Shown here: in pieces, positions 1 through 39,130 of the stretch
Numbering within the stretch: the stretch's first letter is position 1
Layout of the letters: every line of letters starts with the position of its first letter
Translations under genes and position numbers: made by a program
Source of the DNA: Oceanihabitans sp. 2_MG-2023
GTDB taxonomy: Bacteria; Bacteroidota; Bacteroidia; Flavobacteriales; Flavobacteriaceae
Direction: 5' to 3'
Assembly: GCF_030547245.1 (NCBI RefSeq)
Contig: NZ_JAUOQT010000012.1
Location: 1-39,130, forward strand
Length of the DNA: 39,130 nucleotides
Notes under the pieces: model-generated
Told to the model about the DNA's origin: nothing
What the model saw: the letters and a program-made list of their open reading frames with translations, nothing else
Databases searched by the model: none

Positions 1-291
1 GCGGATGGAACCGTTATTGATATTGAAGAAACAGTAACTACTTTAACTCCTGACGCTACAGATCCAACACAACTTGTGTATACTTCTGAAGATGGAACTA
101 CTACAACTATAGACACCAATGGAGTAAGTGTAGCTGACCAAAATGATGGTAATACTGTTGCTCAAGTAACAGAAGCGGATGGAACCGTAATTGATATTGA
201 AGAAACAGTAACTACTTTAACTCCTGACGCTACAGATCCAACGCAACTTGTGTATACTTCTGAAGATGGAACTACTACAACTATAGACACC
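1..291 (+). repeat. Tandem 174-bp coding repeat (two visible copies)
   Basis: Bases 1-117 and 175-291 match except for a few substitutions (for example T15 versus A189), giving a 174-bp (58-codon) period. The first copy is cut by the window edge, so the array probably continues upstream. The near identity of synonymous positions suggests recent duplication or gene conversion. Confidence 0.9.
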
Positions 292-1242
292 ACAGATGAC
301 CAAATGATCTCTACAACAGTAACAACACCTTTAGAAGAAGTAAATGTTGCTTTAGAAGATGGTGGTGATATAGATATTAATATTCAGGATGCCGATGCAG
401 ATCCAACAAATGAAATTCAAACGCTTTCTATAAGTGGAAATGATTTAACTATATCAGATGGTAACACGGTTACTTTGCCAGAACCTACTTTAACCGTTAC
501 AAAAGAAACAATAGGATATGTTTTTGCAGCTGCACACACACAAGCTAACGGAACAAACTCTTTTAATATTAATAGTACTGTAACAAGAACAGCAGTTGGT
601 AGATATACCGTTGCATTTACAACAGCACATCCAAATGGAGCAAGTTATGATGTAACCTTTGGTGCTCAAGAAGATATAACAAATAGAGACACAAGATTAG
701 TTTCAGTAGTAACGGGAACTCAAACAGCAAATGGTTTTCAAGTAATGGTTGCTACTGGAGATAATGGGGGTACTGCAGATGTTCTTGTTGATGAAGTTTG
801 GTATTTCAATACATCGGCTACTAGAGAAGTAGTAACAGATGTAGTATTAGTAACATCATCTGGTTCAAATCCAGTGACAAACCCTACTACTCCATCAGGA
901 ACTCCTACTACAGATTTCACACAGAATAATTTTGCAGATGCGCAGAATTTTTCATTAAACTTTAATGCTGGAAATAATGCAGGGTCGACTTGGGAAGCTT
1001 TAATTTCAAATAGACCTTACGCAGCATTACCAACCCTAACGGCAGTTTCTAATGGAAGTCCAATCGGAATAACAGTAGTTAGTCAAGACAACGGAGATGG
1101 GACATATAATTATTTAATAACAGGTACAGATCCATTGGCAGCAAATAATCCAAGTATAACGATATCTGGCGGTACTACTGGTGGAGGAACAGGAACGCAA
1201 TTTGGAGGAAACTGTACATGTGTTACATTCTACATCAACTAA
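1..1242 (+). CDS. Repeat-rich surface protein, 5' end outside the window
   Basis: The reading frame is open from base 1 to a TAA at 1240, so the gene starts upstream of the window. The GTG at 76 lies inside a repeat and is not a real start. The visible 413 residues begin with two copies of a 58-residue repeat rich in Thr, Asp and Glu (core SEDGTTTTIDT and VTEADGTVIDIEE), nearly identical at DNA level with a 174-bp period. A non-repetitive C-terminal half of beta-rich, Gly/Thr-rich character follows, ending in a Cys-x-Cys close to the C-terminus. No T9SS sorting domain is visible. The gene reads directly into a secreted protein and a T9SS type B protein, so it is probably part of a surface-exposed or adhesin-like operon. 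The exact function is not recognised. Confidence 0.8.
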   Translation, partial: ADGTVIDIEETVTTLTPDATDPTQLVYTSEDGTTTTIDTNGVSVADQNDGNTVAQVTEADGTVIDIEETVTTLTPDATDPTQLVYTSEDGTTTTIDTTDDQMISTTVTTPLEEVNVALEDGGDIDINIQDADADPTNEIQTLSISGNDLTISDGNTVTLPEPTLTVTKETIGYVFAAAHTQANGTNSFNINSTVTRTAVGRYTVAFTTAHPNGASYDVTFGAQEDITNRDTRLVSVVTGTQTANGFQVMVATGDNGGTADVLVDEVWYFNTSATREVVTDVVLVTSSGSNPVTNPTTPSGTPTTDFTQNNFADAQNFSLNFNAGNNAGSTWEALISNRPYAALPTLTAVSNGSPIGITVVSQDNGDGTYNYLITGTDPLAANNPSITISGGTTGGGTGTQFGGNCTCVTFYIN

Positions 1243-1256
1243 AAAAAAAAAAAAAA
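1241..1256 (+). repeat. Homopolymer run of 16 A between stop and start codons
   Basis: The run begins inside the TAA stop of the upstream gene and ends with the A of the ATG of the next gene. It therefore makes up the whole translation-initiation region of that gene. A-rich leaders help initiation in Bacteroidota, which rarely use Shine-Dalgarno pairing. A tract this long is also prone to replication slippage. Confidence 0.9.
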
Positions 1257-2263
1257 TGAAATCATTAAAATTAATAATAACAGTCCTTAGCATTTGTATT
1301 TTTCAAACCGCTTTTTCACAAACCCCTAGAGGAGAAGAACTGTTAGGTTTATATAATATTCCTACAACAGAATTTACAAATATAACCTCTCCTATTATAG
1401 GAACGTTATTATATAACCCAACAGATGAAAACGTATATGTATATACAACCGCTGGATGGACTACAGTTACAAATGCGAATGACCTGGATTCGGATACTAC
1501 TAATGAGCTTAATGAAACAGTAGAACTTAACGGCACAAACCTGGAAACTACAGATGCTGGAGGTACAATAACCACAGACTTATCCTCTTTATCTTCTTCC
1601 ATAACTCAGGTAGTATCAACAGGAAATACTATTGCTACACATACAAGTGGAACTACTACAACTAACATTATAGAAACAAATACTAGTTTTTCTCAAAATG
1701 ACGCTAGTCCAACTGGTGAAATAACATTCAATAATGAATCCGGTACTCCAGCAACAGCACAAATAATTGGAGATGAAGCGGACAACCAAATAGAAGTTGG
1801 AACAAATGGTGGTGCGTATTTAGGACCTACTGTTTATGTTGGTCAATTTATTATCACAGCAACAGGTACGCAAACAATTACAGGCTTACCTTTTGAACCA
1901 TCTTCTATAACTTTTGTTGCACATGCAAATGTGGAAACTTTAGATTTAGATTCCGATAACGGTGTAGGAGATAATAATACAGGTTTAGCAAACTCTTTTG
2001 GTACCATGAATGGTTTTGCAAGAAATGATTCTGGAACAATAACACAACAAGTAATTTATGTTGGTGGTAGTGGTAACTCTATTAATGATATTTCAAGATT
2101 TGCTTCAAGCACCAGATGTATTGGCTTAAGATATGGTAATCAAAATGGTAATGCTTTAGGCAGAACTTTAGCAAGCTTATCTGCTTTTACTACAGATGGA
2201 TTTTCGTTAAATGTTACCACCAAATCAGATAACGTAGTTGTACTTTATACTGCTTACAAATAA
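1256..2263 (+). CDS. Secreted protein of unknown function
   Basis: The 335-residue product starts with a clear Sec signal peptide (MKSLKLIITVLSICIFQTAF, then SQ). The same frame is open upstream to about 1181, but only the ATG at 1256 gives the signal peptide, so that start is chosen. After the signal comes a short region recalling the start of flavobacterial repeat proteins (LLGLYNIPTTEFTNITSP), then Thr/Asn-rich sequence with the phrase DSDTTNELNETVELNGTNL, which is similar in style to the end of the upstream gene. The last 150 residues look beta-rich and contain a phrase TGTQTITGLPFEPSSITFVA. No T9SS sorting signal is seen. It lies 13 bp after the repeat protein and 8 bp before the T9SS type B gene, so the three are probably co-transcribed and may form one surface structure. 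The role is unknown. Confidence 0.8.
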   Translation: MKSLKLIITVLSICIFQTAFSQTPRGEELLGLYNIPTTEFTNITSPIIGTLLYNPTDENVYVYTTAGWTTVTNANDLDSDTTNELNETVELNGTNLETTDAGGTITTDLSSLSSSITQVVSTGNTIATHTSGTTTTNIIETNTSFSQNDASPTGEITFNNESGTPATAQIIGDEADNQIEVGTNGGAYLGPTVYVGQFIITATGTQTITGLPFEPSSITFVAHANVETLDLDSDNGVGDNNTGLANSFGTMNGFARNDSGTITQQVIYVGGSGNSINDISRFASSTRCIGLRYGNQNGNALGRTLASLSAFTTDGFSLNVTTKSDNVVVLYTAYK

Positions 2264-2271
2264 ATAGAAAT

Positions 2272-3408
2272 ATGAGAACAATTAAATACTTAGCGTTACT
2301 CCTGTTTCAAATAAGTTTTGCACAACAAGCATTTCATAATTTTGGAAATCTACAAATTCATGACGAAGGTCAAATAGGATTCCATATCGACTTAGAAAAT
2401 GACGGAATGTTCAATGAAAACTTAGGCTTGGCTGGTTTTTATAATTCGGATAATGCTTTAACCATATCTGGAACCGAAATTCCTAAATTTTATGATATGG
2501 ATATTGCTGTTATTGACCATTTATTTTTAGAAATAAGCACCGAAGTTTCTAATGGTTTAAATTATGTTATTGGAGATGCAATAACCCCTAGAGAGAATCC
2601 AAATATCTCACTAGACTTTTTAGAAAACACTTTTTATGTTTCTGAAAATGACTTTCGTTTAACAGATGGCTACGCATCTTTTAATGGAAATGATTCATTT
2701 ATCTTTCCTATTGGAGACGATAACAAATTAAGACCATTAATAACTCCCTTACAAACCAACAACCCCAAATTTAAAGCTGCTTATTTTAATGAAGACCCAA
2801 ACTTCCCTTCTACTTTTGTAGAGAGCTTCGACACAAACAATTCCGAAGGTATTATTAATAGTATTTCGACCGAAGAATTTTGGGATTTTAATGGCACACA
2901 AGAAACACAAGTAACACTAACTTGGGATTCAGATAGTGATATCAATACACTTGTTGATGATTTATTAAACCTACGCGTTGTAGGGTGGAGCACAACTGAA
3001 AACCAATGGAAAGATTTAGGCAATGTTGATTTTACAGGAAATCAAAATGAAGGCACAATTACTTCCACTTATTTTATTCCAAATGCATATGAAATTATAA
3101 CTTTTGGATCTCTAATTGGTAGTGACGGAATTACGGTTTATAATGGTATTAGTCCAAATGGAGATGGAAAAAATGATGTTTTTGTTATTGAAGGTGTTGC
3201 ACTATTTAAAAATACTTTAAAAATATTTAATCGCTGGGGAAGAGTTGTATATGATGTAGAAAATTACCAAAACGACTGGAATGGCTACACCAATAAAAAA
3301 GTACTCATTGGCAGCAACAAAAAACTTCCTGTGGGAACGTATTTTTATGTTTTAAATTTACCAGAAGAAGACAAAGAATATGCTGGATGGTTATATATTA
3401 ATTATTAA
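2272..3408 (+). CDS. T9SS type B sorting domain protein (gliding-motility-associated C-terminal domain)
   Basis: A 378-residue exported protein with a short signal peptide ending near FAQQ. The last 85 residues are a CHU_C / T9SS type B sorting domain, recognisable by GISPNGDGKNDVFVIEG, LKIFNRWGRVVYD, DWNGY and LPVGTYFYVLNL. The N-terminal part (phrases FHNFGNLQIHDEGQIGFHID and FIFPIGDDNKLRP) is typical of flavobacterial proteins encoded after giant adhesin-like genes, though its fold is not recognised. Type B domains send cargo through T9SS to the cell surface or medium. It is the third gene of the surface operon and probably the exported, surface-linked partner of the two upstream products. 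Its stop overlaps the stop of the convergent acetyltransferase by 4 bp. Confidence 0.9.
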   Translation: MRTIKYLALLLFQISFAQQAFHNFGNLQIHDEGQIGFHIDLENDGMFNENLGLAGFYNSDNALTISGTEIPKFYDMDIAVIDHLFLEISTEVSNGLNYVIGDAITPRENPNISLDFLENTFYVSENDFRLTDGYASFNGNDSFIFPIGDDNKLRPLITPLQTNNPKFKAAYFNEDPNFPSTFVESFDTNNSEGIINSISTEEFWDFNGTQETQVTLTWDSDSDINTLVDDLLNLRVVGWSTTENQWKDLGNVDFTGNQNEGTITSTYFIPNAYEIITFGSLIGSDGITVYNGISPNGDGKNDVFVIEGVALFKNTLKIFNRWGRVVYDVENYQNDWNGYTNKKVLIGSNKKLPVGTYFYVLNLPEEDKEYAGWLYINY

Positions 3409-3830
3409 ATCTTTTTTAAAAAATGATAGCCTGGTTTTTTAAATCCTAAGTTGTGATAAAATCGGTGTGAAGCATCATTTTTAATATATGCATTTAGCTC
3501 CATGGTTTCAACGCCCTTATTTTTCACATAATCCGTAATCCATTGCATAAATTGCTTCCCTAACCCATGGTTTCTATACGAATCATCTATATAAACATGA
3601 TCAACTTCCATGCTTTTTCCAGAATAATGTCTTGTACAAAACCACATCCCAGAGATACCAATAAGTTTTTCTGCATCAAAAACTCCAGCACATTCATAAT
3701 TTTGATGTATTATTTCTTTAAAACGTTTTTCTAAAACATCCATAGAAATTTTCCCTTCATTTAATTTATAAACCAAAGGAATTATAGTAGATATCTTTTC
3801 TTTTTCAATGATTTTAAACGAAAAATGCAT
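3405..3830 (-). CDS. GNAT family N-acetyltransferase
   Basis: A 141-residue protein with the single GNAT fold. Recognisable parts are the beta4 strand segment SMEVDHVYIDDSYRNHGLGK, including the acetyl-CoA pyrophosphate-binding loop of type RxxGxG/A (R-N-H-G-L-G-K), and the C-terminal ASHRFYHNLGFKKPGYHF, the usual A-x-x-(L/F)Y-x-x-x-GF element. The family transfers acetyl groups from acetyl-CoA to amines. The substrate cannot be predicted from sequence. It converges on the T9SS operon and has its own promoter region shared with the peptidase gene on the other strand. Confidence 0.88.
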   Translation of the reverse strand: MHFSFKIIEKEKISTIIPLVYKLNEGKISMDVLEKRFKEIIHQNYECAGVFDAEKLIGISGMWFCTRHYSGKSMEVDHVYIDDSYRNHGLGKQFMQWITDYVKNKGVETMELNAYIKNDASHRFYHNLGFKKPGYHFLKKI

Positions 3831-3892
3831 AACTTAAATTTTCTGTAAATTTAATTAATTTTGGCTCATAATTTGTAACACTTCATCCGTAT

Positions 3893-4621
3893 TTGAAAAG
3901 AAGAAACTTCATAAAAAAAACAACACTATCTGGAATAGCACTAGCAACTATACCTTGTTTTACTTTTGCTCAAAATATAATTTCTTCAGAAGAACTTATG
4001 GGTAAAGGAAATCCGAAACTTTTTGGAACTGATTATAAGCTTCGTAAAGAAGCATATCTTGCGTTTCAGAATATGAAAGCAACAGCTTTGAAAGAAGGAG
4101 TTCGCATTCAAATAGTATCAAGCTATAGAAGTTTCAACCATCAAAAACATATATGGGAACGTAAATACAAACGCTATATAAACCAAGGTTTAAGTGCTGA
4201 AAAAAGCATTCAAAAAATAATTGAATACTCTACTGTTCCTGGCACCTCAAGACACCACTGGGGAACAGACATCGATATTATTGATGCCAATGTACATGCT
4301 CCAAAACATGTGCTTCGTGAAGAAAACTTTCACAGAGATGGCTCCTACATTTACTTAAAGAAATGGATGGATGCACATGCAAATTCTTTTGGGTTCTATT
4401 TAGTTTACACTGCTGATTTAAACAGAAAAGGTTTTAAGTATGAACCTTGGCATTATAGCTACAAACCCTTGTCACAAAATTATTTAAAAAGCTACAAAAA
4501 AGTAAACATACAAGAGATGCTTCAAAAAGAGAAACTATTAGGAAATGATTATTTTTCAACATCCTTTATCAATAAATATCGAAATGAAAATATTTTAGAT
4601 ATTAATCCAGAACTTTTGTAA
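3893..4621 (+). CDS. M15 family D,D-carboxypeptidase (VanY-like)
   Basis: A 242-residue exported peptidase starting at TTG. An in-frame TAA at 3869 and no ATG in between make this the only start that keeps the signal sequence. The N-terminus (KRRNFIKKT, then a hydrophobic stretch ending FTFAQ) resembles a twin-arginine signal. The M15B zinc site is complete: SRHHWGTDID (family motif SxHxxGxxxD, His121 and Asp128), with EPWHY supplying the catalytic Glu184 and the third ligand His187. SSYRSFNHQ is the usual substrate-side motif. Such enzymes trim D-Ala from peptidoglycan stem peptides in the periplasm. It is followed after 29 bp by an M48 protease gene, likely in the same transcript. Confidence 0.88.
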   Translation: MKRRNFIKKTTLSGIALATIPCFTFAQNIISSEELMGKGNPKLFGTDYKLRKEAYLAFQNMKATALKEGVRIQIVSSYRSFNHQKHIWERKYKRYINQGLSAEKSIQKIIEYSTVPGTSRHHWGTDIDIIDANVHAPKHVLREENFHRDGSYIYLKKWMDAHANSFGFYLVYTADLNRKGFKYEPWHYSYKPLSQNYLKSYKKVNIQEMLQKEKLLGNDYFSTSFINKYRNENILDINPELL

Positions 4622-4650
4622 CTTTAAATCCTTATAAATAACAAACTAAC

Positions 4651-5424
4651 ATGAGATCAGGTAATTTAAAAGTAAGGTTAATTATAGGTTTATGCATTGC
4701 AGCCTATTTTGGTTTTAAATATTTTTCATCGCAAGAAGTAAATCCTTATACAGGCAAAAAACAGGCGATTTCTATGACTGTAGATGAAGAAATTCAAATG
4801 GGTTTACAAAGTAGGGATCAAATGGCTGCGCAACATGGTGGTTTATACCCTAATGAAAGTTACCAAGCCTTAGTAGATAACGTTGGAAACAAACTAATAA
4901 AAAACAGCATTGCTAAAGAAACACCTTATAAATACGAGTTTCATTTACTAGCAGATGCACAAACCATAAATGCTTTTGCATTACCTGGAGGCCAAATATT
5001 TATTACTTATGCATTGTTTTCACAATTAGAAAATGAAGACCAACTAGCTGGTGTTTTAGGGCATGAAATTGGTCACGTATTGGGAAAACATAGTGCAGAA
5101 CGTATTGCTAACAGCGAACTTTGGCAAGGACTATCTACTGCAGGTTCTGTTGGTGGAGATCTTGGCGGATTGATTGGTGGTGTTGGCCAAAATTTAATTT
5201 TAAAAAATGGTCGTGGTGACGAATTAGAAAGTGATGATCTTGGAGTACGTTTTATGCTAAGAGCTGGTTACGATCCTGAAGAAATGATAGATGTAATGGA
5301 AATTCTAAAAGCTGCAGCTGGACCAAATCGTGTACCAGAATTTCAAAGTTCGCATCCAGATCCAGACAATCGAATAGAGAAAATTAGAGAATCTATAAAA
5401 AAATATAGAGGGCAGTTACAATAA
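4651..5424 (+). CDS. M48 family zinc metalloprotease (BepA/LoiP-like)
   Basis: A 257-residue protein with one N-terminal hydrophobic segment (about residues 9-25) as membrane anchor or uncleaved signal. The Cys at 15 is not in a good lipobox. The peptidase carries HEIGH at 138-142 with GKHSAER following, and the third zinc ligand in the ELESDDLG segment (Glu193), the standard M48 signature. The NAFALPGGQIFIT segment is the conserved strand next to the active site. Relatives degrade misfolded outer-membrane proteins in the periplasm. The size matches the short BepA-like core without the C-terminal TPRs. A strong terminator follows. Confidence 0.9.
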   Translation: MRSGNLKVRLIIGLCIAAYFGFKYFSSQEVNPYTGKKQAISMTVDEEIQMGLQSRDQMAAQHGGLYPNESYQALVDNVGNKLIKNSIAKETPYKYEFHLLADAQTINAFALPGGQIFITYALFSQLENEDQLAGVLGHEIGHVLGKHSAERIANSELWQGLSTAGSVGGDLGGLIGGVGQNLILKNGRGDELESDDLGVRFMLRAGYDPEEMIDVMEILKAAAGPNRVPEFQSSHPDPDNRIEKIRESIKKYRGQLQ

Positions 5425-5450
5425 TATAAAAATACGTTAATCCTAATATA

Positions 5451-5479
5451 AGATCCCGACTCGTCGGGATTCTTTTTTT
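5451..5479 (+). terminator. Rho-independent terminator after the M48 gene
   Basis: A GC-rich stem, ATCCCGA paired with TCGGGAT around a short CTCG loop, is followed by a run of seven T. It separates the peptidase/protease unit from gpmI. The -7 box of gpmI begins right at the end of the T run. Confidence 0.88.
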
Positions 5480-5486
5480 ATATTTG
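5479..5486 (+). promoter_or_regulatory. Candidate -7 box of gpmI
   Basis: TATATTTG matches the Bacteroidota -7 consensus TAnnTTTG and lies 22 bp before the gpmI start, just after the upstream terminator. No convincing -33 TTG was seen at the usual distance. Confidence 0.55.
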
Positions 5487-5508
5487 GGTTTCAAAATGAC
5501 AGCACTAC

Positions 5509-7023
5509 ATGAATAAGAAAGTTATATTAATGATTTTAGATGGTTGGGGTAAATCTCCAGACCCAAAAGTTTCTGCAATAGATAACGCGAATACATCTTT
5601 TATAGACTCCCTGTATACCAAATACCCAAATGCATCTTTACGCACAGACGGTTTACATGTTGGCCTACCAGAAGGACAAATGGGAAATTCTGAAGTTGGC
5701 CATATGAATCTTGGAGCTGGACGTATTGTATACCAGGATTTAGCTAAAATTAATTTAGCGATCGAGCAAGATACATTAAAAGACGAAAAAGTGTTAATTG
5801 AAGCACTAAAGTATGCTTCAGATAACAAGAAAAATGTTCATTTCTTAGGACTACTAAGTAATGGTGGAGTACATGCACACACCAATCATTTAAAGGGTTT
5901 TATTGACGCTGCTAATAAAGCTGGTGTGCACTCTTTTGTACATGCATTTACAGATGGTCGAGATGTAGACCCTAAGTCAGGAAAAGGCTATGTCCAAAAT
6001 CTAGAAAACTATATTGAAGGCACAAAAACAAAGATAGCAACTGTTACAGGTCGTTATTATGCAATGGATAGAGATAAACGCTGGGAACGCGTAAAACTGG
6101 CGTATGACGCTTTAACAAAAAACGTAGGAACAAAAACTACCAATTTAACAGAATCTATTCAATCTAATTACGATAATGATATTACCGATGAATTCATTAA
6201 ACCACTAATTGCGACAGATAAGGATGGAGTGCCAGTTGCTAAAATTGAAAAAGAAGATGTCGTAATATTTTTTAATTTTAGAACAGATAGAGGTCGTGAA
6301 TTAACAGAAATGTTAAATCAAAAAGACTTCCCTGAGTACGATACTAAAAAAATAGATTTGCATTATGTAACCATTACAAATTACAGTGATGACTTTAAAG
6401 GCATTAATGTAATTTTTAACAAAGAAAACATAACGGAAACTCTAGGAGAAGTTCTTTCTGTTCATGGTAAGAAACAAATTAGAATTGCAGAAACCGAAAA
6501 ATACCCACATGTTACATTTTTCTTTTCTGGAGGACAAGAAACTCCTTTTGAAGGTGAGTCCCGTATTTTAAAAAACTCTCCTAAAGTTGCTACATACGAC
6601 TTAAAACCCGAGATGAGTGCTTTCGAACTTACAGACGCTCTAGTTCCTGAACTTGAAAAAGGAGAAGTAGATTTTGTTTGTTTAAACTTTGCAAATGGAG
6701 ATATGGTTGGGCATACAGGTATTATGGAAGCCGCAATTAAAGCATGCGAAGCCGTAGATACTTGTGTTGAAAAAGTAATAACTGCAGCTCTTGAAAATGA
6801 TTATACTACAATCTTAATTGCAGACCATGGTAATTGTGAAACTATGATAAATCCAGATGGATCACCAAATACTGCACACACAACGAATCCTGTACCTATT
6901 ATTATAATAGACAAAGAGATAAAAGCAATTAATGATGGTGTTTTAGGTGATGTCGCTCCTACAATTTTAAAATTAATTGGTATAGAACAACCCAAAGCAA
7001 TGACTCAACATGCGTTAATATAA
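5509..7023 (+). CDS. gpmI: 2,3-bisphosphoglycerate-independent phosphoglycerate mutase
   Basis: The 504-residue length matches the family. The alkaline-phosphatase-type metal site is visible: MILDGWG (Asp11), the catalytic serine in MGNSEVGHMN (Ser61), FTDGRDVDP, GRYYAMDRDKRWER, NFRTDRGRELT, NFANGDMVGHTG and IADHGNCE. The enzyme interconverts 3- and 2-phosphoglycerate in glycolysis and gluconeogenesis, using two Mn2+ ions and a phosphoserine intermediate in the cytoplasm. It has its own terminator-bounded promoter and is followed after 43 bp by a small HAD phosphatase gene. The ATG start fits the family N-terminus. Confidence 0.97.
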   Translation: MNKKVILMILDGWGKSPDPKVSAIDNANTSFIDSLYTKYPNASLRTDGLHVGLPEGQMGNSEVGHMNLGAGRIVYQDLAKINLAIEQDTLKDEKVLIEALKYASDNKKNVHFLGLLSNGGVHAHTNHLKGFIDAANKAGVHSFVHAFTDGRDVDPKSGKGYVQNLENYIEGTKTKIATVTGRYYAMDRDKRWERVKLAYDALTKNVGTKTTNLTESIQSNYDNDITDEFIKPLIATDKDGVPVAKIEKEDVVIFFNFRTDRGRELTEMLNQKDFPEYDTKKIDLHYVTITNYSDDFKGINVIFNKENITETLGEVLSVHGKKQIRIAETEKYPHVTFFFSGGQETPFEGESRILKNSPKVATYDLKPEMSAFELTDALVPELEKGEVDFVCLNFANGDMVGHTGIMEAAIKACEAVDTCVEKVITAALENDYTTILIADHGNCETMINPDGSPNTAHTTNPVPIIIIDKEIKAINDGVLGDVAPTILKLIGIEQPKAMTQHALI

Positions 7024-7037
7024 AGTGATTTTTATTG

Positions 7038-7045
7038 TATTTTCG
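7038..7045 (+). promoter_or_regulatory. Candidate -7 box of the HAD gene
   Basis: TATTTTCG is one base away from TAnnTTTG and lies 21 bp upstream of the ATG. It suggests that this gene can be transcribed independently of gpmI. Confidence 0.4.
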
Positions 7046-7066
7046 CAACCTATTTATTAAACACTA

Positions 7067-7486
7067 ATGAATTTAAACGATAAACTTATTCTTGCCATTG
7101 ATTTTGATGGAACCATTGTAGATGATGCCTATCCTAAAGTTGGAAAACCAAAACTTTTTGCTATTGAAACACTTAAAAAACTACAAGCTGATGGTCATCG
7201 TTTAATTTTATGGACATACAGATCTGGAAGACCTCTTGAAGAAGCTGTTGCTTTTTGTAAAAATAAAGGCATCGAATTTTATGCCATAAACAAAAGTTTT
7301 CCTGAAGAACAATTTGACGAAAATAAAAGTCGAAAAATTCATGCAGATTTATTCATTGACGATAGAAATATTGGTGGTTTTTTAGGTTGGGGAGAAGTAT
7401 ATCAGTACCTTTCAAACCCAAAATACAACACTAAAATACCACCAAAAAAGAAAGGTTTCTTTTCCTTTTTAAGAAGAAGCCATTAA
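7067..7486 (+). CDS. Small capless HAD-superfamily hydrolase
   Basis: A 139-residue protein with HAD motif I DFDGT (nucleophile Asp12, acid Asp14), motif II in WTYRSGR and a C-terminal acidic motif FIDDRNIGG. There is no cap domain, so it belongs with the short BT0820-like hydrolases common in Bacteroidota. These are phosphatases of unsettled substrate. The C-terminal tail is Lys/Arg-rich (PPKKKGFFSFLRRS). The stop codon overlaps the stop of the convergent CoA-transferase gene by 4 bp. Confidence 0.85.
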   Translation: MNLNDKLILAIDFDGTIVDDAYPKVGKPKLFAIETLKKLQADGHRLILWTYRSGRPLEEAVAFCKNKGIEFYAINKSFPEEQFDENKSRKIHADLFIDDRNIGGFLGWGEVYQYLSNPKYNTKIPPKKKGFFSFLRRSH

Positions 7487-8754
7487 CCTTTTATTAAATC
7501 GAAATATTGTTTATCTACAGCTTCTCTATGCTCTGGATGCGCTATAGCAACTAATGCTTTCACACGTTCCTTAATCGTTTTCCCATATAGATTGGCAATT
7601 CCGTATTCGGTAATAATATAATGTGCATGTGACCTTGTAGTTACTACTCCTGCTCCTGGTTTTAAAGCTGGTACAATTCGACTTATGCCAGATTTGGTTA
7701 TTGAAGGTAATGCTATAATTGCTTTACCGCCTTCACTTAAAGAAGCTCCTCTAATAAAATCCATCTGACCTCCTACTCCAGAATACATATGCGCTCCTAT
7801 AGAATCTGCACAAACTTGTCCCGTAACATCTACTTCGATTGCCGAATTGATAGCTACCATTTTAGGGTTTTGTTTTATAATAGAAACATCATTCGTATAA
7901 TTAGAAGCTCGCATTTCTACAAAAGGGTTATCATCTACATAATCATAAAGTCTTTTAGAACCAATTAAAAAAGTAGCCAAGGCTCTACCTCGGTTTATTC
8001 CTTTATAGTTTCCATTAATAACATCCTTCAAAATTAAATCGATAACACCATCCGAAAACATTTCAGTATGTAATCCTAAATCTCTATGATTTGTCAATCG
8101 TGTTAAAACTGCATTTGGTATACTACCAATTCCCATTTGTAAAGTACTTCTATCTTCAATTAAACCAGCAACATAATCACCAATTTTAGCTTCAATAACA
8201 GTTGGCTCTGCTATATCATGTGTTGGTATTGCTTCGTTAGATTCTACAAATAAATCAATTTCAGAAACATGAATAATTCCGGCACCATGTGTTCTTGGCA
8301 TATTTCTATTTACTTGTGCAATAACATGTTTTGCATTATCTATAGCTGCCAATGTAGCTTCAACAGAAACACCTAATGAACAATACCCATGTTTATCTGG
8401 AACAGACACATGAATTAATGCAACATCTAAATCAATAATATTTCGTTTAAAAAGAAGTGGTAATTCACTTAAAAAAACTGGCGTATAAGAACCATTTCCA
8501 CCTTTTAAAGTGTGTCTTACATTTTTTCCAATAAAAAAGGAATTTACATGAAAACTCTCCTGCAACTCTGGATTTGCATATGGTGCTTCTCCTTCAGTAT
8601 GTAATTGACAAACCTCAACGTTCCTTAACTCTTCATGACGATTAGCCATTGCTTTTATAAGTGCCTGAGGTGCTGCTGCAGCAGCCTGTATATACACTCT
8701 ATTATTAGATTTAATTACTTTTACAGCTTCTTCTGCACTAACGGATTTATACAT
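7483..8754 (-). CDS. Acetyl-CoA hydrolase / acyl-CoA:carboxylate CoA-transferase family protein
   Basis: A 423-residue cytoplasmic enzyme with the two-domain fold of the acetyl-CoA hydrolase / 4-hydroxybutyrate CoA-transferase family. Seen in order: the N-terminal domain with PQALIKAMANRHEELRNVEV and DVALIHVSVPDKHGYCSLG, then QMGIGSIPNAVL, then LHTEMFSDGV, whose Glu231 occupies the position of the CoA-thioester-forming glutamate of the family. The C-terminal part GSKRLYDYVDDNPFVEM, GVGGQMDFIRGA and RIVPALKPGAGVVTTRSHAHY is characteristic. It either transfers CoA between short acyl groups and acetate or hydrolyses acyl-CoA. Substrate choice cannot be read from sequence. The gene stands alone, divergent from map. 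Confidence 0.88.
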   Translation of the reverse strand: MYKSVSAEEAVKVIKSNNRVYIQAAAAAPQALIKAMANRHEELRNVEVCQLHTEGEAPYANPELQESFHVNSFFIGKNVRHTLKGGNGSYTPVFLSELPLLFKRNIIDLDVALIHVSVPDKHGYCSLGVSVEATLAAIDNAKHVIAQVNRNMPRTHGAGIIHVSEIDLFVESNEAIPTHDIAEPTVIEAKIGDYVAGLIEDRSTLQMGIGSIPNAVLTRLTNHRDLGLHTEMFSDGVIDLILKDVINGNYKGINRGRALATFLIGSKRLYDYVDDNPFVEMRASNYTNDVSIIKQNPKMVAINSAIEVDVTGQVCADSIGAHMYSGVGGQMDFIRGASLSEGGKAIIALPSITKSGISRIVPALKPGAGVVTTRSHAHYIITEYGIANLYGKTIKERVKALVAIAHPEHREAVDKQYFDLIKG

Positions 8755-8773
8755 ATTCTTTTATTTTGAGCTA

Positions 8774-8781
8774 CAAAAGTA
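8774..8781 (-). promoter_or_regulatory. Candidate -7 box of the CoA-transferase gene
   Basis: Read on the minus strand the bases are TACTTTTG, a full match to TAnnTTTG, 19 bp upstream of the start codon. Confidence 0.5.
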
Positions 8782-8852
8782 TAGTATAAATAAAGTTTAA
8801 AAACTGTCAAATATCATGTTTCAATAAAAAATATACTTTGTTATTTTTAGTA

Positions 8853-8860
8853 TCTTTGCA
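8853..8860 (+). promoter_or_regulatory. Candidate -7 box of map
   Basis: TATCTTTGCA is a typical flavobacterial -7 element, 17 bp before the map start. It implies a leader of only about ten bases. Confidence 0.65.
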
Positions 8861-8877
8861 CCATATTTTTATATCCT

Positions 8878-9696
8878 ATGATTATTGTAAAAACAAGAGA
8901 AGAAATAGAATTAATGCGTGAAGCAGCCTTAGTAGTATCTAAAACTTTAGGTGAAATTGCAAAAGCTGTAAAACCAGGAGTTACTACATTAGAGTTAGAT
9001 AAACTTGCTGAAACCTGTATTAGAGACCAAGGTGCTATACCTGGTTTTTTAGGTTTGTACGACTTCCCGAATACGCTTTGTATGAGCCCAAATTCGCAAG
9101 TGGTACATGGTATTCCTAACACTACTCCTTTAGTTGAAGGCGACATTATATCTATTGATTGTGGCGCTATTAAAGAAGGTTTTTATGGTGATCATGCGTA
9201 CACTTTTGCTGTTGGTGAAATTGCTCCGGAAACCGAAAAACTCCTTCAAGTTACAAAAGAATCGCTTTATGTTGGAATAAAGGAACTTAAAGTTGGTAAC
9301 CGTGTTGGAGATGTGGGATATGCCATTCAAAAATATTGTGAAGATCATGGATACGGAGTTGTTAGAGAATTGGTTGGACATGGCTTAGGAACAAAAATGC
9401 ACGAAGACCCAGAAATGCCAAACTATGGAAAACGTGGTCGTGGTAAAAAGTTTATTGAAGGTATGGTTGTAGCTATTGAGCCAATGATTAACCTTGGTAC
9501 AAAAAGCATAAAACAACATAGAGACGGCTGGACAATCACTACATTAGATAATAAGCCATCTGCTCATTTTGAACATGATGTTGCGATTGTAGATGGGAAA
9601 CCAGAACTACTTTCTACATTTGCTTATATTTATGAAGCTTTAGGAATTAAGAGTAATGAGGAAGATGCCTTTAGACAAAAAGCTTTAGTTTTATAA
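8878..9696 (+). CDS. map: Type I methionine aminopeptidase
   Basis: A 272-residue cytoplasmic enzyme that removes the initiator methionine from nascent proteins. The five metal ligands are present: Asp94 (SIDCGA), Asp105 (GDHAYTF), His168 (LVGHGLG), Glu201 (AIEPMIN) and Glu232 (HFEHDVA), plus the substrate-side His77 in VVHGIPN. The length is that of a type I enzyme, with a short C-terminal extension (LSTFAYIYEALGI) common in Bacteroidota. The gene is normally essential. The methyltransferase gene downstream is now separated from it by a 300-bp inserted remnant. Confidence 0.97.
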   Translation: MIIVKTREEIELMREAALVVSKTLGEIAKAVKPGVTTLELDKLAETCIRDQGAIPGFLGLYDFPNTLCMSPNSQVVHGIPNTTPLVEGDIISIDCGAIKEGFYGDHAYTFAVGEIAPETEKLLQVTKESLYVGIKELKVGNRVGDVGYAIQKYCEDHGYGVVRELVGHGLGTKMHEDPEMPNYGKRGRGKKFIEGMVVAIEPMINLGTKSIKQHRDGWTITTLDNKPSAHFEHDVAIVDGKPELLSTFAYIYEALGIKSNEEDAFRQKALVL

Positions 9697-9698
9697 TA

Positions 9699-9711
9699 TT
9701 TGACACGAGTT
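9699..9711 (+). repeat. Left 13-bp inverted repeat flanking the GxxExxY remnant
   Basis: TTTGACACGAGTT is the exact reverse complement of bases 10001-10013. The two copies enclose the decayed gene and begin just after the map stop codon. Confidence 0.85.
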
Positions 9712-9744
9712 ATCAGTAATTTAATCACTGTTATTTATAAAAAA

Positions 9745-9980
9745 GATGATTTAGTGATTGAATTAATGGATAATAATTATAAAATCGTTTATAAAGGAAA
9801 TTTATGAACATATAAATACAAAGCTGATTTATTATTTTAGATAAAATAAAAGCAATTGATTGTTTAGTCTCTACATATATAAAACAAACGCTAAACTATT
9901 TAGCTGTTTCAAAATTAAAATTAGGCTTACTAATTAATTTTGAAGAAGATAGTTTAAAATATAAAAGGATTGTACTTTAG
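9745..9980 (+). pseudogene. Decayed GxxExxY protein gene (PDDEXK_3-like)
   Basis: Three consecutive frames must be joined to follow the family. Frame one (9745-9807) gives VIELMDNNYKIVYKGNL then TGA. A second frame (9817-9840) gives YKADLLF then TAG. A third (9849-9980) gives KAIDCLVSTYIKQTLNYLAV followed by SKLKLGLLINFEEDSLKYKR and IVL, then TAG. The last piece matches the C-terminus usual for GxxExxY proteins (IKAI, then LNYL, then KLGLLINF, then IKR-V). The N-terminus with the GxxExxY motif is missing. The gene is therefore truncated and frameshifted in at least two places. The family is frequent and apparently mobile in Bacteroidota, and its function is unsettled. The remainder of 9697-10005 holds only the flanking repeats. 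Confidence 0.75.
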
Positions 9981-10000
9981 CCGTCCGTGAAAATTCGTAA

Positions 10001-10013
10001 AACTCGTGTCAAA
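10001..10013 (-). repeat. Right 13-bp inverted repeat, overlapping a start codon
   Basis: AACTCGTGTCAAA is the perfect reverse complement of 9699-9711. The GTG start codon of the methyltransferase (10006-10008) is inside it, so this repeat end now supplies the initiation region of a functional gene. Confidence 0.85.
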
Positions 10014-10776
10014 ACAACTCTTCAAAACAATTCTTAATATTTTCCCTAGACCTATATTAATTAGGTTTAGTTACATTGCACGACCAATTTTAGCATTTTT
10101 TTTAAAAGGAAGTACTTATACAGACCCAATTGATGGTAAAAGTTTTAAAAATTTTTTGTCGTATGGTTATGAAATACAACGCGAGAATGTACTATCGCCT
10201 TCTACATTAAGCTTAGAACGCCATAGATTATTATGGTTATATTTAAAAAAGGAAACCGATTTCTTTACTGCAAAAAAAAGTGTACTTCACTTTGCACCAG
10301 AACAATGTTTTTTAAACCGTTTTAGAAAACTAAACAATCTAGACTATACCACTACAGATTTACTTTCTCCTATTGCAGATGTAAAAGCAGATATTTGCAA
10401 CCTTCCGTTTAAAGATAATAGTTACGACGTTATTTTATGTAATCATGTTTTAGAACATATTCCGGATGACACTAAAGCGATGCAAGAATTATATCGTGTA
10501 CTAAAACCAGGAGGTTATGGTATTTTTCAAATTCCGCAAGACGACATATATAGAAAAAAGACTTTTGAAGATAATTCTATTACAGATAAGAAAGAGCGCG
10601 CAAAAATCTTCGGACAATATGATCATGTTCGTGTTTATGGTCGTGATTATTTTGATAAACTTAGAAGTATTGGATTTAAAGTAGAAGAAATGGATTACAC
10701 AGCAAATCTTTCCGAAGAAGATATAAAAAAATACTGTCTAGCCAAAGGCGAAATTATTCCTGTAGTTTATAAATAA
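10006..10776 (+). CDS. Class I SAM-dependent methyltransferase
   Basis: A 256-residue protein starting at GTG. The N-terminal QLFKTILNIFPRPILIRFSY looks like a complete family start, so the gene does not seem truncated. The Rossmann core runs from VLHFAPEQCFLNRFR (motif I region), through the acidic strand TTTDLLSPIADVKADICNLP, to DVILCNHVLEHIPDDTKAMQ and LYRVLKPGGYGIFQIP, as in Methyltransf_11 enzymes. The target is unknown. Unusually, motif I has Phe-Ala-Pro-Glu instead of a Gly-rich E/DxGxGxG loop. It is 9 bp upstream of a DUF423 gene, so the two probably form an operon that may once have continued from map. Confidence 0.85.
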   Translation: MSKQLFKTILNIFPRPILIRFSYIARPILAFFLKGSTYTDPIDGKSFKNFLSYGYEIQRENVLSPSTLSLERHRLLWLYLKKETDFFTAKKSVLHFAPEQCFLNRFRKLNNLDYTTTDLLSPIADVKADICNLPFKDNSYDVILCNHVLEHIPDDTKAMQELYRVLKPGGYGIFQIPQDDIYRKKTFEDNSITDKKERAKIFGQYDHVRVYGRDYFDKLRSIGFKVEEMDYTANLSEEDIKKYCLAKGEIIPVVYK

Positions 10777-10785
10777 AAACATATT

Positions 10786-11157
10786 ATGACACAACAAATC
10801 ATTATTGCTACAGCCGCCACTTTTGGAATGTTATCTGTTATTTTTGGTGCCTTTGGAGCACATGCTTTAAAAAAAAATCTATCCGAAGATCAGCTTCACA
10901 GCTTTGAAGTTGGTGTAAAATACCAAATGTATCACGCCATTGTTTTATTAGTTTTAGGACTAAACCCTGGCTTTATAACCACCGCAATTTACTGGTGTTT
11001 TACTATAGGGATTATACTATTCTCTTTTAGTATTTACGGATTGGTTTTATCGGATGCTAAAGGAAAAAAACTTCGTTTTTTAGGACCAATTACTCCAATA
11101 GGTGGTTTACTTTTAGTTACTGGTTGGTTGTTAATATTATCTACTGCTTTACAATAG
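10786..11157 (+). CDS. DUF423 small integral membrane protein
   Basis: A 123-residue protein with four probable membrane helices. The N-terminal signature GMLSVIFGAFGAHALKKNL, followed by FEVGVKYQMYHAIVLL, identifies the DUF423 (YgdD) family. No biochemical role is established for the family. It lies directly after the methyltransferase and converges on a T9SS gene 17 bp away. Confidence 0.88.
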   Translation: MTQQIIIATAATFGMLSVIFGAFGAHALKKNLSEDQLHSFEVGVKYQMYHAIVLLVLGLNPGFITTAIYWCFTIGIILFSFSIYGLVLSDAKGKKLRFLGPITPIGGLLLVTGWLLILSTALQ

Positions 11158-11174
11158 CTATTTTTTCTGAAACA

Positions 11175-12704
11175 TTATTGTTTCACTATTTTATAGGTAA
11201 ACTCTCTTTGGTTACTAATTACTTTCACTAAATACATACCCGTTTTTAAATTGGAAACATTTAATGTTTTCACATTAGTTTCTAATACATTTTGACCTAA
11301 AAGATTAAATATTTGAATAGTATCTATTGTTAAATTCGATGTTATTTGCAATTCATTTTGAACCGGATTAGGATAGATATGTATAGTGCTATTTTCATAA
11401 TCTGGTGTAGACAAGCTCCCATCCTGCAACAAAATATCGAACCAACCAGAAGTTCTTCCAATCGCATTATCACTCCAAACTTGCACTAAATAACTGGTAT
11501 TAGAAACAACAGGTATATCTTCTAAAATGGCACTTCCGCATCCTCCAGCAACAGGATTTGTTTCTTCACCAAAACAATAGCCGTTTTCCCAAATTTGCAT
11601 ATTAAATCCTGCCTGTGTTATAAGGTCAATTGTTGTACTATCTCCCGTATAAAAAGCAAACCAAACATCTTGTCTATTTGCTACATCATTACAAGTAGGA
11701 GTTTGAAATGAAGTTGTTGCAAATTCATTATTAGCAATTAAAGTCTCTCCTAAATTTATATGATATGAAGAAGAATAATAAGCTTCTGAGCAGTTATCGT
11801 TAGAGGCTAATTCACAGCCATATTCAACCTCAAAATTTGTATTGCAACCAGGTGCATTATTTTCAAAAGTACCAGGAAACCACGAACTCTCTTCTACGCC
11901 AACCAAATAAAGATACGAACAAACCCAATTGGCATTACAAAAAGACAAACTAGAATTATTTCTAATAATTACTTCAGGCCAATTACCTATGATATTATTA
12001 GAACCAATATTAATATCTTCTAAAACCGCATTATTTTCAATGATGATACTATGTTCACTTCCTAAATATAATAAACCATTAAAACTCTCTAGAGCGTCAT
12101 TATTAGAAATATGCACAAACTCCGATCCATAGATCTCATTTAAACCAGTAAAATCAATGAGGTTATCGTTATCTGAAATTACTGTAAATTCTCCTGCTCC
12201 ATAATTTTCTAAACCAACTAAATTCGTTAATGCATCGTTATTTATGATATAGAAAGAAGCTAAAGTGTTAAAAGTATTTGGAACTCCTGCAACACTTGTT
12301 AGCATAGGATTATTACTAATACTAAATGCACTTTCGAAACCTGATTGGTTCACCAAATTTTCTAATCCAGTTATTGCAACTAATGAAGGATTATTACTTA
12401 CTCCAAACCCATTCCCTGTACCTTCCACATAAGATAAAACCAAGTTTGAGTTTAGTCCATCTGTATTTTGTAGAACTGCATTATTAGAAATGGACAAACT
12501 GGTACATGCCGTAATTTGTGCTAATCCGCTTAAATCTGTAATATCATCTCCCGATATAATTAAGGCAACATCAAGCATGGTACAATTTGGATAATCCATT
12601 GCAAATGCATCTATTTCTGCTTGCGAGTGGAAGGCTCCATCTGGTGGACATTGACTAAACACGAAATAAGGGAACACAAACAGAAAGAGTAGTAATTGCT
12701 TCAT
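11175..12704 (-). CDS. T9SS type A secreted protein with L-domain-like leucine-rich region
   Basis: A 509-residue protein with signal peptide (MKQLLLFLFVFPYFVFSQ). Residues about 35-285 contain irregular leucine/asparagine repeats of receptor L-domain type (ITDLSGLAQITACTSLSISN, ENLVNQSGFESAFSISNNPM). Next is a roughly 130-residue beta-sandwich-like region with Cys pairs (NDNCSEAYY to SGWFDILLQD), a type common in front of sorting tags. The last 70 residues are a Por_secre_tail T9SS type A signal: IYPNPVQNELQIT, IFNLLGQNVLE and LKTGMYLVKV, ending KIVKQ. It is likely a surface or secreted binding protein. The ligand is unknown. It is not close enough in sequence to the IPDANFK proteins downstream to call it a paralogue of them. 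Confidence 0.88.
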   Translation of the reverse strand: MKQLLLFLFVFPYFVFSQCPPDGAFHSQAEIDAFAMDYPNCTMLDVALIISGDDITDLSGLAQITACTSLSISNNAVLQNTDGLNSNLVLSYVEGTGNGFGVSNNPSLVAITGLENLVNQSGFESAFSISNNPMLTSVAGVPNTFNTLASFYIINNDALTNLVGLENYGAGEFTVISDNDNLIDFTGLNEIYGSEFVHISNNDALESFNGLLYLGSEHSIIIENNAVLEDINIGSNNIIGNWPEVIIRNNSSLSFCNANWVCSYLYLVGVEESSWFPGTFENNAPGCNTNFEVEYGCELASNDNCSEAYYSSSYHINLGETLIANNEFATTSFQTPTCNDVANRQDVWFAFYTGDSTTIDLITQAGFNMQIWENGYCFGEETNPVAGGCGSAILEDIPVVSNTSYLVQVWSDNAIGRTSGWFDILLQDGSLSTPDYENSTIHIYPNPVQNELQITSNLTIDTIQIFNLLGQNVLETNVKTLNVSNLKTGMYLVKVISNQREFTYKIVKQ

Positions 12705-12754
12705 TTTAAGATATTTAATTTAAATATAATAAAATTATTGCAAGAGGTTATAAT

Positions 12755-12762
12755 CAAAATTA
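12755..12762 (-). promoter_or_regulatory. Candidate -7 box of the L-domain T9SS gene
   Basis: TAATTTTG on the minus strand matches TAnnTTTG, about 50 bp upstream of the start codon. The 33-bp element found upstream of other secreted-protein genes is absent here. Confidence 0.4.
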
Positions 12763-12823
12763 TAAAATTTAACATAGTAATCACATGCAAAGTAATACTA
12801 AGAATAATTCTAATGTATTTTGC

Positions 12824-12910
12824 TTAAAATAGTTGTCTAATAGCCATTCCTAAAACAACATAAAGCAATAAAATAAATAATTCCAGTTTATATTGTTTTA
12901 AATGTTTCAT
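12824..12910 (-). CDS. Possible 28-residue membrane peptide
   Basis: In an otherwise empty 317-bp gap (12705-13021), an ATG-started frame encodes a peptide with a basic N-terminus (MKHLKQYKLE), one hydrophobic helix (LFILLLYVVLGMAI) and the end RQLF. This is the layout of a single-pass small membrane protein. A 13-bp palindrome (CTAAATAATTTAG, 12937-12949) lies about 27 bp upstream of its start. No other coding signal was seen in the gap. It may be chance, because short frames are common in AT-rich DNA. Confidence 0.35.
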   Translation of the reverse strand: MKHLKQYKLELFILLLYVVLGMAIRQLF

Positions 12911-13021
12911 AATTAGTTTAACAGAAAAAAGCTGAACTAAATAATTTAGCCCAACTTTAATCACGATTAATAGCATCTTTTAATCTTTATTACTTTGCTG
13001 CGTTTCAACAAAGACTTTTAC

Positions 13022-13339
13022 TTAATCCATAACGTCTGAAAGTTTAATTGTCTTTCCGCAATGTTTAGATTCTATTTTAAAAATAACATCTCCTTTTTTT
13101 CCTTTGTTAGCCCAACGTACTTCTTTACCAGTATTACAAGAGATGCTTGTTTTGGATCCTTTGTTTAAAGAAACAAAACCTGTTCCTGTATAAATACTCA
13201 CTTTTTCTTTAGTATCATTTACTAATGAGAAACTACTTGCGATTGAGACTTCTATATTTTGAGATGCATTTATAGTTTGTTTTTCTTCTGAAAAAGAAAA
13301 TAATACGAATGTAGTTAATGCGATAATTATTGTTTTCAT
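13022..13339 (-). CDS. Small exported protein with a two-cysteine C-terminal domain
   Basis: The frame is open upstream to 13387, but the ATG at 13339 gives a proper signal peptide (MKTIIIALTTFVLFSFSEEK), so a 105-residue product is chosen. The mature part (VNDTKEKVSIYTGTGFVSL to the C-terminus) contains Cys68 and Cys94. It aligns with the last 65 residues of the next gene upstream (13493-14494), which has the same 26-residue Cys spacing and the same N-x-(T/K)-IY-G-S-C pattern. The family is not recognised. Its promoter (13366-13431) carries the same 33-bp element as two T9SS genes and the LytTR operon, so it is likely co-regulated with them. Confidence 0.75.
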   Translation of the reverse strand: MKTIIIALTTFVLFSFSEEKQTINASQNIEVSIASSFSLVNDTKEKVSIYTGTGFVSLNKGSKTSISCNTGKEVRWANKGKKGDVIFKIESKHCGKTIKLSDVMD

Positions 13340-13365
13340 GTTGATTTGTTTTAAAATTACTTCTG

Positions 13366-13431
13366 CAAATATGTTACTAAAAACCATTTATGAATGTTTC
13401 TAATTTCTGAAACCTAGTTTTTAACTTCTAA
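13366..13431 (-). promoter_or_regulatory. LytTR-like promoter element plus -7 box, small exported protein gene
   Basis: Minus strand: the element TTAGAAGTTAAAA, a 6-bp spacer, then TTTCAGAAATTAGA occupies 13399-13431. Exactly 25 bp separate it from the octamer CATATTTG at 13366-13373, 26 bp upstream of the start. Half-sites AGAAGTTAAA and AGAAATTAGA are 21 bp apart. The same layout occurs at 20882-20947, 23607-23672 and, more weakly, 29564-29629. Confidence 0.7.
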
Positions 13432-13492
13432 ATCAGAAAAAAACTACAAATTATTTCTTGATAAAATATTCTGTTTTTAAATGTTATTGTTT

Positions 13493-14494
13493 TTAACGCA
13501 CTGAAACACTGCTACCACAGTTAGCATTTGCACTATAAAAAGCAGTACCTGTACCACCAGAATTAGAATCAAATTTATACGTGTAATTTGAATTACATGT
13601 CACTTTTGTACTACTATTTGCATTTATGCGTGTTCCATTTCTTGATCCATTTTGGTATATATAAATGTCCCTTCCTGTCTTATTATTAATGGTTATTAAA
13701 TTTCTAGCATTGTTATTATCCATTTGCTCCATACGTGCTTGGTGGGTTTTTAACTTAGCATACTCTGGTGTTGCTTTAATAGAATCGTTATATCTTTTTA
13801 TTTCTTCGTCACCTGCTTCTCTAGCACGTCTAATTTTTGCTATTTCCATTTTATCTTTTGTAGTTAATGGATTAGCTTGCTTTGCTTTCATAGCTGTTAC
13901 ATAATCATTAAACACCTTCTCTATGTTTACCCTTTTTATATACTTAAAAGTTGGTGATTGACCTACTCCTTCTACTTTTGCTTTCATTCTTGCCATAAAC
14001 CCTCCTTTTTTCTTTTTACCAGCACCTTCTTTTGTTACTGTTTCTCCTCGTTCTTTAACCAGAACATAAAATGCTTTTACATTTGCTAGTTTTGGCACAT
14101 CACTATCTGAAGTATTACTAACTACAAATAATATATCATCTGTCATCATATAAGCATCCTTTGTATACTTATGTTTTATATATAATACATTTGGATAACT
14201 ATCTACTCTAACATAATTACTTAACTCTGTTTGGCTAAAACCACTAACTCCTTTATCTACCGGTGTTGCGACAAAACCTACAGGCTGTCCTGTAACTAGC
14301 CTTGTAACTTTTAAGCTAATTGCTGGTTTACCTCTTGTAAAGTTATAAGTACCATCACCATTGGCTGATTGATCTGCAAAACCTTCGTAAATTGCAGATT
14401 CTCCATTGGCTTCCATGGCTTCATAAAAGTTTTTTTGCGCTTTTGTTATGGTTGCAACTAGAAGTAATACAACCGAAAATATTATTTTTTTCAT
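13493..14494 (-). CDS. Exported protein of unknown function with two-cysteine C-terminal domain
   Basis: A 333-residue protein with signal peptide (MKKIIFSVVLLLVATITKAQ). Residues 21-150 look beta-rich (FYEAMEANGESAIYEGFADQ, PKLANVKAFYVLVKERG). A Lys/Gly-rich linker (KKKKGGFMARMKAKVEG) follows. Residues 185-262 are strongly charged and probably helical. The last 65 residues form a small domain with Cys300 and Cys326, which resembles the neighbouring 105-residue protein. No T9SS sorting domain is present, so it is presumably periplasmic. The function is unknown. No copy of the shared 33-bp promoter element was found upstream. Confidence 0.75.
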   Translation of the reverse strand: MKKIIFSVVLLLVATITKAQKNFYEAMEANGESAIYEGFADQSANGDGTYNFTRGKPAISLKVTRLVTGQPVGFVATPVDKGVSGFSQTELSNYVRVDSYPNVLYIKHKYTKDAYMMTDDILFVVSNTSDSDVPKLANVKAFYVLVKERGETVTKEGAGKKKKGGFMARMKAKVEGVGQSPTFKYIKRVNIEKVFNDYVTAMKAKQANPLTTKDKMEIAKIRRAREAGDEEIKRYNDSIKATPEYAKLKTHQARMEQMDNNNARNLITINNKTGRDIYIYQNGSRNGTRINANSSTKVTCNSNYTYKFDSNSGGTGTAFYSANANCGSSVSVR

Positions 14495-14559
14495 TTTAAA
14501 TGATTTTTAGTGATTAAATAAGTGTGTGTAATTTTTGATAAAAAGCTTTAATGTTTTTT

Positions 14560-14590
14560 AAACCCCGCAAGCAAAACACTTACGAGATTT
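14560..14590 (-). terminator. Hairpin after the four-module LRR gene
   Basis: On the minus strand AAATCTCGTAAG pairs with CTTGCGGGGTTT over 12 positions, with three G-U pairs. It lies about 24 bp after the stop. The U tail is short. The left arm is identical to arms of the hairpins at 19997 and 20953. Confidence 0.6.
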
Positions 14591-14613
14591 TGAAAAAAAC
14601 AAACTACTATCTA

Positions 14614-17529
14614 TTATATTTTAATAAATTGTTTTGTGAATACATTGCCATTTTTGGCTTCCATTTTAATAATATACATCCCGTTAGGTAAACTAGACAC
14701 ATCCATATTATTATTTTGAGTTCTTAATACTTGCTTTCCTAACATAGAATAAATGGTTGCTTGCTTTAAGCCTTGATTCATTTTTATATTTAAAACTGAA
14801 GTTGATGGGTTTGGGTATATAGAAACCGTATTTAAACTAAAATCCTCTACACTTAATGCTCCACAATCTAAGCTATACGTTGCAGTTGCATCTTTTAGCC
14901 AAGCAGCTGGTGATGTACCTACAATAGCAGCATCTACCTCTATACAAGTTAAATTTGTATTTTGGCTAGCATTCATAGTTGTAATATTTGCATTATTTCC
15001 ATTAGCTATATTTAAACTTGTTAATTGGTTATTAATACAACTTAATTCTGTTAATGCGGTATTAGCCGACACGTCTAAACTTGTTAATTGGTTATTACTA
15101 CAATCAAGTCTTGATAAAGAGGTGTTAGTAGAAACATCTAAACTTGCTAATTGGTTATCGATAGAAAATAATGACTCTAAATAGATGTTGGAAGAAACGT
15201 CTAAACTTGTTATAGGATTATAACTAGAATCAAATTCTATTAAAGCCGTGTTAGCCGAAACATCTAAACTGGTTATTTGGTTATTATAACAATATAATTT
15301 TGTTAAGTTGATGTTAGCCGAAACATTTAAACTCGTTAATAGATTGCTATTACAAACCAATTCCGTTAAATTGGTAAATACCTCTATGCCAGTTAAGTCA
15401 ATTATATTATAGTATCTACAATCTATCAATCCTGTAAAAGCAGTTGCTTCACTACATTGTATTTCTGTATCACCGTTTGTATTTATTGCTGTGTTACCTA
15501 CTAAATACGCTTTAAAATTTGCGTCTGGTATGTTTACGTTACAAGTTGTACAATTATCACTATAACTTGCCATTGCATCTTTTTGCCAACCAGCTGAGTT
15601 TGGAGTAAAACCAGCATCTACTTGAATACAAGTTAATGTAGCATTGCTTGTTGCATCAAAATTTATCATGTTTGCATTATTACCATTAGCAATATTCAGA
15701 CTTGTTAAATTGTTATTATCACAAAATAAATCTATTAAGAAAATGTTAGCAGACACATCTAAACTCGTTAAATTATTATCATAACAATATAATCCTGTAA
15801 TATTTGTAAATGCTTCAATACCTGTTAAATCTGAAATATTATCATTATAAGCATAAATAGTACCTATGGCATCAGTTGCTTCGCTACACTGTATTTCTGT
15901 ATCTCCGTTGGTATTTATTGCTGTGTCACCAACTAAAGCAGCTTTAAAGTTTGCATCTGGTATGTATATGGTACAAGGTGTACAGTCATCACTGTAACTT
16001 GCAGCGGCATCTTTATACCAATTATTTGGTGATGTACCCACTATATTAGCATCTACTTGAATACATGTTAAAGAAGGATTATTACCAGTAGATAGAAATG
16101 TTAAGTTTGCATTAAAACCATTGGCAATGTTTAAACCTACTAAATTATTAGCATAGCTTGTAATAGATGTCAACGCTGTATTTGCAGAAAGATCTAAACT
16201 AGTTATGCTATTATTATAGCACTCAAAAGATATTAAAGCAGTATTGTTAGAAACATCTAAGCTCGTTAATTGGTTATTTTGACATTTTAATTGCGTTAAA
16301 GCGGTGCTAACAGAACCATCTAAACTTGTTAATTGGTTACTTGTACAATCTATAGTTATTAAAGCAGTATTAGAAGAAACATCTAAACTTGTTAATTGGT
16401 TAAAACCACAAAACAAATATTGTAAACTGGTGTTAGCCGAAACATCTAAACTTGTTAATTGGTTATTTTGACAATATAATTCTGTTAAAGCAGTAAATGC
16501 TTCTACACCTGTTAAGTCACTTATATTTAGGTTTGTACAGTTTATTATCCCAGAAAAGGCAGTGGCTTCACTACATTGTATTTCTGTATCTCCGTTGGTG
16601 TTTATTGCGGTGTTACCTACTAAATATGCTTTAAAATTTGCATCTGGTATGTTTACGGTACAAGTTGTACAACTTGCGCTATACGTTGCCCCAGCATCTT
16701 TATACCAATCCGTTGGCGATGTACCTACAATAGCAGCATCTACCTCAATACACGTTAACGCCGTATTATCTGTAGCATAAAAAGAGGTCATATTTGCATT
16801 ATTTCCATTGGCTATATTTAAACTTGTTAATTGGTTCTCATTACACCATAATAATACTAAATTTGGTTGCGCAGAAACGTCTAAACTCGTTAATTGGCAA
16901 TCAGTAGCAAAAAAGTCCTCTAAAGCGGTGTTAGTAGAAACATCTATACTCGTTAATTGGGTTCTACTAATAGCTAACCTTACTAAAGCAGTATTAGCCG
17001 AAACATCTATACTTGTTATTGGGTTTGTATCAAAATCAAGTTCTGTTAAAGCTGTATTACTTGAAACGTCTAAACTCGTTAATTGGTTAGTATAACAACT
17101 TAAATTAGTTAAAGCCGTGTTAGCCGAAACATCTAAACTCGTTATTTGGTTTTCACCACATTTTAATTCTGTTAAAGCAGTGCTAGAAGGAAGGTTTATA
17201 CTCGTTAATTGGTTATCTCGACAATCTATACTTGTTAAAGCTGTATTAGCAGAAAGATCTAAACTCGTTAATTGGTTGGTCACACAATTTAATTGTGTTA
17301 AAGCAGTAAATGCTCCAATACCTGTTAAATCATTTATACCTAAACTATAACAATTAATTTCTCCAGTAAAAACACTTGCTTCACTTACCTGTATTTCTGA
17401 ATCTCCATTAGTGTTAATAGAAGTATTACCTACTAAATAGGCTTTAAAGTTAGCATCTGGAATGTTTACATTTTGTGCATAGCCAAATGTTGCTATGAGT
17501 ACGAATAATAAAAGTAATTTGTTTTTCAT
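14614..17529 (-). CDS. T9SS type A secreted protein with four leucine-rich modules
   Basis: A 971-residue protein with signal peptide (MKNKLLLLFVLIATFGYAQ). Four modules start near residues 21, 290, 520 and 664. Each begins with IPDANFKAYLVGNTAINTNG plus a DTEIQCSEA segment and ends with an LTCIEVDA...W.KDA.A.YS..C capping segment carrying Cys. Between them are 21-residue leucine-rich repeats of the type LTSLDVSANTALTELSCINN; module three has few repeats. The C-terminal 75 residues are a T9SS type A sorting domain (IYPNPSTSVLNIKMN, IYSMLGKQVL, LPNGMYIIKM). It is probably a surface-attached or released binding protein. The one-module protein at 20056-20859 is a clear paralogue. It is divergent from a hybrid sensor kinase with a repeat-rich shared upstream region. 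Confidence 0.92.
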   Translation of the reverse strand: MKNKLLLLFVLIATFGYAQNVNIPDANFKAYLVGNTSINTNGDSEIQVSEASVFTGEINCYSLGINDLTGIGAFTALTQLNCVTNQLTSLDLSANTALTSIDCRDNQLTSINLPSSTALTELKCGENQITSLDVSANTALTNLSCYTNQLTSLDVSSNTALTELDFDTNPITSIDVSANTALVRLAISRTQLTSIDVSTNTALEDFFATDCQLTSLDVSAQPNLVLLWCNENQLTSLNIANGNNANMTSFYATDNTALTCIEVDAAIVGTSPTDWYKDAGATYSASCTTCTVNIPDANFKAYLVGNTAINTNGDTEIQCSEATAFSGIINCTNLNISDLTGVEAFTALTELYCQNNQLTSLDVSANTSLQYLFCGFNQLTSLDVSSNTALITIDCTSNQLTSLDGSVSTALTQLKCQNNQLTSLDVSNNTALISFECYNNSITSLDLSANTALTSITSYANNLVGLNIANGFNANLTFLSTGNNPSLTCIQVDANIVGTSPNNWYKDAAASYSDDCTPCTIYIPDANFKAALVGDTAINTNGDTEIQCSEATDAIGTIYAYNDNISDLTGIEAFTNITGLYCYDNNLTSLDVSANIFLIDLFCDNNNLTSLNIANGNNANMINFDATSNATLTCIQVDAGFTPNSAGWQKDAMASYSDNCTTCNVNIPDANFKAYLVGNTAINTNGDTEIQCSEATAFTGLIDCRYYNIIDLTGIEVFTNLTELVCNSNLLTSLNVSANINLTKLYCYNNQITSLDVSANTALIEFDSSYNPITSLDVSSNIYLESLFSIDNQLASLDVSTNTSLSRLDCSNNQLTSLDVSANTALTELSCINNQLTSLNIANGNNANITTMNASQNTNLTCIEVDAAIVGTSPAAWLKDATATYSLDCGALSVEDFSLNTVSIYPNPSTSVLNIKMNQGLKQATIYSMLGKQVLRTQNNNMDVSSLPNGMYIIKMEAKNGNVFTKQFIKI

Positions 17530-17560
17530 GATATAAAAAATTTATTGAGTTTGTTTGATA

Positions 17561-17568
17561 CAAAACTA
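17561..17568 (-). promoter_or_regulatory. Candidate -7 box of the four-module LRR gene
   Basis: TAGTTTTG on the minus strand, the same octamer found at 20882 and 23607, lies 31 bp upstream of the start codon. A set of 20-bp direct repeats sits just upstream of it. Confidence 0.65.
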
Positions 17569-17575
17569 TTTGTAA

Positions 17576-17655
17576 ACAAGCTTTTACAGCAGTCAAAAAA
17601 ACTCGATTCAAGTCACGAACTAACCATTTGAATCAAAAAACAACTATTTGAGTCA
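17576..17655 (-). repeat. Direct repeats with 20-bp period in the divergent promoter region
   Basis: The trinucleotide TGA (minus strand) recurs at 17655, 17635, 17615 and 17595, exactly 20 bp apart. Three units are similar (TGACTCAAATAGTTG, TGATTCAAATGGTTAG, TGACTTGAATCGAG) and the fourth keeps only TGACT. They lie immediately upstream of the -7 box of the LRR gene and between it and the divergent hybrid kinase gene. They look like helically phased operator sites for an activator. Confidence 0.6.
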
Positions 17656-17763
17656 AAATGCTTTTATGACTAATTAATTGCCTCAAAAAAAGATATATTT
17701 ACAAAGAAAGTATATCAAAACGGTGTTGTTAAAGTTGCTGATTTTATTCTTAACTAATACTTT

Positions 17764-17771
17764 TAAATTTG
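17764..17771 (+). promoter_or_regulatory. Candidate -7 box of the hybrid kinase gene
   Basis: TAAATTTG matches TAnnTTTG and lies 26 bp upstream of the ATG. Confidence 0.45.
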
Positions 17772-17797
17772 TTTAGCTATTAATATTTAGTAGAATT

Positions 17798-19957
17798 ATG
17801 AAAAAGAAATATGAAACTATAATTAGTTTAGGAACCCAAGAGCGTTATTCTAATAGCTTAAATAAAAGAATACGTTTATTAAATACATTTTGTTTAATTT
17901 GGAGTCATATAATTCTGTTTTTCTATTCCTTAGAAATGATTTTTGGTTTTGTACAAGAGTACATTAACAAAAATGCTATTACTTTTCATTTTTTTGACTA
18001 CCAAGCATTTTTCACATATTTTCTTATTTTCAACTCTTTAATTATAACACTATTTCTGAATAAGAATCATCTCTTTAAATGGGCTCGCATACTCTTTATC
18101 TGTGTTTTTATTATTAGTAATACATATGCTGCACTTATTATTTCGCCAGGCAATTACTTGGAATATTATTTATTACTTGCATCTCCTATTTCTCTAATAC
18201 TTTTCACAAAAAAAACAACATCATACTTTGTATTAGCAATCAGTTTTTCGCTGTTTTTAACACCTTATTTTTTTTATGTTGTTTATCCAACAGATTATGT
18301 AGATAGACTATTAGTTCTTGAAGCCTTATGTATTTTTCTAGTAATACATCTTTTGGTAAATTATTTTAAAGAAAGTAATATAAAAAGCGAAAAACTATTA
18401 GCGCTAGAAAGAGACAAAGTACTTACCGATAAAATGATATTAGAAGGGCAAGAAGCAGAATTACGTGAATTGAATGAATTTAAATCTCACTTCTTCGTGA
18501 ATCTTTCACATGAAATACGTACTCCTTTAACCTTAATTCAAGGCTATACAAATCAGTTAAACTTTAAAGAATCGGATACAGAAAACAATCAAAAAACAGC
18601 TATAATAAAAGAACAATGCCAACAAATGCAAAATATTATTAATAGTATTATGGATTTAAGCAAAATGGATAGCAATGAGTTTCAACTTATTAGTTCACCA
18701 CTGGATGTAAACTCCTTTTTAGAAAAACATTTTATAAACTTCCAGAGTCTTTTCGCTAAAAAAAATATAGAGTTTACATTTAACAACAAGACTTTAAAAA
18801 CAAACATTTTAGTAGATGAAAACCTGTTTTCTAAAGCAATAACTAATCTTCTAAGTAATGCATTAAAATTTACACCTAAAAACGGAAGCGTTGCTATTAA
18901 CACATCATTTAATAATGAAGGTCTTACTATTAATGTTATAGACACAGGTATTGGCATCAATAAGGATGAAAGCAAATCTATCTTTAAACGTTTTTATCAA
19001 GTAAAAAACGACATTACTAAAAGCCAAGGTAGTGGTATAGGCTTGGCTTTTACAAAAAGTATTATTGATGCGCATCAATTTTCTATTGCTGTAGAAAGTA
19101 GTTTTGGAAATGGCACTTGCTTTACAATCTCTATTCCAAAAAAGTTTGTAAACACAAATCAACCCGATATAAAACCACTGCAAACTATTGAAACAAATAA
19201 AACTAGCTTAAAAAAACAAACAAACACAACGTATAAAAACAATAAACAAAAAATACTTATAGTAGATGACCATGAACAGATGAGAAAGTATTTAAAAAAG
19301 ATTTTACAGCATTATGAGATTACGGAAGCTGAAAATGGAAAGGAAGCACTTAACATACTTCAAAACAACAACTTTGATCTCATTCTAACAGATTATATGA
19401 TGCCTGTGATGGATGGAGAAACTTTAGTGAAAAAATTAAAACTACAAAAAAACAAAACGCCAATTTTAGTACTAACTGCAAGAACAGATCATCAAGGAAA
19501 ACTATCTATGTTACGACTAGGTATTGATGGTTATTTACAAAAACCTTTTATGGAAGAAGAGCTTTTAATTAATATTAAGAACGCTATATCTCTTTATAAA
19601 AACATTGTAGAATTTGACAAGGAAAACTCTCCAGAAACATTGAAAAACCTCAACGAGTATGCCGATAAATTTAATAGTAAAATCACATCTTATATAAATC
19701 AAAACTTAAATTCACCACTGCTAACCGTAGATTCCATTTCTGAATACATGAAGGTTTCTAGAAGCACACTAAACCGAAAAGTGAAGAGTCTTTTAGGGCA
19801 AACTGTTAACCAATTAATACAAGAAGCACGTTTAGAAAAAGCACGAAATTTAAGAGCAGAAGACCCTTTTGCCTCTAAAAAACAAATTGCAGAAGCTGTT
19901 GGTGTTACCAATACAACCTATTTATTTGAGAAACTAAAAGAACGTTATGGTGCTTAG
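17798..19957 (+). CDS. Hybrid sensor histidine kinase / response regulator with AraC-type DNA-binding domain
   Basis: A 719-residue single-polypeptide two-component system. Residues about 30-195 hold several hydrophobic helices (probably six) without a large periplasmic domain. Then come HisKA with phospho-acceptor His in SHEIRTPLTLIQGY (about 238), HATPase_c with LLSNALKFTPKNG (N box), DTGIGI and GSGIGLAFTKSII (G boxes), a receiver with KILIVDDHEQ and the phosphorylatable Asp in ILTDYMMPVMDG (near residue 530), and Lys in GYLQKPF. At 640-719 is an AraC-type HTH (VSRSTLNRKVKSLLGQTVNQ, QIAEAVGVTNTTYLFEKLKE). Hybrid systems with AraC output normally switch on neighbouring genes. The divergent LRR gene with phased repeats upstream is the obvious candidate target. 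The ligand is unknown, and the sensor is of the membrane-embedded type rather than the usual propeller. Confidence 0.93.
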   Translation: MKKKYETIISLGTQERYSNSLNKRIRLLNTFCLIWSHIILFFYSLEMIFGFVQEYINKNAITFHFFDYQAFFTYFLIFNSLIITLFLNKNHLFKWARILFICVFIISNTYAALIISPGNYLEYYLLLASPISLILFTKKTTSYFVLAISFSLFLTPYFFYVVYPTDYVDRLLVLEALCIFLVIHLLVNYFKESNIKSEKLLALERDKVLTDKMILEGQEAELRELNEFKSHFFVNLSHEIRTPLTLIQGYTNQLNFKESDTENNQKTAIIKEQCQQMQNIINSIMDLSKMDSNEFQLISSPLDVNSFLEKHFINFQSLFAKKNIEFTFNNKTLKTNILVDENLFSKAITNLLSNALKFTPKNGSVAINTSFNNEGLTINVIDTGIGINKDESKSIFKRFYQVKNDITKSQGSGIGLAFTKSIIDAHQFSIAVESSFGNGTCFTISIPKKFVNTNQPDIKPLQTIETNKTSLKKQTNTTYKNNKQKILIVDDHEQMRKYLKKILQHYEITEAENGKEALNILQNNNFDLILTDYMMPVMDGETLVKKLKLQKNKTPILVLTARTDHQGKLSMLRLGIDGYLQKPFMEEELLINIKNAISLYKNIVEFDKENSPETLKNLNEYADKFNSKITSYINQNLNSPLLTVDSISEYMKVSRSTLNRKVKSLLGQTVNQLIQEARLEKARNLRAEDPFASKKQIAEAVGVTNTTYLFEKLKERYGA

Positions 19958-19996
19958 TAGTAATTAGTAATACTTTTGTTTAAACTTAAAACAAAA

Positions 19997-20027
19997 AAAT
20001 CTCGTAAGCAGAACACTTACGAGATTT
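19997..20027 (-). terminator. Terminator of the one-module T9SS gene (between convergent genes)
   Basis: A perfect 12-bp stem AAATCTCGTAAG / CTTACGAGATTT with a 7-base loop. On the minus strand a run of T follows (from the A run at 19993-19999), so it mainly ends the minus-strand gene. It may also limit read-through from the hybrid kinase gene. Confidence 0.85.
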
Positions 20028-20055
20028 CAATAACTAAATTAAACGAAACTATAGA

Positions 20056-20859
20056 TTACTGTTTAATGAAACGTTTGGTGGTAACACCTCCGTTTTCATC
20101 TTTAATTCTTATTAAATATACACCATTTAACAAACGACTTACATCTATACTTTTGTTTGAAGTGCTTAGCACTTCCTTTCCTAATACCGAATAAATAGTT
20201 ACTGCTTTTAAGTTACTATTTATTTTAATATGCAAATCTGAAGTTGTAGGATTTGGGTATATAGAAATTGTATTTAAACCAAAATCATTTACACTTAATA
20301 TCGTAGGACAATCTTCATCAAAACTAGCATTGGCTGGAATACCCCAATTGGAGTTAGGCGTAAAACCTGCATCTATTTGCACACAAGTTACAGCGCTACT
20401 TACTACATTAAAACGAGTGACATTGCTGTTGTTTCCGTTTGCCATATTTATGGCTGTAAGTGCAGTTGTATGTGCTTTAAAATCTACCAAATCCGGAAGC
20501 ATACTTAAATCTAAAATACCGGAAATACCTGTTTGCTCTAAAAGTAATTGTGTAAGTTTTGTGTTTTGAGAAACATCCACACTAGTAAGCGTTGCATTCC
20601 CAAAAGCCTGTAAACCTATAATTTCTGTAAAAGCTTCCATTCCTGTTAAATCTTGAATGTTTGCATTTGCAACATTAATACTTCCTGTATAAGCACTTGC
20701 TTCACTAACTTGAATTTCGGAATCGCTATTTGTATTAATATTTGTGTTAGCAATTAATATGGCTTTAAAGCTTGCGTCTGGAATAGTTACATTCTGTGCA
20801 TTTGTTGCTAAACCTATTGTTATAAAGGTAAAAATGGAAAGTAATCTTGTTTTCATCAT
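20056..20859 (-). CDS. T9SS type A secreted protein with one leucine-rich module
   Basis: A 267-residue protein with signal peptide (MKTRLLSIFTFITIGLATNA). A second Met directly follows the first, so initiation could be one codon later. It has one copy of the IPDASFKAILIANTNINTNS module, degenerate leucine repeats (LTSVDVSQNTKLTQLLLEQ), the cap VTCVQIDAGFTPNS, and a type A sorting domain (IYPNPTTSDLHIKIN, IYSVLGKEVL, LLNGVYLIRIKD). It is a shortened paralogue of the 971-residue protein. The promoter carries the 33-bp LytTR-like element, and its 3' hairpin is nearly the same as that after the other T9SS genes. Confidence 0.9.
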   Translation of the reverse strand: MMKTRLLSIFTFITIGLATNAQNVTIPDASFKAILIANTNINTNSDSEIQVSEASAYTGSINVANANIQDLTGMEAFTEIIGLQAFGNATLTSVDVSQNTKLTQLLLEQTGISGILDLSMLPDLVDFKAHTTALTAINMANGNNSNVTRFNVVSSAVTCVQIDAGFTPNSNWGIPANASFDEDCPTILSVNDFGLNTISIYPNPTTSDLHIKINSNLKAVTIYSVLGKEVLSTSNKSIDVSRLLNGVYLIRIKDENGGVTTKRFIKQ

Positions 20860-20881
20860 TATGTTTTTATTGATTATGGCA

Positions 20882-20947
20882 CAAAACTACTCCCAAAGTG
20901 CATTTAAAAATCTTGCCAATTTCTGAAACTTGCCTTTCAACTTCTAA
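20882..20947 (-). promoter_or_regulatory. LytTR-like promoter element plus -7 box, one-module T9SS gene
   Basis: Minus strand: TTAGAAGTTGAAA, a 6-bp spacer, then TTTCAGAAATTGGC at 20915-20947, then exactly 25 bp to TAGTTTTG at 20882-20889, 22 bp before the start codon. Half-sites AGAAGTTGAA and AGAAATTGGC are 21 bp apart, a spacing usual for LytTR regulators. Confidence 0.75.
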
Positions 20948-20952
20948 ACAAA

Positions 20953-20984
20953 AAATCCCGTAAGATTTAACACTTACGAGATTT
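20953..20984 (-). terminator. Terminator of the LamG/beta-helix T9SS gene
   Basis: On the minus strand AAATCTCGTAAG pairs with CTTACGGGATTT over 12 positions (one G-U), followed by TTTTTT. It lies about 25 bp after the stop and only a few bases before the regulatory element of the next gene. Confidence 0.85.
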
Positions 20985-21007
20985 AAAACAATAATTAAAA
21001 CTACAAA

Positions 21008-23581
21008 CTACTGCTTCATAAAACGTTTAGTGGTTATACTTCCTGTTTCATCTTCAATGGTAATTAAATAGAGTCCGCTTTTTAAATTAGCGGTATTTAG
21101 GGATTTTGATGTTGTTTCTAAAACCTTTGCTCCTAGAACAGAATAAACAATTGCTTGCTTAAGGTTATTATTCATTTTAATATTTAAAATAGAGGTTGTT
21201 GGATTTGGATAAACCTTTATTTCTTTTTTATTTAACTGTAAATCATTAACTCCTAATGTTGCGCCAAACTCATAAACTCCCATATCTACAGTGGTATTAA
21301 ACACACGATTATTCCCTAATAAATCCGAAACTATTCCTGCTGGTATTTTAGAATTATCTCCACTATCTACAGCCGGCGAACCTGATGTTAAAGTATAATC
21401 ATTCGTCGATGCATTCATAAATAACGGATTTGCATTACTTGTATTGGTTTTACTTCCGCTAGGGATTGCTGAAAAATTTTGCTCATCAATAGAGTTTGAG
21501 ACAGTAATAGAAGCAGGTAGTGTTTGGTATAACCCTGTAATTGATCTTGCAGTAACTCCTCCTGTAGTTTCATTATCATAAAAAATACTATTTGCAATAG
21601 TAGCATTTATAGTTCTTCCTGTTCCTGCTTCAGACAAACCAATAGTTGCTCTATTAAAATTATTCAAGCTGTTTGCTGTTCCGGTATCCACATTACCAAC
21701 AAAAGTATTATTAACAAGCGTTGTATTTACTGTACTATTAGTTCCGTTTGCTCTTACCCACATAGAACTTCCTGAATTTGCCAAACTAGAACCATTATCC
21801 TCTGTTCTATTTTTTTCAAATAAGGAATTTGTTACACTAAAATTAATACTTGTACTTGCATTTCCTAACAAATAAATAGCGCCACCATTTCTAGCTAAAT
21901 TTTCTGTAAACTCACAAGATTCAATATTTAATGTTGCTGCAAATGGAGTGGTCACTGGACGAGATATAGCTCCTCCTGATGCAAATGCCACATTATTTTT
22001 AATTTTACAATTTTTAATAGTAATTGTAATAGAGCTAGCTCCAAGTTCTATACCGGCTCCACTTGTTTGTGTTCCTGTACTATTTGCATAACCTCCTGTA
22101 ATAGTTAATCTATCTAAAACAACATTACGTGTAAAGTTTGGTACTTGTACAACTTGATACGAATTATCTGCTTTTGTACTATTTGTATATGAAATTATGG
22201 CATCATCATTACCTAACAAATCTCCACTTAAAATAGTTTCGTTTGCTCCTATTACTCGCTGCCCTAATTGCGTTTCTGTTCCATCAAATCCTCCATATAC
22301 TTTCACACCATTTCCTGGTCTAAAACCAACATCTCTTCTATCTGTTTTTGGCGTGTATGTACCTGCTGCAATCCAGACTTCTTCAGTATCTTGTGCAATA
22401 TTTAAAGCTTCATATAAATTATTAAAAGCATTACTCCATGAAATACCATTATCACTTCCTGTTGCGTTTGCATCTACATAAATTCTTCCAATAGTTCTAG
22501 CGGTAGAAAACGTATATGCTTCTGACCAAGGTGTCGTATTACCTGCGCATTGTTGTCTAACATACACATTGTATTCTATAAATTCCTCTAAGCCTGCTAA
22601 AGCAGTTGTACCAGTTGTAATATTTGAAGCTAGGATAGCAGCACTGAAAGATTCGGAAGCTTTATGATATGCAATATCGTAGGTACCAGAATCTGAAATA
22701 TTTATATCTGCACTTGTATTGGTAATATTAGCTGCAGATAAAATAGAAGGCGAAGGTTCAAAACAAAAATCTCCATAAGAAGCTATACTTTCTACTTCTG
22801 TTGCTGTTAGAATTCTATTATAAATTAATATATCATCAATAACACCTTCATATTTTTCACCAGCTGCAAGTAATTCGTTTGAAATGTTAGCTACATATAT
22901 TGGTGTATTTACATCATGGCTTTGTGTAATATTTACAGCAAAAGTATCTGTTCCATTAGGACGAGTATTACTTGTTGTTTTAAGTACACCGTCTGCATAA
23001 AAATTGATAATAACATCAATATTATTTCTGTTTGGTGAAACATTTGTCAATATGGTTTGTACATCAAACACAATATGATGCCATTCGCCATCATTTAATC
23101 CTGGTTCATCATGCGAAAAAGTATACGCTTGGTTATATCCTCCTGTTCCTGCATAATACAATGAACTTCGAACTTCTAATCGAATATTATTATTTTCAAC
23201 TGAAACAGACACACCATTCCATCCTCCGGATGTTGTATTTGTTCTATCGCTATCATCTAAAATAATTTGTCTTGTTGCTCCTGTATAAGATGTCTTAATC
23301 CAAAAACTATAAGATAAAGATTCACCAGTTCCAGTAAAATCAATATTAGGTCTATTTAGATAATCGCCATTAAGTGTGATTGCGTTTGTTGTAGAACCAC
23401 CAAATCGGTTATTAACTTCGGTAAGTGCTGTTCCTGTTTGTGTAAAGTTTACACCTGCGGCACCATCTGCTAATACTGCACCATTTTGAAATTCATAGGC
23501 AGCAACTAATCCGTTAAACGGGAATTGAGCAAATGCAATACTTGTAATTAGTAGAAATAAGGGTAATAATTTTGATTTCAT
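21008..23581 (-). CDS. T9SS type A secreted protein: LamG-like, fibronectin III-like and beta-helix (choice-of-anchor Q) regions
   Basis: An 857-residue protein with signal peptide (MKSKLLPLFLLITSIAFAQ). Residues about 22-265 form a LamG/concanavalin-like domain (LVAAYEFQNGAV, SLSYSFWIKTSY, GVIDDILIYNRILTATEVES). Residues about 275-365 are fibronectin III-like (SADINISDSGTYDIAYHKAS). From 370 to 775 lies a right-handed beta-helix of choice-of-anchor Q type, with VDANATGSDNGISWSNAFNN, AAGTYTPKTDRR, GVKVYGGFDGTE and SPAVDSGDN. A type A sorting domain closes the protein (VYPNPTTSILNIKMN, IVYSVLGAKVLE, LKSGLYLITI, KRFMKQ). LamG and beta-helix folds suggest carbohydrate binding or a surface scaffold. 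No catalytic motif is identified. It shares the LytTR-like promoter layout with the next gene downstream. Confidence 0.9.
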   Translation of the reverse strand: MKSKLLPLFLLITSIAFAQFPFNGLVAAYEFQNGAVLADGAAGVNFTQTGTALTEVNNRFGGSTTNAITLNGDYLNRPNIDFTGTGESLSYSFWIKTSYTGATRQIILDDSDRTNTTSGGWNGVSVSVENNNIRLEVRSSLYYAGTGGYNQAYTFSHDEPGLNDGEWHHIVFDVQTILTNVSPNRNNIDVIINFYADGVLKTTSNTRPNGTDTFAVNITQSHDVNTPIYVANISNELLAAGEKYEGVIDDILIYNRILTATEVESIASYGDFCFEPSPSILSAANITNTSADINISDSGTYDIAYHKASESFSAAILASNITTGTTALAGLEEFIEYNVYVRQQCAGNTTPWSEAYTFSTARTIGRIYVDANATGSDNGISWSNAFNNLYEALNIAQDTEEVWIAAGTYTPKTDRRDVGFRPGNGVKVYGGFDGTETQLGQRVIGANETILSGDLLGNDDAIISYTNSTKADNSYQVVQVPNFTRNVVLDRLTITGGYANSTGTQTSGAGIELGASSITITIKNCKIKNNVAFASGGAISRPVTTPFAATLNIESCEFTENLARNGGAIYLLGNASTSINFSVTNSLFEKNRTEDNGSSLANSGSSMWVRANGTNSTVNTTLVNNTFVGNVDTGTANSLNNFNRATIGLSEAGTGRTINATIANSIFYDNETTGGVTARSITGLYQTLPASITVSNSIDEQNFSAIPSGSKTNTSNANPLFMNASTNDYTLTSGSPAVDSGDNSKIPAGIVSDLLGNNRVFNTTVDMGVYEFGATLGVNDLQLNKKEIKVYPNPTTSILNIKMNNNLKQAIVYSVLGAKVLETTSKSLNTANLKSGLYLITIEDETGSITTKRFMKQ

Positions 23582-23606
23582 AATATATAGTTTATAGTTT
23601 ATGAAT

Positions 23607-23672
23607 CAAAACTACTTGTAAAGTCTATCTAAAAATAAAGCCAATTTCTGAAATGCTAGTTTCAACTTCTAA
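23607..23672 (-). promoter_or_regulatory. LytTR-like promoter element plus -7 box, LamG/beta-helix T9SS gene
   Basis: Minus strand: TTAGAAGTTGAAA, a 6-bp spacer, then TTTCAGAAATTGGC at 23640-23672, then exactly 25 bp to TAGTTTTG at 23607-23614, 25 bp before the start. Outside the spacers the element is identical to that at 20915-20947. Confidence 0.75.
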
Positions 23673-23684
23673 AACAAAAAAACC

Positions 23685-23716
23685 TGTAATAAAGACACTT
23701 AATGACTATTATTACA
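23685..23716 (-). terminator. Possible weak terminator after the propeller kinase gene
   Basis: An AT-rich 8-bp stem TGTAATAA / TTATTACA with a 16-base loop lies between the kinase stop and the promoter of the next gene. On the minus strand a short T-rich stretch follows it. The low GC content makes it uncertain. Confidence 0.35.
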
Positions 23717-23775
23717 ATCATTTTACACGATTTTATAAGTCTTATAAAATAAATGTTTCTATTTTTATTCCACTA

Positions 23776-26703
23776 TTACTGTTCCGTAAACGGAATAATA
23801 ACCTCTACTTGCGTACCTATTGGATGTTCATTATCAAACAAATCCATAATCGTTACACCTACCTGTTTTTCTTTTCCGTAGTTTAATAATGCTAAACGGT
23901 CTTGTGTTGCCTTTATAGCAAAAGGTGCATGTTTTTTCCCACCGTGAGCTTTAATTTTATTGGCTTGCTCTCGCCCAACTCCATTATCTATAATAATACA
24001 CTTTATCGTTTTATCTTCTAAGTAGATATGGAAATTAATTTCTAGTTTCCGATCTGTTTTTCGGTGTAACAATCCATGTTTTAAAGCATTTTCTACATAA
24101 GGTTGAATTAACATGGTAGGAATATATACGCTATCCGATTTTAAATCTCCAGTGGAGCTAATATTATAATTTAATTTATCTTCAAAACGTAGTTTCTCTA
24201 ATTCTAAATACATTTCTAAACAATTAATCTCTTCTTGTAATGTGATTTTTCCTTTTGTACTATGACTTAAATAAGTTCGTATTAAATCGGCAAATTTCCC
24301 TAAATACTCACTTGCTAATCTACTTTTATTTAAAACAATATAATCTTGAATAGAATTAAGTGCATTAAAAATAAAATGCGGATTCATTTGTGAACGTAAG
24401 TTTTCTAGTTTTAAAGCTATTAATTCGTTATCTAATGAAAGTTGTTTAATTTCTATTTGTTTGGATTTTTCTTTGTTTTTCAATTTCCTTTTAAAGTAAA
24501 AAACAATGAATCCTATAATAGACAAACTATAGAGTAAAATAAACCACCATTTTTTCCAAAAGGGTAATTTAATATGTAGTTTAATACTTTCGATTCCATT
24601 TTCACTAGCTGCATCACTATTGGTTGGCCGTACTTGAAAGGTATATTTTCCAGCAGGCAAACTACTATATTTCATGGCATTCACACCAATATCGGTGGTA
24701 ATCCAATCGGCATTATAGCCTAATAAACGGTATTGATACGTTTTATTACTATTGTATAGAATACCATTCACATTAAACTCAAATTGTATGGAATTCTGAT
24801 TGTAATCTAAATTGTAATCGGTTCCAATATCTACCGATTTTTCATTAATTTTTATATCATTAAAATAGATTTCTGGACAAGAAGTGGTTTTAAAAACTTT
24901 ATCTTTATCAAAAGAAAATATACCGTTATTGGAAGACAAAACCACTTGGTTTTTTAAAATTTCAATACCCGATATTTTATAAGACAGTATCCCATCTGTT
25001 TTTGTCAGATTTTTAAAGGTCTTCAAATCGGTATTAAACATTTGCAAACCCTTTGGTGTTGCTATCCAAAGCGCATTTCCATCTCCTTTTAAAAATGTAA
25101 TTTGATTAGACAGTAACCCTTTTTCAGTAGAATACCGTGCAATAACTTGATTATCTCTTATAGCAAAAATTCCATTTTTAAACGTACCAACCCAAACGAT
25201 ACCATTTGCAGTTTCGGAAATAGAAATAGCAGAAATTTCTTTGCCTTCATATTGTATTGTGGTTGCGTTATATGCATCGTCTAATACTAACAAATCATCT
25301 ACAAAGCCAATAAAAGCAGTATTATTTTTAGGGCTGTAGTGTGTCGTATACACACGCTTATCATTAGAGAACTCCTTGATTACCCCAGAATGTTCATTTA
25401 AAAAAACCAACCGTACATACGTTCCATAGAGTGTGGTATACGCATTTAAACGAGAAAAACTTTTTACTCCTTTAAAGTGACCTTTTCTTGTTGCTTCTAA
25501 AGTGTTATTATCTACAAAATAAGTCCCATCATCTGTACTTACATAACTATATTTTTGTTTTGGATTATATTGTATTGCAGATACTTTATTATTTAAAAAA
25601 TGGGAGAACTTATACTCCGAGTTATTTAAATTAAGAAAACCTACCTGTCCTACTTTAGTCCCAAAAAACACTACAGAATCATTGACTTTATTAATAGCCA
25701 TGACATCGTTACTTTTTTCGGGCAACGCATATTTCACCACTGCTATGTTAGGTATTAAATAAATACCATTTGTGAGTGTTGTTACCCAATACGTATGGTC
25801 TTTATCTATAATTACATCGGTAACCACTTCCTCTTTTAAAATTTGCCTTTTTAATTGAAATTCCTTTAGATTCTTTTCATAAATAAAGATTCCCTTATTT
25901 GTCAAAACCCATAAATCATTTTGAATTACTTTGATTGAAATAATTCTTAGATCTTTTAAAAGCGCTAATCCTTTCACTAACTCCGTTGTGCCTGACGCTA
26001 AATTTGATCTTCTAAATGTATTTTGAAACTTAAATTGCTGCGACAAGAACAAGGTGCTGTCTAGTTTAAAAACAAGTGTTTTTCCTTGAGCGGTACTGGC
26101 CCCTTTATCATCTTTATAGTTAACATTAAGCAAAAACTTACGTTTCTCTTTTAAGTCTTCATCTAATATTACTATTGCTTTAAAATCAATTAAAACATAG
26201 AAGTCTTCTAATGGTATCAGTCTAACCCCTCCTTCTTTATTTATTTGTTTTAGAAGAATTCGCTTCGTAGTTAAATCTACAACATGTAAAGTTCTACCTG
26301 TAGTAATTAAAACCTTGTTATTATGTACTATATAATTTGCAAGTTGTCCTTTTAAATCCTCTTTTAAATCTAAAAAAGTGACCAATTTATTATTTTCAAC
26401 ATAAAAAAACTGACCAGAAATATTGGTACACCAAACACGCCCTTGTGGATCTTCTGTAAGTTGAAAAACGGACAGACCTCGTTTTTCTGCATTGGTATAC
26501 TGCGTATAATTTTTACCGTCATAACGATACAAACCACTATCGCAGGCCAGCCAAATAAAACCTTTACTATCTTCTAAAATGCTATAAAATTCAACATCAG
26601 GTAAACCATCTTTTTCTGTAAGATGAATAGACACTGGTTCTTGTGCATGCAGTAAATAGAAGCACAATAGAAATAGCATTAAAAGTAGGTTTTTACTCAA
26701 CAT
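23776..26703 (-). CDS. LytS-type sensor histidine kinase with two-component-regulator propeller and Y_Y_Y domain
   Basis: A 975-residue protein. It has a signal peptide (ending LLHAQ) and a long periplasmic beta-propeller built from repeats such as GLPDVEFYSILEDSKGFIWL and GLLSNQITFLKGDGNALWIA (about 20-630). A Y_Y_Y domain follows (YQYRLLGYNADWITT, YSSLPAGKYTFQVRP), then one transmembrane helix (WWFILLYSLSIIGFIVFYF). The cytoplasmic His_kinase domain carries the phospho-acceptor in MNPHFIFNALNSIQ, and the HATPase carries LIQPYVENALKHGLLH and IIIDNGVGR. Kinases of this class partner with LytTR regulators. It lies 98 bp downstream of such a regulator gene and is probably the second sensor for it. 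The signal sensed by the propeller is unknown. Confidence 0.92.
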   Translation of the reverse strand: MLSKNLLLMLFLLCFYLLHAQEPVSIHLTEKDGLPDVEFYSILEDSKGFIWLACDSGLYRYDGKNYTQYTNAEKRGLSVFQLTEDPQGRVWCTNISGQFFYVENNKLVTFLDLKEDLKGQLANYIVHNNKVLITTGRTLHVVDLTTKRILLKQINKEGGVRLIPLEDFYVLIDFKAIVILDEDLKEKRKFLLNVNYKDDKGASTAQGKTLVFKLDSTLFLSQQFKFQNTFRRSNLASGTTELVKGLALLKDLRIISIKVIQNDLWVLTNKGIFIYEKNLKEFQLKRQILKEEVVTDVIIDKDHTYWVTTLTNGIYLIPNIAVVKYALPEKSNDVMAINKVNDSVVFFGTKVGQVGFLNLNNSEYKFSHFLNNKVSAIQYNPKQKYSYVSTDDGTYFVDNNTLEATRKGHFKGVKSFSRLNAYTTLYGTYVRLVFLNEHSGVIKEFSNDKRVYTTHYSPKNNTAFIGFVDDLLVLDDAYNATTIQYEGKEISAISISETANGIVWVGTFKNGIFAIRDNQVIARYSTEKGLLSNQITFLKGDGNALWIATPKGLQMFNTDLKTFKNLTKTDGILSYKISGIEILKNQVVLSSNNGIFSFDKDKVFKTTSCPEIYFNDIKINEKSVDIGTDYNLDYNQNSIQFEFNVNGILYNSNKTYQYRLLGYNADWITTDIGVNAMKYSSLPAGKYTFQVRPTNSDAASENGIESIKLHIKLPFWKKWWFILLYSLSIIGFIVFYFKRKLKNKEKSKQIEIKQLSLDNELIALKLENLRSQMNPHFIFNALNSIQDYIVLNKSRLASEYLGKFADLIRTYLSHSTKGKITLQEEINCLEMYLELEKLRFEDKLNYNISSTGDLKSDSVYIPTMLIQPYVENALKHGLLHRKTDRKLEINFHIYLEDKTIKCIIIDNGVGREQANKIKAHGGKKHAPFAIKATQDRLALLNYGKEKQVGVTIMDLFDNEHPIGTQVEVIIPFTEQ

Positions 26704-26717
26704 CTAGGAATTGTAGA

Positions 26718-26725
26718 TAAAACTA
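26718..26725 (-). promoter_or_regulatory. Possible -7 box of the propeller kinase gene
   Basis: TAGTTTTA on the minus strand differs by one base from the octamer used by the T9SS genes and lies 14 bp upstream of the start. No 33-bp element precedes it. Read-through from the LytTR gene is the alternative. Confidence 0.3.
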
Positions 26726-26801
26726 CAATAAAATATACTTTAATGTATCTATATAACTCAAAAAAAATCTAATTTAAGATCTTTATTTATGGTGAAAAAG
26801 T

Positions 26802-27554
26802 TTACCCTATATTCTGAACGATTGTCAAGAATTCTTCTTTTTTATCATTTGAAATGGATACGGTTTTATCATTTTCCATAATAATATACCCACCATCTTT
26901 TTTAATATATTCTTTGATATAGGAAAGGTTTATAAGGTGAGAACGGTGCGGTCTATAAAATATCTTTATCTCGTGAAGAATATTTACAAAGAATTTTAAT
27001 GGTTTGCTTACCAAAATACTACCATGGGTCACGGTAGAAACATTAGTATACATACCATCTGCTTCTAGCATAATAATATCTGTAAAATCTACAAATTTAA
27101 TTCCATCAGCGTTTGGCAATCCTATTTTTTTAAAATTAGAATCTTCCAAACTTGCTTTCAATTCTGTTAGGCGTTTATTGATTTGTGTATTTCCTAAAAA
27201 AGCAATTGCTTTATCTACTGCAGCCTTTACTTGACTTGGCCTTACGGGTTTTAACAAATAATCTATTGCCGAAAGCTGAAAGGCTTGTATCGCATATTCA
27301 CTATACGCTGTTGTGAAAATGATTTCGAAATTATGTACTTCCTTTTCAATAAAATTTAGAATCTCAAGACCAGAATGTTCTGGCATTTCTATATCTAAAA
27401 AAACAATACTTGGCTGTTCTTTTTTTATAAGTGCTACACCGGAAAGCAAATCTTCTGCTTCAAAAATCTCTGTGATTTTCGGGCAGTTTTCTTCTACTAA
27501 AATATGTAGAACTTGTCTTGCTTTTTTCTCGTCGTCAATTATAAGTGCCTTCAT
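26802..27554 (-). CDS. LytTR family response regulator
   Basis: A 250-residue cytoplasmic regulator. The receiver covers residues 1-120 with acidic pocket ALIIDDEKKAR, phosphorylation site Asp54 in VFLDIEMPEHSG, FTTAYSEYAIQAF and Lys in DYLLKPVRPSQ. From about 150 to 250 is a LytTR DNA-binding domain (IIMLEADGMYTNVSTV, FYRPHRSHLINLSYIKEYIK). The start lies 3 bp after the stop of the TPR kinase gene, so the two are translationally close and cognate. LytTR proteins bind pairs of about 9-bp direct repeats one or two helical turns apart. Four promoters in this window, one of them that of its own operon, carry such pairs. Confidence 0.95.
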   Translation of the reverse strand: MKALIIDDEKKARQVLHILVEENCPKITEIFEAEDLLSGVALIKKEQPSIVFLDIEMPEHSGLEILNFIEKEVHNFEIIFTTAYSEYAIQAFQLSAIDYLLKPVRPSQVKAAVDKAIAFLGNTQINKRLTELKASLEDSNFKKIGLPNADGIKFVDFTDIIMLEADGMYTNVSTVTHGSILVSKPLKFFVNILHEIKIFYRPHRSHLINLSYIKEYIKKDGGYIIMENDKTVSISNDKKEEFLTIVQNIG

Positions 27555-27557
27555 CTG

Positions 27558-29546
27558 CTATAATTTATTTTTTAGAATTGGAATGTTTAATACTACTTTT
27601 GTCCCTATTGCTTTGCCTCCTTCTATGAGATCCATAATTTCTACACCAATCTTTTTTTCGCGACCGTAGTTTAACAAATCTAAACGTTCTGTGGTTGCCT
27701 TTAATGCGAAAGATTTATGCTGTGCTTCTCGTTTTTTATTAATTTCTTTAGATTTCTCTCTACCTATTCCATTATCTTTTATAATACACTCTATACTTTT
27801 ATTGGTAGGTTTTCCTATGGAAACATTTAACTTTCTATTATCTTTTTTATGCAGTAAACCGTGCTTTAAAGCATTTTCTACATACGGTTGAATAAGCATG
27901 GTTGGAATTTTAATCATATCAGAATTTGCAGCTTCATCAACATGAAAAGTATATTCTAATTGTTCTTCGAAACGTAATTTTTCAAGCTCTAAATAGAGAT
28001 TTAAATTATGTACTTCGTCTGGAATAGAAATAAAACCTGTATCACTAAAGTGAAGGTAATTACGAATTAAATCTGCAAATTTCCCTAAATAATCACTTGC
28101 TAGATTTTTTTTATTCAACACAATATAGTCTTGAATAGAATTTAGAGCATTAAATATAAAATGCGGATTCATCTGTGCTTTTAAAGCCTTTAATTCTGAA
28201 TCTCTGTATTGTTTTTCTATTGCTAATCGTTTTTGCGTTTCTTTTAGTTCTATAGTTACTAACTCTGCTTTCTTTTTTGCTCTCAACCTACTAAAGTAAA
28301 AAACAGAAGCTAGTAGTAACAAACCTGCAACAGTTAAAGAGCCTATAAATAAATTTCTGTTTTTTTGACTTTCTAATTTGGTAATTGCGACTTGTTGTTC
28401 GGCTACTTCTTTTTCTCTTCTAGTTTTTTCTGTATCGTATTTGATTTCAATATCACTTATTACTTTTTTCTTCTCTATCCCCAAAACACTATCTCTTACG
28501 ACAATTTCTTTTTCTAAGTAATACAAGGATTTTTTATAGTCTAATTTCTTTTCATATAGTTCTGAAAGGGCTCTGTAATTAACTTCTAGATTAGATAAAT
28601 TTGGATGTTTTGAAGCAGATAAAATTGCCTCTACTTCTTTTAATTGTTGTTCGGCTAAATTATAATCACCTAATAACATGGTATTATTTCCAATATTTTG
28701 TTTGGTAGTAAGAACTCTAGTTTGATCTCCCATTTGTTCAAAAATAGGAAGTGATTTTTTAAAATACTCATTGGTTTTCTTATAATCTTCTTTTTCAATA
28801 TAAATAGAACCTAAAACGGAATAAATCATTGCCTTTAAATAAGGTCTTTTTTCAATAGACTCTGCTTTTTTAGCATATTTTATTGCTTCTTCTGTTTCGT
28901 CTAATTGATATTTAACAGCTGCCATTTGCAAGCATACTTCCGACAAAAACACCTCATCTTCTTGTATTGTTGGATGGTTATAAAGAGATTCCATTACATC
29001 AAAAGATTTCACGTATTCTTCTATATTATAATATGTACCTGAAAGGTTATATTTGGTAATAAGATAATCCTTATCTCCTTCTCTTCCTTGTTCTTCATCC
29101 CTTTTTAATATTTCATGATACAGTTCTATCACTTTAGAAAATTCACCTTTAGACTCATAAGCACCAGCAATAGTTTCTTGAGAAATCCGTATTAGTCCAG
29201 GATTTTGTAATCTTTCTCCAATACTTAAAGCTTTTTTAGCATATATAAATGTAGAGTCTATATTACCTTGAATAGAATGATACAGTGCTTTTTCGTTAAT
29301 CCATTTACCTTCTTGACTCTCTTCTTTATCTTCAATACTTTTATTAAGAAGTTTGTTTAAAACATACCAATGAACATCAGAATCTCTATGACGGTAATAG
29401 TTGATAAACGCTATAGACTTTTTTCTTTTTAGGCTATCCGTTTCTATTTTAGATAATACTTGCTCTAAACTGTCAATAACTTTTTGTTGCGAAAAACTAT
29501 AATGGAAAAGAAATAGGATTAAAAATATTGGTAATATTTTTTTCAT
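27558..29546 (-). CDS. TPR-containing LytS-type sensor histidine kinase
   Basis: A 662-residue protein with a signal peptide (ending HYSFSQ). A periplasmic array of tetratricopeptide repeats follows (about 70-360, for example AIKYAKKAESIEKRPYLKAM, KTNEYFKKSLPIFEQMGDQT). After a short coiled segment comes one membrane helix (NLFIGSLTVAGLLLLASVFY). The His_kinase core has MNPHFIFNALNSIQ, and the HATPase has LIQPYVENALKHGLLH and IIKDNGIGR. The kinase core is strikingly similar to that of the propeller kinase downstream. It is first in a probable operon: TPR kinase, LytTR regulator, propeller kinase. Its promoter contains a degenerate copy of the shared 33-bp element, suggesting autoregulation. 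Confidence 0.93.
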   Translation of the reverse strand: MKKILPIFLILFLFHYSFSQQKVIDSLEQVLSKIETDSLKRKKSIAFINYYRHRDSDVHWYVLNKLLNKSIEDKEESQEGKWINEKALYHSIQGNIDSTFIYAKKALSIGERLQNPGLIRISQETIAGAYESKGEFSKVIELYHEILKRDEEQGREGDKDYLITKYNLSGTYYNIEEYVKSFDVMESLYNHPTIQEDEVFLSEVCLQMAAVKYQLDETEEAIKYAKKAESIEKRPYLKAMIYSVLGSIYIEKEDYKKTNEYFKKSLPIFEQMGDQTRVLTTKQNIGNNTMLLGDYNLAEQQLKEVEAILSASKHPNLSNLEVNYRALSELYEKKLDYKKSLYYLEKEIVVRDSVLGIEKKKVISDIEIKYDTEKTRREKEVAEQQVAITKLESQKNRNLFIGSLTVAGLLLLASVFYFSRLRAKKKAELVTIELKETQKRLAIEKQYRDSELKALKAQMNPHFIFNALNSIQDYIVLNKKNLASDYLGKFADLIRNYLHFSDTGFISIPDEVHNLNLYLELEKLRFEEQLEYTFHVDEAANSDMIKIPTMLIQPYVENALKHGLLHKKDNRKLNVSIGKPTNKSIECIIKDNGIGREKSKEINKKREAQHKSFALKATTERLDLLNYGREKKIGVEIMDLIEGGKAIGTKVVLNIPILKNKL

Positions 29547-29563
29547 AAATTTGGTATTTAGTG

Positions 29564-29629
29564 TAAAAATGAAAAAAACATTATAATAACCACCTTTTCA
29601 TTTGCTGAAATGTGGATTTGAGCTTTTAA
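29564..29629 (-). promoter_or_regulatory. Degenerate LytTR-like element upstream of the TPR-kinase/LytTR operon
   Basis: Minus strand: TTAAAAGCTCAAA, a 6-bp spacer, then TTTCAGCAAATGAA at 29597-29629. Exactly 25 bp later is CATTTTTA at 29564-29571, 17 bp before the start. The spacing is identical to the three stronger copies but the half-sites are less conserved. Confidence 0.5.
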
Positions 29630-29638
29630 CACAAAAAA

Positions 29639-30625
29639 TTATGCTTCTGGAAATCCGTTAAGGCTTAAGGTTTCCAATTCGTTGTTATTATTTTCAAAAA
29701 CAATAAAAACTTTTAGTTCGGAATGGTTTTTTAAAAACGATTTTGTTTTTTCTATTCCCATTGCTTGAAAAGCAGTTGCATATGCATCTGCTTGAATGCA
29801 ACTGGTAGCAACTACCGAAACACCTAATATGTTCGATTTACTTGGATATCCTGTTTTTGCATCTATAATATGCGCATAACGTTTACCGTTTTCATCTAAC
29901 TTAAATTTCCTGTAAGTGCCAGAGGTTGCCATAGCAGATTCTTGCAAGGTAATTGCCTTTAAAACCGATTGGGTTCCATCAAAATTTGGTTTATCGATAC
30001 CCACAGTCCATGCTGCATTTTTTTCTATATTTTTTCCTTTAGCACGAATTTCACCTCCAATTTCTACTAAATAATTAGTTACATTTTTACTTTCTAAAAA
30101 ATCTGCAACTACATCTACTGCATACCCTTTAGCTATTGCATTAAAATCTATAAACGTATTCTTATATTTTTTAATTATTATTTGATCTGCAATATCAATA
30201 TTCTTTAATCCTACAAACTGCATTAAGCTATCAATTTTAAGACTATCTAAACGTTCTATTTTCTTTTCTGGGCCAAATCCTAATGCATTTACAATGGTTC
30301 CTATAGTAGGATCGAAAACACCTTCTGTTTGACTATAGATTTGTTTAGAAACTTCTAGTACTTTTTTAAAATGCAAATCGATTTTGTTACTTTCATTTCT
30401 ATTCAGTTTAGAAATATCAGAATTAGTTTGATAGGTAGACATCGATTTATTAATTACATAATATAAGCTATCTATTTGCTTTCCAAAATTAGTATCTACA
30501 TCATAAATTATGGAATAGCTAGTACCAAAAACAGGACCAGAAATTTTGGTGTTTTTTGGTTCTTTTTTACAGGAAATCAATAATATGCTAAAAGAAAATG
30601 CTATTAATTTATACTTTAATTTCAT
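29639..30625 (-). CDS. apbE: FAD:protein FMN transferase (ApbE family lipoprotein)
   Basis: A 328-residue protein with a lipoprotein signal: the hydrophobic stretch ends LLISC, with Cys19 as lipidation site. ApbE features are FGTSYSIIYD, LNALGFGPEKK, the FNAIAKGYAVD helix, the VEIGGEIRAKG strand, MATSGTYRKF and HIIDAKTGYPS, where the Mg/FAD-binding residues lie. The enzyme attaches FMN covalently to Thr or Ser of exported flavoproteins, such as NqrB/NqrC or Rnf subunits, using FAD as donor in the periplasm. No flavoprotein target lies in the window. The small gene upstream on the same strand is of a type often found beside nqr/apbE. Confidence 0.94.
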   Translation of the reverse strand: MKLKYKLIAFSFSILLISCKKEPKNTKISGPVFGTSYSIIYDVDTNFGKQIDSLYYVINKSMSTYQTNSDISKLNRNESNKIDLHFKKVLEVSKQIYSQTEGVFDPTIGTIVNALGFGPEKKIERLDSLKIDSLMQFVGLKNIDIADQIIIKKYKNTFIDFNAIAKGYAVDVVADFLESKNVTNYLVEIGGEIRAKGKNIEKNAAWTVGIDKPNFDGTQSVLKAITLQESAMATSGTYRKFKLDENGKRYAHIIDAKTGYPSKSNILGVSVVATSCIQADAYATAFQAMGIEKTKSFLKNHSELKVFIVFENNNNELETLSLNGFPEA

Positions 30626-30691
30626 TTGAAAAGTTTGATTGCCTTTGTGGAATTCCTCAAAAAGGAGCTTTTTTTAGTTAATTGTTATCTT

Positions 30692-31069
30692 TCAATTTAA
30701 ATTTGTGTCCAGCACTTGAATACCATTATATTCAATTAAATATTCTTGATTTAAATACACCGGTAAATCTTCACTATTAGGATTACCAAGTCCAACACCT
30801 GCATACAATACTTTAGCATTTTTATTGGAGGCATGTTTTTTAAAAGTCTCCATCCAAACTATATCGTAGTTATTAGGGTTTTCTGGTAGTAGTACAGCAC
30901 GAACAATTACAAAAAAGTATTGGCTATTTTTATCTATACAAACAAATTGCGGGTGTTTTTTAAGCGTACTATTTATTGCAACAAACTCGAAACCTCGTTT
31001 TTCTAAATCTTTACCAACGTGATTCATTGCTAAGTTATGTAACTCTTGTTTTGTAAGGGGTTTGTTCAT
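30692..31069 (-). CDS. Small conserved flavobacterial protein, often annotated with Nqr/ApbE
   Basis: A 125-residue soluble protein without signal peptide or membrane helix. Notable segments are LHNLAMNHVGKDLEKRGFEF, FVCIDKNSQYFFVIVRAVLL and ENPNNYDIVWMETFKKHASN. From memory, similar proteins accompany apbE in flavobacteria and are sometimes labelled Na+-translocating NADH-quinone reductase subunit F. However, this protein has none of the ferredoxin or FAD/NADH domains of true NqrF, so that name should not be used for function. The fold recalls small PDDEXK-like or YraN-like proteins, but this is uncertain. It is probably co-transcribed with apbE, 66 bp downstream. Confidence 0.75.
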   Translation of the reverse strand: MNKPLTKQELHNLAMNHVGKDLEKRGFEFVAINSTLKKHPQFVCIDKNSQYFFVIVRAVLLPENPNNYDIVWMETFKKHASNKNAKVLYAGVGLGNPNSEDLPVYLNQEYLIEYNGIQVLDTNLN

Positions 31070-31168
31070 ACTGCAAAAATACTATAAATGTTTTACAGAT
31101 GATGACATTTTAAAAATCTTTCGATGTAACTATAGAAGTAAGAAACAAATCCAATAAATATAAATATT

Positions 31169-32377
31169 ATGAAACCAAACCATTTATTTTGCATCACAAT
31201 CGCTATTTTACTTTGTTTTTCTTGCAAAAACAAGAAAACAAATGCTAATTCAGGATTTGACTTTCCGTTGGAAGATTATACACAAAACAATCAGCAACAA
31301 AGTAATAACATACAAAATACAAATTATACTAACAGTACAAATTGGCAACACAAAAGCCAGAAAATCAATAATAATCAACAACAAAAAAAAACCAATAAAA
31401 ACGGCTTAAAACCATATAAAATCATAAGTCCACAATTTGGAATCCTATTTGGGATTCTACCAATTCCAAAATCCTGGAATGAAAAAAGCAAAAACCAAGA
31501 GAATATATTGTTTGAAAATGCTAGTGGTGTAAAAGTATATGGCGAACAATATTTTTCATTTTCGCATCACAATGACCCACAAAGAAATCAATTCTCAAAA
31601 CAAAACGGAGCCAATGTGCAACCTCTAAAATCTTTAGATCGCGTTATAAACGAAGATTTTAAACCGTACTTTCAAAAGGAAGGTGCATCTTTTGTTAGAC
31701 AATACCCATTACCACATTTAGCACAAAAAGACAAACTAATGGATAGTTATATATTTAAAGCTACCCCAGAAAACAAACAATACCAATGTATGGTAACAGA
31801 ATGGAAAGATCAAAAAGGAAATCTATCTGTTGTCATTGTACGTTATTATGTTACACAATATCCACAAATTGGCGGAATGGGTTGGGGATATACAATCAAT
31901 GCATTAGAAGCTCCTAAAAAGGTCTACGAAAATGCAAAACAAAATCTTATTTACGCTTTAATTAATTTACAAATCAACCCGCAATGGGTAAAAACAAACA
32001 ACCAATACTATGCGCAAATGGCGCAGAAAAATAATACAGAACACCAAGCAAGAATGGCAGCTATTAAAGCAACTGGAAGAACAATTCGTCAAAACGCAAA
32101 AACATATAGTGATATGGCCGATAGCAGACATGAAAGTTGGAAAAAAAGAAATGCTATTTCTGATGCCGGACATGCCAATACTATAAATAGTATTTGGGAA
32201 CGTAGCACTATGACAAATACAACAGGAGACATTTACCAAGTTGAAGGATACAATAACAATGTTTGGAAAAATGCTAACGACACCTATCTTGGAACAGATG
32301 ATTATAATTATAATCCAAATATAGATAATACTGCAAACCATGAAAGCTGGGAACAGTTAGAACATGTAACCAATTAA
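31169..32377 (+). CDS. Lipoprotein of unknown function, Asn/Gln-rich linker
   Basis: A 402-residue protein with a lipoprotein signal (LLCFSC, lipidated Cys19). Residues 20-90 are a low-complexity Asn/Gln-rich tether (NNQQQSNNIQN). From about 90 there is a folded region (YKIISPQFGILFGILPIPKS, QYQCMVTEWKDQKGNLSVVI). A charged C-terminal part follows with YSDMADSRHESWKKRN, NTINSIWERSTMTNTTGDIY and QVEGYNNNVWKNANDTYLGT, which looks like a conserved domain but is not one I can name. It lies 89 bp upstream of the sigma factor gene on the same strand, so it may belong to that locus as a surface or periplasmic component. Confidence 0.75.
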   Translation: MKPNHLFCITIAILLCFSCKNKKTNANSGFDFPLEDYTQNNQQQSNNIQNTNYTNSTNWQHKSQKINNNQQQKKTNKNGLKPYKIISPQFGILFGILPIPKSWNEKSKNQENILFENASGVKVYGEQYFSFSHHNDPQRNQFSKQNGANVQPLKSLDRVINEDFKPYFQKEGASFVRQYPLPHLAQKDKLMDSYIFKATPENKQYQCMVTEWKDQKGNLSVVIVRYYVTQYPQIGGMGWGYTINALEAPKKVYENAKQNLIYALINLQINPQWVKTNNQYYAQMAQKNNTEHQARMAAIKATGRTIRQNAKTYSDMADSRHESWKKRNAISDAGHANTINSIWERSTMTNTTGDIYQVEGYNNNVWKNANDTYLGTDDYNYNPNIDNTANHESWEQLEHVTN

Positions 32378-32450
32378 TACCCAGAATTTACCATTAAACT
32401 TAATAAAATACACTTTATCAAAAATGATATGAAATATTATAACTTTCTAG

Positions 32451-32458
32451 TATCTTTC
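32451..32458 (+). promoter_or_regulatory. Possible -7 element of the sigma factor operon
   Basis: TATCTTTC is one base from TAnnTTTG, but it ends only 8 bp before the ATG. If used, the mRNA would be nearly leaderless. An ECF-type promoter elsewhere in the 89-bp gap is equally possible. Confidence 0.25.
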
Positions 32459-32466
32459 CTATTAAG

Positions 32467-33045
32467 ATGCAAAAAAGAAATACTAAAAATAATCATTCTG
32501 TAATTGAGTCTATTAAAAATAATGATTCCAATACGCTAAAGCAATTGTATCAATCCAACTACCCAAAAATTGAAGCTTATATTTTAAAAAACAATGGAAA
32601 TAAAGAACACGCCAAAGATATTTTTCAAGAAGCATTTTTAAGTGTTTGGAAAAACGTTAAAAACGATAAATTTGAATCGCAAAATGATTCCGCTATTCAT
32701 GGCTATCTCTACACCATTTCTAAAAACAAATGGTTAGATTATTTACGCTCTCAGCATCATAAAAAAACTGTTGTAGTCTCAAAAATCAATCATTTTGAAG
32801 CTGTAGACACAAATTTATATGAAAATGATGATGATATTTTAAAAGAAAAACGATTAGATAGTATAATGCATGCTTTTAAAGGTCTTGGTGGCTCGTGTAA
32901 AGCACTATTAAAGAAATTTTATTTTGAAAAGAAATCGATGATGATTATTGCTGAAGAATTACAATTAGACGCAGCATCTACTAGAAACAAAAAGTACAGA
33001 TGTATGCAAAAATTACGAACATTAGCTTCAGAAAATAACAAATAG
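32467..33045 (+). CDS. RNA polymerase ECF-type sigma factor (sigma-70 family)
   Basis: A 192-residue protein with only sigma regions 2 and 4. Region 2 is NYPKIEAYILKNNGNKEHAK plus DIFQEAFLSVWKNVKN and LYTISKNKWLDYLR. Region 4 is CKALLKKFYFEKKSMMIIAE plus ELQLDAASTRNKKYRCMQKL, a helix-turn-helix for the -35 element. The arrangement matches Bacteroidota ECF sigma factors. A stop codon and one base separate it from the TPR membrane protein gene, which makes that protein the natural anti-sigma candidate. Confidence 0.93.
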   Translation: MQKRNTKNNHSVIESIKNNDSNTLKQLYQSNYPKIEAYILKNNGNKEHAKDIFQEAFLSVWKNVKNDKFESQNDSAIHGYLYTISKNKWLDYLRSQHHKKTVVVSKINHFEAVDTNLYENDDDILKEKRLDSIMHAFKGLGGSCKALLKKFYFEKKSMMIIAEELQLDAASTRNKKYRCMQKLRTLASENNK

Positions 33046-33046
33046 C

Positions 33047-33787
33047 ATGAACCCAAATACAAACATCACAGAAAAAGAATTCGAAAACATAGAGCGTTAC
33101 TTAAGTGGTTCCATGTCACCTGAAGCGCGTAAAGCATTGGAATTAAAATTAAAAAACAACAGTGCGTTATTACATTATTTTAATGAACACAAAATAATGC
33201 AAGAAGCTATAGAAACACAAAGCTTGAAGGAACAATTAGATATTTACCATAGTGGTATCTCTGCAGATAAAACGCTTAAAAACAACCACATTAAAGTTAT
33301 TTCTTTTCCATTTAAAAAAATGATTGCAGCTGCAGTTTTAATTATAGCATTGGGAAGCTTTTGGTTTTTTAATTTGAGTTCTAATAATGAAAAATTATAT
33401 ACGCAATATTTTAAAGCAGATCCTGGTTTACCAACTACGATGGGAGAAACCAACAATTATGATTTTTATAATGCCATGGTTAACTACAAACAAGGTGACT
33501 ATACTTTAGCAATCTCTAAATGGGAAAAACTTCTAAATACTAAACCAAAAAACGACACATTAAATTATTTTATTGGCGTTGCTCATTTAGCAAATAAAAA
33601 TGAAAAGAAGGCTATTCTGTATTTAAGTAAAGTAACAAATAATACGCTTGGAAGCTTCACTAATGAAGCCTATTACTACTTAGGTTTAGCACATTTAAAA
33701 GCCGATAACATGGAACTTGCAAAAAAAAATCTTACCTTTAGTACTATTGATAATAGCAAAAAAATACTTTCTAAACTAAACAACTAA
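33047..33787 (+). CDS. Single-pass TPR membrane protein, probable anti-sigma factor
   Basis: A 246-residue protein. Residues 1-88 have the helical acidic pattern of Bacteroidota anti-sigma N-termini (IERYLSGSMSPEARKALELK followed by LKNNSALLHYFNEH), but no zinc-binding HxxxCxxC. A single transmembrane helix lies at about 91-110 (KMIAAAVLIIALGSFWFFNL). The periplasmic part, residues 120-246, holds about three TPRs (YNAMVNYKQGDYTLAISKWE, LNYFIGVAHLANKNEKKAIL, EAYYYLGLAHLKADNMELAK). It lies 1 bp after the sigma gene and 11 bp before the TPR-CHAT gene. The predicted role is to hold the sigma factor at the inner membrane and respond to the periplasmic TPR-CHAT protein. This role is inferred from position and topology, not proven. 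Confidence 0.8.
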   Translation: MNPNTNITEKEFENIERYLSGSMSPEARKALELKLKNNSALLHYFNEHKIMQEAIETQSLKEQLDIYHSGISADKTLKNNHIKVISFPFKKMIAAAVLIIALGSFWFFNLSSNNEKLYTQYFKADPGLPTTMGETNNYDFYNAMVNYKQGDYTLAISKWEKLLNTKPKNDTLNYFIGVAHLANKNEKKAILYLSKVTNNTLGSFTNEAYYYLGLAHLKADNMELAKKNLTFSTIDNSKKILSKLNN

Positions 33788-33798
33788 AACTTCACTTT

Positions 33799-36700
33799 AT
33801 GAAGAAGTTCACTTGCTATTGCTTTGCTGTGGTATTATTTCACATTACTACAGTGCCTACTTATGCGCAAAAGGATTCCATCTCTAAGATCGATAAACTA
33901 AGAAAACTAGTTGATCAAAAAAAAATAGCCAAAGCTAAGGCAGAACTCTATCATCAAATAGAGCAATTTAAAGCTGTAAAACAATACGATTCACTTATAA
34001 ACTATTATGAATTTATTGGCAGCTTTATTCTAGCAAATAATGATAAACAACTTGCGATTAAACGCTCTAAAGAATTTACTGAAGAATTACTAAAACAAAA
34101 TGACCCATATATTTCATATAAAGCACTTACTGGATTGTCAGTTACGTATTCAGATGCAGGAGATTACTCTAAAGCATATGAAACAGTAACAGAAGCAATC
34201 CCTTTTGTCGCACAATTGCAAGAGAATAGACCTAAAGAAAAAGCAGAATTAGAATATGATCTTGGTTATTATTCTCTTCAATTAAGCAATTATCCATTAT
34301 CTAAAAAACACTATTTAAAGAGCATAGAAGCACTTAAAAATGTAAAAAACATAGATTATGTAGCGTTACAAAGAACCTATAACAGCATAGGAATAGTATA
34401 CTGGACTGAAGCCAAAATGGATAGTACTAAATATTATATGAATAAATCTTTAAATGCACTTCATAACGCACCAAAAGGAGACGACTTCATGAACGAGTAT
34501 TATCGTCCAGCCCTATTACAAATCAATTTAGCCATAGTATCTCAAGCCATAGGTAAGAATAATGAAGCTATTAAATTTACAGAGAAAGCTATTTCCGATT
34601 TACAAAAATTCATAGATAATTCTATAGATGAACAACGTAAGTTGAGAGCTAAAAAAAGTAAACTCGCTGCTATTGATAATTTGGGCGTTTTTTATAATGA
34701 AATAGGTGAATTTAAAAGAGCTGAAGAACTTATAAACTACGCATTTAACATCAAGAAACAAGCATTTGGCGAGACAGATCCAAGTGTAAATATTTCAAAA
34801 ATAATACTTGCTCAAGCTAAAATAAACACCAAAGATCTAGAAAATGCAGCAATACTTTTAGACCAAGCAATTGCTACAATAGAAAAAAACAAAAAAGCAC
34901 AAACGTACTGGTTAGGTATAGCTTACATTTCTAGAGCTAGTGTTTATAAAGATTTAAAAGATTATACTAATGCAAGTTCTTATTACTTAAAAGGGGAACT
35001 TTTAAACAGAAAAGCTACTAACAATAACTTCTCTAAAGAAATGTTAGAAGAAATGGGAACCATGTCAGTTTTTCATGCAAAGCATGGAGATAAAACCAAG
35101 GCTTTGGCATTAGCAAAAGAAGCTTATACATTCACAAAAAAAGGAAGTTTTAAAAATACAGTTCGGGAATTTATTAGTACAACAAATCTAGCTAACACCT
35201 ATTACATTCTTAAAAATTACGAAGAAGCAAAAAAATACAGTACTGCAGCTCTAGAGTTCGGCTTCGAAAATCCTAACTCGAATAATGCCTCAGATTCTAT
35301 TTCAATACAATTTGAAAAACCTCGTGCAATATCCATAAACACACGCTCTAAGTATGCACTTTCTACAACGAAGGATGAAGCTTTCTTAAAGCATTTACTT
35401 CTTCAAATTGAAGAAGGAATAACCATACTAGACCAACGAAAAACAGTATTAAAATCACACAACGATATTACAACGCTAATGTCTCAAAATCAAGAGCTTT
35501 TTAATTTTGCAAAAAAAATAAGGTTAGAATTATTTGAAAAAACCAATAACAAACAATACCTAATGGATGTTATTAATCTTCATGAGTCTGGATTGTATAA
35601 TCGTATTCGTTCCCGACTTAACCTAAGAGAAGACCTCGCTTTTTCTGGAATTTCAAAAACTATTTTGGAGCGAGAGGAAAAATTAAAAAACAATATTGCT
35701 GCTACTTTACAAACGAACAAGAACTCAAGTATTAGTGATTTCTTTAAAGCCTCAAAATCTTGGAGTTTTTTTTTAGACAGCCTTAAACAAGACTATCCAA
35801 AATATTACAAAATGCGTTATGCGACCATAGAAACTCCGTTAAGCAATCTTCAAAATAATATTCCAGAACAAACTACAGTCGTTAGATATTTAAACATAGA
35901 TAAGAAGCTCTATGCTTTAATAGTAGATAAAACAACCTTTAATATAGTGAGATTAACCTCTAAAAACAATAGTAAACCTATTGCCTTTTTAGCTACAAAC
36001 AAACTTGATTTGGATAGGACTTCGGAATCACTTTACATCTTATATCAAAATTTATGGAAACCAATCGAAGATAAGATTCATAATAAAAACATAATAATAA
36101 TTCCGGATGGAGCACTTTTTAATCTAAGTTTTGAATCTTTAACCTCAAGTAAAGCAACTTCTTTTGAAACAATGGTAGAACATAGTTTATTATCTAAACA
36201 CAATATATCTTATAACTATAGTCTATTCTTATTAAAGGAAAACCAGAAAACAACAGATTATTCTAGCGATTTTATTGCCTTTGCACCAGAATTTAATGAT
36301 GAAATGAAGGACGATTATAGAATGACAATTACCGATTCTATGCATATGGACAAGGCATATTTAAAATTATTACCACAACCATTTAGCGCAGAATTGGTTA
36401 AAGAGCGTACAAAATTATTTAATGGCAAATCATTTTTAAACGAAAATGCTTCCAAACAAGTATTTGAAAATGAAGCCAAAGAACATAAAATCATACATAT
36501 AGGCACACATGCAGAATCTAATAATATATCTCCCGAACTCTCTAGGTTAGTCTTTGCTAAAGATGCTTCAGGTGAAGATAATTCACTATACACCTATGAA
36601 ATATACAATCAGAATTTATCCTCCAACCTGGCTGTATTAACAGCTTGCGAAACAGGTAAACCAACCTATCAATCTGGAGAAGGTATGATTTCATTAGCAC

Positions 36701-37026
36701 ATGCTTTTAATTACGCTGGAAGCGAAAGTATTTTAACTAGCCTATGGAAAATTGACGAACAATCTAGCATGAAAATTATTGATCTATTTTATAATAATAT
36801 TTCTGAAGGAACTCCAAAACATGAGGCATTAAGACTTGCGAAACTGGATTATATTAAAATGGCTAATGGTCGTGCAAAACACCCACAATATTGGGCAGGA
36901 TTAATTCTTATTGGAGATGCTAGCCCCATTGAAATTCAAACATCAAACCCTTTACGCTATCTATTATTAGGTGTTTTAGTACTTATACTACTTATTATTT
37001 TTATGAAACTTAGAAAGAAGGCATAA
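33799..37026 (+). CDS. Exported TPR-CHAT protease-like protein with C-terminal membrane anchor
   Basis: A 1075-residue protein. It has a Sec signal peptide (ending PTYAQ at about 24) and an array of TPRs from about 30 to 560 (YDLGYYSLQLSNYPLSKKHY, FYNEIGEFKRAEELINYAFN, LANTYYILKNYEEAKKYSTA). A helical linker follows, then a CHAT domain from about 700 to 1040. The caspase-like dyad is present: His904 in HIGTHAESN and Cys950 in LTACETGKPTYQSGEG, followed by FNYAGSESILTSLWKIDEQS and HPQYWAGLILIGD. The last 25 residues form a transmembrane helix and basic end (YLLLGVLVLILLIIFMKLRK). The TPR and CHAT parts are therefore predicted to be periplasmic and anchored in the inner membrane. CHAT proteins of this family are cysteine peptidases that cleave specific partners. 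The adjacent anti-sigma-like protein is the obvious candidate substrate. Confidence 0.9.
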   Translation: MKKFTCYCFAVVLFHITTVPTYAQKDSISKIDKLRKLVDQKKIAKAKAELYHQIEQFKAVKQYDSLINYYEFIGSFILANNDKQLAIKRSKEFTEELLKQNDPYISYKALTGLSVTYSDAGDYSKAYETVTEAIPFVAQLQENRPKEKAELEYDLGYYSLQLSNYPLSKKHYLKSIEALKNVKNIDYVALQRTYNSIGIVYWTEAKMDSTKYYMNKSLNALHNAPKGDDFMNEYYRPALLQINLAIVSQAIGKNNEAIKFTEKAISDLQKFIDNSIDEQRKLRAKKSKLAAIDNLGVFYNEIGEFKRAEELINYAFNIKKQAFGETDPSVNISKIILAQAKINTKDLENAAILLDQAIATIEKNKKAQTYWLGIAYISRASVYKDLKDYTNASSYYLKGELLNRKATNNNFSKEMLEEMGTMSVFHAKHGDKTKALALAKEAYTFTKKGSFKNTVREFISTTNLANTYYILKNYEEAKKYSTAALEFGFENPNSNNASDSISIQFEKPRAISINTRSKYALSTTKDEAFLKHLLLQIEEGITILDQRKTVLKSHNDITTLMSQNQELFNFAKKIRLELFEKTNNKQYLMDVINLHESGLYNRIRSRLNLREDLAFSGISKTILEREEKLKNNIAATLQTNKNSSISDFFKASKSWSFFLDSLKQDYPKYYKMRYATIETPLSNLQNNIPEQTTVVRYLNIDKKLYALIVDKTTFNIVRLTSKNNSKPIAFLATNKLDLDRTSESLYILYQNLWKPIEDKIHNKNIIIIPDGALFNLSFESLTSSKATSFETMVEHSLLSKHNISYNYSLFLLKENQKTTDYSSDFIAFAPEFNDEMKDDYRMTITDSMHMDKAYLKLLPQPFSAELVKERTKLFNGKSFLNENASKQVFENEAKEHKIIHIGTHAESNNISPELSRLVFAKDASGEDNSLYTYEIYNQNLSSNLAVLTACETGKPTYQSGEGMISLAHAFNYAGSESILTSLWKIDEQSSMKIIDLFYNNISEGTPKHEALRLAKLDYIKMANGRAKHPQYWAGLILIGDASPIEIQTSNPLRYLLLGVLVLILLIIFMKLRKKA

Positions 37027-37058
37027 AAAAGGCTGTCAATTTTATGGACAGCCTTTTT
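37025..37058 (+). terminator. Bidirectional terminator between the TPR-CHAT gene and the right-edge T9SS gene
   Basis: A 7-bp GC-rich stem GGCTGTC / GACAGCC, with A5 before and T5 after it, and a 9-base loop. The A and T runs make it functional for both convergent transcripts. Confidence 0.9.
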
Positions 37059-37095
37059 AATTAACAACTAACTAAAATTAGTTTTAAACGATTAT

Positions 37096-39130
37096 TTATT
37101 GTTTAATCAATCGTTTTACAATCGAGCCATGTGTGCCATTAATTTTTATAAAATACATACCACTAGTATAATTTTCTAGTGAAATTTCTATATCTAATGC
37201 CTTTCCTTTTACATCTATGGTTTTAATAACACTCCCTCTTACATCGATTAACATGACATCGATAAGTTCTAAACGATTAGAGTTACGCAAGATTACTTTA
37301 TCTATAACTGGATTTGGAAATAGCTGAATATCATTTTCAGATAAAACATTGTCAGTGATACTTAGTGTAGTATCTTCTACTTTTACAAAAAAAGTACAGG
37401 TTTCTGTATTTCCGGAAGAATCTGTAATTAGATAACTAACATTATAATTACCGTCTTGTAAAATAGTACCAGGAACTGGTGTTTGCATTATGCTTGATAC
37501 TTCACAATTATCGGAAACAGCAACTACGTTATCTAAATAATAATCTGGTAACGTTAATGGTCCATCACTAACTTCAACCAATCCATTAGGACAAACTATA
37601 GTGGGTTTAATAATATCTTCTACAGTAACCGTCGCTGGTGCAGATTGGCTATTACCATTAGAATCTAAAACTGTTAAATTTACTGTATTTGCACCTAAAT
37701 TTGCGCAAGAAAAATTGGTGACATCAAGTACAAAACTTGAAATAGAACAATTATCTGAGGAACCATTATCTATTTCATCTTCTATAATCGAAGCGTTTCC
37801 TGTAGCATCCAATTGAACGGTTATATTTTGGGTTAACACTGTAGGACTTAAAGTATCTTCGACTATTACAATAGCGCTTGCATTACTCGTATTACCAGCT
37901 TCATCTGTTACAGATAAGCTTACGGTATTTGCACCTATATCTGCACATGTAAAATCACTACGATCTAATGCAAAAATTAAATTTGCAGAAATAGTACAGT
38001 TATCTGAAGAACCAGCGTCTATTTGAGACGACACTATAGAAACGTTACCCGTATTATCTAGTTGTACAGTAATATCTTGTGTTAGTACATCTGGAGGTAA
38101 AATATCTTCTTTATTAGAAATAGTTACTACCACATTTTTATCATCTGGATAAGTTATATCCATAGTATAATGCTTGCATCCAAAATCTGCATATATAGGT
38201 GTTGTAAAACTTTTAGTTGTAATTAATCCACTAACCGTAGCAACAGTAAAGGAATCACCTACATTAGCATCAAAACCCAATGTTACATTTAAATCTCCGT
38301 CAAAAACAACGTTTGTTCCAGTTATGTTTAATAAATCGTATTCTGTTCCTTGTATTAAACCGTCTAATTCAATATCTAACACAGAAGTTTCGGAAGACTT
38401 ATAATCTCCTTGTACACTTAACGTTCCTGGAGACAATCCTGGAGCAAATGTTCCATTATTTGTATAATTACCAACAGTTGGAACATCTAAAATACCAACA
38501 CCTTTAATCTTACCAGTAACTTCATTTGTAAACAACTGACTTCCTGTAAATTCAAGCTCTCCAGAAACTACTTCTATGGTACCAGAATTATTTAATTCGG
38601 TAGCAATTTGAACGATTCCCGTGGTAGTTGTTCTTTGTATTAAGCCAGCATTATTTACAACACCAGATGTTCCTGACCAACTAATATTCCCTGCATCTGC
38701 TTGCATATCAATAATTCCTTCTGTTGTATTGTTTAGCATACTTCCATTACCAACAATAAGTAAATCGCCATTATCAATAAATAAAAATGCACCTTGATTT
38801 TCGAGGGTTGTATCTCCAGAAACAAACTTATTTGAAGAACCGATAAGTTTCAAAACATTCCTATTTGTTAAAGTTCCTCCTCCGGACAAGGTTCCTGTTG
38901 TCCAATTAAAATTATCTGTTTCCGAAAAATTAAAAGCTGTATATGTTCCATCTACTACATTTACTATGCTATTCCAATTTAAATCACCATCGATAGTTCC
39001 TTCTAATGTTCCCGAAGGATTAATAGTAGTATCCCAATTCATACTTGCTCCTGCAAACACATTATAAGTACCATCTGTAAAATTTTTGCCTAATGTATTT
39101 TGAAAAGAAAGTGTACCCGATTCTACTTGA
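37096..39130 (-). CDS. T9SS type A secreted protein with Ig-like/HYR-type repeats, 5' end outside the window
   Basis: The frame stays open to the right edge of the window. A GTG at 39058 is not a convincing start because coding sequence continues upstream without signal peptide. At least 678 residues are visible. The N-terminal 320 residues are a beta-solenoid-like region (INPSGTLEGTIDGDLNWNSI, GNYTNNGTFAPGLSPGTLSV). From about 325 to 590 are two HYR-like Ig repeats (DNCTISANLIFALDRSDFTC, GANTVNLTVLDSNGNSQSAP) plus a diverged third (VSDNCEVSSIMQTPVPGTIL). The end is a type A sorting domain (LFPNPVIDKVILRNSNRLEL, YTSGMYFIKINGTHG, KRLIKQ). Similar tandem HYR repeats occur in SprB-like adhesins and large surface proteins of gliding flavobacteria. 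It converges on the TPR-CHAT gene. Confidence 0.9.
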   Translation of the reverse strand, partial: QVESGTLSFQNTLGKNFTDGTYNVFAGASMNWDTTINPSGTLEGTIDGDLNWNSIVNVVDGTYTAFNFSETDNFNWTTGTLSGGGTLTNRNVLKLIGSSNKFVSGDTTLENQGAFLFIDNGDLLIVGNGSMLNNTTEGIIDMQADAGNISWSGTSGVVNNAGLIQRTTTTGIVQIATELNNSGTIEVVSGELEFTGSQLFTNEVTGKIKGVGILDVPTVGNYTNNGTFAPGLSPGTLSVQGDYKSSETSVLDIELDGLIQGTEYDLLNITGTNVVFDGDLNVTLGFDANVGDSFTVATVSGLITTKSFTTPIYADFGCKHYTMDITYPDDKNVVVTISNKEDILPPDVLTQDITVQLDNTGNVSIVSSQIDAGSSDNCTISANLIFALDRSDFTCADIGANTVSLSVTDEAGNTSNASAIVIVEDTLSPTVLTQNITVQLDATGNASIIEDEIDNGSSDNCSISSFVLDVTNFSCANLGANTVNLTVLDSNGNSQSAPATVTVEDIIKPTIVCPNGLVEVSDGPLTLPDYYLDNVVAVSDNCEVSSIMQTPVPGTILQDGNYNVSYLITDSSGNTETCTFFVKVEDTTLSITDNVLSENDIQLFPNPVIDKVILRNSNRLELIDVMLIDVRGSVIKTIDVKGKALDIEISLENYTSGMYFIKINGTHGSIVKRLIKQ

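Follow-up and report, generated by a model that had tools for sequence, protein, structure and literature searches.

In the sigmaE-RseA pathway of Escherichia coli, the site-1 enzyme is a PDZ serine protease. In type III-E CRISPR systems, an ECF sigma factor is linked to a TPR-CHAT protease by a protein that, according to one report, binds the sigma factor and is cleaved (PMC10028731). The sites that a further report describes for Craspases (L|D, M|K and A|S) are non-conserved (PMC11106740). In Actinobacteria, ECF54 genes are described as lying near genes for CHAT proteins, subtilases and carboxypeptidases, and the same account proposes proteolytic control and places ECF54 among the sigma factors that are controlled without an anti-sigma factor (PMC8999054). 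We found no description in the open-licence papers searched of a Bacteroidota system made up of a sigma factor, a TPR anti-sigma factor and a CHAT protein.

Here we examined a stretch of 39,130 nucleotides from Oceanihabitans sp. 2_MG-2023 (hereafter the window). Three ORFs on the forward strand, with intergenic gaps of 1 and 11 bp, encode an ECF sigma factor, a TPR membrane protein and a TPR-CHAT protein (Table 1), in agreement with the near-contiguous order given by a first-pass annotation of this DNA. We consider it probable from sequence comparisons that the locus is a regulated-proteolysis module, in which CHAT would be the site-1 protease that frees the sigma factor. The likeness to Craspase (Csx29 TPR-CHAT, Csx30 and CASP-sigma) is one of logic only, namely a TPR-CHAT protein and an ECF sigma factor linked by an intermediary protein. 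The TPR membrane anti-sigma candidate occupies the place of Csx30, and, unlike in Craspase, the CHAT protein is predicted to be exported and membrane-tethered, the window has no CRISPR features, and the candidate cleavage site is conserved, whereas the Craspase sites are reported as non-conserved (PMC11106740). With sigmaE-RseA-DegS-RseP the locus shares a one-helix membrane anti-sigma factor, a predicted extramembrane site-1 cut and the presence of RseP (one match over the family cut-off in the organism's own genome), but the site-1 enzyme would here be a clan CD-like CHAT cysteine protease, and the periplasmic part of the anti-sigma candidate, unlike that of RseA, consists of TPR. In contrast to ECF54, the locus has a TPR membrane anti-sigma candidate, and it is found in Bacteroidota.

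Table 1. Features of the locus, with positions in the window.
Feature	Position	Strand	Evidence
Lipoprotein-like gene, 402 aa, class-A-specific partner; candidate sensor/regulator	31169..32377	+	Homologue distribution
ECF sigma factor, 192 aa	32467..33045	+	Pfam and NCBIfam matches
TPR transmembrane anti-sigma candidate, 246 aa; cytoplasmic 1-88, TM 92-108, periplasmic TPR part	33047..33787	+	TPR matches; topology inferred
Anti-sigma transmembrane segment, residues 92-108	33320..33370	+	Kyte-Doolittle mean 2.39 over 17 residues
Juxtamembrane motif DPGLPTTMG, anti-sigma residues 125-133; candidate cleavage site M132|G133	33419..33445	+	Conservation
TPR-CHAT protease candidate, 1075 aa; signal peptide, periplasmic TPR and CHAT, C-terminal membrane anchor	33799..37026	+	Pfam, hydrophobicity, alignment
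Leu866 codon of CHAT, putative S1-pocket position; acidic in Arg/Lys-type classes	36394..36396	+	Pair comparison and clan CD S1 rule (PMC4357240)
His904 codon, putative catalytic dyad of CHAT	36508..36510	+	31/31 aligned CHATs
Cys950 codon, putative catalytic dyad of CHAT	36646..36648	+	31/31 aligned CHATs
C-terminal transmembrane anchor of CHAT, about residues 1053-1070	36955..37008	+	Hydrophobicity

The sigma factor matched Pfam Sigma70_r2 (1.7e-12) and, over residues 24-185, NCBIfam sigma70-ECF (1.7e-20; 73 bits against a cut-off of 42.9), and it thus qualifies as an ECF factor with sigma2 and sigma4 and without sigma3, region 4 being covered by the NCBIfam match only. It falls outside the III-E sigma family, scoring 39.3 bits with NF041236 against a cut-off of 100. 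An element TTGTAT(A/C)TT was present close to the annotated start of the sigma gene in 33 of 63 loci of the class represented here (class A), often about 20-30 nt upstream. We set it aside as evidence of autoregulation, since it resembles what we take to be the primary-sigma consensus of Bacteroidota more than a clear ECF promoter.

Concerning the TPR membrane protein, its gene adjoins that of the sigma factor, and the protein has one transmembrane helix, which is its best hydrophobic segment, TPR matches that begin at about residue 132-141, and a presumably cytoplasmic N-terminal domain, a layout found in membrane-bound anti-sigma factors. The topology was deduced from the single hydrophobic segment and the basic residues preceding it. 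The first-pass annotation had called the N-terminus anti-sigma-like; the single helix was borne out, while sequence support for the N-terminus was weak (NF047528, E 1e-4, far under the model cut-off). Among 30 relatives, 11 weakly matched NF052375, 'anti-sigma factor'. An AlphaFold model of sigma fused to the anti-sigma candidate had a pLDDT of 87.5 and a pTM of 0.63, and comparison with the sigma factor in AlgU-MucA and sigmaE-RseA entries gave a target TM of only about 0.4, a value that does not establish an inhibitory complex. This model and the one other fusion model (below) were judged by their overall scores.

The CHAT domain (PF12770) spans residues 747-1040 of the third product (6.9e-42; 144 bits against a cut-off of 24), which also contains TPRs. 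Together with its putative His/Cys dyad, this identifies the product by sequence as a CHAT protease. The dyad had been described as intact, and we can confirm this: His904 and Cys950 were invariant in the 31 aligned CHATs, and in both groups of the 80 CHAT ORFs (>800 aa, >140 bits) used for column comparisons their conservation was 95% or more. As for the proposed signal peptide and C-terminal anchor, the anchor holds, with a strong hydrophobic segment within residues 1049-1074, and the N-terminal segment, followed by TYAQ, is borderline (Kyte-Doolittle mean 1.64). At a cut-off of 1.6, nearly all CHAT ORFs had a C-terminal hydrophobic segment (class A, 105 of 106; others, 68 of 71), whereas an N-terminal one was detected less often (class A, 81 of 106; others, 44 of 71). 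Some genomes appear twice in these counts, and some ORF starts are misplaced. In the model of the anti-sigma candidate fused to CHAT, pLDDT was about 35-53 around the active site, low values that carry no information on docking. When this model was used in Foldseek, TPR or repeat proteins made up most of the 50 matches listed, which also included several human separase entries (query TM 0.24-0.29). When PDB sequences were searched with the CHAT profile, the 60 matches listed of 100 were to TPR or helical-repeat proteins; a search with a class-B CHAT domain gave no match up to E 10.

Upstream of the sigma gene lies a gene for a 402-aa protein with a conserved Cys19 in a lipobox-like context, no Pfam match over cut-off and no NCBIfam match. 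Homologues were present in the examined DNA of 40 of 79 class-A loci from named genomes and at none of 72 loci with other CHAT classes. This gene belongs to the module, whose coordinates should start earlier, at the lipoprotein gene. The earlier reading of the DNA had overlooked this gene, as well as the juxtamembrane site and the sister classes.

We then consider how far the genes travel together. All three were within the examined DNA of 65 of the 79 named-genome class-A loci, a count in which the sigma/anti-sigma pair of L200, L204 and L217 belongs to a nearby second copy; linkage in Bacteroidota relatives is thus conserved. Of the 21 class-A loci first examined, 19 had the order sigma, anti-sigma, CHAT; of the other two, one lies at a contig edge and one has CHAT by itself. 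At one locus, L052, CHAT is broken. Among 397 genomes of the family, the anti-sigma candidate occurred in 45 of 47 with a class-A CHAT and in 6 of 350 without. In 149 genomes, 84 of 96 anti-sigma candidates (matches listed with at least 58 bits, weaker partial ones being left out) had a CHAT no more than 12 kb away, the genes being arranged in one of three layouts; the profile had been built from 30 CHAT-found anti-sigmas, and when these were removed, 55 of 66 were linked. A phylum-wide sample placed at least 26 of 68 anti-sigma candidates near a CHAT, and for families other than this one the figure was at least 10 of 35. Many genera have the operon, one set of relatives being the best 80 of 202. 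Chance adjacency is ruled out by this conserved association, in linkage (84/96) as in co-occurrence (45/47 against 6/350).

Just outside its membrane helix, the anti-sigma candidate carries DPGLPTTM(S/G). Met followed by Ser or Gly was kept in all 46 anti-sigmas from class-A CHAT genomes and in none of the six from genomes without one, and D.GL...M(S/G) was present in 65 of 65 anti-sigmas of named loci, whose species are partly shared with the set of 46. Over-long starts were trimmed before alignment in the anti-sigma ORFs of L041, L045 and L065, and in that of L165 for the motif-loss comparison only. The loss corresponds to three label changes, and thus three losses, on an anti-sigma tree whose bootstrap had not settled. 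The six proteins lacking a CHAT retained 26 of 48 conserved juxtamembrane residues, compared with 80 of 90 for the TPR part. The motif is intact in G027 and G254, where CHAT lies far from the sigma and anti-sigma genes, and thus cannot be put down to linkage alone. On the other hand, the loss could be the decay of any functional loop after death of the system, because the sigma gene was broken or not found beside that of the anti-sigma in G132, G049, G175 and G348, four of the six genomes without CHAT.

At the motif position where class A has Met, the sister classes carry Arg or Lys. Among CHAT/anti-sigma pairs drawn from 89 anti-sigmas, those without a qualifying CHAT being left out, position 866 of CHAT was L, V or I in 18 of 18 Met-type pairs and E or D in 57 of 59 Arg/Lys-type pairs, with P1 residues assigned by pattern (the Lys calls at L108, L109, L116 and L135 look wrong) and the column picked by scanning for acidic columns after the Met/Arg difference was known. 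Two pairs did not fit: L113, where Lys goes with Val, and L109, which was scored Lys and has Lys at 866. At L109, Gln and not Lys precedes the Gly, despite the pattern's score. In a later set of 14 loci, of which 11 belong to further families in the taxonomic class and one (L302) has an ambiguous P1 site, the two of Met type had L and A at 866 and the other 12 had E. The switch probably happened only once in evolution. Between class A and the remaining CHATs, 24 listed columns differ, and there are also columns in which class A alone is acidic. A His/Cys dyad is common to CHAT and to clan CD peptidases, both those with basic P1 (gingipain R, MALT1, metacaspase) and those with hydrophobic P1 (MARTX-CPD). 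An acidic residue on helix alpha1 has been linked with Arg specificity (RgpB Asp163, MALT1 Asp365, TbMCA2 Asp95), and in the same report family C80 is the only hydrophobic-P1 family of clan CD recorded up to 2015 (PMC4357240). Unlike the basic-P1 enzymes, class-A CHAT has Leu, Val or Ile at what is presumed to be the corresponding position, which would make it an enzyme of the hydrophobic-P1 kind.

Taking into account that the motif decays when CHAT is lost and that residue 866 matches the putative P1, we propose that CHAT cuts the anti-sigma candidate. The cytoplasmic N-terminus of the TPR membrane protein would hold the ECF sigma factor, and CHAT, exported and tethered by its C-terminus, would sit in the same membrane. 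CHAT would recognise DPGLPTTM(S/G) about 20 residues outside the helix and, judging from the evolutionary evidence, cut after Met132. By analogy with the known RseA pathway, the stub may next be cut inside the membrane by RseP, which would set the sigma factor free. CHAT is probably inactive until a periplasmic or envelope cue arrives, for which the large TPR region of CHAT and the upstream lipoprotein may be the route. CRISPR-free cleavage of this kind had been advanced in the first-pass annotation; linkage, motif decay and the match at 866 now speak strongly, if indirectly, for it, and the Craspase comparison contributes only a shared logic.

CHAT may instead be an effector and not the trigger, with sigma and anti-sigma sensing another input and driving CHAT, which would cut other envelope proteins such as the lipoprotein or damaged proteins. 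We regard this as unlikely. CHAT comes last in the class-A operon, its substrate is a candidate, and in 7 of 12 lone-CHAT loci the lipoprotein gene lies directly upstream of CHAT and thus accompanies CHAT, not sigma. In the convergent and divergent classes CHAT and the anti-sigma candidate are on opposite strands, so that CHAT is presumably on a separate transcript, like a regulated target. This explanation, however, leaves unaccounted for both the loss of the juxtamembrane motif with CHAT and the match of Met or Arg with residue 866.

Binding is a mode by which many TPR pairs work. The motif might correspondingly be an uncleaved docking site, bound by CHAT or its TPR region, with allosteric sigma release and the cut made by another site-1 protease, such as the S8 or aspartyl enzymes of sister classes, whose loci encode subtilases (11 loci) and retropepsin-like proteins (16 loci) beside CHAT. 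We find this quite improbable: the His/Cys pair of CHAT does not vary, its putative S1 residue changes in step with a single position of the motif, and in the window no protease gene other than CHAT adjoins sigma or CHAT.

Neither a gRAMP (Cas7-11) effector with CRISPR array, as in type III-E, nor any CRISPR-like repeat array was found in the window; its direct repeats consisted of one of 63 nt within an LRR gene and a single 20-nt pair, and 13 window proteins scanned had no Pfam match to Cas families. The longest listed ORF is CHAT itself, presumably shorter than Cas7-11. A Craspase-like role in defence or cell death, in which CHAT activation would lead to suicide or anti-phage transcription, has a precedent in the CHAT-sigma coupling reported for type III-E CRISPR (PMC10028731) and a score of 39 bits with the III-E sigma model, but is very improbable and was rejected on the PADLOC outcome, with no match to the anti-sigma candidate or the three CHATs scanned and one weak sigma match (E 0.0095), the proteins moreover appearing exported and the operon recurring widely.

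Returning to cleavage by CHAT, the evolutionary pattern suggests that a CHAT on the outer face of the inner membrane would cut the membrane inhibitor of the sigma factor in marine and related Bacteroidota. A broader proposal, which we hold to be evenly balanced, is a switch family across the taxonomic class, with several members per genome at most, in which a tethered periplasmic CHAT would be the dedicated site-1 protease, with class-specific Met or Arg/Lys selection set by residue 866 and a class-specific input module. At the present locus that module would be the 402-aa lipoprotein; one group would use subtilases instead, and another would combine a retropepsin-like protease with a 327-aa lipoprotein-like protein and a PKD/DUF7849 protein. 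Many orphan CHAT genes would thereby gain a predicted substrate, scissile bond and specificity residue, each directly testable. If the mechanism is true, transcriptional signalling outside CRISPR would be a widespread task of caspase-like proteases in Bacteroidota, and the sigma switch of Craspase would look like one example of a broader CHAT-to-sigma theme.

Open reading frames and family matches bore out the gene row described in the first-pass annotation, in which genes for an ECF sigma factor, a one-helix TPR membrane protein (the anti-sigma candidate) and a TPR-CHAT protein follow one another, separated by 1 and 11 bp. Topology was predicted from hydrophobic segments and the charges flanking them. 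The anti-sigma candidate has one such segment (residues 92-108) and the CHAT protein has segments at both ends, the N-terminal one being borderline by Kyte-Doolittle yet signal-peptide-like in shape and ending in AQ. The N-terminus of the anti-sigma would thus be cytoplasmic; its TPR part would be periplasmic, as would the entire TPR-CHAT body. The window, contig C4, belongs to a 3.69 Mb genome with three such systems: one on C4 and two on C12 (near 9 kb and at 472-480 kb). A fourth CHAT in this genome (locus L057, G000:C25:355000-374000; open frame of 1773 aa) has no TPR anti-sigma nearby; similar frames of 1789-2214 aa occur in genomes G013, G039, G063, G096 and G129.

Features of the window, with strand and basis
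Feature	Position	Strand	Basis
ECF sigma	32467-33045	+	sequence and family matches
One-helix TPR membrane protein (anti-sigma candidate)	33047-33787	+	sequence and family matches
TPR-CHAT protein, 1075 residues	33799-37026	+	sequence and family matches
Leucine-rich-repeat protein with type IX secretion tail; 63-nt (21-residue) repeat in 19 copies, the others 60-81% identical to the reference copy	14614-17529		
Dense signalling stretch: hybrid histidine kinase/response regulator/HTH_18 protein; Reg_prop/Y_Y_Y histidine kinase; TPR histidine kinase adjoining LytTR response regulator	17798-29546		
Further protein with type IX secretion sorting tail	21008-23581		
Further protein with type IX secretion sorting tail; gene tail to tail with the CHAT gene, running past the window end	37096-39130		

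The linkage that the first-pass annotation suggested looking for proved to be conserved. In 149 family genomes, a profile built from 30 anti-sigmas identified 96 relatives scoring at least 58 bits, and a PF12770 search gave 110 CHAT matches. A CHAT match lay within 12 kb of 84 of the 96 anti-sigmas (24 codirectional, 28 convergent, 32 divergent), or 55 of 66 when the profile-building proteins were excluded; 26 of the 110 CHAT matches had no such anti-sigma within 12 kb. Among 397 family genomes, window-type (class A) anti-sigmas were present in 51 and class-A CHATs in 47, with both in 45; the two genomes with CHAT alone represent a contig edge and a fragment, and six have the anti-sigma alone. 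Among named species the scan retained the 79 best distinct loci out of 202 relatives, and in 65 of these class-A loci the fetched DNA contained sigma, anti-sigma and CHAT; in three of the 65 (L200, L204 and L217) the sigma/anti-sigma pair is part of a neighbouring second copy. Of the other 14, two lie at contig ends and 12 have CHAT alone, 11 of these being named Aequorivita. Two other families of the same class also have class-A-type operons, with the sites DPGLPTTMS and DPGLAVVMS. In a phylum-wide sample the anti-sigma was present in 37 of 296 genomes; of its 68 matches, at least 26 have a listed CHAT within 12 kb, as do at least 10 of the 35 that come from other families.

Other arrangements were also observed. 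A second class-A CHAT lies directly downstream of the first at loci L049, L215, L218, L270 and L272. At L194 (G299:C3:98000-117000) two class-A systems face each other, each with its own lipoprotein homologue, and one has the variant site DVGLPLKMG; DIGLPLKMG occurs in four named loci. On G015:C326 (no TPR anti-sigma within 12 kb) and G407:C73, CHAT matches are paired tail to tail on opposite strands, 10-20 bp apart; these are possibly another kind of CHAT system.

Directly outside the membrane helix, the anti-sigmas share a DPGLPTTM(S/G) stretch. In the 45 genomes that have a class-A CHAT, all 46 class-A anti-sigmas carry Met followed by Ser/Gly. None of the six anti-sigmas whose genomes lack this CHAT does so: G121 has Met-Asn, G348 has Ile-Gly, and the motif is gone in the other four. 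D.GL...M(S/G), with some variation in between, was found in 65 of 65 anti-sigmas of named loci, whose species are partly those of the set of 46. On the tree the six require three label changes, most simply three losses, and two have CHAT-bearing relatives in the same genus (G132 versus G321; G348 versus G173). Taking the residues conserved in the CHAT-bearing set, the six retain 26 of 48 juxtamembrane cells but 80 of 90 TPR cells. The motif tracks the presence of CHAT and not its position, since it is intact in G027 and G254 although CHAT and the sigma/anti-sigma pair sit at different places. General decay of the system also contributes to motif loss, as no sigma was found adjoining the anti-sigma in G132, G049 and G175 and the sigma of G348 is broken.

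In sister CHAT classes the juxtamembrane stretch is usually [TVEI]-Arg-(Gly/Ser) or similar. We screened CHAT columns for those acidic in sister classes and not in class A. Residue 866 (numbering of the window's CHAT) stood out: all 21 class-A CHATs have L, V or I there, and 57 of the 59 others have E or D; column 605, outside the Pfam CHAT match, was weaker (acidic in 0 of 21 and about two thirds, respectively). With P1, the residue before the putative cut, called by pattern, all 18 Met loci had L, V or I at 866, and 57 of the 59 Arg/Lys loci had E or D. Fourteen later-fetched loci, of which 11 belong to other families of the class, agree: two Met-type loci have Ala and Leu, and the other twelve, including L302 with an ambiguous site, have Glu. 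The Met/Arg change was probably one event, and the pairing therefore counts as a single contrast retained across many lineages instead of a set of independent switches; 24 listed CHAT columns differ between class A and the rest. In a predicted model, 866 lies on a helix that follows the caspase-like sheet's first strand (local pLDDT about 51). According to PMC4357240, gingipain R, MALT1 and the metacaspase TbMCA2 have an acidic S1-site residue on helix alpha1, to which we infer 866 to be equivalent. Among the matches listed, PDB sequence searches gave no CHAT-domain relative through which residue 866 could be compared in Csx29.

Concerning known systems, the Craspase-like logic without CRISPR put forward in the first-pass annotation held in part. 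The proposed logic resembles that of type III-E Craspase (PMC10028731). The candidate site is conserved, whereas those cut by Craspases are non-conserved (PMC11106740). Given this, the lack of CRISPR features in the window, a sigma scoring below the III-E sigma cut-off and the predicted export of the proteins, the system is not a Craspase member. In the proposed mechanism it would resemble RseA-DegS-RseP, with a CHAT enzyme instead. For the actinobacterial ECF54 group, with CHAT and subtilase genes nearby, PMC8999054 reports a proposal of proteolytic control without an anti-sigma. In the open-licence literature searched, which does not extend to the main ECF classification paper, no description of a CHAT/TPR-anti-sigma pathway in Bacteroidota was found.

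In the proposed mechanism, the N-terminus of the TPR membrane protein would hold the sigma, as linkage and weak family matches suggest, and CHAT, judged by its sequence, would be anchored beside it in the periplasm. Motif-CHAT co-loss and the 866-P1 pairing point to a cut after Met132; RseP, present in this genome, may then remove the membrane stub and free the sigma by analogy with RseA. Neither of two predicted structure models (sigma/anti-sigma; anti-sigma/CHAT) confirmed an interface. The cue could conceivably arrive via the CHAT TPR region or a lipoprotein. A 402-aa lipoprotein-like gene lies about 90 bp upstream of sigma, with homologues in the fetched DNA of 40 of 79 named class-A loci, versus 0 of 72 of other classes, and directly upstream of CHAT in 7 of 12 lone-CHAT loci. 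Upstream of sigma, near its start, a TTGTAT(A/C)TT element was seen in 33 of 63 loci (L198-L276), frequently preceded by TTTG at a distance of about 18-20 nt; the annotated sigma start is probably misplaced in several of these loci. Among the sister classes, subtilases adjoin CHAT in 11 loci, with a lipobox-like Cys in both whose starts were inspected. The group of locus L137 has neighbours of 674 aa (PKD and DUF7849 matches in L137) and 327 aa (lipobox-like Cys in L137), each in 18 loci. In 16 loci the gene of a retropepsin-like aspartyl protease overlaps or abuts that of the class-C CHAT, and in nine of these the protease gene is followed within 500 bp by a homologue of a LuxR-type response regulator. 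As each CHAT class has its own neighbour genes, the core is constant and the presumed input varies.
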